Source: Asparagopsis taxiformis (lineage: Eukaryota > Rhodophyta > Florideophyceae > Bonnemaisoniales > Bonnemaisoniaceae). From it: 64,000 nucleotides of DNA. Under the pieces are notes generated by a model. The model did not search any database and was not told where the DNA came from. It saw only the letters and a program-made list of their open reading frames with translations. The stretch covers positions 1 to 64,000 of the forward strand of contig JALQPE010002363.1 in assembly GCA_030407315.1 (NCBI GenBank), given 5' to 3'. A program made the position numbers and the translations under genes. Positions 1 to 64,000 of this stretch are shown one piece after another (position 1 is the first letter of the stretch; each line of letters begins with the position of its first letter).

Positions 1-323
1 CACCCGACCCTGCCCGGGTCGGTCGCTACTGGCGTGCCCGGCCATCGTTCTCACTCTTGGATGGTAGTCACCATCGTTGAGTCATTCTACTGACAGTGTC
101 TCGTAATTGGCCCGCGTGCCCGCGGGGTTTGATACTGTCTTTGAAGTGACAACCTGTCACCTGCCACTTATATGGGATTCTATGCCCTAGCTAACCCCCT
201 TGGATTACGCAGCGATAATCCGGCTTCTCACATCCCCTATCGAGGAGCCGGAACAGCCCCCCACGACCTAGCGTGGCCGTGTCACCTGGTAGGTCGTTTC
301 TAGACTCAGGATTCGGGACCGAG
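1..323. other. Non-coding sequence beside a Ty3/Gypsy gene end
   Basis: No convincing ORF. The stretch lies just downstream of the stop of the integrase/chromodomain fragment on the minus strand, where a chromovirus would have its 3' LTR, so it may be LTR or 3' untranslated sequence. I could not find a second copy in the window to confirm LTR identity. Confidence 0.3.
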
Positions 324-703
324 CTACAGCCCGGCTACTATTTTCCTCTGATGAGCAGTCCCATTCAGAGAGATAGACTCGGCAAACTCTTTGACTAGCG
401 ACGGGACATCCTCAAACATCACGTCGAGAGGATCCCACTGGGGCTCCTCGTCATCGAAACCTTTCCATCTGACCAGGACATCTACTCGTACTTCCTTCTG
501 TCTGATTTCTAGGATATTGTCGACGACGCAGTACTCGTCCGCCTGGAACGACAAGTATTCATCTAGGTGAATATCTCGGTTGTAGTCGGCGTTGCGAAAT
601 AACTTAATCCGGGTTCCGTGTACCAATTTAACTTCCCCATCCCGCAGATCCTCGAGCTCGAACAGGAAGTCGGAGAGGACTCTCCTTACTCTAAATGGCC
701 CTC
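324..703 (-). pseudogene. Ty3/Gypsy (chromovirus) integrase C-terminus with chromodomain, 5'-truncated
   Basis: The reading frame begins inside an element end and becomes recognisable at GPFRVRRVLSDFLFELEDL, the SH3-like tail typical of Ty3/Gypsy integrases. A chromodomain follows (YCVVDNILEIRQKE, then VRWKGFDDEEPQWDPL, with the aromatic and W-x-P positions of the fold). In chromoviruses this C-terminal domain steers integration to marked histones. The protein stops normally at 324. Everything upstream (polymerase and integrase core) is missing: at 704 the frame runs into the outer transposon's TIR, so the 200 or so apparent N-terminal bases are not retroelement sequence. I did not find the missing half beyond the other TIR at 35396. 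Confidence 0.75.
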
Positions 704-1440
704 GTCTGTGTTCTCGGAAATGGACGCGGACGTCCACAACCTCTAGTACACCTAGTATTACTAGGCGGACGTTCATGTTCTCCAGTATTTTTGGATGTCC
801 GCCTAGAACCGGACGTCCATGCGGTCTAGTACGTCTAGTATTACTAGGGCGACATTCATTGTTTCTAGTACCACGGATGTCCCCCTCGGGATGGACTTCC
901 GCCATGTCTATGTCCACCTAGGACGGGCGCCGGTTCAGAAATTCAAAAATTTCGACCCCAGAAATTTCTGCCGCCGTGCTCGACATGGATGTCCGCATCC
1001 ATCACGGCGACCACTCTATTTTTCCTTGTCGGTCGACTCCAATTTCGTCTTCTTAATTTTTTCATCCTCTCGCTCACACCCCCTTCCAGTTGGTGCTCAA
1101 CTCCCCCGTACTGTACCTCAAACACCCCCAATACCACTCTAGCACGCATTTTCAGCTACGTATCCCCGCCTCCACGGTGCATACCTCCATTCCATACCTA
1201 CTTTTCTGCTCTACCGTACAGATTTCGTATAACCAGTCCTCATAATACCTCAGAATAGGGCAAAAACACCCCCTATCTCCTCGACCATGCTCTCCCCCAT
1301 CACCTTTGAAACGTATTGTTCTTCAGTACCCTCTCTCCTCTACCCTCAACCCCTCTCCTTCGCCCTCTACACAAACTTCCCCTGCACCTTACTCTTCGAA
1401 AACCTCTCACTCCCCATCCCGTACCCGACCTGCTCCACCC
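704..1440 (+). repeat. Left TIR of outer element
   Basis: Matches the reverse complement of 34668-35396 with scattered differences. The first 280 bases are packed with GGACGTCC/GGATGTCC and CTAGTA..CTAG motifs, a pattern expected of subterminal transposase-binding sites. The inner part becomes strongly pyrimidine-rich. Confidence 0.75.
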
Positions 1441-2200
1441 CTCCCTCCCTCCCTCAGCTGCTCCATGCCCCCACGCCATCCGCATCTTCGATACCGTATA
1501 CACCACCACCACCGGCCCACGCTCCCGCTCCCCCGCCGTCTCCCCAGAAACCTCCCCGCTCTGAAACACATATCAACCCCCCACTTCGCACCCTTCCTCC
1601 CACTCCCCTCCCTCCCCAAATACAATAACCCCCTTCTTCTCCATCACATCCCCACTCACCACAGCCAGAACAGACGCTACCCCCTCCCCCTCTTTCTCCT
1701 CACTTTCCTAAAACCCCCTCCTCTCGGCGCCTTCAACCGCACCCTCCTACGGTCGCACCTAAACACCTCCTCCGCCCTCACTACCCCAACACCCCGCAGC
1801 GTCTCCCCAATCCCCATAATATGCTTGTCGGCACTCCTCTCCGAATCACACTCCAATCTAAACCCGCACTCCGTACATTTCCACCTCCCCCTGTACCATC
1901 CCAAGATTGCATCCCTCCACAGAACACATCCTCATACCACAGAAGAATTTTCTTCCTCTCATACCTCATCCTTAAAACCTCCATCAGCTCCATGTAAATT
2001 TCGATGTAAATATTTTCTCTACTATGCAATCTCAAACATGTATGAGCCTATGCCTTTCCGCTTTGTCAACCCTGAATATTGGTACTCATGTATTCATAAA
2101 ATAGGGCCACCCACATCCCTATCCCGTTCTGCAAGCTTTACAAACCACTAGACGCATACTCCACAACTATACAACAAACACTACTCGCTATTTCAGACGA
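1441..2200. other. Pyrimidine-rich non-coding stretch
   Basis: No supportable gene. The plus strand is dominated by C and T, and the open frames here reflect that composition. The part after about 2150 recurs in reverse complement next to the inner element's right TIR (about 31560-31715), so it is sub-TIR sequence common to both elements. Confidence 0.5.
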
Positions 2201-2329
2201 CGCGGTACACAAGTAGCGTAGTGTCAACCTTCCATGACGCCTTCCCTGATGCGTACAAGTGCGAAAAACGTCTAGACTACTACTACTACGATATAGTATA
2301 TCAGAAGTGAGTGCGGGAATTTTCGGCAC

Positions 2330-2690
2330 AGGAGATGCTGGACCACCAAATTGATTTTTCGGAAATTTTAGAATTTCTGGGCTGGCCAGCAGTGCAATCG
2401 AGCTGGACATCCACCGGACGTCCATTTCAGGTTGGTCGTGAGAGAGTGGGGCGGGACCATGAAGAAACAAGGACCAAGACCTGTCCCTGACGTGTTGAGC
2501 CTGAAATCGACCCTTCGTGAGACGCGATTTTGGCTTACAGTTGGTACTTATAGAAGCCAGTGATAGCCCCGATCGGGGCGGCGGCCGGCTCCGGCTTACA
2601 GTTGGTGCTTACAGACGCCAGTGATAGCCCCGATCGGGGCCGGCGGTCAGTTCCTGGGGCCGTTGTGGCCAAATTAGACACCCTGATTTG
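2330..2690 (+). repeat. Partial hairpin-family repeat plus GC-rich repeat block
   Basis: 2330-2450 is a hairpin-family repeat lacking the hairpin core; it keeps the CTGGCCAGC and GGACGTCC parts. From about 2540 to 2690 there is a GC-rich block (CCGATCGGGGC surrounded by CAGTTGGTGCTTACAG) present twice in tandem. Related blocks sit beside most other hairpin repeats, for example 25537-25640, 30787-30890 and 63525-63680. Confidence 0.6.
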
Positions 2691-2696
2691 AATTAA

Positions 2697-2890
2697 AATT
2701 TGGGCTATTCTCAAAAACATGCACATGTGAACATGTTTTTGAGATGGGGGTGTGCCGTACGGCACAATCGACCGCCCAAATCGATGTTTTTTGCAATATT
2801 TTTTTGTGCCCGAAATTGTAGAGTTTCTGGGCTGGCCAGCAATGCATCTGAGCTGGACATCCACGGGACGTCTATTTCAGGTTGATCGTG
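2697..2890 (+). repeat. Hairpin repeat HR, copy 1 (plus orientation)
   Basis: About 190 bp with two palindromes: 2710-2743, with 12-bp arms CTCAAAAACATG around CACATGTG, and the perfect 14-mer GTGCCGTACGGCAC at 2752-2765. It ends in CTGGCCAGC and a GGACGTC motif. It lies immediately beyond the 3' untranslated region of the ParB/dioxygenase gene. Confidence 0.85.
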
Positions 2891-3185
2891 TATCGTGCAC
2901 GTCCACCCATTACCGGAAGCAAGTAGGCGATGAAGCACGTACAAACCCAATTGTTCTGCTATTTCTAGCATAGACCATCGAGTCTAGAGATGTGAGGGAA
3001 TCGTCCTGGAAATCATGCTCCAATCCACGAGGGAATGGACAATCTAGTTTGAAAGCATGGAACGGAAATACATTATACTAGGTTCATAGATTGAAAGTGA
3101 TAAAGGAGATGATTATATTCTCGATAATTGTTTGCTAAAGTAGTTGTTGTTAAGCTATCTAGCCGTCTGAAAACTGTTCTTCCTC

Positions 3186-6100
3186 TTAGTCCTCACTATA
3201 ATACTGAATTTGATATTCAGGATCTCCCGGCAGAATAGGCATCAATGGGACCCCACTAATTGTGTGGGCTATAGGCTTGAGTTCTGGCTTGCGTTCTGTC
3301 GTCTTCATCAGCATCATTCCCAGCTGCCCTGTCTTTGGCCTACGATCTTTCTTGACCGGGATGGGAACAACTGTCTTGTGGCGAACATTGACAGGTGCCG
3401 GTTGACTTTGCCTGGCAGACCGGCGCGGAGCATTGGGGATTACTTCTTCTTCGAATCCCAACCGCCTGATGAAACCAAACGAAACATTGTCGGGAATCGG
3501 ATACGACACATTCCTGAAATACGTGTGATACCTCGTTGTCGTGTGTGACACAACTCTGTCGACATGCCCTGCCCCGGCATGTTGTACATGGCCGTGACCG
3601 ATGAAGACTGAACGTGGCGGAACGATTACCTTCTTCAGCTTCATCGTCTTGGCGTACATATCTAATTCCAGCGCTTTGGAAAAGACGTACTTGTGGGACC
3701 CTGGACACACCCAGATAGGGAATGGGTCATCTCCGTTGGCAATAACAAAGTAACCCGGAAGTTTATCTTTGCGGTCGCGAGGAGGAACAGGGAAATCATT
3801 GTGTGGGACCTGCCGAGGACACCCCTTTCCCGTTATCAAAAACCGTCCCCCAGATGCCGGCATGACAAGTTTTTCTCCCGGTAAACCGCACTCCTCCAGC
3901 CCTATCAGCCGGACAAGGATTCCCAACCACACATCCAGCAGGGCTCGCCGCGTCACAAACTTGAACCGGTCGATATGCGTCTCATCGTTCTCGGCATAGT
4001 CAACCAGGCAGTGGCGCGTAGACGTGAAGCGAGCCCTCCCCTCATTCCGGTTCTTCTCATCTGTTTCATCGTCCCCCGTATTGACAATGGGACTCCACAG
4101 CTGCCGGTTCCCAGGGTCCTTGTGCACCTGCTCCCCCTCCCATGTTCCCAAGAAGTACCGAAACAATTCCTGGTTAGGAATTTCTTCCATGAGACCCAAG
4201 TCAAATGGGAACTTGTCCGACGCATCGAGGTAGCTTACATCCGCGAAATTGTGCATCACCGTATACCCTCGCTCGTTGATTTCCGTTCGGCAATTGTGGA
4301 AGTACGCCATACCAGTGCCGGCCTCATACGAATCTTTCCAGCTTGTAGACATTCGCGCAACCTGGGCGAAGTCCAGCCTCGAGGGTAGAAACGTCGATGT
4401 AGGCTCACACATCGCCTTGGCAGCCATCTTCCACGCTGCGAAAAACATCGGATAGATGGTGTCGATCTCCAAAACAAGATGACGAGCCCGATGTTGTTCC
4501 GGAATATGCAGCCCCTCAAACACAGGGTCCATCGCCACTTGCTTCAAATACCTCACCTCTCTGCCCTCCTCATCGATTTCCACACTCTCCAATAACAACC
4601 TGAGCTCAATCGGGGGCAGACAGCCAACCCTCACCGATGCGATGACGTCCGCGGGACGCTGCGCCAGATGATGCCCTTCGGCCCGGTCTTTGACTTCGAA
4701 ATCGTCAGGAAGAGATGGCATACGGTCGTCGAACAGGAGGTCGTGTTCAGAAGGAGAGTCACGAACGATGTAACCGTCTTCATCGACTTCCACTCCTTCC
4801 GGAACAGTGAGTGTAATTGTCACTTCGCGGACCCCCTTGCTTTCGACTTGGCCCTCGTCTGCACCGTTTTTGTCTTCCTCGTCCGAAGCGGTATGGACAG
4901 ATTCTTGGTTGGAGGGAGTCGCACCAGCACGTTGGTTATCTTGGGGACAATCTCAACGGCAGAATCGGGGGAACGGGCGGAGTCTTCGTCAACCTCATCA
5001 CCGGAACAGTGGCTTGTTGTTGATCGGTGGGTTTATCAACAACGGCCTGCTCTTCTTCCCCGGCGGATTGTTGTACCACAACCGGCTCTTCTTCCTCGAG
5101 GCGTGTGCTCCCCGTCGAGCGAAGTCGCTGTGAACGGCGGCGGATGCCATGCGAAGCAGGCTCATGTTCGACATTCCGCTGCTTCTTGTGAGTGAGTCTC
5201 ACATTGGCAGCAGAAGGGCGGCGTTTGCGTCGAGCCTTAGTCTTCTTCAATGTCGGATTGAAAAGCTCTTTCAAGTTCGTTTCCAAATCCTGTAAACGTG
5301 TGGTTCTCCGTCTCATTCGAACCTCACTGCTCCGGTCGTCCCCTCTATACATTGCAATGGCATTGGTGAGATGCCATTGCAACTCCTTCGGATGCTTAAC
5401 CGACCCAATTGCCATCTCTGTGCTCAGAAATGACTTGCGCATAATACTCTTTGGGCGCCCATACGCAGCGTACAGAGAATTTGCTATTACAGTCACGCGA
5501 CGGACGTATGTATAGAAGTCGTTCACGTCAAAGCGTCCATCCGGACGTCCACCATGAGCAGGGTTCAAGTACTCCGAAAGACCACGCAAGACGAAGACAA
5601 AGTTTTCTTCCAGCAACTCGCGCACTATCTTGTGGTCCAGGTGCGTTATCCCAATCTCGTTGCGGCGCTCGGAATTGTTCAGCTCACGCAACACGTCGTC
5701 GAGAACAGGATGCTTCAGCGTTGCTATAGCCAAACGCGTCCACCGCCGGGCCGTGTTCGTTGAATTCATCATCCCCATGAACTGCGCCTCGAACAATGTT
5801 CGGATGACATCAGACTCACGCAAGTCGCCAGCGTTTTCCACGTTATTTGCAACAGCAATCGTACGGATGAACTGCTGGATGGACGACAAGATTCGAACCA
5901 GGGAGCGCTCCGTCAGTTGCGTCCCAGTCGTATGGTTCGACTCTGCACTCTTGTGGATGATCTCATGAGGCTGAAGATCACTGTCGTCCTTGCGGCGAAG
6001 GTAGTACACATCCAGAGGCTGAGTAACCCAGCGCAAGCGGTTTGCGTCCTGTGGCAGCTTGGTTCTGTGCATACGGGTGAGGCTCGTGAAGTCATCGGCA

Positions 6101-7147
6101 ATGCTATGAATAGCATTGAGACGATGCAGTCCGTCGATCACGGTCACGTTCGCATTGGCATGGAATTTGCCATTCTGGAACAGACGCGTGTCGGCGGGCA
6201 GATGCGTGTTCTGCGACCTCAGCACCGTCACAGTGATACGCGAAGAGCTCACATACCCCACAGCCAACATATTGTTGCGCATGTCCTCCACGTGGTCTTC
6301 TTTCACATCCCGAAGGGTCACGGCTGGTTCCACTAGCTGCCTCACCAACACAGTCGCTCCTTCTCCGACGTAATCCGACGTCACAAACTTGGGCACCGTA
6401 ATTTGCGTCCCCTGCTGCTCACGAATGCTCTCCGCCACCTCCGTTTCGTCGTCCACCTCGGTTACGTCCTGCGTAGTAGCTTCGGTGACGTTGGAGCGAG
6501 CAGGGTGCTTCGTGCCTCCACTGGAGGCTCTGGCAGAGCGAGCAGGGTGCTTCGTGCCTCCACTGGAGGGTCTTGCAGAGCGAGCAGGGCGCTTCGTGCC
6601 TCCCGAAACCGGAATGGAGCGTGCTGGATGCTTCGTACCCCCCGAACCAGTGATTTCGCCTGCTGGACCGGTACTGGGCATCCGTCCCGAGCTGGCCTGG
6701 TTCGTCGCTGCGTTGAAGTTTGACGCTGCAGCAGGGGTACGAATGTCGCTAGGGCCATCCTCCGCAGCGGGGCGCATTATCCGAGTATCCCAAGGGTAAA
6801 AACGCCGCGGCGTATGCTCCACCCATCGTGTCCGGCGGTCTCTCGGCGCCATCAAACATGTACGGGAACGGGAGGTCCTTGAACTTGTCCTTAGTCGCAA
6901 TGTTGCGCACGACGATATAGTCCGCCTCGTCGGTTTCCGGCAGCTTGTGGTTGTGCAGCGTGCGCGGAAGGCCAACATCGCCACCAGCAGTGCTCACCGA
7001 AGCCGTCCCAATATGCACAGCCGCACCGTCCACGTCCGCAAACAAATTGACATCGACGCCGCGCTTGAGTCCGCGCGACTCCGCTGACGCGCTCACTTGA
7101 TCTCCGCAAACCGTTGAAAACAAACTGCTGAAATGCGTATCCGCCAT
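3186..7147 (-). pseudogene. ParB-like/2OG-Fe(II) dioxygenase fusion, copy A (frameshifted)
   Basis: Same gene as the copies starting at 26385 and 59049; see the 59049 entry for domains. The start is the ATG at 7147 (MADTHFSSLF). Three single-base changes split it: a T5 instead of T4 run near 6797 (coding strand), a missing C near 5013 and a missing C near 4945. The pieces read 7147 to about 6800, about 6800 to 5000, and 4823 to 3186. The dioxygenase part (4823-3186) is intact with its HND and HAGAGH motifs. The lesions fall in short homopolymers within otherwise nearly identical DNA, so they may be true decay or assembly errors. The gene sits between two hairpin repeats in direct orientation (2697-2890 and 7500-7665). 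Confidence 0.8.
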
Positions 7148-7500
7148 GGTTGTTGAGTTGGAAAGGAAAAGAGATGGTTGACGTTGACGTATTCGAGTGA
7201 TGTGGATGGTATGTTTCACGTTGAAGAATGGTCGTGAACGCCAATCGCTGGAAATAATAACACAATACAACCGAAATTTTGTTAGGTACACACCTATCGT
7301 GACCGCTGGAATGCAAGACAGGCAATCGAGATGTGAGTGTCCGTTCGGAATGGGCCCGAGTCGGGCTCTCGAAACCTGACGAGGTGGCGTGAAGCAGGCA
7401 GTGTCCTTGATGTGTAATGTGTTAAAATTACAGCTGTCAAGCTAGGCGGCTTTCGGGGCGGCTGCGAGCACCCCTTTATCCGGGGGACACCCTGATTTGA
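7148..7500 (-). promoter_or_regulatory. 5' leader/promoter region of ParB/dioxygenase copy A
   Basis: About 350 bp between the start codon and the upstream hairpin repeat. It is conserved almost base for base in front of the other two gene copies (26045-26384 and 58700-59048). Its conservation as a unit with the gene suggests it holds the promoter. I see no clear TATA box. Confidence 0.45.
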
Positions 7501-7665
7501 GTTAAAATTTGGGCTATTCTCAAAAACATGCACATGTGAACATGTTTTTGAGATGGGGGTGTGCCGTACGGCACAATCGACCCGCTAAAATCAAAGTTTT
7601 TTACAATATTTTTGCTGCCCGAAATTCTACAATTTCTGGGCTGGCCAGTAATGCAATAGCTATCT
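7500..7665 (+). repeat. Hairpin repeat HR, copy 2 (plus orientation)
   Basis: Contains both palindromes (CTCAAAAACATG arms and GTGCCGTACGGCAC) and the CTGGCCAG tail. It lies upstream of ParB/dioxygenase copy A, in the same orientation as the downstream copy at 2697, so the gene cassette is flanked by direct repeats. Confidence 0.85.
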
Positions 7666-7667
7666 GC

Positions 7668-7975
7668 TCTAAACCGATTCTAACAAGCAGAAGGAATCCT
7701 CTCCTTCATGACGATGCTCTCGAATTGAGTGCAATGCAACGGACTCCCTCCAAGAGAACGACAAAGCATCGTCTTTTCCAAGGCATTTCCGTACGAAAAA
7801 TAATCGAAAAACATATTTGACTTTAACCTAACAGCTATCGCGAGCACCGTACTCAGCTATATTTCCTCTGTAATTTCCTTCCTCCAACCAATCGATAGCC
7901 GCTTGGTCACAGGCTTAAAAGCCTTCCACTATCTGTCCTATCCATCGAAGACCCTCGGAGGGTTCGATCCAGAAC
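7668..7975 (+). repeat. Repeat B, adjacent to a hairpin repeat
   Basis: A roughly 300-bp sequence found also at 24705-24985 and 58230-58535, in each case joined to a hairpin repeat. It contains CCGTACGAAAAATAATCG and ends in TTCGATCCAG. No coding potential seen. Confidence 0.75.
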
Positions 7976-10080
7976 GCTAGTTTGGTGTATTTCGGGGGAA
8001 TATTTTTGAAATAGGGAAATTTCAGAATGGGCGAATCTGGGTGTAATGCATATCGCTGGAGAGCTACTTTGGAGCAAATTACAATGGTACTCATTTGGTT
8101 GGTTCAGTGCTCATAGTTACCAAGCTATTCAAACTTCTATTTTGGAAGCAAAAATGACCTATCAGTTGTGCATTGTTCTGAATTTTAAATATTTATTTCC
8201 GATTTTCAATATCACGTGGTCTGTCTCTCATGGTAATAAAGCGTTTGAGCTGGTATGATGCGTATCGCATCCTGAAATCTCAAACTTTTTTATGCTTGCA
8301 ACAAGAAAGTGCACATGAGCCATCAGATCGTTTTCAAAACACACCGACGGTGGTGTATCCAATCGGTTACTGTTAGACCAAGCTTGTATGAAATAGAAGA
8401 TGGATCTGGAGGATGTGAAGATTTGGACGAATAAGTTAATGTTGATGATGAATGTCTCGCATGGCATGTCGGTGCATTGGAAAATGGCAGAGATAGCAAC
8501 TTTCATCGCATCGCTCGTGGATCTACAGTGCCATCGCATCTATCCATCCGTCTAACATCCGCCTCTGCCGCACCAATATCTCTTCCCCCACCACTCTGCT
8601 TCCTGCATGTCTAACTAGCGCGCAAGCTTCCGAAGATGCAGAGCATTCCGCGCGAAAGGAACCGCTCTATCCAAGTCACGAACTAGACATCGTCCACCGT
8701 GCTACCTTTCGCCAACCATCACTACGTCACACTGTACGAGAAGCGCTTTGCCAAGCGGTAAATTAGCTCTGCTACCGCGATTTCTTCACCCTCCCTTACA
8801 GACGCATTCATGAGCTCGTGCCCATCGTCACCGCCTTTCAGAGCTGCGATATTGGGTAATAGAAGCATCTCACCCTTCGCAAAGCCTCATGTCTCAATGT
8901 TTACATATGAACTGGAAATGAAGGAGGTTATTGGAAGTCATGAAGCGAACTATTATGCGCAATACATGATCATTACCCCAAGTTTCATTATCGCACAATC
9001 ATGGTAACAACAGCATGCATTTTATCTTCATCATCTGCACTGCAGTTCATGAGCTATGGTTAAGATGATGAAGTTGGATAGACCAATGTTCCATCTACAT
9101 CTTTAAGAAGAAGGTAACACGCGTAGAGGTCGATAGCATGGCCGTATCATACCCCGTGTATGTTATACAAGTTCAAGTAAGCGCGGATGCTTCAGCAAAG
9201 CGATTGGTAACAAACGGATACCATGCATTAGAAGAGTCGGTGCAGTGCGAACTTCGTGCATCGCGATGAAGTTTTGAACATGTACTGGGTTTATTCCGGA
9301 CAGCCTATCTCATTGAACAATTATACAGCTAACTGGTAATGATTTATCAACATTTAACGATACGAAGACAATGTGCATGATGTGCATGGCTGTATATATG
9401 TACATGAGTGGAAAGTTCTAATGCGGACCTTGCGGGATGCTTGCAAGCGCGTGCATATGTCTGTATATACGGGAGTGGCTTTTACAGGCTTTGGAATCTC
9501 CCTCCGCGAGCCTCTTTCATGCTCTGCCATACTCAGTACGGAATGCCCGTGGTCAAACTGCGCAGCTGAATTTAAGGTAGCGCAGAGCTTGACTCACCCA
9601 TGACGAATTTAATGCATCTATGTACATATCAATTGTGTACTCTACAACAGTTACTCTTGGAAGTAAACGGCTTCGAGCATATGCGATGCATCCGAGGGAA
9701 TCCAGTTCAACACCGGCCATATGTAACCCAGATAGTTGATAGTGGAGAAGCAGAATCCTTTTCATAGACGTTCCGAATTGAGTATACTCAATTCAAGAGT
9801 ATACTGTTTTCTCATCGCTGTCAACAAACGAAACCATTCACTAAAGTTTGCTATCCATGTGCATTGATTATGTGCAAGAAAAATCACCCAGCACAATAGC
9901 TGAAGCAAAATACATGAAGGAGAGAAGAGAATCGACGGGAAATCATTGGATCAGACTATGAAATCGCATATGGTGCAGTCATTGAAGTACCTACTGCCCG
10001 ACGTGCACCGCAAATTGTGCCATAGTTGAAGCACTTGCTGTAGCTTTTCTAGAACGAGTATTGTTTAATTGATTCACATC
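7976..10080. other. Non-coding arm sequence
   Basis: No supportable gene. It is duplicated in reverse complement at 56117-58225 with almost no change. It holds a perfect 20-bp palindrome at 9775-9794 (GAATTGAGTATACTCAATTC). Around 8610-8850 the plus strand reads loosely like a decayed protein (RQASEDAEHSARKE, then YRDFFTLPYRRIHELV) but contains a stop and is too degraded to name. Confidence 0.5.
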
Positions 10081-10096
10081 GCATCGCACACATTTT

Positions 10097-11430
10097 CTAT
10101 TTTGCTTGTGTACTCTTCTGTTGCATGTTTGCACAAACAGCACAGATTCGCTCATTTGTCTCGCCTCCACTGCATAAGTCATGCACCTTTTTTCGGCACT
10201 TTGTGCAAACAGTGAGTAGGCGCTCGGGCCGTTGAGCATCAGGGTTATTTGCGAGGATACATAACGGTCCTGATGCACATATCACGGACTTTCTCGATGA
10301 TGGACCATTGGTTGTATTGGGGCGTGGTAGTTCCGTAGTTTCTCTATTTTCGGATGAGATATGTGAGGAATACGCAATATCGTTCTGGTCAGAAAGATTT
10401 GTGGCATCTGAGCTCTTCTCAGAGGGATCAGCATCGGTTTCAGACTGATCTTGTCTCTCTTTGCCGAATTCATCTTCTTGGAACTCTTCAGTATCTTCGG
10501 TACTGGAGTTGGATCCGAATCGGGAAAGGATACAAATAGTCTCAGCCTGTGATTCGCCTACTCCCAGTGTCCGAGATCTTGTATTACGAGTGCTCTGTGT
10601 TGAATTATTTATGTCCTCCGCGCACCTCAGTAAACGATTCCTAGCCAATCTGAAACAATCGCTGCTCTGCTCCACAAATGTGCAAGACCTTCTTGTGGCG
10701 AGGCAGGCAATTCCAGTTGTCATTGTACCTGCATACGTGTCCAACACATTCCCATCCTCCGGAGCGAATGTAGTCATAATCTCTGCCAAAAGGAATGGAT
10801 TCTTCTCTTCGACACGCACTCTAGCTCGGCTGTTTGGGTATGTGAGCTTGTTCCTAACTATAGGAATGTTATCGATAACATTGAATTTTCGTTTGTGGGA
10901 TACTCGAAGCAGACAGTATTGAGATTGGAGATTTGCTTTGAAACCAGATGGGTGTTGCCCGGCACATCTACCAACTAGTGCAAATTCCACGGCATTCTGT
11001 GGGAATGTGTTATTTCTTGTACGTTGGAGTCCGGAACTCTCTTTGACAAATGTCAGTGGATGTTGCATCATTGAAATATCTGTTGTCCGGAATGCATTGA
11101 ACCATCTTGGCAGAAAATTTAAATGATCAAAATATCACGACATATCCGCCCGGCTTAACCATTCTTCTCGTGAACTGTACAAATGACTTCATCTCAGCAT
11201 CGTCTATGTAATCACTGTACTCAGACCCTGTATGAGAGGCATTTGGTTTCACCATATATGGAGGATCCGTTAGCACGAGGTCGAACGTTTGCTCTTCAGA
11301 TACAACAGTGTTGCGATAGTGCTGCCAGGACATTTGGTAGCATCTTATATTGTATGATTCAAGCAGAAAAATCTCATTTGAGTCCTTTGTTACTGTACTA
11401 GTATCCAATCTTTCGGATGTTTGAGTGTCG
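10097..11430 (-). pseudogene. Beta-class DNA methyltransferase (DPPY type) with C-terminal PHD-like finger, 5'-truncated
   Basis: The first piece (about 11427-11127) has DLVLTDPPYMVKP, the catalytic motif IV of N6-adenine/N4-cytosine DNA methyltransferases, and RRMVKPGGYVVIF. It stops at TGA, but the +1 frame continues without a break (DHLNFLPRWFNAF) into the second piece, which has the S-adenosylmethionine-binding motif as VLDTYAGTMTTG. Motif IV before motif I is the beta-class order. An acidic linker follows, then a Cys-rich finger (VCTKCRKKVHDLC, ICAVC) resembling a PHD/RING half. The gene has no start codon: the frame runs into the inner element's tip at 11430, which appears to have removed the N-terminus. 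The last 200 bases recur at 55904-56100. Confidence 0.7.
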
Positions 11431-11556
11431 TCTGTGTTTTCGGAAGTGGACGCGGACGTCCAGTCTCTCTAGTACGGGTCCTAGTCGGCCCCGAGATTTA
11501 CTAGAACAAATGAACGTCCGCGTCCAAAAAAAATAAAAATTTTTTGGATGCGGACG

Positions 11557-11905
11557 TCCACTTTCTCTAGTACATATGGCGGAATACTAGGGCCCGACAT
11601 CCACTTTCTCTAGTACATATGGCGGAATACTAGGACCCGACATCCACTTTCTCTAGTACGTTTGGCGGAATACTAGGACCAGACATCCACTTTCTCTAGT
11701 ACATATGGCGGAATACTAGGACCCGACATCCACTTTCTCTAGTACATATGGCGGAATACTAGGACCCGACATCCACTTTCTCTAGTACATATGGCGGAAT
11801 ACTAGGACCCGACATCCACTTTCTCTAGTACATATGGCGGAATACTAGGACCCGACATCCACTTTCTCTAGTACATATGGCGGAATACTAGGACCCGACA
11901 TCCAG
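11557..11905 (+). repeat. 43-bp tandem repeat, about 8 copies (left TIR)
   Basis: Units share CCACTTTCTCTAGTACATAT and GGCGGAATACTAGGACCCG. Copies are almost identical here. The same unit, more varied, occurs about 6 times inverted at 34282-34540. Regular subterminal repeats of this kind usually bind the transposase. Confidence 0.85.
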
Positions 11906-12009
11906 TATACAATATATCAGCGAAAACCGGGAGGGAAGAAATTACAGCGGATGGTAAATTCAGGGCCCATATCGGACCGTATTTTATTCTCTCATTTAGG
12001 AAACTGCTC

Positions 12010-12145
12010 GTATACAATACGTCTCTCTAGAATAGGGAATACATATCTGGTCAGAATAGGAAATAAATACCCGGTTAGAATAGGAAATACGTATCCAGCC
12101 AGAATACGGAATATGTATCCAGCCAGAATACAAAATACCTGTCAG
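12010..12145 (+). repeat. Minisatellite of about 23-24 bp (left TIR)
   Basis: About five units built on AGAATAGGAAATA(C/A)(G/A)TA(C/T)CC. The matching array is at 34018-34160 on the other strand. Confidence 0.7.
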
Positions 12146-12559
12146 CATATCGTCGATCACCCATCTCCCTCACTATCGCGTTCTCCCTACCATCCGAACG
12201 CCATGCACCACCATCCGCACATACTGCAAGAACCCTCACGACCTAGATTACAAAAAATACGCTCCTTCCCAATACCATCCCCGCTTTCCTCGACACCACC
12301 CCAGCCCATTAAATCATCAAGACATCAAACACGAACATGGTCAGCAAAATCTTACACCACTTGAAACGCACTCTCACTTCTATCGTATGCCCCAAAATAT
12401 ACACATACCAGAAACACCTCACAGCTTCATTCCCCATCTTCCTACATCCCTTCTTCACTCTCCTTCAGTCCTGCCGTTCCTGCTTCACCACTCCTGCATC
12501 ACATACAAAACATCAACCCCAACAGTCAGATTCAAAAGCAACGCTTACCACGACAGATA

Positions 12560-13520
12560 TCCTAGAAACTCCCTTACCTCTCCGAGAGGATGAGTGAATC
12601 ATCCATTCTACACAAAATACAAACCTATGATCCAAAAACCTTGCAATGAACAATCAAAGTCAGCAGTCTATATCTTCGCAAAACAAGTCTTGGTGCTCAG
12701 TGAAAGTTACCTTCTGTCATCAACATTCCTGCACCATCTACACAACATCGGAATCAACCACAACAGTCAGACTCAAAAAAACCAACCTTCCCTCGCAGCA
12801 TACTTTCAAAACTCGCACACTTACCTTCGCTCCACACAATACACACCATGACTCAATAGGCTTCCAATGAAAAATATCGCATCAACAGAAATAGTCAGAC
12901 TCAAAACCAACCTTCCCTCGCTGCTTACTTTCAAAACTCGCACACTTACCTTACCCGTTCCATCCTGCACACAATAAAAACCATAAGTCACGTAATCGTG
13001 TAGCCAAGAAAAGTAGTCAGCATTCCGCATCTTCGCACAACCGGTCTGGGCGCCCAATGTGACTTACCTTCCGTCATCACTATTCCTCCATCACCTACGC
13101 AACATCGGATTCAATCGCAACAGTCAGATTGAAAACCAACGTTTCCCTCGCTACATACCCTGAGAACTCGCAAATGTACCTCTCATCCATCCTACACACA
13201 ATACAAACCATGATCCAAAAACCTTGCAATTAACAATAATCATAGTCAGCAGTCCATATCTTCGCAAAGCACATCTTGGCACTCAATGAAACTTACCTTC
13301 CGTCATCAACATTCCTGCATCATCTACACAACATCGGAATCAACCACAACAGTCAGACTCAAAATCAACCTTCCCTCACAGCATACTTTCAAAACTTCAC
13401 GTACCTCTCTTCCATCCTCCGCTCAATACACACCATCAGTCAACAGGCTTCCCATGAAAAATATCGCATCAACGGAAATAGTCAGACTCAAAACCCACGC
13501 TTCCCTCAACGCATACCCTC
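12560..13520 (-). other. Array of microexon-like blocks with splice signals (left TIR)
   Basis: Read on the minus strand, 27-nt blocks ending GATGACGGAAG are followed directly by GTAAGT-like donors and preceded by TTGTGTAG-like acceptors (near 13310, 13070 and 12720). Shorter blocks (GATGGATGAGAG and relatives) alternate with them. The equivalent array in the right TIR is at 32270-33670. No spliced product is proven; the call rests on repeated consensus donors and acceptors at both edges of conserved short blocks. Confidence 0.5.
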
Positions 13521-13542
13521 GAGGGTAGAGGATGGAACGAAG

Positions 13543-13580
13543 GTACGTGCGCGAATCTTGATCAAGATTCGCGCACGTAC
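13543..13580. repeat. Perfect 38-bp palindrome
   Basis: GTACGTGCGCGAATCTTGA is followed immediately by its exact reverse complement. It lies within the left TIR between the microexon array and the small ORF. It is absent from the corresponding place in the right TIR (near 32285). Confidence 0.9.
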
Positions 13581-13603
13581 AAAGCAAAGTCGGTCAAAGA
13601 AGA

Positions 13604-13729
13604 TCAGTCGGTGATGAGGGCGGAGTGGAGCCTGCGGCGTCGACCGGACAGCTTTCTGCGTCCGCTTAAGTCTTGCTGTGCATACTCGAAATCATCGCCG
13701 GCAGTGAGATTGAGTATGGCCCAAGCCAT
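13604..13729 (-). CDS. Small conserved TIR ORF (41 aa), left copy
   Basis: Begins MAWAILNLTAGDDFEYAQQD and ends in a basic tail (SGRRKLSGRRRRLH). The right TIR carries the same ATG and start (MAWAIINLNTGDDMEYAQQD, 32100-32168) but stops after 22 residues. Both read outward, towards the element tips and the microexon-like arrays, so it may be the first exon of a TIR transcript. No family recognised. The basic tail may be a nuclear-localisation or nucleic-acid contact. Confidence 0.4.
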   Translation of the reverse strand: MAWAILNLTAGDDFEYAQQDLSGRRKLSGRRRRLHSALITD

Positions 13730-14177
13730 GGTCTCTGATTCCCCGAACAAAGAGATCCGGATCGAGAACAACGAATATAAACATATAATCATATATATGA
13801 GAATCCATTTGCTTTCCTTACATGATCCGTGGCATATCCGCTGTAAAGCACATTCAGATTCCACGAAGTTTGGAAATAAAAAAGTTTATTATTACAAATG
13901 AATTAATTGAAAATTCATCTCCCAGGGCAGTCGTTCGTCCTTCCATGCACACGTTGCCAGCACGCAATGTGATGTAACAGTTGGAAATGATTGAACTCTC
14001 GGTTAAATTCCACCGTTGGGATGTCAGCTGGAGTGAGCACAAAACTACTACCCAAAAAACTACGAACACGTTACATTCCAAGTCTCGAAAGCACCACAAA
14101 AATAAAATTGGTCGCATCTGGACGGCACAGTCTCCCCTGTTCAGCTCGCAATCCTCCCTTTTGCGTCAAAACTCGAC

Positions 14178-17100
14178 ATGGAATGCAAGTATGAAGGGTG
14201 CTTCTACTACTGCGTAGATGCTTATGCGCTCGCGCTGCATGAGCGAACGTGTCGCTACCGTTTCAACCCCTCTCCCCAACATTTCAACAACGCTCGTGTC
14301 CCTGCCGTCACCCATGAGCCTGCTCGAAACGGCGACCATGATTCCCCGCAACCCAGCTCCCCAGACCCAGAATCTGGTCGTGCTTCCTCCAGCGACTCAC
14401 CCTGTGACGCTTCACTGCCACCAACCTCAACCCCCTCCCGCGCAGACCTCCTCGTGCAATCCCTCGCCGCCAGTCTCACAACCCTCGAGTACAAGGCCGG
14501 CGCTGGCCGCGTGAGCGAAGTCATCACCATCCTACAAGACCCCGCATTCTCCCTAGAAAAGTTCAACAGCGCCGTTCGCACCGTAGAAGAATGTCGCCAC
14601 GTTACCGCTTCCATGGTCGAAACACATTTCCGCACCGAAGGTTACAAGAGCCACATCATTCCAGACAAAACTGGTAAGTACTCGGCACAGCTGTACCTCC
14701 GCGACCCAGTCGACATGCTCCGCAGGCAGTTAGCACTGGCTAACGACCAAAATACTCTCTTCCACCCCTCCCCACAGACCGCCCCAGACGGCACCGCAAT
14801 ATTTTCTCATCCCCTACACACAGAATTCGCGAAAACGCTGCACCAGGTTACTAGACAGCGCGTGCAGCTCTCGGAAGATCCACAGGTCGTATGGGCAGAG
14901 GAAAATGATCCCACACCTTCCTCCTTTGCCGGCCTCCTCCAAGTGTACTCCGACAAGAGCAGCACAAGCCTCAAGAGCTCCGCAATCGTCGCATACCCCA
15001 TACACGTCACACTGCTCAACTTCTCCGCCCCCCTCCGTCGCCACTGCATCCGTACCGGCCTCACCATCGTCGGGTATCTTCCGTACATTGTTAACCCTTC
15101 GTCCAACGCCTTGTTCGGTGATGAAATGCCGACAACCTCTAGTTCTGCTAGTCGCGCTCGCAAAATTGATATTCTTCATAAAGCACTCGAAAAAGTGTTT
15201 TCGTCCCTATCCACCGCGTTCTCTTCCGGGTTCCCCTGCACAGACTCCACTGCAACTGCCCGCCAATGCTTTCCCATCCTAGCCAATTATTGCTGCGACT
15301 TTCCAGAGGCCAAAGAGCTGTCATGCACTCGCAACAGCACTACCACCACACATCCCTGCCACCGCTGCTACATCCCCGCCACTCAACTTGAATCCAGCGC
15401 GCCACACCAGCCCCGCTCCCTCGATGATACACGCTCTGCACGCCAAGAGAGCGCTCAGGAGCATACAACTGCTCCGCTCGAAGCTCTCTCCCTCCTCGAA
15501 CAACACTCTGTCCTCGAATCGACCGCTCTTTTACCCACCAACAGTCCCCTAGACCCCTACAACATTTTCTCCTTCGAGCCTCTGCACAATCTCCACCTCG
15601 GCATCTCAAAGCTCATCAAACAGTGCATTGTCCACCGCCTCAGCTCCCCAGACCTCACCACCACTGCCTCCCATTCCGGGACACCTCGCACCTTCAAGAA
15701 GGTGAAAAAATCCATCCTCGCCGGCTCAAACAGCATTCTGTCCGCTATCGAACGCGACTACTACATCACCGGTCTTCATGTCGACTTCTCCAAGGGTGAG
15801 AAGGGCACCAATTTGAACGGCCTCTTCACGGAGGACGGCATACGCGGCATGCTCGCAGCCAAAGACTATCACCATGTCGACATGGTGTTCCCTTTCATCG
15901 CAGCATTCATTGACACATGCTGTGACGAAGTAGATACAGCCCCCCTCACTTCCATCTGCACGCAATACTCTGACCTCGTCGCATGGGTCATGAAACGCGG
16001 TCGCATCAAGCACTGGACTGCCGCCGAACTAGAAAGCCTCCAGAACTCCATTTCCTATTTCAAACAATCAATGCTCTCCACCCTCGGCCCATTCCACACC
16101 ACAGGTCTCAAAACTTTCAAGTTCCATCTTCTAGACCATCTTCCCGGTGACTTGCAGAGATATGGCGCCCTGGAACACATTGATGCAGGCCCCTACGAAC
16201 ACTCGCATCTTCTGTTCAAACAGAGTTATAGGAAAACCTCTCGAAGGCGCTCCACAGCCATGGAAGAGACTATTCGCCACATGGAATTCTCCTTGGCCAC
16301 TCCAACTGGTCATACCCCATCGAACACATTGGGAAACGCACGCATGATATCGCCCACAGACGGTGCAGTACTCGTTCGCGACGGATTCACCGTTGCACTG
16401 CACGACTTTGCCTCCCTGCTGCCCGATGCAACCCTCCTCGTTGCAGATATCGACGGACAGCCCGATCCTGCCACTCTTTTGCCTCTGCACAACTCCTCGT
16501 TCCCGTCTGGCACCATAACGCTATTCCAGCAACTCGGTGACACAGCTGCACAAGCGTTCCTCACCCTCGCTAGACTGCGCGCCACGGCAGAAGGCCCTCC
16601 AATACATGACATGGACATTTCCGTCACCGTGGTAAAGTCCGCCTACGTCATGGGAGGGTACGTCCCAGATGCCGACGACTTTGACCCGCACAGTGGCATG
16701 CTTCGCCCCACAAACGTGTCGAGGCACAAGCAGCAGCGCGTCTTTGCAACTTCATCGTTCGGCCCCGCAAAGAGATCGCAGTACTCCTTTGTCGTCATCT
16801 CCGGAACTGCCGATGACTACAGAACCATATGGGTAGGGCGCGTCCTGGCACTGGTACGCCTGCAGTCTCCAAACCTGTTTCAACCTGTAGAACTCGCTTT
16901 CGTTCAGTATATGACCTGCTTTGCCCCAAAAACCGCTGTGGAAAAATCACTTGGGTGCATTTGTTTAAAGTGGTCCACATGGGACCCGGACAACGGATCC
17001 GTTGACAGCAATGACACTGCATCCCACAGTGCAGGTGGTCCTTGGTTTGACCTCATTCCTGCATCTACTATATCTGGCACCGTGCACATCGTACGAAGTA

Positions 17101-17216
17101 ACTTTCCAGTCAAGCCATTTACGAAACAAATGCACTGGTCGGACCACCGTTTCTATCTCAACCGCTTCTACACCAACACTGATTACCAATTCACAGATGA
17201 TAATGAAGAAGAATAA
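14178..17216 (+). CDS. Transposase, Plavaka/CACTA-like (KDZ-related) DDE family
   Basis: 1012 aa, single ORF from the ATG at 14178. The N-terminus has a zinc-finger-like motif (MECKYEGCFYYC, then HERTC). Two conserved blocks of the large eukaryotic DDE transposases are visible: EPLHNLHLG at 467-475, matching the D-x-x-H-x-x-x-x-G block of CACTA/Plavaka enzymes (here E replaces the usual D), and KFHLLDHLPGDLQRYG near 649-664 with YEHSHLLFKQSYRKTSRR at 673-690, matching the K-F-H...E...H...K-x-x-Y-R-x-T block. A Cys/His segment (HPCHRCYI) lies between. It presumably cuts and joins the TIRs of the inner element. The codon frame is undamaged, unlike its neighbours. Exact superfamily is uncertain. 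Confidence 0.7.
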   Translation: MECKYEGCFYYCVDAYALALHERTCRYRFNPSPQHFNNARVPAVTHEPARNGDHDSPQPSSPDPESGRASSSDSPCDASLPPTSTPSRADLLVQSLAASLTTLEYKAGAGRVSEVITILQDPAFSLEKFNSAVRTVEECRHVTASMVETHFRTEGYKSHIIPDKTGKYSAQLYLRDPVDMLRRQLALANDQNTLFHPSPQTAPDGTAIFSHPLHTEFAKTLHQVTRQRVQLSEDPQVVWAEENDPTPSSFAGLLQVYSDKSSTSLKSSAIVAYPIHVTLLNFSAPLRRHCIRTGLTIVGYLPYIVNPSSNALFGDEMPTTSSSASRARKIDILHKALEKVFSSLSTAFSSGFPCTDSTATARQCFPILANYCCDFPEAKELSCTRNSTTTTHPCHRCYIPATQLESSAPHQPRSLDDTRSARQESAQEHTTAPLEALSLLEQHSVLESTALLPTNSPLDPYNIFSFEPLHNLHLGISKLIKQCIVHRLSSPDLTTTASHSGTPRTFKKVKKSILAGSNSILSAIERDYYITGLHVDFSKGEKGTNLNGLFTEDGIRGMLAAKDYHHVDMVFPFIAAFIDTCCDEVDTAPLTSICTQYSDLVAWVMKRGRIKHWTAAELESLQNSISYFKQSMLSTLGPFHTTGLKTFKFHLLDHLPGDLQRYGALEHIDAGPYEHSHLLFKQSYRKTSRRRSTAMEETIRHMEFSLATPTGHTPSNTLGNARMISPTDGAVLVRDGFTVALHDFASLLPDATLLVADIDGQPDPATLLPLHNSSFPSGTITLFQQLGDTAAQAFLTLARLRATAEGPPIHDMDISVTVVKSAYVMGGYVPDADDFDPHSGMLRPTNVSRHKQQRVFATSSFGPAKRSQYSFVVISGTADDYRTIWVGRVLALVRLQSPNLFQPVELAFVQYMTCFAPKTAVEKSLGCICLKWSTWDPDNGSVDSNDTASHSAGGPWFDLIPASTISGTVHIVRSNFPVKPFTKQMHWSDHRFYLNRFYTNTDYQFTDDNEEE

Positions 17217-17293
17217 ATCTAAATCGCAGCACTCTATTGATAATGTACTACATGATAAACCTTCTAGTCAACGTCACATTTACTGCACTAATT

Positions 17294-19577
17294 TCAACCA
17301 TCCTCCATTACGCCAAAACCGTTATCAGCAGTGGCTGCATGGCGCCGCTCCATGCCCCCATACTGTGGGGCATTGATTTCGACATTCAGGTTTGCACTCA
17401 GGTGTCCAGCATATGGGTCAACGACGAAAAGTTCTGCGCCAATTAGTCCTTGCGCAATCACACAATCCATTACAGCACCGAGGTTTGACGTAATATGCGA
17501 TTGAATCCAATCCTCGGACACTAGAACAAGTGATGAGCAGCGGTTTACATCATCAACGACATGAACAATTCCAGACCCCTCTCCGCTTTGCCACACTTCA
17601 ACAGCCTCTCTCGTCACAGTACGGCTTGCAAACACATGCCGTGACTGTGCACTAGTCCGCTGTTCGCTCTCGACAACGTCCGTTTCTTCCCTTGCTTGCG
17701 AGCCTTGGAGACAAGACATGCAGTACACCACCATACCAACTAATTGCTGAAAAGCTACCCCCACATATTGACTGTACCGCCTTGTAAACTCCTTCTGCCG
17801 TGCACCTCCTTTCCCCTTCGGTTCATCCAAACACTCCACAGTAGTCACTAGCCAAGCATCCAGGCGCGCCAGCGTTAGTATGCTCGTCTCTATGTCCATT
17901 ACTTGTTCTGGTCGTATCGAATAACCCCTGAAGATGTCCAGCACATTCACAGCTACTCGGTTGTTAAACCATGCATCACCATTCACTTCCATTTCGAAGC
18001 TGTCAGGAACCAAGCCTTTGCTGTATCGCAGCTCTGAGAACGGTGCCGTTCGCCACCTCCCCATATCCAAATCACCGTTACTTTCCCGTTTCAAAAGCTT
18101 CTCAGACGCTTCGCGCTTTTGTTCCTCTCGCTCGTCCATCTCAGCTCGCGTCGTCAGCATCGTGCATCTAGACATTAATTTCGTGTACCCCAGCGAACCG
18201 AACAATCTGTCCCTCGCATTACGCTTCCGTGCACTCATCACGTCGGACAGTTTCTGCGTCACCTTCACTTTCAATTCCTTGCTCCCCGCCACAGCCTCTT
18301 GACAGCACACACGCTGCTCCTCATCGGAAAACACATCACACCACGGACTTTGACGCAGTACGTGTCGCACCAAGTCATTCAGCAGATCACTCTCGTCCCT
18401 GTACGAAGGTGTATACCACTGCAGATTCTTGATGATATAGCCCGGAGGGGTAGCAATATATCCTACACCGTTTTCGCTCCAAAGTGCCCTTCTACCGGCT
18501 CTACCTCGATGGTACGTCCAGTCCAACGTCTCTGCGTTTGTTCCGCTATAGGGTCCAGCTCCATAGTCTCGTTCTTGCACCACTTTGTCAGGTTTTCCTC
18601 AACCGCCCTAAGAACTCCAAGGTATTTCACAGGAATGGCTTTCTGTATTTTCGACTTACCGCCACCGTGATCACTGATTCTACCTGTTCTCGCAATTGCA
18701 GTAAGGCTGGCATTTTCCGCCTGCAGAGTCTTCACCTTAGCCTCCAACGCAACTATCTCCGTGGTGAGCGCCTTGTTTGCTATGTCCTGGCTAAACACTT
18801 TTTTTCCAGCTCCGCGATCTTCTTCTTCTGCGCATTGATGCGACTCGCCATTAAATCGATGGATTCCGGCGGATGCAACCTCTCTGCCCTCACCGTCCCC
18901 CCATCTCCCACGCTATCGGGAATATGATGTCCTCCATCGCCAATAGCCTGACGTCGCGGGGGCGTTACGCGCATATTTGGCACCAATGACAGTCTGTTGT
19001 GACGAGGCCCGCACTCCGGCTGCTCTCTCCCCTCAGTACCACCTGACCGCCGATGATAGTTGGCATCCTGTGAACGTTGCTCAGAAACAACATCCCTTGC
19101 CGCTATCCTCGGGTCCCTGACTGCATTACCTGCTGGGGCTGATGTACTCGGCATAGTTGGCGCAGTGGGGGTCACAGCCTCCAGTGTCTCGCGAACCCCC
19201 GGCTGGGACTCCGTCTGCAGCACCTCCGCATCTGCCAACCCGGGAGGAACTACCTTTGCCATAGCACTCTGCCGCAATTCCAACATGTTTTGAGCCACTA
19301 TCATGTCATCATCATGATGTTCACTGTCCCTGCGAGCACGCTTGCCTCGGTCAAGCCCCATCTCTCTCCGCGCCGTTCCTCCTTCCTCACTTTCTCGCTG
19401 CGGATCCCCAGTTCTGCGCCGGTCCGTCTTGCGACTACCGGACCGCGGTTCAATGCTGCCGGTAGGCCCAGACCGCTTCTTCGCACGGGATTGTCGGGCA
19501 CTCGATACAGCAGCTGCTGACCGGGTTTTCTGGAGGCCCGGAGGCTTTGGAGCTTTCTTCGCAATACGCGGCGGCAT
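17294..19577 (-). CDS. Coiled-coil accessory protein, read in three frames
   Basis: Unrecognised. The start at 19577 (MPPRIAKKAPKPPG) opens a basic, low-complexity N-terminus. A coiled coil (INAQKKKIAELEKK) then runs across a frame change near 18799-18805 and continues as FSQDIANKALTTEIVALEAKV in the -1 frame. A second -1 change in 18463-18583 leads to the C-terminal 400 residues. The first change lies on A_AAA_AAG in the zero frame, the classic -1 slippery heptamer; the second has no such site. The C-terminal part shares a pattern (VTQKLSDV..RKRNARDRL..LGY) with the protein at 36190 (VAQTKVLG..REQVRNRF..LGF). It is convergent with the transposase, 77 bp apart. A homopolymer assembly error or decay could also explain the breaks. 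Confidence 0.6.
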
Positions 19578-19809
19578 AATGAAGCTTTCCCGGAAGCGAT
19601 GGAACGATTGAGTTGCACGAGATACAAAAAAGATTGCTGTATAGTGTCGGTAACCACAACGGTCTGCGATGAACGTTCAGGTCAGGTCAAGTACCGGATA
19701 ATACGCCAACAGCCCAGATTGTATACGGTAGGCAGTCATCAACAGTATTTAATGAGGTACAATTACAGCTGTAGAGCTAGGCCGCGAGCACCCCTATGTC
19801 CGGAAGACG
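19578..19809. promoter_or_regulatory. Upstream region of the coiled-coil gene
   Basis: About 230 bp between the coiled-coil start and a hairpin repeat. The part near 19760-19800 (ACAGCTGTAGAGCTAGGC..GCGAGCACCCC) resembles the leader of the ParB/dioxygenase genes (ACAGCTGTCAAGCTAGGCGGC), so hairpin-proximal leader sequence is shared between unrelated genes. Confidence 0.4.
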
Positions 19810-20010
19810 TCCTGATTTGAATTAAAATTTGGGCTATTCTCAAAAACATGCACATGTGAACATGTTTTTGAGATGGGGGTGTGCCGTACGGCACAATCGA
19901 CCGCTGAAATCGATGTTTTTTGCAATATTTTTTTCTGCCCTGAATTGTAGAATTTCTGGGCCGGACAGCAATGCAACTGAGCTGGACATCCACCGGGCGT
20001 CCATTTCAAC
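19810..20010 (+). repeat. Hairpin repeat HR, copy 3 (plus orientation)
   Basis: Full copy with both palindromes, CTGGCCGG-type tail and GGGCGTCC motif. It lies between the coiled-coil gene and the 3' end of the methyltransferase-SET gene, facing the copy at 23785 in opposite orientation. Confidence 0.85.
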
Positions 20011-20236
20011 TTGGTCGTGTATTTTGCATCTGCACGCATAACAGCATCCAAGCAGTCAGGTTCACTGCTCGGACGAAGTGCACCTAGAGTGTGAACGATT
20101 GGTTTTTGACAGGCGAGTACTGCTCAATAGGTTTCACCCTGGACTAATGGTGGCTGGACATGCTGCATTATATGATATACTTCAACTCTGGAACGTAGCT
20201 TTATTTGTAGTCGAAATGAAAACATCTTTCGTGACC

Positions 20237-23200
20237 CTAATTCCATGCTCTAAACGCTGTCCCATAATGAACGTAGAGCTCCTGCCCCGGACGGATATCG
20301 CGGATTGCACGTACTACAATGATCTTCGGATTTTCTAGGTCCTTCGCCTTGAGCTTCTTCCCCGTCGAACCGCTGCTGTAGTTCTCGACAAACTCGACGT
20401 TGGCCATCCGCCTGGTGTCTTCCGCCGGAGTGTCCTCACCTCGCAAATACCGCGGGTCGTTGATGAACTGCGCCGAACAGAACGGAGCCGGAACAATCCA
20501 AATTGGATGCTCGATGTTTTCGTCGTCCTCCGCTGTTGCATACAGCTTGATGGCATACATCAAGAATGTTTCCTTCGTTATCGCCATGTGACCCTCTCCG
20601 TACGCGAACCTCATCGACTCCTTGCTCATATCAGAGTACACAACAGTTCCGTAGTATGCACATACTTCGTCGCCAACATTAAATGTCTGTTCAGCGAAGA
20701 GCCCTCTTCCTGCATTTGGATGCTTAATCAGCGATGGTCGAACGCTCAATTTTTTCGCAACACAATCGTGTGCCCGCATCACGCGAGGGTTTTCAGTTTG
20801 CAACCAGCGGCGCAGGGAAGGTGGCCAATAATGTACCGGTTTTTCCATGTGCTCGTGCGACGCAATCGACTCTGGGCACAGCTGCCAGAGGTACTGCCGA
20901 ATATATTTCGGGAACCTCTGGTACAGGGGAAGGCCAGGTGGGGGTTCGATGATCCTGCGTTCCCTCTGCGTACGCATCGTGACAGAGGGGGACGCCAAGA
21001 ACTTCTCAGCACTCTGTTTCGCTTCTGTCGTGACCCTCATGTCAGTGTTGTTTGAAAGAATTACACGTGACATGACTGCACACAGCTTTGGAAGCGATCG
21101 TGCCACACACAATTTGTCCATGTCACTGCCGACGAAAACACGGTGCTCAGGCAAGCTCATAGCTGCTTTTCCCGTTGCGAAAGTGCCAGAGAATGGATCG
21201 ACAACAATATCACCAGGCTGTGAATGCTGGCTGATCAACTCCATCATGAGAGCGACGCTCTTCTGCTCTGCACGAACTCTGACCGTAGCACCGGTTGTGC
21301 TCCTTGTTCGCCACACCATCTCATTCGAATCGATGGCGGGCATATTGATGGTGACGTTGCACCACGCCGGGTACGTGCCGTCCATGTATCCGTGGTTCCT
21401 ATAGGGCCACCATCTCGCTTCCAGTCTTGAACGGAACACCTCGCTTCCAGAAGTGGATAGCGACCTCTGCCATGTTCATGCGTTGGTACCTCTTCCGCCC
21501 CGGCATTTGATAGAGGTGCCCAGGTAGTCGGACAAACAACAGAGGTACCTCGTCAACGAAGAAAACTGAATTCCGAACGACGTCCTCCTCCTCCTCGTCC
21601 TCCTCCTCCTCCTCATCCGCACTTTCTTCGCCACTGTGCTGCGATGCTTCGGAGTCCGAATTCATGGACGTAACCTCTTCTTCATCCGACCCGTCATCAC
21701 TGGCAGCAGCATCGGTTGGGCCTTCTGACTGCGGTCCTTTGTACGTTTCCAAGTAATGGAACCATTCGTAGAACTGCAAAACGGAGCAGAACACGATGCC
21801 GTGGCCACCGGGGCGCAACAGCTCGTCAAACACTTCGATGCTAGCCTGCATATCTTCTGCAGTTAGCCTGTCGTACGAAGAGTTGGAATCGTTCCTCTTA
21901 CGACGAACATTGTAGGGCGGATCTGTCAGAATGAGCTGAACGTTGCCCGTGATGGGCACGTGTTCTCGGCTCTCGTCGGCACTGACCAAATCTTCGAAAG
22001 GGACGTCATACACCCGGCAATACTGACTCATTTTCGAAAGAAAGTCCTTTGCGAGAGCCTGCCCTTCACTTTCCTGCTCTTCTGTCGCATGGGGTGACGG
22101 TGACGGGGGAGACGGCCCTTGGGCAGTAAGACTGGTCCTCCCAGGTCCAAGTTGAAGCCTGGTTGTGTGTCTTGTCGACGGAACCAAACCTCTCCCTCCT
22201 GTGTTGCGACGAGTGGGAGTGTCATCAACCGGCTTGGGGACCTTTTCTGCGTCCGCGGCTTGTGGTGCCGGGCGGAGGACAGCCATAACGTCTTCGTCGA
22301 GGGTGTCAAAGTACGCTGGCAGCTTGTCCGGATTTCCGCTTGACAAGTATATTTCCAGCGCCCCCCAGCGGTCGGACTCCGGCCAGGTGTACAGGTCCGG
22401 GTTGACGATAAGAAACTGCAACCGGTCGAAGAACTTCCTCACAAGGTCCCTAAATACACTGTGCTGCGCACTGGTTCTTGTCTCTACTTTTCCACCATAT
22501 CCATCAGGATGAGATAGGGGAGCTTTGTCGTGGTAGAGATCTAGCTTCTGCTCTATCGGTGCGAATAGACCTTCATCGAGCACGTCAAACCAATGCTCAC
22601 TGCTGTCGAAAATGATGTACGGCGCCATCAACTCTTCGAAGCTGGAAAACTTTGCGGCGAAGGCCACATCGGTCCAAGCATGGTATAAAACTTGAACCAC
22701 GTAACAAGCTCGATTAGTGCTTTTCCGATGGGCTGGGACGCGTGCGGCTTCGTTCCCCTCCTCGGCCGCGTCGCCTATTCGGCGACGCGGCAGGTTCTTG
22801 TTGTGATTTCGGATGATAGACAACGCTTGGAAATACATCAATACCTCGAACGTTTCCGGTGGAGCAAGAACGAAGGCGCTTGGTTCCCCGCGCTGCGGCG
22901 CCTGTAGTGGCGAAGGAAGCATGTTACATCCAATAAGGAAGGTCTGCGGCACGATCCCAGAAAGGATGCAGTGCTCAACCCATTGCCCGATACGCTCATC
23001 CTGTCTTGAAAACTCGGCAATCGGTAATGCCAGACGAACAATCTGCTTGGCTCGCTCAACGTTCATCTCTGCCATGACGATTTCGGCAACATCCGCCTCG
23101 ACTCCAGCATTCTTCGAACGACCGCTGAAGGCCATGCTGAGTCGACCTTGCAGCGCCAGAAATTGTTCTTCCGTGCCCTGCGCAACCCAAGCGCCAAGGT

Positions 23201-23441
23201 CCGCGTATGTGAAACCTCCCGGCTTGTCCGTCAAGTCTGCGAAACTTGAGTGGGCGAACAAATCCAGCAAGAGGCGGAGGAAGTCTTTGCCAGCGAGAGT
23301 AGTTTCGCGGGCGGCGCGACCTACGTTTCGACGTGTACCCATGTCACTAGAATCCTCCCAAGGGCTAGCGGGTTCGCGCAGAATTGGCACGGTTGCGTCG
23401 TCAACGATCGGATTGCTGTTGCGCCTGCGCTTATTCGTCAT
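20237..23441 (-). CDS. Beta-class DNA methyltransferase fused to a SET domain (one +1 frame change)
   Basis: Part 1 (23441-21399, 680 aa): helical N-terminus of unknown role, then LILTDPPYNVRRK with catalytic DPPY at 507-510, LRPGGHGIVF, and a long acidic insert. It stops at TAG (about 21399). The +1 frame, open from 21439, continues the same domain (NHGYMDGTYPAW) with the cofactor-binding motif VVDPFSGTFATG (residues 79-90 of part 2). A SET domain follows at about 234-394: AGRGLFAEQTF, FINDPRY, NVEFVENY and GQELYVHYG. SET enzymes methylate protein lysines, mostly histones; beta-class enzymes methylate adenine N6 or cytosine N4. DNA and protein methylation in one product would be unusual. The frame change may be real decay, error or recoding. 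Hairpin repeats flank the gene. Confidence 0.75.
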
Positions 23442-23784
23442 AATGGAATGAGTGGAAATTCGGTACAGGATGGCGACCGCTCGGCGAGACAGTCAAATTT
23501 GACGACGTATCTCGTGACGTTTGCACTCTTTCGTGAGGAACACTGGTTGATATCGAACGGAACAGAGTATACGGGTACACAGCACTGGAAAGGTCTTGAA
23601 ACCCGTAACCGGTGTAGGTAATAAGTTGTGACGGATACGTGGTAGACAAAAATTTTAAAAAGATTGTGATTCCCTGTCTTTGAGGGTTGTACTGCACGGC
23701 CGCCATGGCGGCTGTGACTGCAGTCACATAGGTTGTCACAGGTGCATCACGCTTACCAGGTGAGCGACATCCGGACGGCCACTG
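23442..23784 (-). promoter_or_regulatory. Leader region upstream of methyltransferase-SET
   Basis: About 340 bp between the start codon and the hairpin repeat at 23785. No ORF of interest; no clear core promoter motif. Contains the inverted pair GCCGCCATGGCGGC near 23700. Confidence 0.35.
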
Positions 23785-23950
23785 GACATGGGGATGTCCA
23801 GCTCAGATGCATTGCTGGCCAGACCAGAAAAAATATTGCAAAAAAACATCGATTTCGGCGGTCGATTGTGCCGTACGGCACACCCCCATCTCAAAAACAT
23901 GTTCACATGTGCATGTTTTTGAGAATAGCCCAAATTTTAATTCAAATCAG
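23785..23950 (-). repeat. Hairpin repeat HR, copy 4 (minus orientation)
   Basis: Both palindromes present, reverse complement of the 2697 copy. With the 19810 copy it brackets the methyltransferase-SET gene as inverted repeats. Confidence 0.85.
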
Positions 23951-24704
23951 GATGCAGATATTCGTCTTCTAGCATTGTCAGAACACATTCGTATAACCAC
24001 ATTTGGAGAACCTGAGCCCAGAGCTATCGGTTTTGGCGGGAGCTAAGCCATATCTCATATAATCAGTAACTACTTCCCGCCAGCTGAGTGGTGGAACCCC
24101 TGCTATTTCTACCAACGAGACATACGGGGTGTCAACTCGGCAATCGTATATGATTTGGGTGCTAAATTTATTCAAGAGACGAATGGGCTTCGAAAAGGAG
24201 CCCAACAACGTCTTCTTGTGATCCATGGGTATAGGACTACTCTATTCTTCTCCAGGCTTCCACCATAGCCTCCTCCACCACCTCCGTTAATGGATCGAAT
24301 ATCCGAACCGCACCTCAACATGCTTTTCTTCTCATCCATGGGTACTGACATCTGCGAGATGTGAGTCACATGTTCTCCAGGCTTGCACCATAGCCTCCTC
24401 CACCACCTCCGTTAATGGCAACATGTGAGATGTCAGTACCGGACAAGTTCTCCAGGCTTCCTCCGTAGCCACCTCCTCCACCTCCGTCTGTGGGAATCAA
24501 CACAACATCACCACTGCGTCTTACCTCACATCCACATCTCTCCGGGATGAAAACGGACGGACGACATAGGGTTTGTAGACGTTTAGAATCTTGTTAGAAA
24601 AAAGTAAACGAAAGAGAAGTTCTCTTTCATGGAATGATATCTCGTCCCTGTCGCAATATGTTCCATTTTCATTTTCTCGGGTTGCACACCCATCATGGGT
24701 GATC
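23951..24704 (-). pseudogene. Gly-rich repeat fragment in non-coding spacer
   Basis: Between about 24240 and 24500 three related blocks read on the minus strand as runs of Gly ending in YGGSLE or YGASLE (plus strand TCCTCCACCACCTCCG). They are separated by related spacers (TDISHV, SVPMDE) and interrupted by stops and frame changes. This looks like a remnant of a Gly-rich tandem-repeat protein or an expanding minisatellite. The rest of the spacer shows nothing recognisable. Confidence 0.35.
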
Positions 24705-25145
24705 AAGGCCTGGATCGAACCCTCCGAGGGTCTTCGATGGATAGGACAGATAGTGGAAGGCTTTTAAGCCTGTGACCAAGCGGCTATTGATTGGTTGGAG
24801 GAAGGAAATTACAGAGGAAATATAGCTGAGTACGGTGCTCGCGATAGCTGTTAGGTTAAAGTCAAATATGTTTTTCGATTATTTTTCGTACGGAAATGGC
24901 TTCGAAAAGACGATGGAGAGCATCGTCATGAAGGAGAGGATTCTTTCTGCTTGTTAGAATCGGTTTAGAGGAGATAGCTAATGCATTACTGGCCAGCCCA
25001 GAACTTGTAGAATTTCGGGCAGGAAAAAAATTGCAAAATTTTATCGATTTAGGCGGTCGAAAGTGCCGTACGGCACACCCCCATCTCAAAAACATGTTCA
25101 CATGTGCATGTTTTTGAGAATAGCCCAAATTTTAATTCAAATCAA
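24705..25145 (-). repeat. Repeat B plus hairpin repeat HR, copy 5 (minus orientation)
   Basis: 24705-24985 matches repeat B at 7668-7975 in reverse complement, with a 35-45 bp internal deletion near 24910. The attached hairpin copy (24985-25145) has both palindromes intact. The unit HR+B is therefore mobile or duplicated as a whole. Confidence 0.8.
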
Positions 25146-25319
25146 GGTGTCTAATTTGGCCAGAACGGCCCCAGGCACCGGCCGCCGCCCCGAGTGGGGT
25201 TGTCACTGGCTTCTGTAGGCACTAACTGTAAGGCTAAATGGCGTCTCACGAAGGGTCAATTTCAGGCTCAATACGCCAGGGACAGGTCTTGGTCCTTGTT
25301 CCATCATGGTCCCGCCTCA

Positions 25320-25530
25320 CTCTCTCACGACCAACCTGAAATGGACGTCCGGTGGATGTCCAGCTCGATTGCACTGCTGGCCAGCCCAGAAATTCTAAAA
25401 TTTCGGGCACAAAAAAATTGTAAAAAATCATCGATTTGGGCGGGTCGATTGTGCCGTACGGCACACCCCCATCTCAAAAACATGTTCACATGTGCATGTT
25501 TTTGAGAATAGCCCAAATTTTAATTCAAAT
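25320..25530 (-). repeat. Hairpin repeat HR, copy 6 (minus orientation)
   Basis: Full copy with GGACGTCC end, both palindromes, and the GC-rich block (GCCCCGAGCGGGG) following at about 25537-25640. Confidence 0.85.
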
Positions 25531-25834
25531 CAGGGTGTCTAATTTGGCCACAACGGCCCCAGGAACCGGAGCCGCCGCCCCGAGCGGGGTCATCACTGGC
25601 TTCTGTAAGCACTAACTGTAAGGCTAAATGGCGCCGAAAGATGGGTCGATTCCAGGCTTCAAGCCTAAGTTATGCTAGGTACGCATCTTCTTCCGTGTTT
25701 CATAATGGTCCCGCCTTACTCCCTCAACACAAACACTACTCACCCATCACGTTACTCATATTCCGTGCACTTTATATTAGTAGTGATCCCGCCTGCTTAG
25801 TTACTGCAATGCGTGGATGTAGGCAGCACACGAT

Positions 25835-26040
25835 CAACCTGAAATGGACGTCCGGTGGATGTCCAGCTCGATTGCACTGCTGGCCAGCCCAGAAATTCTA
25901 AAATTTCGGGCACAAAAAATCTTGCAAAAATCAACGATTTGGGCGGGTCGATTGTGCCGTACGGCACACCCCCATCTCAAAAACATGTTCACATGTGCAT
26001 GTTTTTGAGAATAGCCCAAATTTTAACTCAAATCAGGGTG
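25835..26040 (-). repeat. Hairpin repeat HR, copy 7 (minus orientation)
   Basis: Full copy immediately upstream of the leader of ParB/dioxygenase copy B. Same orientation as the copy downstream of that gene at 30590, giving direct repeats around the cassette. Confidence 0.85.
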
Positions 26041-26044
26041 TTCC

Positions 26045-26384
26045 CCGGATAAAGGGGTGCTCGCAGCCGCCCCAAAAGCCGCCTAGCTTGACAGCTGTAA
26101 TTTTAACACATTACACATCAAGGACACTGCCTGCTTCACGCCACCTCGTCAGGTTTCGAGAGCCCGACTCGGGCCCGTTCCGAACGGACACTCACATCTC
26201 GATTGCCTGTCTTGCATTCCAGCGGTCACGATAGGTGTGTACCTAACAAAATTTCGGTTGTATTGTGTTATTATTTCCAGCGATTGGCGTTCACGACCAT
26301 TCTTCAAGCAACGTGAAACCTACCATCCACATCACTCGAATACGTCAACGTCAACCATCTCTTTTACTTTCCAACTCAACAATC
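26045..26384 (+). promoter_or_regulatory. 5' leader/promoter region of ParB/dioxygenase copy B
   Basis: About 340 bp, nearly identical to 7148-7500 (inverted) and 58700-59048. Starts with GGATAAAGGGGTGCTCGCAG, contains TTTTAACACATTACACATC, and ends CAATCATGG at the start codon. Confidence 0.45.
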
Positions 26385-29300
26385 ATGGCGGATACGCATT
26401 TCAGCAGTTTGTTTTCAACGGTTTGCGGCGATCAAGTGAGCGCGTCAGCGGAGTCGCGCGGACTCAAGCGCGGCGTCGATGTCAATTTGTTTGCGGACGT
26501 GGACGGTGCGGCTGTGCATATTGGGACGGCTTCGGTGAGCACTGCTGGTGGCGATGTTGGCCTTCCGCGCACGCTGCACAACCACAAGCTGCCGGAAACC
26601 GACGAGGCCGACTACATCGTCGTGCGCAACATTGCGACTAAGGACAAGTTCAAGGACCTCCCGTTCCCGTACATGTTTGATGGCGCCGAGGGACCGCCGG
26701 AGACGATGGGTGGAGCATACGCCGCGGCGTTTTACCCTTGGGATACTCGGATGATGCGCCCCGCTGCGGAGGATGGCCCTAGCGACATTCGTACCCCTGC
26801 TGCAGCGTCAAACTTCAACGCAGCGACGAACCAGGCCAGCTCGGGACGGATGCCCAGTACCGGTCCGGCAGGCGAAATCACTGGTTCGGGGGGTACGAAG
26901 CATCCAGCACGCTCCGTCCCGGTTTCGGGAGGCACGAAGCGCCCTGCTCGCTCTGCAAGACCCTCCAGTGGAGGCACGAAGCACCCTGCTCGCTCCAACG
27001 TCACCGAAGCTACTACGCAGGACGTAACCGAAGTGGACGACGAACCGGAGGTGGCGGAAAGCATTCGTGAGCAGCAGGGGACGCAAATTACGGTGCCCAA
27101 GTTTGTGACGTCGGATTACGTCGGAGAAGGAGCGACTGTGCTGGTGAGGCAGCTAGTGGAACCGGCCGTGACCCTTCGGGATGTGAAAGAAGACCACGTG
27201 GAGGACCTGCGCAACAATATGTTGGCTGTGGGGTATGTGAGCTCTTCGCGTATCACTGTGACGGTGCTGAGGTCGCAGAACACGCATCTGCCCGCCGACA
27301 CGCGTCTGTTCCAGAATGGCAAATTCCATGCCAATGCGAACGTGACCGTGATCGACGGACTGCATCGTCTCAATGCTATGCATAGCATTGCCGATGACTT
27401 CACGCGCCTCACCCGTATGCACAGAACCAAGCTGCCACAGGACGCAAACCGCTTGCGCTGGGTTACTCAGCCTCTGGATGTGTACTACCTTCGCCGCAAG
27501 GACGACAGTGATCTTCAGCCTCATGAGATCATCCACAAGAGTGCAGAGTCGAACCATACGACTGGGACGCAACTGACGGAGCGCTCCCTGGTTCGAATCT
27601 TGTCGTCCATCCAGCAGTTCATCCGTACGATTGCTGTTGCAAATAACGTGGAAAACGCTGGCGACTTGCGTGAGTCTGATGTCATCCGAACATTGTTCGA
27701 GGCGCAGTTCATGGGGATGATGAATTCAACGAACACGGCCCGGCGGTGGACGCGTTTGGCTATAGCAACGCTGAAGCATCCTGTTCTCGACGAAGTGTTG
27801 CGTGAGCTGAACAATTCCGAGCGCCGCAACGAGATTGGGATAACGCACCTGGACCACAAGATAGTGCGCGAGTTGCTGGAAGAAAACTTTGTCTTCGTCT
27901 TGCGTGGTCTTTCGGAGTACTTGAACCCTGCTCATGGTGGACGTCCGGATGGACGCTTTGACGTGAACGACTTCTATACATACGTCCGTCGCGTGACTGC
28001 AATAGCAAATTCTCTGTACGCTGCGTATGGGCGCCCAAAGAGTATTATGCGCAAGTCATTTCTGAGCACAGAGATGGCAATTGGGTCGGTTAAGCAGCCG
28101 AAGGAGTTGCAATGGCATCTCACCAATGCCATTGCAATGTATAGAGGGGACGACCGGAGCAGTGAGGTTCGAATGCGACGGAGAACCACACGTTTACAGG
28201 ATTTGGAAACGAACTTGAAAGAGTTTTTCAATCCGACATTGAAGAAGAAGACTAAGGCTCGACGCAAACGCCGCCCTTCTGCTGCCAATGTGAGACTCAC
28301 TCACAAGAAGCAGCGGAATGTCGAACATGAGCCTGCTTCGCATGGCATCCGCCGCCGTTCACAGCGACTTCGCTCGACGGGGAGCACACGCCTCGAGGAA
28401 GAAGAGCCGGTTGTGGTACAACAATCCGCCGGGGAAGAAGAGCAGGCCGTTGTTGATAAACCCACCGATCAACAACAAGCCACTGCTTCCGGTGATGAGG
28501 TTGACGAAGACTCCGCCCGTTCCCCCGATTCTGCCGTTGAGATTGTCCCCCAAGATAACCAACGTGCTGGTGCGACTCCCTCCAACCAAGAATCTGTCCA
28601 TACCGCTTCGGACGAGGAAGACAAAAACGGTGCAGACGAGGGCCAAGTCGAAAGCAAGGGGGTCCGCGAAGTGACAATTACACTCACTGTTCCGGAAGGA
28701 GTGGAAGTCTATGAAGACGGTTACATCATTCGTGACTCTCCTTCTGAACACGACCTCCTGTTCGACGACCGGATGCCATCTCTTCCCGACGATTTCGAAG
28801 TCAAAGACCGAGCTGAAGGGCATCATCTGGCGCAGCGTCCCGCGGACGTCATCGCATCGGTGAGGGTTGGTTGTCTGCCCCCGATTGAGCTCAGGTTGTT
28901 ATTGGAGAGTGTGGAAATCGATGAGGAGGGCAGAGAGGTGAGGTATTTGAAGCAAGTGGCGATGGACCCTGTGTTTGAGGGGCTGCATATTCCGGAACAA
29001 CATCGGGCTCGTCATCTTGTTTTGGAGATCGACACCATCTATCCGATGTTTTTCGCAGCGTGGAAGATGGCTGCCAAGGCGATGTGTGAGCCTACATCGA
29101 CGTTTCTACCCTCGAGGCTGGACTTCGCCCAGGTTGCGCGAATGTCTACAAGCTGGAAGGATTCGTATGAGGCCGGCACTGGTATGGCGTACTTCCACAA
29201 TTGCCGAACGGAAATCAACGAGCGAGGGTATACGGTGATGCACAATTTCGCGGATGTAAGCTACCTCGATGCGTCGGACAAGTTCCCATTTGACTTGGGT

Positions 29301-30310
29301 CTCATGGAAGAAATTCCTAACCAGGAATTGTTTCGGTACTTCTTGGGAACATGGGAGGGGGAGGAGGTGCACAAGGACCCTGGGAACCGGCAGCTGTGGA
29401 GTCCCATTGTCAATACTGGGGACGATGAAACAGATGAGAAGAACCGGAATGAGGGGAGGGCTCGCTTCACGTCTACGCGCCACTGCCTGGTTGACTATGC
29501 CGAGAACGATGAGACGCATATCGACCGGTTCAAGTTTGTGACGCGGCGAGCCCTGCTGGATGTGTGGTTGGGAATCCTTGTCCGGCTGATAGGGCTGGAG
29601 GAGTGCGGTTTACCGGGAGAAAAACTTGTCATGCCGGCATCTGGGGGACGGTTTTTGATAACGGGAAAGGGGTGTCCTCGGCAGGTCCCACACAATGATT
29701 TCCCTGTTCCTCCTCGCGACCGCAAAGATAAACTTCCGGGTTACTTTGTTATTGCCAACGGAGATGACCCATTCCCTATCTGGGTGTGTCCAGGGTCCCA
29801 CAAGTACGTCTTTTCCAAAGCGCTGGAATTAGATATGTACGCCAAGACGATGAAGCTGAAGAAGGTAATCGTTCCGCCACGTTCAGTCTTCATCGGTCAC
29901 GGCCATGTACAACATGCCGGGGCAGGGCATGTCGACAGAGTTGTGTCACACACGACAACGAGGTATCACACGTATTTCAGGAATGCGTCGTATCCGATTC
30001 CCGACAATGTTTCGTTTGTTTCATCAGGCGGTTGGGATTCGAAGAAGAAGTAATCGCCAATGCTCCGCGCCGGTCTGCCAGGCAAAGTCAACCGGCACCT
30101 GTCAATGTTCGCCACAAGACAGTTGTTCCCATCCCGGTCAAGAAAGATCGTAGGCCGAAGACAGGGCAGCTCGGAATGATGCGGATGAAGAAGACAGAAC
30201 CACGCAAGGATATAGCCTACACAATTAGAGGGGTCCCGATAGTGCCTATTCTGCCGGGAGATCCTGAATATAGTGAGGACGAAGACGAAGAAGAATTTTC
30301 CGACGGCTAG
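26385..30310 (+). CDS. ParB-like/2OG-Fe(II) dioxygenase fusion, copy B (inner element)
   Basis: Domains as described at 59049. This copy has the undisturbed N-terminal frame (ETDEADYIVVRNIATKDK, then PFPYMFDG), which is shifted in the 59049 copy, and is open to a stop at 30053. Its own lesion is a missing G near 30009 (TTTGTTTC instead of TTTGGTTTC), which ends the long frame as SGGWDSKKK; the usual C-terminus (FIRRLGFEEEVIANAPRR) continues in another frame to 30310. All catalytic dioxygenase residues lie before that break. It has one SGGTKHPARS repeat unit fewer than the other copies. It is the last gene before the right TIR of the inner element, convergent with that TIR's outward array. Confidence 0.8.
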
Positions 30311-30589
30311 ATAGCTTAACAACTACTACTTTGGTAAACAATTATCGAGAATATAATCATCTCCTTTATCACTTCCAATCTATGAACCTAGTATAATGTA
30401 CTTCCGTTCCATGCTTTCAAACTAGATTGTCCATTCCCTCGTGGGTTGGAGCATGATTTCCAGGACGATTCCCTCACATCTCTAGACTCGATGGTCTATG
30501 CTAGAAATAGCAGAACAATTGGGTTTGTACGTGCTTCATCGCCTACTTGCTTCCGGTAATGGGTGGACGTGCACGATACACGATCAACC
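30311..30589 (+). other. 3' untranslated region shared by all three ParB/dioxygenase copies
   Basis: About 280 bp following the gene, conserved almost identically at 63015-63300 and, inverted, at 2905-3185. It contains ATCGAGAATATAATCATC and ends at the hairpin repeat, so the 3' flank travels with the gene. Confidence 0.6.
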
Positions 30590-30785
30590 TGAAATGGACG
30601 TCCGGTGGATGTCCAGCTCGATTGCACTGCTGGCCAGCCCAGAAATTCTAAAATTTCGGGCACAAAAAATTGTAAAAAATCAACGATTTGGGCAGGTCGA
30701 TTGTGCCGTACGGCACACCCCCATCTCAAAAACATGTTCACATCTGCATGTTTTTGAGAATAGCCCAAATTTTAATTCAAATCAG
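30590..30785 (-). repeat. Hairpin repeat HR, copy 8 (minus orientation)
   Basis: Full copy directly after the shared 3' region of copy B. One base change in the hairpin loop (CATCTG for CATGTG). The GC-rich block follows at 30787-30890. Confidence 0.85.
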
Positions 30786-31089
30786 GGCGTCTAATTTGGC
30801 CACAACGGCCCCAGGAACCGGAGCCGCCGCCCCGAGCGGGGTCATCACTGGCTTCTGTAAGCACTAACTGTGAGGCTAAATGGCTCCGAAAGATGGGTCG
30901 ATTCCAGGCTTCAAGCCTAAGTTATGCTTGGGTGACATCTTTTTCCCTGTTTCATCATGGTCCCGCCTTACTCCCTCAACACAAACACTACTCACCCATC
31001 ACGTTACTCATATTCCGTGTACTTTGTATTAGTAGTGAACCCGCTGGCTTAGTTTCTGCAATGCGTGGATGTAGGCAGCACACGACCAA

Positions 31090-31290
31090 CCTGAAATGGA
31101 CGTCCGGTGGATGTCTAGCTCAGATGCACTGCTGGCCAGCCCAGAAATTCTAAAATTTCGGGCACAAAAAATCTTGCAAAAATCAACGATTTGGGCGGTC
31201 GATTGTGCCGTACGGCAGACCCCCATCTCAAAAACATGTTCACATGTGCATGTTTTTGAGAATAGCCCAAATTTCAATTCAAATCAAGGT
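31090..31290 (-). repeat. Hairpin repeat HR, copy 9 (minus orientation)
   Basis: Full copy; the 14-mer has one change (GTGCCGTACGGCAG). The DNA between this and copy 8 is a near repeat of 25560-25835, so HR plus about 300 bp of flank has been tandemly duplicated on both sides of the cassette. Confidence 0.85.
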
Positions 31291-31469
31291 GTCTAATTTG
31301 GCCACAACGGCCCCAGGAACCGGCTGCCGCCCCGACCGGGGTCATCACTGGCTTCTGTAAGCACCAACTGTAAGCCAAAATCGCGTCTTACGAAGGGTCG
31401 ATTTCAGGCTCAACACGTCAGGGACAGGTCTTGGTCCTTGTTTCATCATGGTCCCGCCCTACTCTCTCA

Positions 31470-31714
31470 CGATCAACCTGAAATGGACGTCCGGTGGATG
31501 TCCAGCTCGATTGCATTGCTGGCCAGCCCAGAAATTCTAAAATTTCCGAAAAATCAATTTGGTGGCTCAGCATCTCCTGTGCAGAAAACTCTCGCACTCA
31601 TTTCTGATATACGTTTTGACGTGTTTTTTACTTTTAAGCATCAGGAAAGGCGTTACGGAAAATTGGGACTACGCCACTTGTGAGCCGCGTCGTCTGAAAT
31701 AGCGAGTAGTGGTT
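31470..31714 (-). repeat. Partial hairpin-family repeat and sub-TIR segment
   Basis: 31470-31560 matches the partial repeat at 2330-2450 in reverse complement; 31560-31714 matches 2160-2330. The same order (TIR, sub-TIR segment, partial repeat, HR, ParB/dioxygenase) exists at the left end of the outer element, showing the two elements are related at this end. Confidence 0.7.
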
Positions 31715-32099
31715 GTTGTATAGTATTTATATTGTATTCCAAATGTGCGTTCGAGACCTCGTTTGTAATGTTCTCGTGGTTTTGTGGGTATCAGTTTTGT
31801 GCTCACTTCTGGCAGCCCAATGGTGGAATGTGCCTGAGCGATCAATCATCACCGCTAGGTCACACATTTTGCTGGCAACGTGCGCTTGGAAGGACGAATG
31901 ACCGCCGTGGGAGATGGATTTTCAATTAATTCATTTGAAATAATAAAATTATATTAACTGCGAACTTCATGGAATAAGTTTGTGCTTTACAGTGGATATT
32001 ACAGGGATCATTTAAGGGAAGCAAATGGATTGTGATATATATGATTATACCATTCCGATGTTCTCGATCCGGATCTCATCATTCGGGAGTTCAGAGACC

Positions 32100-32168
32100 A
32101 TGGCTTGGGCCATTATTAATCTCAATACCGGCGATGATATGGAGTATGCACAGCAGGACTTAAGCTGA
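32100..32168 (+). CDS. Small conserved TIR ORF (22 aa), right copy
   Basis: MAWAIINLNTGDDMEYAQQD followed by LS and a TGA; the left copy continues for 19 more residues. The ATG context (TCAGAGACCATGG) is identical in both TIRs. Transcription outward would run into the splice-signal array. Confidence 0.35.
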   Translation: MAWAIINLNTGDDMEYAQQDLS

Positions 32169-32269
32169 CGTTGAAAGCTGTCCAGTCGACGCCGCAGGTT
32201 AACCTGTGGAATTCCACTTCTCCGCCGTCACTGGCTGAGGTTCTTTGGTCGTGTTTCCTTTGTTTGGTG

Positions 32270-33670
32270 TAGAGGATAGAACGACGGTGAGTATGCCAGT
32301 TTGGAGAGTATGCAGCGAGGGAAGGGTGTGTTTTGAGTCGTACTGTTGTCGTTGATGCGATATTGATTCATTAGAAGCTTCGTGAGTCATGGTTTGCATG
32401 TTGTGAACCATGGGAGGCAGGTAAGTAAGTGAGTCTCGCGGGTGTGCAATAAGGGATGCATGGGTTTTTAGTCTGACTGTTCTGGTTCATTTTGATGTTG
32501 TATAGGTGGTGCAGGAATAGTGATGAAGTAAGGTAAGTTTCATTGAGCTGAAAGACGGGTTTCGCGATGAAATGGAATGCCGACTACATTTTTTCGTTGC
32601 ACGATTTGTGAATTATTGGTTGTATTGTTTGTATGATGCAACGAGATGAAGAGGTTAAGTGCGTCCTGAGGGTATGAAGCGAGGGAAGTGTTTGTTTTAA
32701 ATTTGACTGTCGTCTTTTATGCAATATTTATTTATTGGGAGCTTAGTGAGTCATGGTGCATATTTGCTGAAGGGTGGAAGGGAGGTAGGCGAGCATTTGA
32801 GGGGTGCAGTGAGTGGAATGTGGGTTTTGAGTCTGACTGCTGTGGTTGATGTTGATTTTGTGTAGGTGATTCTGGAATGGTGATGACGGAAGGTAAGTTA
32901 CATTGAGTGCCTAGTTAAGTTGCGCGAAGATATGGAATGCTGACTACATTTTTTTGTATAATTTTTGACTTATGGTTTCTATTGTGTGCAGGATACAACG
33001 AGGGTAAGTGAGTTCTGAGGGTATGCAGCGAGGGAAGCATGGGTTTTCAGTCCGACTGTTGTTGTTGATTTCGATTTTTTGTAGGTGATGCAGGAATGGT
33101 GATGACGGGAGGTAAGTTGCATTTAGCGCGCAGTCCGGTGGTGCGAAGATGCGGAATGTTGACTTCATTTGTTGGTTGTGAGATTTTCGACTTTTGGTCT
33201 GTATTGTGTGTAGAATGAAACGAGAGTAAGTGAGTTCTGAGGGTATGCATCGAGAGAAGTGTTTGTTTCGAATCTGACTATTGCAGTTAATGCGATATTT
33301 ATTCATTGGAAGCTTATCCAGTCATGGTGCGTATTGTGTCGAGCGAAGGAAAGTGCGGAAGTTTTGAGAGTATGCTGAGAGGGACATGTGGGTTTTGAGT
33401 CCGACTGTTGTTGTTGATTTCGATTTTATGCAGGTGATGCTGGAATGGTGATGACAGAAGGTAAGTTTCATTGAGCGCCAAGACTTGTTTTGCGAAGATA
33501 TGGACTGCTGACTTTGATTATTCATTGCAAGGTTTTTGGATCATGGTTTGTATTGTGTGTAGGCTGGATGAGAGGTAAGTAAGGGATTTTCTAAGATATC
33601 TGGCGTGGTAAGCGTTGCTTTTGAATCTGACTGTTGGGGTTGATGTTGTGTATGTGATGCAGGAGTGGTG
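32270..33670 (+). other. Array of microexon-like blocks with splice signals (right TIR)
   Basis: Four 27-nt blocks begin near 32506, 32865, 33085 and 33434. Each follows an acceptor-like ..TAG or ..CAG after a T-rich tract and is followed at once by GTAAGT. In one frame they encode GAGIVMK, DSGMVMTE, DAGMVMTG and DAGMVMTE. Shorter blocks of about 12 nt (near 32275, 32991, 33213 and 33562) also sit between acceptor-like and GTAAGT/GTGAGT-like signals. The 27-nt block is followed by a 12-nt block 121-128 bp later each time. Sequence between blocks is also repeated. Confidence 0.5.
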
Positions 33671-34281
33671 AAGCAGGAACGGCAGGACTCAGGGAGAGTG
33701 AAGAAGGGATCTAGGAAGATGGGGAATGAAGCTGTGAGGTGTTTCTGGTATGTGTATATTTTCGGGCATACGATAGAAGTAAGAGTGGGTTTCAAGTCGT
33801 GTAAGATTTTGCTGACCATGTTCGTGTTTCATGTCTTGATGATTTAATGGGCTGGGGTGGTGTCGAGGAAAGCGGGGATGGTATTGGGAAGGAGCAGATT
33901 TTTTGTAATCTAGGTCGTGAGGGTTCTTGAAGTATGTGCGGATGGTGGTGCATGGCGTTCGGATGGTAGGGAGAACGCGATAGTGAGGGAGATGGGTGAT
34001 CGACGGTATGCCGACAGGTATTTTGTATTCTGGCTGGATACGTATTCCATATTCTAGCTGGATACATATTCCGTATCCTGGCTGGATACGTATTTCCTAT
34101 TCTAACCGGGTATTTATTTCCTATTCTGACCAGATATGTATTTCCTATTCTAGAGAGACGTATTGTATACCAGCAGTTTCGTAAATGAGAGAATAAAATA
34201 CGGTCCGATATGGGCCCTCAATTTACCATCCGCTGTAATTTCTTCCCTCCCGGTTTTTGCTGATATATTGTATACTGAATG

Positions 34282-34540
34282 TCGGGTCCTAGGATCCCGC
34301 CAGACGTACTAGAGAAAGTGGATGTCGGGTCCTAGTACTCCGCCGAACGTACTAGAGAAAGTGGATGTCGGGTCCTAGTATTCCGCCGAACGTACTAGAG
34401 AAAGTGGATGTCGGGTCCTAGGATCCCGCTGAATGTACTAGAGAAATTGGATGTCGGGTCCTAGTATTCCGCCGAACGTACTAGAGAAAGTGGATGTCGG
34501 GTCCTAGTATTCCGCCGAACGTACTAGAGAAAGTGGACGT
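34282..34540 (-). repeat. 43-bp tandem repeat, about 6 copies (right TIR)
   Basis: Reverse complement of the left array, with unit GTACTAGAGAAAGTGGATGT plus CGGGTCCTAG and a variable centre (ATTCCGCCGAAC or GATCCCGC). More diverged than the left array. Confidence 0.8.
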
Positions 34541-34667
34541 CCGCATCCAAAAAATTTTTATTTTTTTTCGGACGCGGACGTTCATTTGTTCTAGTAAATC
34601 TCGGGGCCGACTAGGACCCGTACTAGAGAGACTGGACGTCCGCGTCCACTTCCGAAAACACAGACGA

Positions 34668-35396
34668 TGGAGCAGGTCGGGCACGGGATGGGGAGTCAGA
34701 GGTTTTCGAAGAGTAAGCTGCAGGGGAAGTTTGTGGAGAGGGCGAAGGAGAGGGGTTGAAGGTAGAGGAGAGAGGTATTGAAGAACAATACGTTGCAAAG
34801 GTGATGGGGGAGAGCATGGTCGAGGAGTTAGGGGTGTTTTTCCTTATTCTGAGGTAGTATGAGGACTGGTTATACGAAATCTGTACGGTAAAGCCGAAAA
34901 GTAGGTATGGAATGGAGGTGTGCACCGTGGAAGCGGGGACAGGTAGCTGAAAATGCGCGCTAGAGTGGTATTGGGGGTGTTTGAGGTACAGTACGGGGGA
35001 GGTGAGCACCAACAGGAAGGGGGTGTGAGCGAGAGGATGAAAAAATTAAAGACGAAATTGGAGTCGACCGACAAGGAAAATTAGAGTGGTCGCCGTGATG
35101 GATGCGGACATCCATGTCGAGCACGGCGGCAGAAATTTCTGGGGTCGAAATTTTTGAATTTCTGAACCGGCGCCCGTCCTAGGCGGACATAGACATGGTG
35201 GAAGTCCATCCCGAGGAGGACATCCGTGGTACTAGAAACAATGAATGTCGTCCTAGTAATACTAGACGTACTAGACCGCATGGACGTCCGGTTCTAGGCG
35301 GACATCCAAAAATACTGGACAACATGGACGTCCGCCTAGTAATACTAGGTGTACTAGAGGTTGTGGACGTCCGCGTCCATTTCCGAGAACACAGAC
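34668..35396 (-). repeat. Right TIR of outer element
   Basis: Reverse complement of 704-1440. It begins directly at the tip of the inner element (ACACAGAC, then GATGGAGCAGG) and ends CCGAGAACACAGAC at 35396. Contains the same GGACGTCC and CTAG-pair motifs. Confidence 0.75.
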
Positions 35397-36189
35397 GGTG
35401 AGGTACTGAAACTGAGTTTGCCTTGGACTGCTGAGAGGAAATTTTTTTCTTACCAATATCCTGCTCGCCGATGGAGGTGGATGATTGTTTGCCACACTAC
35501 TGAGTTTGAGATCAAAAAATGTAGTAAATTTACTGCCTGAGGCAGTAAAAATCACTGCCTGAACAATGTAGTGCCTGAGGCAGTAAAATTACTATTTTAA
35601 TTTTTTCAGTTCTAGTGCCGCAGGCAGTAAAATACAAAATTTCCTGGCAGTACGGTATGTAGCAGAATTCAGTACTGTACGATAGCAAATTCTAGTAATT
35701 TTTGCTGGTACCACAGGGCAGTAGTGCAATGCAGTGATTTTTGATGATTTCTGCAATGGAATGTACTGCCGTACAGTACAGCCCTGGCAAATGACCTGGC
35801 ATTAGAATCAGGCAGTAAAATATACTGGCTCCGGCAGTGAATTGTACTGCCTGCAAGTACTGCCTTGATAGTAATTGGTGTTTGGTAATATCTGAGACTC
35901 AACATTGAAATAGTTGTACAGGATAGGGTCATTGTGAAATGTGTTTGCATATGAGTTCAAGTAGATAAGAGAGGAAACTATTCTGAAGCTACTAGTAGTG
36001 AGAAGTATAGAGGATGCGTGGTCACATGGAGATGACCGTTACAGAAAAGGTAGGAGAAAATCGGTCGTTTTCCGAGGATATGAGTAGAGTAGTTAGCATT
36101 ATTTGTTACTATTGCTAGCATTCTCGTTGCAGAAAAAGCACTTGGAGTGACACTTTGTGATTGGAACGGGAGGCGAAGTTCGACGGAAG
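35397..36189. other. Spacer with left ACTGCC/GGCAGT motif array
   Basis: From about 35530 to 35880 the motif ACTGCC or its complement occurs many times, including the palindrome TTTACTGCCTGAGGCAGTAA. The first 130 bases and the last 300 before the next gene show nothing recognisable. The matching array is at 49400-50580. Confidence 0.65.
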
Positions 36190-37713
36190 ATGGAATCTCA
36201 GCGTCGTGAGGAAAATCCAAATGACTGCCTAGCAGGGATTATTCGAGAGGGATTCAGGACAGTGACTGGGGAAGTTCGTCGTATTGGGGAGAGGATGGAT
36301 GAAATCGACGATGATCGAACTTCCCATCGCCAGCAAATCGAAAAGCTGATGAGTCGCGCCGAATTTATAGTAACGGAACTGCAGGGTGTGAAAGACATCT
36401 GTGATGGTTTATTACAGCAGAGTCAGGGCAATTCGAAGAAGGGGATGACTGACAAGGAGAGGGACCGGTTGCGCATCTCGCAGTCAGCAGAACTATCGTT
36501 TTCTTACAATTTTCTGTGTGCAGTATTTGGAACTGTGGTACCTTTGCTGGTCGACAAGATTGATGCTGGGGCGACAATTTACACCAACCAAGGAATCTAC
36601 GACCTCCGCGGGTGCCGGTTGCTCTCTGCAATGATGTTTGCGAAGCAGAGCAATGACAAGAGAGATGTGTTCCAATCCAGCACCGGGAAGAACAACATCG
36701 AGCTTCGTTTCCAAGTGGTGATGTCTCTCCTGAGGAATATTCAGAAGGAAAAGTCGGGTACAGGCCGTACAATGGAAGGCTCGAGCTCTGGACGCGATTC
36801 GAATGCGTTCAACATCTGGAAGGAGAACAAGTACATTCCGGACAAAATAATCGAAGAAGTTGTGTATGGTGCTACTGGCGATGGCCGAAACCAGCCTGCT
36901 GGAAGCATTGACGGAGGGGCTAGGAAGCGGAGGAAAACAGATGGAAATGGTGGACAATTGAGCAAGCGTGAAATATCTTTGGCTGTTTCAAAAGTTGCGC
37001 AGACAAAGGTGCTCGGTTTCCTGAACAAGTCTAGAGAGCAGGTGCGCAATCGATTCCTTGTCGAACTGGGGTTCGCTCTAATGTTGGAAAAGGACGCCTC
37101 TATCACTTTCGAGTTTCCAACTCACGATATCATTCGAGATATGGACGTTATCCCCGATACCCGTGTGACCAACGGAAATCTAAGGCTTGAGGAACGGAAA
37201 GTTGTGGATGACAAGAATTCCGAGATCTTGAAACAATTCATCACTGAGCGGAAAGAGATGGTTGTCATCATTCAGTACGAAGTCGAGATATCGGGATGTA
37301 TGGCCAAAAGGATGATCCGAAGGAGAATCAATATCCTAGAGGTATCCCTGAACACTGCAATTGCATTCCTTCAATGTACGAGTAGAATGGTTTTCCTGCG
37401 ACGTTCCTGCAATTCACTCAGATTTGTCTATGCAATCGCTTCCGGGATTCTAGGAATTTTCAAGGTACAATCAGGTAATACCTTCGAAGGAAGTGTACAG
37501 GACGAGCTCAAACAATTAGGAAAGGCGATGTTGCCGAGTGAGCGAATCTGCAAGAAGCATCTCTGCGAAGAAGTACTGACAATTACTAACGAGAAATTTG
37601 ATGAACTACATTTCAACCAGAGGAGTACAGCTTTTGAGGAGGATAGTGCACATGGAGATGAAGATGATGGGAATGAAAGCTACGTTGAAGTTTTCCTTGA
37701 TGAGGAGGATTGA
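36190..37713 (+). CDS. Coiled-coil protein of unknown function, element 2 version
   Basis: 507 aa from the ATG at 36190 (MESQRREENPND); the frame is open 11 codons further up but without ATG. Residues about 15-70 are predicted helical/coiled coil (GEVRRIGERMDEIDDD, EKLMSRAEFIVTELQGVKD). The middle has a globular part (CAVFGTVVPLLVDKID, YDLRGCRLLSAMMFAKQ) and a basic linker (GGARKRRKTDG). The segment VAQTKVLGFLNKSREQVRNR resembles part of the coiled-coil protein at 17294-19577, and both start with a coiled coil, so I suspect one family serving different elements. The C-terminus is acidic. No catalytic motif recognised. It is the only intact gene inside the motif-array-bounded region. Confidence 0.65.
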   Translation: MESQRREENPNDCLAGIIREGFRTVTGEVRRIGERMDEIDDDRTSHRQQIEKLMSRAEFIVTELQGVKDICDGLLQQSQGNSKKGMTDKERDRLRISQSAELSFSYNFLCAVFGTVVPLLVDKIDAGATIYTNQGIYDLRGCRLLSAMMFAKQSNDKRDVFQSSTGKNNIELRFQVVMSLLRNIQKEKSGTGRTMEGSSSGRDSNAFNIWKENKYIPDKIIEEVVYGATGDGRNQPAGSIDGGARKRRKTDGNGGQLSKREISLAVSKVAQTKVLGFLNKSREQVRNRFLVELGFALMLEKDASITFEFPTHDIIRDMDVIPDTRVTNGNLRLEERKVVDDKNSEILKQFITERKEMVVIIQYEVEISGCMAKRMIRRRINILEVSLNTAIAFLQCTSRMVFLRRSCNSLRFVYAIASGILGIFKVQSGNTFEGSVQDELKQLGKAMLPSERICKKHLCEEVLTITNEKFDELHFNQRSTAFEEDSAHGDEDDGNESYVEVFLDEED

Positions 37714-39337
37714 TTATGGAAGCGGATAAGTAAAGTTTCATAACCTCTGAAGTAAAATAATTACGACGAGGCAGACTGAGGAGAAATAGAAACCTTTCGA
37801 TATGAACCTGTCTAGGGCATGAGGGGAAGAATTGCTACGTAAATACCTGGTGTACTGGAAACAAAAGCTATCGTTCTTATTTTTCCGCTCACACTGCGAC
37901 TAGAAAGCGTCATATCTACGACGGTTAAGAGTTTTACCCTGTCATTGAGCACGCCTGTAATAGCTTCGGGGCCTGTGCAATCCTATCCAATGCCGTAGCT
38001 CCACCTGGCAGATTAGTGTGGAAAATAATACCGGGTATTATTTTGAGGAATATTTTGCCAAGTGGAGGTCAATCATTGGTACAGAATGTAGACACGCCCT
38101 GGTGGAAGAAACAGGCAAGAAAGATATGAATGATGCATTGATCGATACCATCGACTTAGTCGAGGTAGACTAATTCTGAACTGTCGTGTAGACCCATCTA
38201 GAAAAGATAGACAAACGTTCTACTGGGAGGCGAAATCGTGTACGGTAGGACGAGGTGCATCTACAGGAGAACTATTCTGTCCAACAATAGCATCATTCCC
38301 AATTCTGTCTAGCTCGCTGCAGATGGTATGTCCGCTGAAGATGCTGGCAGGGAGGTTCAAGTATGCGGTTCCTAAAAGATGTTCCTGGGAACTAGCTCGA
38401 GAGTTCCATATGGGAGAGGGCCCTGAACAGGTTTCCATGTGAATGAGAACGAGTCCGAATACTTTAAATTGGTTTTGTCCGGCAGCTGAGAGTTCTCCTG
38501 CAGTTCTCTACTTTGAGGGACGCAAGTGTCCAGGAGTAAGAATATCTGTGGTTGATACAGTCTTACTCTTCAGACTCTCGAATCAGAACGATAGTGTTAC
38601 TCATTCCTCCAGATTTCCTGTATACAGAGGAGCCCACGAGAACAGCATTTGTAGATGAAACAGTCTCTTCATGAGCACCGTCTGTTAGAGTTCCCAAAAT
38701 TATTATGACAGAGGACCCAGAATCGTGTCGTGTTTTCTTCCACTAGAAAATGGTATAGTTAGGGAATATAGAAATGGAAGGATCTTGAGTACTTTATAGG
38801 TCGTATTATTTTCCAAAGTGGATTGGTAGCTCTTTTCTCACCCAGTTGAAAGTCTATTCAGAGGATTGTAATGTCATTATGGGCACGCAATAGTCCATTA
38901 CATATCGATCCATCCAGGATCAAAAGATATGTTGAGATTCGCAAAATCGACTGAAAGCTTGTCGACGACATCAACTAGAGTATTCCCGTCTACAGCTATT
39001 ATGAAATCAACTCTAAAACTGGTCGGTTCATTGAGGGCGAGATAGAGATAATGAATGGTGAACATCCTCCAGGAATTGTAATCATACCCATAGCAAATGA
39101 TGGGCTCCCGGAGGACTATACTGTTCCTATTATTGAGTTGGAGGTCGACAAGTCTCCAACTACAAATGCATCTTTCCTTCTGGATACTGTAAAAGTTTCG
39201 ATCCCAGATGAAATGGAATGGTATCCATGCAGGAAAACATAATGCTCTCTTCGAAAATGCATCTTACTTGAAGATGAACAGGATACTACTGCCAATGACC
39301 GTCATGCATCCAAGCTTAATAATTTCGACTTTTCTCA
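37714..39337 (+). pseudogene. Degraded coding remnants, unidentified
   Basis: Short plus-strand stretches read like protein but are broken by stops and frame changes: about 38030-38170 (YFEEYFAKWRSIIGTE, EETGKKDMNDALIDT) and about 39010-39330 (NGEHPPGIVIIPIANDG, VPIIELEVDKSP, VSIPDEMEWYPCRK, ASYLEDEQDTTANDRH). They may belong to one gene. No family recognised. A solo ATAATACCGGGTATTATT at about 38025 resembles the satellite core at 39385. Confidence 0.35.
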
Positions 39338-39660
39338 AATACTAGACTGCACCTGAAAAAGGCTCCAACACAGCCATGGACTATACCCGGTATTATTTTG
39401 GGTACGCCAAGTACAGGTGCAGTACTGCTATTGGCTGCCGGTCGGCAGGCCGCCTGTAGCCAATGGCAGTGCTGCACCTGTCATTTGGTATGGTAAAATA
39501 ATACCCGGTATTATTTTGGGTATGCCAAGTACAGGTGCAGTACTGCCATTGGCTGCCGGTCGGCAGGCCGCCTGTAGCCAATGGCAGTGCTGCACCTGGC
39601 ATTTGGTATGGAAAAACTATACCCGGTATTATTTTGGGTATGCCATGTACTCGTGGTACT
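39338..39660 (+). repeat. Palindromic satellite, block 1 (about 3 units)
   Basis: Units of about 115 bp with core TACCCGGTATTATTTTGGGT, then ACAGGTGCAGTACTGCCATT and its inverted counterpart AATGGCAGTGCTGCACCTG. Block 1 begins with the same leader (ACTAGACTGCACCTGAAAAA) as block 2 at 43775. Confidence 0.8.
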
Positions 39661-41279
39661 GTGACGAGCATGACTGCTGCCAGATCCGTATGAATCGGCA
39701 CGTGAGTCTGTGAGTTCCCGGTCGTGCGCTCGGGAGCGTGCTGACTTGAATTGCATATCGGTTGAGTGAGTTTAGGGGGTGATTGTGATAAGATTGTGGA
39801 GGAAGGAAGGGAACACGAGCGCTGGACTAAGCTGCTGATGTTGAGCGCAAATTCTGGTTGATCATCAAGTGGATTCAACAATTCAAGCGCGTGCCAGTCA
39901 ATTTTTTTTGGCGATATTCTCATGGTTCTTCTTCATTGCATGGAATTTAGCACCAAAAATAAGCACAACTCCATCATTTCGAAATGCATCCACACCACGT
40001 CTCGTCTCGTCGCATCGCACCGTCCGACGCGCCGCAGCGCAGGCAGCGCGACACGTGCAATATTTATCATGCGAGTCAGCGACTCGCGTCAGGTGGCTCG
40101 AGCAACGGCAGCTATTCCTGGACGCTGGGGCGCGGCGGTCACGTGATACGGACGCACAGACTCTGCGGAGCAGTGCGGCGCGGCGCATCGAGCGGACGCC
40201 GGAGCGGGCGCACAGGGGGAGCGTGCACTCGGTTGCGACGCAAGAGGCACACGACATATGGATGTGATCTACACGCAGCAACGGGCGGCATGACGCAATC
40301 GACGTCTCTCGAGTCCCACATGTGGGACGACACGACTGTGCGGCAGCACGCCACGCGATGGCATGGCATACTGGGAAACGGTCCGGTCGGTACGCGCTTT
40401 CCGCGTCGATGATGTGCCGTGCGCGCGCGTGTGCGCAACATCCAACGCTCCCATGGCGTCAGACTTGTGCGTATACCATTCGTCGCCCTGCAATGCAACG
40501 ACGTGTCGTCTCACGACAAGTCGCGACATACCCCGGGGCAAGTGGCCACTTGTCGGCCAACCATCTTGTGTGAAATCAGCGCTTGCATCACGACGACACT
40601 CGCTCGCGGGTCCGCTCTCGATCCGTCGACGACAAGTATGCCCAACATGGCCAGAGGCGATCTCTTGCACACGATTGCCGTCAACGGACAGAAACCGGAC
40701 GCGTGAGCGAGCGACCCACGGATGAAGCGCATCTGATCCGAGCCGAGCCGATCTGAGCCGAGCCTCGCACAACTCGCCGATGGCCATGCGTTGCATCCGA
40801 TGCGTCGACGCATCGCGAGTGTTTTATACCCGCGAGATTGCGCACCAATGACGTGACTCGACATCATATCGAGGCGATCATCGCCTCGATCTCTCGATAG
40901 CTTGATTTGTACCCGCGCTAGCACGCGCGTGATTCTACGTCGTGATACGTTGCATTCCATCCACTTGCACGCACAATTCATCACTCGCGGGAGATGGACC
41001 GCGCGTCGGAAGGTGGATGCAATTGAGGAATACACCGTCTGAATCCATGCAGAGCGACCTCGCCCACTGTCCCGTCATACACGAGCACACACGCTGTAAT
41101 CGCCCTCCGAGTAGCCCATCACCGTCCTACCGACCGGACTGAATTGACGAGCGTGCCGCGACATTTATACTCTGTTTTACATTATAATGTGTGTGTGTTA
41201 ACTATACACACACACACACGCTCTAGTTAGCCTCTTCCATCCCAGCCCAGCCGTCACAATAAGTAGCGCTCCACGACCG
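39661..41279. other. GC- and CpG-rich non-coding island
   Basis: From about 39960 to 41160 the composition changes sharply to GC-rich with very many CG dinucleotides (CGTCTCGTCGCATCGCACCG). Open frames here look compositional. A 23-bp near-palindrome (ATCGAGGCGAT C ATCGCCTCGAT) lies near 40876. Near 41186-41222 a (GT)n stretch faces an (AC)n stretch. The block may be unmethylated promoter-like DNA or sequence from a different source. Confidence 0.5.
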
Positions 41280-41650
41280 TTAAATCTCTCGCATATGATT
41301 CCTCACCCAGTCCGGAAGCGACTTGCCGCACTCCAGGTGCCATTCGAAGCGGTCGTCATAGTCCAGCAGCGCACGAAACTTTTCCTCCCTGAACCGGATC
41401 GAAAAGTAGCATTTCGAATATTTGCGCGCCCGATGGTGCACAAACACGCTGGCCAAATACCCGACCTTGAGATGCGCCTTACGCGCGTCGAGGAAAAAAG
41501 GTCATATGTTCATTCACCTGTAATTCCTCCCGCCACGCGTGCCGTCGCAGCACATCGGTGCGTGCAATAAACGCGTTGTGCACCACGTCCACCGCCTCAA
41601 TACAAAAGTATGCGGTTCTAAACGAATTCATCCTCTTCTCAAGTAGATAC
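41280..41650 (-). pseudogene. B4GALNT-like glycosyltransferase, C-terminal fragment
   Basis: Minus-strand translation gives NAFIARTDVLRRHAW, then NEHMTFF and, after one frame change, LDARKAHLKVGYLASVFVHH, ending LPDWVRNHMREI and a stop at 41280. The pattern N-x-F-x-ARTD...EH..FFLD....LKVG...V.VxH matches the C-terminal catalytic part of beta-1,4-N-acetylgalactosaminyltransferases and relatives (GT-A fold, Golgi). The frame change is one extra T in a T6 run near 41495. The upstream part of the domain is absent, replaced by the end of the ALG12 pseudogene. Confidence 0.5.
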
Positions 41651-43188
41651 CCGCGAAACTCAGTTGCGCATGAATGACGCTGAACCCCTCATGAGATCCT
41701 TGTGCTGAAATGAGATGAGTGAAACTTCTCCACTCAATCTTTCCAACATCCTCCTCTTTGGAATACTTCCATTGCGGACACTTTCTGCCATGGTCATACA
41801 CAAATTGTGTGATCCCATTCATAGCACTATCCACATCGATGTGAACCCTCGCTTCCCCACACATACCGCTCTGCGAATACAGCCTCCCCTCTATCTCGTG
41901 CATTTTGCGCATCGCAACTCCCGACGGATAATTTGCTCGTGATGCCGACACAGACACAATTGTCTGCAATGTGCTTGCAGCCAAATTTGCCAGAACCAAC
42001 ATAAATACAACTGCATCTCAAATTAACCACCACCTTTGCACCTTCACGATCTCTGTCTCCCTGCCTCTCCAGTTGGCGAATATCATCTCCATCTGACCCT
42101 TCTGTCCTCGATACGCGCTATCCGCCGCAACCGCTGCAGCAACGTTAAGAACGGGGGGGGAGGGCATAGAAAATAAATCGCAGCTCCTTGTGAGGCAGCA
42201 CGGAATACATCATGACAAAGCCCACAACGGGCATTACCAATGATAAATGATAACAAAAGTTGCCGCCGCGAAATCACTGCTAACATGGCCGCTACATACG
42301 ATCAACCCAATGCTCGCGGAAGAGCATTTGTAAAGTACCAGTGGAAGGGCTCGGTGCCCCATGCAGAGCTCTTGTTTACTACCATGTTGAAATAAAACAC
42401 TTCCAATTCCGGATAGCTTGGACGATGCCAGAAGTATGATTCAACCAGTATACTCAAGATCGCTGTGAGAACAGCAGCATACCCGCCTTTTATAATTGTT
42501 GGTATGAATTGAATACTCTTCGTTGCAAGCTCCATTAGCTGTGTCGTGAAAATGTATAGACAGAGTTCGGAGCGGAAGAGCGCACACGCAATCGATAATG
42601 TATAATAGCATTGTACGCTGCATGGTTGCATGTGGATCGCATACGATAGGCGAATGCCAAGTTAGTCAGAACGAGAGCGAAGACGTTTAGTAGAGTTCGA
42701 CTAGCGTAGAAAAGTAGATGAAATTGGGAGGCTGTGATTAATGTGTAGAAAGTACCGGTGGATTGCGTGAAGCGATTTGATAAAGAGTTGCGAATGATGA
42801 GCTGTGAGATTGTCGTGAGGATGCCCAGAATTATTCTAATAAGATGTAGAGCTGCAAATGACGATAAGTGAAAGATAGCCTTTGGAATGTAGGATAATGT
42901 GGATATGACTAATGGGTCGATGAAGGTACGCGGCACTACACCAGGGAATTACATATGGTCAAATGATGCCATGTTGCGCCATGACTTGTGGAGAAGATCA
43001 TGGGTTGCCTGCATGTTGAAACTCTCCTCCACCTGTGGACATTTGATTAAATCTGTGAGAGTGAATGAAGGCTACACAGTTGTTGGGATGGTTTGTTGTT
43101 TGCTTACCTTTCAAAACGGAGCTAGAACAACGTACACAATTGTGATTCTAAGCAATAAGAAAGCTTCCAAATGAACCCACTTTGTCAT
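41630..43188 (-). pseudogene. ALG12: ALG12 alpha-1,6-mannosyltransferase pseudogene with one intron
   Basis: ALG12 (GT22, ER membrane) adds the eighth mannose to the dolichol-linked N-glycan precursor. Recognisable pieces in order: MTKWVHLEAFLLL start at 43188; [104 protein letters not shown] 75-nt intron lies at 43033-43107 with donor GTAAGC and acceptor CAG. Damage: TGA where Thr precedes KVEES, TAA where Glu precedes FPGVV, and several frame changes. It is nearly full length, so it was captured or left as a gene, not as a small fragment. It runs into the glycosyltransferase fragment at its 3' end. Confidence 0.8.
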
Positions 43189-43438
43189 CTTGTGTGTTGG
43201 TTGTGTTGGGACAGAGAGATTATAAATATGAAGTTGTTTCCCTCGGTCTCCTTCGATGATGATCGAAATCGAATCTGAGAATCATAATGCGATAGCGCAC
43301 ATAATTTGAAAGGACTGACGCGCATGCACCGTGGTCAAAGGTTGGAATGTTTGTGACAACGCACAGCCTGCAAAACTATCATTGTCGTTCTTTTCCAGTT
43401 CCTTGCGGCGTTTGCTTGCAACCAGCTTGTGTTGAACG
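43189..43438. promoter_or_regulatory. Probable divergent promoter between ALG12 remnant and a plus-strand ORF
   Basis: 250 bp between the ALG12 start (minus) and the ATG at 43439 (plus). Contains a TATA-like ATTATAAATA near 43221. Probably the original host intergenic region carried along with the genes. Confidence 0.35.
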
Positions 43439-43651
43439 ATGATGGCAGCCGAATCAAAAGAAATTGAAGAAGATTGTCTAGAAACATTTATGGATGCTGT
43501 AGACGCGCGAACAGTACGCCAGCAGCTTCTTCACAGCACCATTTCAAATGGTTTCATGTCCTTTGCCAGGGAGCGGTATCGTGACCCGTACTCTATCGAA
43601 CTTACGTACAATTGTGCCTGCGTGATATTTATCTCGATTGACATGATATAA
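43439..43651 (+). pseudogene. First-exon fragment of an unidentified host gene
   Basis: MMAAESKEIEEDCLETFMDA followed by VRQQLLHSTISNGFMSFARE; sense becomes doubtful after DPYSIELTY, where GTACAATTG could be a splice donor. The ..GFMSFARERY pattern is loosely like Vma22/CCDC115 proteins (V-ATPase assembly), which I would not rely on. The gene is cut by the satellite block beginning at about 43775. Confidence 0.3.
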
Positions 43652-43749
43652 CTGACGACCAAGCTGTAACTTGCTAAACACAGGCCTAAGTCATCGCGTG
43701 CATGACCATCGCAAGGATGTTAAATCTACGTCAGTCTAGTCTCGAATAT

Positions 43750-44770
43750 TAGTATATATACTAGTATATATACTAGACTACACCTAAAAAAAGGTCCAGC
43801 ACAGCCATGGGCCCAGCTTGTGGAGTCAGACTGCAACCACTGGCTGTGTTGCACCTGGCTTTTGTCTGGCAAAATAATACCCGGTATTATTTTGGGTATG
43901 CCAAGTACAGGTGCAGTACTGTCATTGGCCAGAGGCCGCCAGCCGTCCGGCAGCCACTGGCAGTGCTGCACCTGTCATTTGGTATGGCAAAATAATACCC
44001 GGTATTATTTTGGGTATGCCAAGTACAGGTGCAGCACTGCCATTGGCTACAGGCGGCCGGCAGCCTGTAGCCAATGGCAGTGCTGCACCTGGCTTTTGTA
44101 TGGCAAAATAATACCCGGTATTATTTTGGGTCTGCTAAGTACAGGTGCAGTGCTGCCATTGGCTGCCGGTCGGCCGGCCGCCTGTAGCCAATGGCAGTGC
44201 TGCACCTGTCATTTGGTATGGAAAAATAATACCCGGTATTATTTTGGGTATGCCAAGTACAGGTGCAGTACTGCCATTGGCTGCCGGTCTGCCGGCCGCC
44301 TGTAGCCACTGGCAGTGCTGCACCTGTCATTTGATATGGCAAAATAATACCCGGTATTATTTTGGGTATGCCAAGTACAGGTGCAGTACTGTCATTGGCT
44401 GCCGGTCGGCCGGCCGCCTGTAGCCAATGGCAGTGCTGCACCTGCCATTTGGTACGGAAAAATAATACCCGGTATTATTTTGGGTATGCCAAGTACAGGT
44501 GCAGTACTGCCATTGGCTGCCGGTCTGCCGGCCGCCTGTAGCCACTGGCAGTGCTGCACCTGTCATTTGATATGGCAAAATAATACCCGGTATTATTTTG
44601 GGTATGCCAAGTACAGGTGCAGTACTGTCATTGGCCAGGGGAGGCCGGCAGCCTGTAGCCAATGGCAGTGCTGCACCTGGCATTTGGTATGGCAAAATAA
44701 TACCCGGTATTATTTTGGGTCAGCCAAGTACAGGTGCAGCACGACCATTGGCTACCGGTCGACTGAAGCA
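43750..44770 (+). repeat. Palindromic satellite, block 2 (8 units of about 118 bp)
   Basis: Core AATAATACCCGGTATTATT at about 43872, 43990, 44106, 44224, 44342, 44460, 44578 and 44695 (116-118 bp apart). Each unit is a long inverted repeat: GGTGCAGTACTGCCATTGGC on one side, GCCAATGGCAGTGCTGCACC on the other, GC-rich centre. Centres vary between units. A 26-bp AT palindrome (43750-43775) stands at the left edge. Confidence 0.9.
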
Positions 44771-44799
44771 TCGGAGAAGTAAGACTCGCTGCGTGAACT

Positions 44800-47033
44800 C
44801 CTGGTAACCAGGTACAAGGATTTTATCAGTGCTGCAGAAAAGGTGTACTCCATGTGTGAAGCAAGTTCACTTCCTGTCTGCGATTCTCTCCGCAATATGG
44901 CCAGATCCGCCTCAGAAATTCGAGAGACGTTTTTATCTGAAGGCTACATAGGTTCTCCTCTATAGAGGAGAGCAGTTATACCCACAACCGATGATCTTGA
45001 GGGCGAGAAAACTGTTCACGCGGTTTGATGCACTCTTAAACAAATTTTTGATACCCCGGAGGTACTCTATGCAAATTTAGAGGCAGACTATATCTACTGC
45101 GTCGCTGAACGATATTCTCTCGCTGCAGATAATTATCGTAAACTCACTAATACAGAAGTAATTGAATGCATTGCAAGTCTATTTGCAGAATGTAGGTGGA
45201 AACAAGTTGAAGTCGTTTTGGCGGCCTCTTCGAATCGCTCACTCGCAAAGTTGGATAGCATAGCAGTTGTAAGCGACAAGAGTAGCATTCTAGTGTTTCA
45301 ATCCTTCGGTTTGTGATAGTTTGCTTTATTCAAATATATTCTACGGGACATTTGCGCAACATGGTGGGAAGTGGCTCTTGCAATGGTACAGGACAGAGAT
45401 GCATTCTTGGACAGGGTCGTCCGGAAGCTAATCGATGCCATTCCAGGCAGTGAACTGGGAATTCACACTTTAGGAAATCGGCTGCATTCATTCAACTCGA
45501 TCAATGGCATGATACAATCTGAACTCAAGGCACTACAAAAGGCGCGAATGTGACTTTCAAACACGTGTTTGAGAGTGTACACTCTTTAGCCTTCCTGGAT
45601 CTGTTTAACCTTCTGCGGCAGACGTGGTGGAATCAGGTCTTTGTTCAAAGTGCCGTGAAAATGGTACTGGGCCAACATGCAAACATTACCGTTCTGAATA
45701 CTGCAGTATCCATGGTTCAGTAACCATGGTTCACCGAAGTGGAAAGGCGAATGCATTCATTGAGGGAGAATGAAAATTATGAGATAATTGAGCTAGATGA
45801 GAACGGTGAGATTAATGAAAGCGAGGAACGGGAAGAAGAACGGGTCCGCAACATAACGCAAGTATACAGTTTCAAGGAGCAGTACAAACGATTTTGCTGC
45901 TGCTGGCTTCGATTATTCCCAAGTTTGGAAGTCCAGGTGTCCAAAATGGCATGGAAGAATGGCTCGCCGACTTCAACCAATTGAAGAAGGAGCACGGTTG
46001 TGCCAAGGAGGTGTTTGAAGCCGAGCGTACATTATTGGCTAGAATGGACGAAGTGAACATGTCTTCGAAGAGAAGTACGCTCCTGGACGGAGACGAAGAT
46101 ACGATGCGCCTGACATAATATGACCTACTACATCATTTCACCCTATCAACCCTACCTGCGCGCAATTTCGAGTTCTCCAACGGCAAAGCGGTAGCAGAAG
46201 TAGATTTTGGAGCCAAACGAGGAATTCTGGTTTACCTGTGATCACTACAGAAAGCGGCAAAGGGATCTGAAGGCGAATCGGCCAAAGTGGTGATGAGTGC
46301 TGAGATAAGGCATTGTGCTGTTTGTATGGCCGAGTTTAATATGGAACAGATGCGAACTACGTTGTTTGTGTGTGGTCATGCATTTTGGTGCGACTGCACA
46401 TTAATGATGATTAAGAAACAGGAGTTGCGAACGAGAGTACAGAGCATTGCTTGTACGACGTGTCGTGTACGTTGCCCTGTAGATGAAATTAGTTTTACTG
46501 TTCCTGGTGGACTTGGAAAAAGGAAAGGTCATGGTAGTGGGCTGCCGCCGTCACCCGGTTCACAAGAAGAGGAAGACATAGACGCTTTGATCTCGCCAAG
46601 TCGAAAACGACAAAAGGCGGAGACGACTAGCGGTGAACGGAAGTCAATTTTTTATGACAGCAAAGCTGCGGTGCGCGGCTTTGTTGGAGCTAAAGCAAGT
46701 CCTATTATCCGATTGCTGCGCGGCATATGGCAAGTGGACGCTACGCGGAAAGTTACGGTATTCTCCGAGTGGCAAAGCGTGCTGCAAATGATCTCGACAG
46801 CACTCGAAACGAACGGTATCACGCATTTGAATGGGGCGCTTGAGAAAGGTCCTATGGTGTTTGCGAAGATGGTGGACAAGTTCAAATCAAGCATAGATTT
46901 CAACGTTCTTTTACTACCTCTGCATCGTGCAGGTGCTGGTCTCAATCTTACAGAAGCGAGTCATGTGGTGTTGGTGGAGCCGAGTATGAATATATCTTTG
47001 GAAGCGCAGGCTGGAAGAGACGAGTCTTGCTAG
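44800..47033 (+). pseudogene. SHPRH-like RING/SNF2 helicase E3 ligase, C-terminal pseudogene
   Basis: SHPRH proteins are SNF2 ATPases with an embedded RING that ubiquitinate PCNA during DNA-damage tolerance. Seen in order: WEVALAMVQDRDAFLDRVVR (about 45367), LLARMDEVNMSSKRS (about 46030), a RING finger from 46309 (CAVCMAEF, VCGHAFWCDC, CTTCRVRCP), and the SNF2 C-terminal helicase lobe (KVTVFSEWQSVLQMI, LLPLHRAGAGLNLTEASHVV, VEPSMNISLEAQAGR). The last piece, 46287-47033, is open for 248 aa, but upstream parts are broken by stops and the conserved arginine-finger motif after EAQA is lost. The N-terminal ATPase lobe is absent. Satellite blocks lie immediately on both sides (to 44770 and from 47045). 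Confidence 0.75.
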
Positions 47034-47044
47034 GCATAGTGTAG

Positions 47045-47430
47045 CTGGGATCGTCCTGAGTCTGGTGAAAATAATACCGGGTATAGTTCCTGGGATCCAA
47101 TGTCCAGGTGCAATGCACTCATTGGTCGGCAGAGCTGGCTGCTGTGCCGCCAATCAGTGCACTGCACCTGGTTTGGTGATTTGAAAATAATACCGGGTAT
47201 AGTTTCTGGGTTTCAATGTCCAGGTGTAGTGCGCTTATTGGCCACACCGCAACCATCTCATCCCGCCGATGATTGCAATGCACCTGGTTTGGCTAAGTGA
47301 AAGTAACCTAATACCGGGTATAGTTCCTGGGTTCCGATGGACAGGTGCACTGCGCTCATTGGTATGCTAGGCTGGCTGCTGTGCCGCTAATGAGTGTACT
47401 ACACCTGATTTGGTGTTTGGAGAAGTAATT
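47045..47430 (+). repeat. Palindromic satellite, block 3 (divergent subtype, about 3 units)
   Basis: Units of about 120 bp with AATACCGGGTATAGTTCCTGG, CAGGTGCA and CTCATTGG followed by the inverted TGCACCTGGTTTGG. Same period and architecture as block 2 but a different sequence subfamily. Confidence 0.75.
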
Positions 47431-49399
47431 GTTATTTTTGGGTTCCTATGACTAGCTGCATACAGCAGGTCATTTGCTGATAGCTGATCTCTTTGTTGTC
47501 AAAAAAATCTAAGCGCATGCATGTATGTTCTCGTATTGCGCTTGCGCAGAGTATCATCTCCACAGTCGCAGGCAGCACAATACTATGCGGGTAATGAGTC
47601 GAAAACCCGTAGAAACGAACAGAGCCAAAGCTATGATCCCATCTCTGTCGGCCATGATTATAGGTCTCAAATGAAACGATATTCATTCTGTCGATTTTCT
47701 ACAAAGATAAAACAGAAGAATTTGTTTTATTTTATCTCTCTTTCGCACCATGGTGATTTTGAAACAGCACAGCCTTGCAGTAGTGTCACTGTTTGGTCAG
47801 GCCACTAATTTGAAGGAGAGAGCACTTTCTCGCGCTACAATAGCGTTGAGATTCATTCTCCAGGGAGTATGAACGCTGCTATTCATCAAAGATGGACAAT
47901 TTTTCCTCTAAATTCACAACTGTTCTCAATTGCACTTAGTACGCAGTCATCTCAAAACCGTCACTTCCCGCATTCACAATAGGTCATTTTGGTTTGTTGA
48001 ACTAATTGCTAGTCTCCAAGGGATCACTAGGCAGACCGCCAAAGCCCACCTCGCAGCTCCCACCAATAGTGCACGGATTATTGACTATCAGCTACAACTA
48101 ACTATTACTGTTTTATATCTCTTTAACCTTCAATGACTACAACTGCGCGCAATCCGACGCACTTTCTCAAATTTCAGCTTCCCCACACGCACTCAAGACT
48201 GCCGGACCTTCTTTATAGCTTCCAGCGCTGTTTCCGCAACAAGTTTCGCCGACACAACGAGAGTTGAAATTGAGTTACTGTTAAGATTGTTCAATACCTC
48301 CCTATAATTCAACCACATTCTGCACGCGGACGGAATCTTTTCGATTCAGTATTGAATACACAGTGCGATCAAAATTGCTCAAATTCTGTTTCTTCTTCGG
48401 TATACGCCTGGGCATCAGCACCAAGAATTTTAGGTTGGTTTTAAGGGGCCTGATTTCAATTACTGTTAATTTCCCGCGTCCAGAAAATTTGACAGATCAT
48501 CCGCTGCCAAATCATCTGCCACATCATCGTCTGCCAAATCATCTGCCTTCCAGTTACGACGAGTTCATCATGGGTGGATGAGCTGTCTATTTAAGGCTGT
48601 TGATGCGCGACGTATAGGACCATTTCATCATCCGGGTATCATGAAGATGACAGGTAAGGCTGGTATGTTGTCGTAGAGGTATCTTTCCCCTTCCTCTTTT
48701 CTTTCCACATGTTTTCCATGGAAGATAGTGCACTAACCATGAGTATCGTTCTTCGCTGATCCTATTGTAGTCTATTGATTGGAAATGCTTCTGGCATAGG
48801 TATTGCTTGCAGGGTGGAATGACGAAAGCTTGCAAGCTTTCATCATTCCAACCTACAACCAATACCTTTGCTTGCAAAAATAGTTCAATGATGGTAAGTT
48901 TGTTCATTCCATTCATACTCATGTTCTTCTCATCCTTTACAATACTTTTCTATATCCGATTGCTAACCTGTTGCAAATCATCTGTAATGGTGTTTATTTC
49001 CATCCTGTCTGAACATCGCATGTAGTTTTGAAACAGCAAGGAACTCGATTTGCTTGCACAATAGTCCTGGATGTAGAGATAGTAAGATTTTAGATACGAT
49101 AGTTCGATTTGATGAGTAGTCTAGTCTAATGATAGATCTATCATGCCTGAAGGAATGTTTCAGTTCGAACTGAAACATTCCCTCAGGCATCTTTGTCCTT
49201 GCTACATAAAAATTCTGACATCCTTTTAGATCACACTTGGTTATCCCTATACATTTCTATGAAGACCACCGAGAGAGATACTCCATTCTGCCCGACATTT
49301 CGTAGCCAGATGCCTGAACATGCGGCTGGAATGGCATTTCCACCTCATTCTATCGTCCTGAACATCAATTGTAGGCACTAGAAAGTATTACCCTAGGCA
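47431..49399. other. Non-coding stretch with two long palindromes
   Basis: No supportable gene. 48515-48560 has a short CATC(A/C)TCTGCC-type tandem repeat. A 36-bp palindrome with one mismatched pair is at 48815-48850 (arms GGAATGACGAAAGCTTG) and a 48-bp one at 49143-49190 (arms GAATGTTTCAGTTCGAAC). Confidence 0.5.
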
Positions 49400-50580
49400 T
49401 CATATTCTACTACTTTCCCGTTCTGCCCGAGTCAGTACCGCCAGGCACTACAATTTACTGGTTCAGTATAGACTTCCCGGCAGTAAATTGTACTGTCTCA
49501 AGCACTAGTTCCAGGTAGTGAAATGTACTGCCACAGGTAGCACTTCCAGGTAGTACACTGCACTGCCACAGGCAGTAACTGGTACTGTCCTATGCCCCTG
49601 TCGAGTACCACACTATCAGACAGTACTTTACGCTGATCTGGACAGCTCTATAATACATCAAAATCTACTACTTTTTGTAGTGCTGTGGGGCAGCAATTCA
49701 CATATCCTGGAGCAGTACAGCGTGGCAGTGATTTACACATACGCAAGTAGTAGAGCACGGCAGCACTTTCCACCACGGCAAGTAGCACGGTACGGTAGCA
49801 CTTTTCGTATCATAAAGCAGTACTACCAGGCAGCTTTTCCCAGAGACTATCAGCACCTCATTTCATTGCTTTCACACATTTCGTCAGACATCATAATTTA
49901 CTGTCCCCACTCGCTTCCACAGGCAGTAGAATACACAGCCTCGAAGCATGTCTGCTGTCATCATATTCCACTGCATTACTCTACTGCCAGAACATAGACT
50001 TGTCACTACCTGTAAGTACAAAAAAAAGCAGCACCACACAGCAGCAGAAATTACTGCTTTGTCCAATAATAGAATACAGTACATTTCTCTGCCTCTGCCA
50101 TGACTTGCAGGCAGTATCATACAGTACATCGGGGCACTACCTAAATATAGCAAAATGTGCTGCCGTCATTCGGGCCCGCAGCCAGCACAGCACGCTGCCG
50201 GAAACACTAGCTTCTACTGCCACACGGTGCATCCCACGCCACCAAATAGTACTGCCGTGGGCCATATTCCTGGACAGCATATTTTACTCCCTCCCCGTGC
50301 TGCCCAAGTCAGCACAATATACTACTTTATTTTACAGGCCAATGTAGCACAAATCACTGCCAGAAAGACAATCTAAATCCAGCAACTATCACTGCCTCCC
50401 ACCACTGCCTCACGTCATACATCCAGGCAGTACTTTCTACTGCCGTCGGCAGCACATGGCCACTGCCTCCGGGCAGTGCACTGTACTGCCGGCAAGTAGG
50501 GCATTAATTTATATTTTTACAGTACTAAATTTTACTGCCTCAGGCAGTAAATTTTACTGCCGTACAGTACTGCCCCAGCC
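49400..50580. repeat. Right ACTGCC/GGCAGT motif array
   Basis: Dozens of ACTGCC or GGCAGT motifs, densest at 49430-49620 and 50380-50580, where palindromic arrangements occur (TTTACTGCCTCAGGCAGTAA). The array overlaps the last 26 bases of the ParB-like gene (stop at 50554). It mirrors the left array at 35530-35880 and fits transposase-binding subterminal repeats. Confidence 0.7.
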
Positions 50581-52074
50581 CGATTTCAGACACAGTAGTG
50601 CAGTCTGGATGCTAGAGTCATCTGCATTTGAAGTTTGCAAATCTTCTGCATCTTCGTCTGAAGCACTAGGTGCACACTTCGGGCCTGGTTCCTGTGGTTC
50701 CTGAGTCTCGGCAGGGTTTTGATGCAGTGAAGGTTCTGATGAGTTGAGTTCATTACCTGATTCGATGTTTCCCTGAGGATCGCATTTTTCTCGGAGAACA
50801 CGGCTTTGTGTATCCATATACTTCTTCATCATCCAATCGAACTGAGATGGACATGCACTCTTGAATACCTTGAGCAATGAAGGAAGTATGTCAATGTCAT
50901 TTCCAGCGTTACTGAGTACCTCTTCATCGAGAACAAACGTACGAAGAAGATTTTTCTGAATTACTTCCAGGTCTTTCGGCCATACATCGGAACCCAGGAA
51001 GCGTTGAAACTTCTCGGCCTCAAGACGAGCAGCTTTGGCTGCTACAACTTGTTTTTGCATGAAAGCCGCGGGGACAGTACGAAAGTTGTTCTGCTTGCAG
51101 TACATCTGCGCACGGTAAAGAGAATTGATTTGGTCCGCTTCAGTGGAGTTCATGAACGCAGAGGAGCCTTTGAGAGTATTCGTAGAGATCATATCTCTAT
51201 ACACTCTACAGTCAAGGGTTGGGAGTGGATTGAGTGAGCGTCCCTGCGATGATGCTCTCTGTTTCTCATAAGATCTCGCGAGCTCCGGGTGTTCCCCGTT
51301 CACCAATTCCCCAACCTTTTCCAGCACAATGCTAGATAGTTTCATAACACACCCAGCAAGCTGTCTCTGAGTGCTAGTCGACCTTCCATCCCCTCCTGCG
51401 TAAAAATCAGCGACTGCTGTTACGAATCCCTTAGGGATCCTAGAATCATCCAGACATCGCTCCCTTTTCAACGTATTACAGTCGTCATGAAGAGATTTCA
51501 TAAGGTCGAAAACTGTCGTTTTGATGATGTAAGAGTCCTCCTGAAGAGCGTTCCTTGCTCGAGCGTACGCACGAAGCTTATCTAAGGGTGATGGGTTTGT
51601 GCACAAAACAGTCCAAGAGAACCCAGCCCATTGCTCTGGTGACTTTTCCATCAAGCGCTGAAGAACAAGGAGGCGGTGAAAGCCATCTACGATTCCGAAC
51701 CAAGCCGCAAACTTTTGAACTTCCTTTTCTGCATCTTCGTTGTTCATTCCATGTTCCTCCATGAGATAGGATTTCGGATAACTGCGAAAAGCACCTTCAA
51801 GTTTAACAACGACAGCTTTGTTCCCGGCACTGCTTATTCCTCTCTCTATTATTCCATTTTGAGCCCCACTTCCGGTTGTGAAGCTGTGCTCTAGTCTATC
51901 GAGGCCTGAAGGAGATATGTGGCGAACTTTTGTGAGAGGCACGCATGATCTTGGGTCTACCTGAATGATTCTTGCACCTTCTTCTATGTCGCCAAATAGG
52001 ATTTGAACACGCTGGATTTTCATGGGTGGAACATCTTTCTCACTTTTTTTCCTTGGTGTAGACTTTCGCGGCAT
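50554..52074 (-). CDS. ParB-like domain protein, second family
   Basis: 506 aa from MPRKSTPRKKSEKD at 52074; the upstream frame lacks a better ATG. A basic N-terminus leads to a ParB/sulfiredoxin-like domain: conserved GIVDGFHRLLVLQRL with DGFHRL at 130-135, preceded by a strand-rich region (VDPRSCVPLTKVRHI). ParB-type domains bind DNA and hydrolyse CTP or act as nucleases in bacteria; in eukaryotes they are known mainly from mobile elements. The remaining 350 residues are helical (AYARARNALQEDSYI) and not assigned. It shares the DG-HRL motif but little else with the ParB/dioxygenase proteins. Divergently placed from the DUF7869 transposase, 1.4 kb apart. Confidence 0.65.
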   Translation of the reverse strand: MPRKSTPRKKSEKDVPPMKIQRVQILFGDIEEGARIIQVDPRSCVPLTKVRHISPSGLDRLEHSFTTGSGAQNGIIERGISSAGNKAVVVKLEGAFRSYPKSYLMEEHGMNNEDAEKEVQKFAAWFGIVDGFHRLLVLQRLMEKSPEQWAGFSWTVLCTNPSPLDKLRAYARARNALQEDSYIIKTTVFDLMKSLHDDCNTLKRERCLDDSRIPKGFVTAVADFYAGGDGRSTSTQRQLAGCVMKLSSIVLEKVGELVNGEHPELARSYEKQRASSQGRSLNPLPTLDCRVYRDMISTNTLKGSSAFMNSTEADQINSLYRAQMYCKQNNFRTVPAAFMQKQVVAAKAARLEAEKFQRFLGSDVWPKDLEVIQKNLLRTFVLDEEVLSNAGNDIDILPSLLKVFKSACPSQFDWMMKKYMDTQSRVLREKCDPQGNIESGNELNSSEPSLHQNPAETQEPQEPGPKCAPSASDEDAEDLQTSNADDSSIQTALLCLKSGWGSTVRQ

Positions 52075-53456
52075 TCTGCAACAAATCACAAACAACACTG
52101 CAATGCCTATGGAAGAGTCTCTGAACAGTCACACTTCATATATTGCCAATAGACCCAGCACTTCCGATAGATCAGTACCTATCTTCTCAAGATTAGTATT
52201 GCAAAGTCAGCGGAGCGAAAGGGATAGTGTTCAAACGCGTAGTTGGGATGATGAAAACAATGGATCGATTTTATACGCCGGCTAAAGAAGAATATTAAAG
52301 CTTCGATCTTCCATGAAATATTCAGCCGAGTGCAGCACAGTGGGAATGAAATCTATCACGATTTTCCTTGACAAGCGTCTAGTTTCATTGTGAAGAACCT
52401 ATCTATCGACCAATATTGAAAATGCCCTAGACATGACTTGTGTCATATATCGTGAGAACCTGTCATTTCATCTGTGCCAGCCGTACGTTTGGTTTAGAAA
52501 TTGTAGCTGACCTTTAATCAGAATGACTATTGGCCCTTGATTACACTGTACTGGTTACAATGCGTAGACCATACATGGAATTCTCCACCGTGTTAAAATG
52601 GCATCTTTCCATTGGTTGACGGAAACCGCCATGTGCTTCTCCAATCTCTTCATTTCGAAAATGCCCCAAAGATGGTAGCCGTTTGCTTCATTTGTAGCTG
52701 CTCCGCTGTAAAAACACTTTGAGGTATAAGATCACAGATGCTCACCAACTGCCACGAGACCACTTCAATTCAGAAACGTATTGATCCGTTCCTGTGAGCG
52801 AGTTTCCACATGCGCTCTAGACACATCACGTTTGACGTGTGGCCCGGGATGTTGGATTCTCATGAGAAACCACCATCCGTGGATAGCTCATCCCTCCACA
52901 GGCCTCAAATCTGATGAAATTGAATCTAACAGGATAAGAAGGCCTTGCCATCGAGAAATATCATTCTGCCTAATGTAACGAATTGGTTTTGAAACATATC
53001 CTTCTATTGAGAACCGAAAGTTTCTGGAGAGAGATGTTACAGTCCCGTACAAACTGCACGAAACATCACTAAAGCCACTGGTAGTGGGGAGCAAGACCAC
53101 TGAGTACACTCGGCCAGTACGTACGGTAAGTGGCGCCGAAAATTGGAATCAACTCGTTCAATGAGTTTCTCACTTCGCACCAGTCCGAATATCGCTGGAG
53201 CTGAACGGAACATTGAATATTAGTATGGATGATAGATGAAGTTATCGGCTTTCGGGGTATGCACGATGATGAACCTAACTCAAATCAATTTAACGTAACT
53301 GGAAATCCTCTGCCATCACTCCACATCTGCCACAGTCAGACATTGAACTCTTCAGGATTCACGGTTCAACTGAACCCAATTCACGTTTCTTCTACTAGTT
53401 GACGCGTCTCCCACTCCTCAAAATCTGGTCATTGTGTCATCATCACTGGTCTTTTC
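52075..53456. promoter_or_regulatory. Divergent intergenic region, ParB-like/transposase
   Basis: About 1.4 kb between two divergent starts and so presumably holds both promoters. No gene, repeat or clear core element recognised. TTGTTGCAG directly before the ParB-like ATG could be a splice acceptor of a 5' intron. Confidence 0.35.
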
Positions 53457-55850
53457 ATGTCATCCCTCTCAGATTCGGTTTGCATCAACTGCGATGAAGA
53501 TGAACCTGTACTGTCGAGTCCAATTCCTTCACATTTAAGGCTCTCTACTACATTTACCTCAATTGAAACTCCGGAATCGACGCACTTTTTGAATCATCTT
53601 CCTACATATCACCGAAATGGAAAGCCTACACCCTACCGATACTATATTTCTGGTATTTGTAAGCCTTTAAGTCCAAGTTTATCCAGGCGTCGTTACAAAT
53701 TGAAGGAAAGGACTCCACGAGCCGACTCGGTAAGTTCTCTAGAAAAATGGAGGCTGGAGCAGTCCCAGACAAGTCTCAACCCGTTCGAAATGAATAGAAC
53801 CTGCTGCGTGAAACTAGAATGCTTCCGACGAATTGCTACGAACGGTTCTTTCGGCTATACATTTGAAACATATAAGCGAATAATGGCAATGGAGCGAGAG
53901 GAAAGGAAACGGACTCTACTTTTGATGCCCAAGCCCGATGAAGGGCTATTCTATTTCAACAACGAGCGGGTTTGTGGAGAATTCCTTCGATTGGGTTTCG
54001 GGTTTTCTCGAACACTGCAGAGCTGCGTGAAAGGTACTTCATGTGCCCCTGCGTCTAGGTCCGTTGCAGCATTGCCAAGGGCTCCCCGCGAATTCTTATC
54101 CCATAAGGAATCTATTCTCATGTTTCTTGAATCACTTGCGGACACTACGGCACAAATTATGCCTGACAGAGACGAAAAGCACTTACCGGCATTCAAGAAA
54201 ACCGCAGTCTATGAGCAGTTTCGGGAGAATTATGAAGAATATGAAAGTGATGGTTCCGTTCGAGTACCTCCCTCGAAGAGCTACTTCTTTAACATATGGA
54301 AACGTCATTCTTCGCATATCAAAGTTAGAAAGCACCACAAGTTCACGACGTGCTCCGAGTGTAAGCTTCTAAGGTCTGAACTTGACAAGTGCGGTCTCAA
54401 TGAAATTCGTGCCAAGCCTCTTAGGGATCGTCAAAAGATTCATTATGAATACATTGCTAGAGAAAGGCTTGCATACTCTATGAAAGCAAAGATGGCCGCG
54501 AGAAACCCGAAATCTTACTGCTCATTCGTGATAGATGGTGCAGACCAATCCGCTTTTGGATTGCCGCATTTTGTCTTTAACACGAAATCTTCCAGGGGTG
54601 AGAAACTAAAGGTGAAGTTAATTGGCTCGCTAGAGCATGGCTCAGTGAACAACTTGACATTGTTTCTTCTCACTGAAGAGTTTGAAACTGGAGGGAATCA
54701 TATAATTGAAACAATACATCGAGTACTGCAGATGAAGTTCGATACTGGAGCACTACCAAAAACCCTATTTCTACAGCTTGACAACTGCACTAGGGAAAAT
54801 AAGAACCGGTATGTGATGGCTTATATCGAAACGTTAGTAAGCCGGGGTATCTTTGATGAAGTACAAGTCTCGTTCCTCCCAATCGGCCATACACACTCTG
54901 ACATTGACCAATGTTTCAGTCGAACTTCTCAAAGGTTGCGAACTAATGAAGCGTTGAATATGGAACAGATGATGGAGGAACTAAAAATGTGCTGCAATCC
55001 TGAATCTGTGGTTGTTCGGATGAAACATGTCGTAAACTTTTCGGGCTTGTGCATTCTCCAAGGATGCCTCCGAAAAATACCTCCATTCAGTCATTACCGG
55101 TTCTTCCGGTTCACCAGGACAGCTCTAGGAGGTCAGAGTTTTGAAGATGGAGTTCTTTCGAGCGGTAAAAAATGCGCTGTCCGCGTGGCCTGTCTGGATG
55201 ATTGGATTCCTCTTGATGAATCATCTCCTGAGACAGGCTTCATTAAATTTCCCCCAGACCTGAAGCTTACACCTGTTTCCAAACTTCGATCCCCTGATAA
55301 CGTAATAAGCATAAACAAGTGCTTGGAGTCATGCGAGGAAAGGATTTCGAATGCTTCTGTTCTTCGTTCGCTAAGAGAATTGAGAGACCAAGTTTATTGT
55401 GACCGAGATAATCCGTTCCATTGGGATCTGGCACACTCATTTGAGATGAACCAAACGCATATCCTGGATGATTCCGGAGAGGAAGACAATTGCAATTATA
55501 TTCATCCAGGTATTGGATTCGAGTACAACTCTGGTGAGATGGTGGCAGTTAAGACCTCATCATCAGATTGTCCATTTTGGGTTGCTGAGATTCTATCCAT
55601 CTCCCAGAGATCGGAGGATAACGTAATAACCAGGATCAAAATCAGATGGTACGAGCAGTACAGAAATGACACTGATATCTTCACTGCAAGATATGCTCCA
55701 AGCAATACAAAAATCGGGAAAAGAAATGTCCCTTTCATTCAGGAAATCAGTGTTCAGACAATATTGGTGAAGTTCGGACGGCTGAAGAGGGATAAAAGAA
55801 TTAGTGTAAAAGATGCCAAGAGCATCCGAAGCTCTCTTGGGGTTGCATGA
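53457..55850 (+). CDS. DUF7869-type transposase with C-terminal BAH/Tudor-like region
   Basis: 797 aa, single ORF from the ATG at 53457. The core matches the widespread eukaryotic DUF7869 proteins: VIDGADQSAFGLPH (D360), FLQLDNCTRENKNRYV (D442), FLPIGHTHSDIDQCFSR (D482), then KIPPFSHYRFFRF. The spaced acidic residues fit an RNase H-like catalytic site; the family is thought to be transposon-derived. A Cys pair (CSECKLLRSE) lies upstream. The C-terminal 120 residues (SGEMVAVKTS, FWVAEILSIS, IKIRWYEQYR) look like a BAH or Tudor-type chromatin-reading fold. The frame ends at TGA 54 bp before the inverted-duplication breakpoint; the +1 frame leads into the PHD-like remnant. Confidence 0.7.
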   Translation: MSSLSDSVCINCDEDEPVLSSPIPSHLRLSTTFTSIETPESTHFLNHLPTYHRNGKPTPYRYYISGICKPLSPSLSRRRYKLKERTPRADSVSSLEKWRLEQSQTSLNPFEMNRTCCVKLECFRRIATNGSFGYTFETYKRIMAMEREERKRTLLLMPKPDEGLFYFNNERVCGEFLRLGFGFSRTLQSCVKGTSCAPASRSVAALPRAPREFLSHKESILMFLESLADTTAQIMPDRDEKHLPAFKKTAVYEQFRENYEEYESDGSVRVPPSKSYFFNIWKRHSSHIKVRKHHKFTTCSECKLLRSELDKCGLNEIRAKPLRDRQKIHYEYIARERLAYSMKAKMAARNPKSYCSFVIDGADQSAFGLPHFVFNTKSSRGEKLKVKLIGSLEHGSVNNLTLFLLTEEFETGGNHIIETIHRVLQMKFDTGALPKTLFLQLDNCTRENKNRYVMAYIETLVSRGIFDEVQVSFLPIGHTHSDIDQCFSRTSQRLRTNEALNMEQMMEELKMCCNPESVVVRMKHVVNFSGLCILQGCLRKIPPFSHYRFFRFTRTALGGQSFEDGVLSSGKKCAVRVACLDDWIPLDESSPETGFIKFPPDLKLTPVSKLRSPDNVISINKCLESCEERISNASVLRSLRELRDQVYCDRDNPFHWDLAHSFEMNQTHILDDSGEEDNCNYIHPGIGFEYNSGEMVAVKTSSSDCPFWVAEILSISQRSEDNVITRIKIRWYEQYRNDTDIFTARYAPSNTKIGKRNVPFIQEISVQTILVKFGRLKRDKRISVKDAKSIRSSLGVA

Positions 55851-56100
55851 CAGTTTCATGGGCTCCCCAGGAAATGAAACCCACCTTGAATTACCATCAC
55901 CGGGAAAGTCCGTGATATGTGCATCAGGACCGTTATGTATCCTCGCAAATAACCCTGATGCTCAACGGCCCGAGCGCCTACTCACTGTTTGCACAAAGTG
56001 CCGAAAAAAGGTGCATGACTTATGCAGTGGAGGCGAGACAAATGAGCGAATCTGTGCTGTTTGTGCAAACATGCAACAGAAGAGTACACAAGCAAAATAG
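55813..56100 (+). pseudogene. PHD-like finger, 3' remnant of the methyltransferase-PHD gene
   Basis: From 55904 this is the exact inverted copy of the end of the gene at 10097-11430 (LTVCTKCRKKVHDLCSGG, ICAVC). The 5' 30 codons (to SPGK) are not from that gene: they read through the end of the DUF7869 ORF in another frame. So the duplication breakpoint has placed the finger just behind the transposase. A fused product would need a +1 shift near the transposase stop. Confidence 0.6.
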
Positions 56101-58229
56101 AAAATGTGTGCGATGCGATGTGAATCAATTAAACAATACTCGTTCTAGAAAAGCTACAGCAAGTGCTTCAACTATGGCACAATTTGCGGTGCACGTCGGG
56201 CAGTAGGTACTTCAATGACTGCACCATATGCGATTTCATAGTCTGATCCAATGATTTCCCGTCGATTCTCTTCTCTCCTTCATGTATTTTGCTTCAGCTA
56301 TTGTGCTGGGTGATTTTTCTTGCACATAATCAATGCACATGGATAGCAAACTTTAGTGAATGGTTTCGTTTGTTGACAGCGATGAGAAAACAGTATACTC
56401 TTGAATTGAGTATACTCAATTCGGAACGTCTATGAAAAGGATTCTGCTTCTCCACTATCAACTATCTGGGTTACATATGGCCGGTGTTGAACTGGATTCC
56501 CTCGGATGCATCGCATATGCTCGAAGCCGTTTACTTCCAAGAGTAACTGTTGTAGAGTACACAATTGATATGTACATAGATGCATTAAATTCGTCATGGG
56601 TGAGTCAAGCTCTGCGCTACCTTAAATTCAGCTGCGCAGTTTGACCACGGGCATTCCGTACTGAGTATGGCAGAGCATGAAAGAGGCTCGCGGAGGGAGA
56701 TTCCAAAGCCTGTAAAAGCCACTCCCGTATATACAGACATATGCACGCGCTTGCAAGCATCCCGCAAGGTCCGCATTAGAACTTTCCACTCATGTACATA
56801 TATACAGCCATGCACATCATGCACATTGTCTTCGTATCGTTAAATGTTGATAAATCATTACCAGTTAGCTGTATAATTGTTCAATGAGATAGGCTGTCCG
56901 GAATAAACCCAGTACATGTTCAAAACTTCATCGCGATGCACGAAGTTCGCACTGCACCGACTCTTCTAATGCATGGTATCCGTTTGTTACCAATCGCTTT
57001 GCTGAAGCATCCGCGCTTACTTGAACTTGTATAACATACACGGGGTATGATACGGCCATGCTATCGACCTCTACGCGTGTTACCTTCTTCTTAAAGATGT
57101 AGATGGAACATTGGTCTATCCAACTTCATCATCTTAACCATAGCTCATGAACTGCAGTGCAGATGATGAAGATAAAATGCATGCTGTTGTTACCATGATT
57201 GTGCGATAATGAAACTTGGGGTAATGATCATGTATTGCGCATAATAGTTCGCTTCATGACTTCCAATAACCTCCTTCATTTCCAGTTCATATGTAAACAT
57301 TGAGACATGAGGCTTTGCGAAGGGTGAGATGCTTCTATTACCCAATATCGCAGCTCTGAAAGGCGGTGACGATGGGCACGAGCTCATGAATGCGTCTGTA
57401 AGGGAGGGTGAAGAAATCGCGGTAGCAGAGCTAATTTACCGCTTGGCAAAGCGCTTCTCGTACAGTGTGACGTAGTGATGGTTGGCGAAAGGTAGCACGG
57501 TGGACGATGTCTAGTTCGTGACTTGGATAGAGCGGTTCCTTTCGCGCGGAATGCTCTGCATCTTCGGAAGCTTGCGCGCTAGTTAGACATGCAGGAAGCA
57601 GAGTGGTGGGGGAAGAGATATTGGTGCGGCAGAGGCGGATGTTAGACGGATGGATAGATGCGATGGCACTGTAGATCCACGAGCGATGCGATGAAAGTTG
57701 CTATCTCTGCCATTTTCCAATGCACCGACATGCCATGCGAGACATTCATCATCAACATTAACTTATTCGTCCAAATCTTCACATCCTCCAGATCCATCTT
57801 CTATTTCATACAAGCTTGGTCTAACAGTAACCGATTGGATACACCACCGTCGGTGTGTTTTGAAAACGATCTGATGGCTCATGTGCACTTTCTTGTTGCA
57901 AGCATAAAAAAGTTTGAGATTTCAGGATGCGATACGCATCATACCAGCTCAAACGCTTTATTACCATGAGAGACAGACCACGTGATATTGAAAATCGGAA
58001 ATAAATATTTAAAATTCAGAACAATGCACAACTGATAGGTCATTTTTGCTTCCAAAATAGAAGTTTGAATAGCTTGGTAACTATGAGCACTGAACCAACC
58101 AAATGAGTACCATTGTAATTTGCTCCAAAGTAGCTCTCCAGCGATATGCATTACACCCAGATTCGCCCATTCTGAAATTTCCCTATTTCAAAAATATTCC
58201 CCGAAATACACCAAACTAGCGTTCTGGAT
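56101..58229. other. Non-coding arm sequence, right copy
   Basis: Inverted copy of 7976-10090, with the same 20-bp palindrome at about 56403-56422. No gene supportable. Confidence 0.5.
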
Positions 58230-58700
58230 CGAACCCTCCGAGGGTCTTGGATGGATAGGACAGATAGTGGAAGGCTTTTAAGCCTGTGACCAAGCGGCTA
58301 TCGATTGGTTGGAGGAAGGAAATTACAGAGGAAATATAGCTGAGTACGGTGCTCGCGATAGCTGTTAGGTTAAAGTCAAATATGTTTTTCGATTATTTTT
58401 CGTACGGAAATGCCTTGGAAAAGACGATGCTTTGTCGTTCTCTTGGAGGGAGTCCGTTGCATTGCACTCAATTCGAGAGCATCGTCATGAAGGAGAGGAT
58501 TCCTTCTGCTTGTTAGAATCGGTTTAGAGCAGATAGCTATTGCATTACTGGCCAGCCCAGAAATTGTAGAATTTCGGGCAGCAAAAATATTGTAAAAAAC
58601 TTTGATTTTAGCGGGTCGATTGTGCCGTACGGCACACCCCCATCTCAAAAACATGTTCACATGTGCATGTTTTTGAGAATAGCCCAAATTTTAACTCAAA
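58230..58700 (-). repeat. Repeat B plus hairpin repeat HR, copy 10 (minus orientation)
   Basis: Repeat B at 58230-58535 and a complete hairpin repeat at 58545-58700, directly upstream of the leader of ParB/dioxygenase copy C. Confidence 0.85.
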
Positions 58701-59048
58701 TCAGGGTGTCCCCCGGATAAAGGGGTGCTCGCAGCCGCCCCGAAAGCCGCCTAGCTTGACAGCTGTAATTTTAACACATTACACATCAAGGACACTGCCT
58801 GCTTCACGCCACCTCGTCAGGTTTCGAGAGCCCGACTCGGGCCCATTCCGAACGGACACTCACATCTCGATTGCCTGTCTTGCATTCCAGCGGTCACGAT
58901 AGGTGTGTACCTAACAAAATTTCGGTTGTATTGTGTTATTATTTCCAGCGATTGGCGTTCACGACCATTCTTCAACGTGAAACATACCATCCACATCACT
59001 CGAATACGTCAACGTCAACCATCTCTTTTCCTTTCCAACTCAACAACC
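58701..59048 (+). promoter_or_regulatory. 5' leader/promoter region of ParB/dioxygenase copy C
   Basis: Same conserved leader as the other copies. The ATG context is CAACCATGG. Confidence 0.45.
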
Positions 59049-62000
59049 ATGGCGGATACGCATTTCAGCAGTTTGTTTTCAACGGTTTGCGGAGATCAAG
59101 TGAGCGCGTCAGCGGAGTCGCGCGGACTCAAGCGCGGCGTCGATGTCAATTTGTTTGCGGACGTGGACGGTGCGGCTGTGCATATTGGGACGGCTTCGGT
59201 GAGCACTGCTGGTGGCGATGTTGGCTTCCGCGCACGCTGCACAACCACAAGCTGCCGGAAACCGACGAGGCGGACTATATCGTCGTGCGCAACATTGCGA
59301 CTAAGGACAAGTTCAAGGACCTCCCGTTCCCGTACATGTTTGATGGCGCCGAGAGACCGCCGGACACGATGGGTGGAGCATACGCCGCGGCGTTTTTACC
59401 CTTGGGATACTCGGATAATGCGCCCCGCTGCGGAGGATGGCCCTAGCGACATTCGTACCCCTGCTGCAGCGTCAAACTTCAACGCAGCGACGAACCAGGC
59501 CAGCTCGGGACGGATGCCCAGTACCGGTCCAGCAGGCGAAATCACTGGTTCGGGGGGTACGAAGCATCCAGCACGCTCCATTCCGGTTTCGGGAGGCACG
59601 AAGCGCCCTGCTCGCTCTGCAAGACCCTCCAGTGGAGGCACGAAGCACCCTGCTCGCTCTGCCAGAGCCTCCAGTGGAGGCACGAAGCACCCTGCTCGCT
59701 CCAACGTCACCGAAGCTACTACGCAGGACGTAACCGAGGTGGACGACGAAACGGAGGTGGCGGAGAGCATTCGTGAGCAGCAGGGGACGCAAATTACGGT
59801 GCCCAAGTTTGTGACGTCGGATTACGTCGGAGAAGGAGCGACTGTGTTGGTGAGGCAGCTAGTGGAACCAGCCGTGACCCTTCGGGATGTGAAAGAAGAC
59901 CACGTGGAGGACATGCGCAACAATATGTTGGCTGTGGGGTATGTGAGCTCTTCGCGTATCACTGTGACGGTGCTGAGGTCGCAGAACACGCATCTGCCCG
60001 CCGACACGCGTCTGTTCCAGAATGGCAAATTCCATGCCAATGCGAACGTGACCGTGATCGACGGACTGCATCGTCTCAATGCTATGCATAGCATTGCCGA
60101 TGACTTCACGCGCCTCACCCGTATGCACAGAACCAAGCTGCCACAGGACGCAAACCGCTTGCGCTGGGTTACTCAGCCTCTGGATGTGTACTACCTTCGC
60201 CGCAAGGACGACAGTGATCTTCAGCCTCATGAGATCATCCACAAGAGTGCAGAGTCGAACCATACGACTGGGACGCAACTGACGGAGCGCTCCCTGGTTC
60301 GAATCTTGTCGTCCATCCAGCAGTTCATCCGTACGATTGCTGTTGCAAATAACGTGGAAAACGCTGGCGACTTGCGTGAGTCTGATGTCATCCGAACATT
60401 GTTCGAGGCGCAGTTCATGGGGATGATGAATTCAACGAACACGGCCCGGCGGTGGACGCGTTTGGCTATAGCAACGCTGAAGCATCCTGTTCTCGACGAC
60501 GTGTTGCGTGAGCTGAACAATTCCGAGCGCCGCAACGAGATTGGGATAACGCACCTGGACCACAAGATAGTGCGCGAGTTGCTGGAAGAAAACTTTGTCT
60601 TCGTCTTGCGTGGTCTTTCGGAGTACTTGAACCCTGCTCATGGTGGACGTCCGGATGGACGCTTTGACGTGAACGACTTCTATACATACGTCCGTCGCGT
60701 GACTGCAATAGCAAATTCTCTGTACGCTGCGTATGGGCGCCCAAAGAGTATTATGCGCAAGTCATTTCTGAGCACAGAGATGGCAATTGGGTCGGTTAAG
60801 CATCCGAAGGAGTTGCAATGGCATCTCACCAATGCCATTGCAATGTATAGAGGGGACGACCGGAGCAGTGAGGTTCGAATGAGACGGAGAACCACACGTT
60901 TACAGGATTTGGAAACGAACTTGAAAGAGCTTTTCAATCCGACATTGAAGAAGAAGACTAAGGCTCGACGCAAACGCCGCCCTTCTGCTGCCAATGTGAG
61001 ACTCACTCACAAGAAGCAGCGGAATGTCGAACATGAGCCTGCTTCGCATGGCATCCGCCGCCGTTCACAGCGACTTCGCTCGACGGGGAGCACACGCCTC
61101 GAGGAAGAAGAGCCGGTTGTGGTACAACAATCCGCCGGGGAAGAAGAGCAGGCCGTTGTTGATAAACCCACCGATCAACAACAAGCCACTGCTTCCGGTG
61201 ATGAGGTTGACGAAGACTCCGCCCGTTCCCCCGATTCTGCCGTTGAGATTGTCCCCCAAGATAACCAACGTGCTGGTGCGACTCCCTCCAACCAAGAATC
61301 TGTCCATACCGCTTCGGACGAGGAAGACAAAAACGGTGCAGACGAGGGCCAAGTCGAAAGCAAGGGGGTCCGCGAAGTGACAATTACACTCACTGTTCCG
61401 GAAGGAGTGGAAGTCGATGAAGACGGTTACATCGTTCGTGACTCTCCTTCTGAACACGACCTCCTGTTCGACGACCGTATGCCATCTCTTCCTGACGATT
61501 TCGAAGTCAAAGACCGGGCCGAAGGGCATCATCTGGCGCAGCGTCCCGCGGACGTCATCGCATCGGTGAGGGTTGGCTGTCTGCCCCCGATTGAGCTCAG
61601 GTTGTTATTGGAGAGTGTGGAAATCGATGAGGAGGGCAGAGAGGTGAGGTATTTGAAGCAAGTGGCGATGGACCCTGTGTTTGAGGGGCTGCATATTCCG
61701 GAACAACATCGGGCTCGTCATCTTGTTTTGGAGATCGACACCATCTATCCGATGTTTTTCGCAGCGTGGAAGATGGCTGCCAAGGCGATGTGTGAGCCTA
61801 CATCGACGTTTCTACCCTCGAGGCTGGACTTCGCCCAGGTTGCGCGAATGTCTACAAGCTGGAAAGATTCGTATGAGGCCGGCACTGGTATGGCGTACTT
61901 CCACAATTGCCGAACGGAAATCAACGAGCGAGGGTATACGGTGATGCACAATTTCGCGGATGTAAGCTACCTCGATGCGTCGGACAAGTTCCCATTTGAC

Positions 62001-63014
62001 TTGGGTCTCATGGAAGAAATTCCTAACCAGGAATTGTTTCGGTACTTCTTGGGAACATGGGAGGGGGAGCAGGTGCACAAGGACCCTGGGAACCGGCAGC
62101 TGTGGAGTCCCATTGTCAATACGGGGGACGATGAAACAGATGAGAAGAACCGGAATGAGGGGAGGGCTCGCTTCACGTCTACGCGCCACTGCCTGGTTGA
62201 CTATGCCGAGAACGATGAGACGCATATCGACCGGTTCAAGTTTGTGACGCGGCGAGCCCTGCTGGATGTGTGGTTGGGAATCCTTGTCCGGCTGATAGGG
62301 CTGGAGGAGTGCGGTTTACCGGGAGAAAAACTTGTCATGCCGGCATCTGGGGGACGGTTTTTGATAACGGGAAAGGGGTGTCCTCGGCAGGTCCCACACA
62401 ATGATTTCCCTGTTCCTCCTCGCGACCGCAAAGATAAACTTCCGGGTTACTTTGTTATTGCCAACGGAGATGACCCATTCCCTATCTGGGTGTGTCCAGG
62501 GTCCCACAAGTACGTCTTTTCCAAAGCGCTGGAATTAGATATGTACGCCAAGACGATGAAGCTGAAGAAGGTAATCGTTCCGCCACGTTCAGTCTTCATC
62601 GGTCACGGCCATGTACAACATGCCGGGGCAGGGCATGTCGACAGAGTTGTGTCACACACGACAACGAGGTATCACACGTATTTCAGGAATGTGTCGTATC
62701 CGATTCCCGACAATGTTTCGTTTGGTTTCATCAGGCGGTTGGGATTCGAAGAAGAAGTAATCCCCAATGCTCCGCGCCGGTCTGCCAGGCAAAGTCAACC
62801 GGGACCTGTCAATGTTCGCCACAAGACAGTTGTTCCCATCCCGGTCAAGAAAGATCGTAGGCCAAAGACAGGGCAGCTGGGAATGATGCTGATGAAGACG
62901 ACAGAACGCAAGCCAGAACTCAAGCCTATAGCCCACACAATTAGTGGGGTCCCATTGATGCCTATTCTGCCGGGAGATCCTGAATATCAAATTCAGTATT
63001 ATAGTGAGGACTAA
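59049..63014 (+). CDS. ParB-like/2OG-Fe(II) dioxygenase fusion, copy C
   Basis: 1321 aa from the ATG (MADTHFSSLF). Order: N-terminal region; four SGGTKHPARS-type repeats at about 165-220; ParB-like domain around 260-400 with VTVIDGLHRLNAMHSI (DGLHRL 338-343); helical part; basic nuclear-signal-like stretch (KKKTKARRKRRPS) near 635; acidic linker; then a C-terminal PhyH-like 2OG-Fe(II) dioxygenase with ligands H1117 and D1119 (VPHNDF), CPGSHKYV, H1191 (VQHAGAGH) and a candidate 2OG-binding R near 1207 (TTTRYHTYF). The dioxygenase could hydroxylate a DNA base or protein; the substrate is unknown. The long frame is deceptive: a lost C near 59225 and an added T near 59396 cancel, leaving about 57 residues (RARCTTTSCRKP...) out of frame relative to copy B. 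Confidence 0.8.
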   Translation: MADTHFSSLFSTVCGDQVSASAESRGLKRGVDVNLFADVDGAAVHIGTASVSTAGGDVGFRARCTTTSCRKPTRRTISSCATLRLRTSSRTSRSRTCLMAPRDRRTRWVEHTPRRFYPWDTRIMRPAAEDGPSDIRTPAAASNFNAATNQASSGRMPSTGPAGEITGSGGTKHPARSIPVSGGTKRPARSARPSSGGTKHPARSARASSGGTKHPARSNVTEATTQDVTEVDDETEVAESIREQQGTQITVPKFVTSDYVGEGATVLVRQLVEPAVTLRDVKEDHVEDMRNNMLAVGYVSSSRITVTVLRSQNTHLPADTRLFQNGKFHANANVTVIDGLHRLNAMHSIADDFTRLTRMHRTKLPQDANRLRWVTQPLDVYYLRRKDDSDLQPHEIIHKSAESNHTTGTQLTERSLVRILSSIQQFIRTIAVANNVENAGDLRESDVIRTLFEAQFMGMMNSTNTARRWTRLAIATLKHPVLDDVLRELNNSERRNEIGITHLDHKIVRELLEENFVFVLRGLSEYLNPAHGGRPDGRFDVNDFYTYVRRVTAIANSLYAAYGRPKSIMRKSFLSTEMAIGSVKHPKELQWHLTNAIAMYRGDDRSSEVRMRRRTTRLQDLETNLKELFNPTLKKKTKARRKRRPSAANVRLTHKKQRNVEHEPASHGIRRRSQRLRSTGSTRLEEEEPVVVQQSAGEEEQAVVDKPTDQQQATASGDEVDEDSARSPDSAVEIVPQDNQRAGATPSNQESVHTASDEEDKNGADEGQVESKGVREVTITLTVPEGVEVDEDGYIVRDSPSEHDLLFDDRMPSLPDDFEVKDRAEGHHLAQRPADVIASVRVGCLPPIELRLLLESVEIDEEGREVRYLKQVAMDPVFEGLHIPEQHRARHLVLEIDTIYPMFFAAWKMAAKAMCEPTSTFLPSRLDFAQVARMSTSWKDSYEAGTGMAYFHNCRTEINERGYTVMHNFADVSYLDASDKFPFDLGLMEEIPNQELFRYFLGTWEGEQVHKDPGNRQLWSPIVNTGDDETDEKNRNEGRARFTSTRHCLVDYAENDETHIDRFKFVTRRALLDVWLGILVRLIGLEECGLPGEKLVMPASGGRFLITGKGCPRQVPHNDFPVPPRDRKDKLPGYFVIANGDDPFPIWVCPGSHKYVFSKALELDMYAKTMKLKKVIVPPRSVFIGHGHVQHAGAGHVDRVVSHTTTRYHTYFRNVSYPIPDNVSFGFIRRLGFEEEVIPNAPRRSARQSQPGPVNVRHKTVVPIPVKKDRRPKTGQLGMMLMKTTERKPELKPIAHTISGVPLMPILPGDPEYQIQYYSED

Positions 63015-63319
63015 GAGGAAGAACAGTTTTCAGACGGCTAGATAGCTTAACAACTACTACTTTGGTAAACAATTATCGAGAATATAATCATCTCCTTTAT
63101 CACTTTCAATCTATGAACCTAGTATAATGTATTTCCGTTCCATGCTTTCAAACTAGATTGTCCATTCCCTCGTGGATTGGAGCATGATTTCCAGGACGAT
63201 TCCCTCACATCTCTAGACTCGATGGTCTATGCTAGAAATAGCAGAACAATTGGGTTTGTACGTGCTTCATCGCCTACTTGCTTCCGGTAATGGGTGGACG
63301 TGCACGATACACGATCAAC
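63015..63319 (+). other. Shared 3' region of ParB/dioxygenase copy C
   Basis: Same 3' sequence as after copy B and, inverted, copy A. No gene. Confidence 0.6.
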
Positions 63320-64000
63320 CTGAAATAGACGTCCCGTGGATGTCCAGCTCAGATGCATTGCTGGCCAGCCCAGAAACTCTACAATTTCGGGCACAAAAAA
63401 ATATTGCAAAAAACATCGATTTGGGCGGTCGATTGTGCCGTACGGCACACCCCCATCTCAAAAACATGTTCACATGTGCATGTTTTTGAGAATAGCCCAA
63501 ATTTTAATTCAAATCAGGGTGTCTAATTTGGCCACAACGGCCCCAGGAACTGACCGCCGGCCCCGATCGGGGGCTATCACTGGCGTCTGTAAGCACCAAC
63601 TGTAAGCCGGAGCCGGCCGCCGCCCCGATCGGGGCTATCACTGGCTTCTATAAGTACCAACTGTAAGCCAAAATCGCGTCTCACGAAGGGTCGATTTCAG
63701 GCTCAACACGTCAGGGACAGGTCTTGGTCCTTGTTTCTTCATGGTCCCGCCCCACTCTCTCACGACCAACCTGAAATGGACGTCCGGTGGATGTCCAGCT
63801 CGATTGCACTGCTGGCCAGCCCAGAAATTCTAAAATTTCCGAAAAATCAATTTGGTGGTCCAGCATCTCCTGTGCCGAAAATTCCCGCACTCACTTCTGA
63901 TATACTATATCGTAGTAGTAGTAGTCTAGACGTTTTTCGCACTTGTACGCATCAGGGAAGGCGTCATGGAAGGTTGACACTACGCTACTTGTGTACCGCG
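63320..64000 (-). repeat. Hairpin repeat HR, copy 11, GC-rich block and partial repeat
   Basis: Full hairpin repeat at 63320-63525 (minus orientation), the tandem GC-rich block to 63680, a partial hairpin-family repeat at about 63765-63860, and sub-TIR sequence to the window edge. By analogy with 704-2200 an outer-type TIR probably begins within about 1.5 kb beyond the window. Confidence 0.8.

Follow-up and report, generated by a model that had tools for sequence, protein, structure and literature searches.

The window analysed here, a 64,000-nucleotide stretch of the genome of the red alga Asparagopsis taxiformis, raises the question of what a protein joining a ParB-like part to a dioxygenase does in a eukaryote, and of what carries its gene. 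The main open reading frame of the original prediction (copy R, 59049-63014, plus strand) proved to be real, with 1321 open codons, and direct reading of its translation gave DGLHR at residues 338-342 (60060-60074) together with H1117, D1119, H1191 and R1207, which confirmed the fusion. The ParB/sulfiredoxin-like region occupies residues 225-647 (59721-60989, plus strand), and the predicted PhyH-type 2-oxoglutarate (2OG)/Fe(II) oxygenase region, with the latter four residues, occupies residues 851-1239 (61599-62765, plus strand). Three near-identical copies had been announced for the window, and the other two were located at 26385-30310 (copy M, plus strand) and at 3186 to about 7147 (copy L, minus strand); over the 3.4 kb compared, copy R was 99.88% identical to L and 98.95% identical to M. 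None of the three has a clean frame, however: frameshifts split the ORF of copy L, the frame of copy M changes near 30053, downstream of the catalytic core, and residues ~59-113 of copy R are read in a frame different from that of copy M.

The gene is carried by a transposon, as had been supposed. BLAST against other copies, together with the terminal motif, delimited a nearly full-length element around copy M (11429-35397, plus strand). Its 34-bp terminal inverted repeats (TIRs) mismatch at two positions, the left one being CGTCTGTGTTTTCGGAAGTGGACGCGGACGTCCA (11429-11462, plus strand) and the right one, on the reverse strand, CGTCTGTGTTCTCGGAAATGGACGCGGACGTCCA (35364-35397). A candidate 2-bp target site duplication, GT, flanks the element (11427-11428 and 35398-35399); such duplications matched in two of the three copies with both ends read, M (GT) and C519 (TA), and not in C1946. 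At the left end, a repeat search detected a subterminal array of 43-bp tandem repeats (11467-11982, plus strand), and a left-end fragment is nested inside the element (32665-34667). Between the termini lies a Plavaka transposase of 1012 aa (14178-17216, plus strand; PF18759, E 3e-24, 86.3 bits against a cut-off of 26.3), whose gene is open within the TIR-bounded element in both M and C519. On the minus strand are gene 2 (17294-18598) and gene 3 (18780-19676), open frames of 434 and 298 aa that matched no Pfam family and are present in other copies, and an adenine-type DNA methylase fused to a SET domain (20237-23492), frameshifted in M. Full-length copies measure about 21 kb and contain the TIRs, the Plavaka transposase, the methylase-SET gene and the ParB-dioxygenase gene. 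The termini, CGTCTG..CAGACG, differ from the TGT..ACA and CATCA..TGATG that PMC12730594 gives for fungal Plavaka sublineages A and B, respectively, and the element was therefore filed as one with a Plavaka-type transposase, belonging to neither. The elements holding copies R (58224-64000, plus strand, with its right end at 65497, beyond the window) and L (703-7972, minus strand) are both 5'-truncated. They share 9.6 kb at 99.7% identity, the duplication spanning 703-10303, and 2.3 kb of this lies beyond the element; they are therefore products of an inverted duplication and not two independent insertions. The repeats said to flank each gene copy are real, but they sit within one larger transposon.

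The count of three holds for the window, whereas genome-wide the number is far higher. An exact 24-mer from the dioxygenase core occurred 907 times in the 141-Mb genome, and one from the transposase 986 times. With 907 sites of 7-21 kb the element could occupy roughly 5-14% of the genome, the upper value needing every copy to be full length. At least 36 genomic matches to the ParB-dioxygenase were found (35 candidates scored), 29 of the 36 without and 7 with an internal stop. H1117, D1119, H1191 and R1207 were intact in all 15 genomic copies checked, and D338, G339, H341 and R342 in 14 of these, the exception (C415) having N at 341. Both the H-x-D...H triad with its 2OG arginine and the four motif residues were invariant across a six-sequence alignment; in a 15-row alignment (A6) one row showed H-x-E, P0013 was gapped at all four catalytic positions and P0017 at the distal H. 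The oxygenase region was found to be under purifying selection. The best explanation makes the ParB-dioxygenase ORF one of the conserved core genes of a giant Plavaka-type DNA transposon that has been active recently. This conservation also bears on a reading that starts from the other half of the protein. DGxHR, which we take to be the active-site motif of the ParB/sulfiredoxin superfamily, looks like the DndB/sulfiredoxin form, and one of the 15 homologs scanned matched DndB (E 0.021). ParB/Srx domains of prokaryotic mobile elements are reported as nucleases or NTPases in PMC5512222, and the domain described here might be an NTP-dependent nuclease or nickase aiding transposition, with the oxygenase as a passenger or structural remnant. 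Residues kept in every copy checked and purifying selection would be unexpected for a remnant, and we consider this reading very improbable.

Structure prediction and fold search placed a double-stranded beta-helix around H1117/D1119/H1191, as the original prediction had it, and PhyH-type enzymes ranked first in searches with the oxygenase model. A fold of this type is thus supported by modelling for the oxygenase region, as is the joining of a PhyH-like 2OG/Fe(II) oxygenase to a ParB/sulfiredoxin-like part; the solved relatives by fold have small molecules as substrates. None of the 15 members matched the PhyH Pfam profile (PF05721) at E <= 10, which points to a separate family on the PhyH-type fold. 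A TET/JBP identity was not favoured, given the lack of a Tet_JBP Pfam match and the PhyH-type enzymes at the head of the fold searches; TET/JBP chains were absent among the best 50 fold matches listed, which carries no weight against TET/JBP. The ParB fold expected around residue 338 received some support, weaker than that for the beta-helix: the model of the region was weak (pTM 0.48), and Foldseek returned no PDB match for it at E <= 0.001. The helical region that accompanies the ParB/Srx domain is probably a helix-turn-helix. MoaC was rejected for the ParB part, its PDB sequence matches being at chance level only (E 1.9). The protein (P0001) had no Pfam match at E 10 and no NCBIfam match at E 1, PHROGs gave no family for it (the best match among the six members, E 0.015, came from a single member and was to an unnamed entry), and when the PDB was searched by sequence, neither the protein nor the two domain alignments retrieved anything for the oxygenase. 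Pattern matches numbered 25 in viral contigs and 35 in a prokaryote genome collection and none was confirmed, so that no phage or bacterial source appeared at that sensitivity. A second ParB-like ORF (50554-52128) could be aligned to the ParB part of the fusion over only 80 columns around the motif; hhalign gave P 0.014 and a probability of 3%, and the two are therefore not claimed as one family.

The methyltransferase originally noted as a neighbour is present, but it is not merely adjacent: it belongs to the same transposon as the ParB-dioxygenase. Its protein (P0018) matched N6_N4_Mtase (PF01555, E 2.9e-15), with DPPY read directly, and in the PDB it matched DpnA (E 4.3e-8) and CcrM (E 0.002), adenine methylases that the methylase part resembles in sequence; in C519 and many other copies the methylase-SET gene is open throughout in a single frame. 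With a DNA methylase in the same element, the oxygenase might counter silencing by oxidising methylated DNA in a TET/JBP-like way, the base being 5mC or 6mA from the element's own methylase, and TET/JBP dioxygenases are described in Plavaka, KDZ and other fungal transposons (Kojima 2025, PMC12730594). However, no clear CpG-deamination signature was seen in the CpG ratios of three elements or in the differences between copies. CpG observed/expected was 0.97-0.98. Of the 59 C>T/G>A differences, 21 (36%) fell at CpG, which is a slight excess, since CpG contains 30% of the C and 26% of the G. The suggested removal of methyl marks is therefore not favoured in the form of CpG 5mC, and with PhyH-type enzymes leading the fold searches we regard counter-silencing by base modification as unlikely. 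The SET domain in the sister protein suggests that modification of chromatin proteins may already belong to the element's equipment, and the oxygenase might act on a histone, a host silencing factor or element proteins while the ParB part only recruits it. The protein matched no characterised protein in Pfam and PDB sequence searches, and this reading also appears unlikely.

New here is a 16-bp palindrome, TGTGCCGTACGGCACA, contained in each of the repeats around the element genes. In the window it was found upstream of gene 3 (19880-19895), upstream of the methylase-SET gene (23867-23882), twice upstream (25450-25465 and 25953-25968) and once downstream (30702-30717) of copy M, and upstream and downstream of copies R (58621-58636 and 63434-63449) and L (7560-7575 and 2751-2766); each element has it in about six places. 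There were 6301 exact sites genome-wide and none for the reversed control. Other perfect 16-bp palindromes numbered 3-4 per element, each single, with a chance expectation of 0.3-0.4. Conservation was 0.991 for the palindrome and 0.961 for the rest of the repeat, a small gain; this and the other palindromes count against the site model proposed below.

By analogy, we propose that the palindromes are putative parS- or KorB-operator-like sites tethering the oxygenase to the element. The ParB part, consisting of the ParB/Srx domain and the helical region, would recognise the palindrome upstream of gene 3, the methylase-SET gene and the ParB-dioxygenase gene itself, and would thereby concentrate the oxygenase on the element DNA of all copies. 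There the oxygenase would oxidise either a chromatin protein or a base, and jointly with the adenine-type methylase-SET protein it could produce a chromatin state that sustains element expression, with a possible anti-silencing role. This whole model, in which the ParB part reads the palindrome and the two enzymes keep the element expressed, is put forward tentatively, as plausible and somewhat short of probable. Alternatively, and with no link to the ParB part, the repeats could be bound by the transposase or a host factor, or be promoter modules that spread from gene to gene. CACTA-type elements have subterminal repeats bound by the transposase, and the palindrome-bearing repeats are gene-proximal and duplicated as blocks of 180-300 bp; however, they group near the ParB gene and other genes, whereas the termini hold the different, 43-bp array. 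We take this origin to be a serious possibility, on balance not the case. Under the model of palindrome reading by the ParB part, the vague idea of 'epigenetic cargo' becomes directly testable, with one protein, one 16-bp site and one predicted oxidation. It seems doubtful that the element holds a full self-recognition system, a sequence-addressed epigenome tool in which a ParB protein reads a parS-like palindrome, a PhyH-type oxygenase is delivered and a methylase-SET protein is the partner; if true, this would be self-recognition by a giant transposon, and the mark made on DNA or chromatin might be one so far undescribed.

A ParB-dioxygenase fusion in a transposon is not described in the open-access literature searched, where we found nothing on Plavaka together with ParB, on ParB and PhyH in a transposon, or on a eukaryotic transposon with ParB, a 2-oxoglutarate enzyme and a DNA methyltransferase; the papers found that link ParB domains, dioxygenases and transposition seemed unrelated, judged by title and opening of the abstract. 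The word ParB is absent from the text of PMC12730594, the words 2OGFeDO and dioxygenase from PMC5512222, and ParB and dioxygenase from the account of the Amoebidium Plavaka giant repeats, whose tyrosine recombinases match dinoflagellates or red algae (PMC11244446).

Several known systems share parts of this arrangement. The PhyH-type enzymes KanJ, SnoK, OkaE and PHYHD1, of a kind whose solved members act on small molecules, have in common with our protein the double-stranded beta-helix (predicted here) and the H-x-D, H and R residues; they differ in that there is no family-level sequence match and in the large N-terminal ParB-like extension found here. Bacterial ParB-parS, KorB and Noc likewise place a ParB-type protein beside repeated short palindromes, and KorB has several sites near promoters, as with the palindromes described here. 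Bacterial ParB carries the CTP-type GERR motif instead of DGxHR, and here the ParB-like part is fused to an oxygenase in a eukaryotic transposon; if the palindrome model is true, ParB-type site recognition would operate in such a transposon and would give a mobile element a new way to act on its own chromatin. In the mobile elements of prokaryotes, too, ParB/Srx domains are fused with DNA-modifying enzymes or lie next to them, as in the ParB-methylase fusions and other ParB/Srx proteins of phages and plasmids (PMC5512222). The fungal Plavaka and KDZ elements resemble ours as Plavaka-type DNA transposons carrying a 2OG/Fe(II) dioxygenase gene (PMC12730594). The transposon-borne dioxygenases found in the literature are these fungal TET/JBP enzymes, whereas in the red alga a different, PhyH-type oxygenase fold is predicted, joined to a ParB-like part, accompanied by a methylase-SET gene and encoded by a regular gene of a giant, abundant element.

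The open reading frame at 59049–63014, which encodes the ParB-dioxygenase in the copy R of a giant Plavaka-type transposon, proved to be real, and all the motifs named in the original prediction are encoded in it; the catalytic residues of the oxygenase part are present. The protein gave no Pfam match, even at an E value of 10. Its layout, a ParB/sulfiredoxin-like part joined to a PhyH-type 2OG/Fe(II) oxygenase part, was common to five relatives of similar length (P0002–P0006), and the oxygenase part was matched by 11 further proteins; one of these, P0010, shows 99% identity across 75% of the query. An oxygenase fold is predicted for this part (pTM 0.79, core pLDDT near 90). The best matches among solved structures include KanJ, SnoK, OkaE, AndA and FtmOx1, with PHYHD1 found by Foldseek; among the viral matches are phytanoyl-CoA dioxygenases as well as further 2OG oxygenases. 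Since the TM-scores in the PDB list were modest (0.3–0.5), we take the fold, and not the function, to be shared. The predicted oxygenase is likely to be active. The predicted structure of the ParB part was weaker (pTM 0.48), and Foldseek alone returned nothing significant for it; once 994 of the 1000 Foldseek candidates had been realigned, ParB-type chains stood in the first 16 rows. Because the alignments with pNOB8 ParB-N, KorB-DNA and one Noc reached past the N-domain into the helical region, this region would, in the model, form a DNA-binding helix-turn-helix. In the available text of PMC5512222, ParB/Srx domains of mobile elements are described as nucleases under NTP regulation; this is a basis for a rival reading of the ParB part as a nuclease.

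Comparison of 12 copies placed the right end of the element sharply at CAGACG, and the DNA beyond it is unrelated in almost every copy; as an exception, C1805 and R have a 0.7-kb piece in common at a distance past this end. With upstream DNA fetched for three copies, a left end with a matching inverted repeat was found in C519 and C1946, which lie on other contigs, and likewise in M, the nearly full-length copy at 11429–35397; in C143 it was not reached in the fetched DNA. The full-length copies C519 and C1946 measure 21,262 and about 21,025 bases, while M extends over 23,969 bases because a left-end fragment is nested inside it. This fragment (32665–34667) is inverted, has its own TIR and is possibly a short non-autonomous derivative. 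A 2-base target duplication fits M and C519, not C1946. Both R (58224–64000) and L (703–7972) start inside the element, R at 58224 and L at 7972, and 2.3 kb of DNA outside it is common to the two copies; they are therefore related by one inverted duplication. The duplication (703–10303 and 55894–65497; 9.6 kb, 99.7% identity) flanks 45 kb and is either a recent event or a feature of the assembly.

From left to right the element carries the Plavaka transposase, genes 2 and 3 (of no family), methylase-SET and ParB-dioxygenase. The transposase of C1946 is split into several frames. Methylase-SET is frameshifted in M and forms a single open frame of 1079 codons in C519; the domains in it are N6_N4_Mtase (E 2.9e-15) and SET (E 1.1e-6), and in the PDB it matches DpnA and CcrM. 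Its C-terminal 388 residues were 100% identical in all of the best 106 of 3052 candidates, and for 62 of these 106 the open frame was 1060 codons or longer. Methylase sequence was detected upstream on the opposite strand in 9 of the 12 copies (partial in C2426, within the fetched DNA), and none was detected within the upstream DNA examined for L, R and C415. Same-strand transposase sequence lay upstream in six of the 12 (M, C1956, C1805, C143, C519 and C1946), cut in three of these where the fetched or matching DNA stops; C2426 has transposase pieces that are oppositely oriented, no transposase was seen upstream in R and C415, L shows only that of M, and the DNA of C1622 and C1833 stops too early to judge. 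The element, bounded by TIRs, is abundant: exact 24-mers occurred 907 times for the oxygenase core and 986 times for the transposase genome-wide, and the reversed controls gave 0. The places listed up to contig C250 comprised 99 oxygenase sites, 95 transposase sites and 71 same-contig pairs, of which 24 had the expected order, strand and spacing (9–17 kb), 4 the reverse order and 1 opposite strands. Among the matches listed, a transposase site was also present on only 35 of the 81 contigs bearing an oxygenase site, so that many copies are incomplete, either through truncation or because the contig ends within them. The ParB-dioxygenase gene is linked to the element and is under selection; pN/pS between 15 copies was 0.39 and 0.32, one of the 15 has its oxygenase part interrupted by a stop codon, and 29 of the 36 listed genomic matches had no internal stop.

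Gene 3 and the methylase-SET gene each have a repeat of 180–300 bases on their upstream side; the ParB gene has three such repeats upstream and one downstream. The C519 element contains six exact TGTGCCGTACGGCACA, one per repeat. This palindrome was exact in 49 of 58 repeat copies, and the next inverted repeat, CTCAAAAACATG-N10-CATGTTTTTGAG, in 52; mean column conservation was only slightly higher in the palindrome (0.991) than in the remainder of the repeat (0.961). Genome-wide, TGTGCCGTACGGCACA occurred at 6301 sites (reversed control, 0). Bacterial parS, too, is a palindrome of 16 bp, and several operators of KorB are located close to promoters; by this likeness we propose TGTGCCGTACGGCACA as a candidate site of the ParB part. 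Two points count against this proposal: the palindrome copies arose by block duplication, so that their number is not independent evidence, and the same elements contain further perfect palindromes of 16 bp, three or four of them and each present once, versus 0.3–0.4 expected. With a DNA-binding ParB part, the oxygenase would be tethered at the palindrome and might act on chromatin or DNA, and the outcome could be an anti-silencing or gene-control effect. A TET-like (5mC) action is not favoured, since CpG observed/expected in the elements measured (0.97–0.98) and the share of C>T/G>A variants at CpG (21 of 59, 36%, versus 30% of C and 26% of G standing in CpG) show no clear 5mC hypermutation.

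Elsewhere in the window, a second ParB-like open reading frame (50554–52128, minus strand) has an IVDGFHRL motif by eye and no Pfam match. It adjoins a DUF7869 gene (53403–55850, plus strand; E 1.1e-48) of transposase-like look, and another transposon type here may use a ParB-like protein too. Beside the element, on the minus strand at 10097–11134, lies the C-terminal portion of a further DNA methylase of N6/N4 type, with a match (E 0.00018) that does not reach the Pfam cut-off; after it comes a cysteine-rich, PHD-like tail seen by eye. This methylase and that at 20237–23492 read DTYAGTM and DPFSGTF, respectively; compared with the usual FxGxG AdoMet motif, both have the second glycine replaced. 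Arrays of a 118-bp tandem repeat occupy 39265–39773 and 43759–44737. The surrounding genome comprises 141,494,207 bases in 3156 contigs and has a eukaryotic rRNA unit; on contigs C924 and C2536 the rRNA gene copies are spaced mostly about 17.3 kb apart, a long repeat unit. Contig C469 holds 11 of the 13 phycobilisome-family matches, two of them with equal score and frame length at a spacing of 177,170 bases, as if a circular plastid had been written out beyond its starting point. So many phycobilisome genes on a contig of plastid size indicate that the host is probably a red alga, and the 18S signature is in keeping with this.

TET/JBP genes are reported in Plavaka and other fungal transposons in the available text of Kojima 2025 (PMC12730594), whose terminal motifs are those compared with the element's ends, and the available part of PMC11244446 describes giant Plavaka repeats with red-algal links in Amoebidium. 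The text of PMC12695648 mentions neither red algae nor ParB. The element thus belongs to a known kind, transposons with epigenetic enzymes, but differs from it in its ParB-oxygenase architecture, which was met in none of the literature searched.
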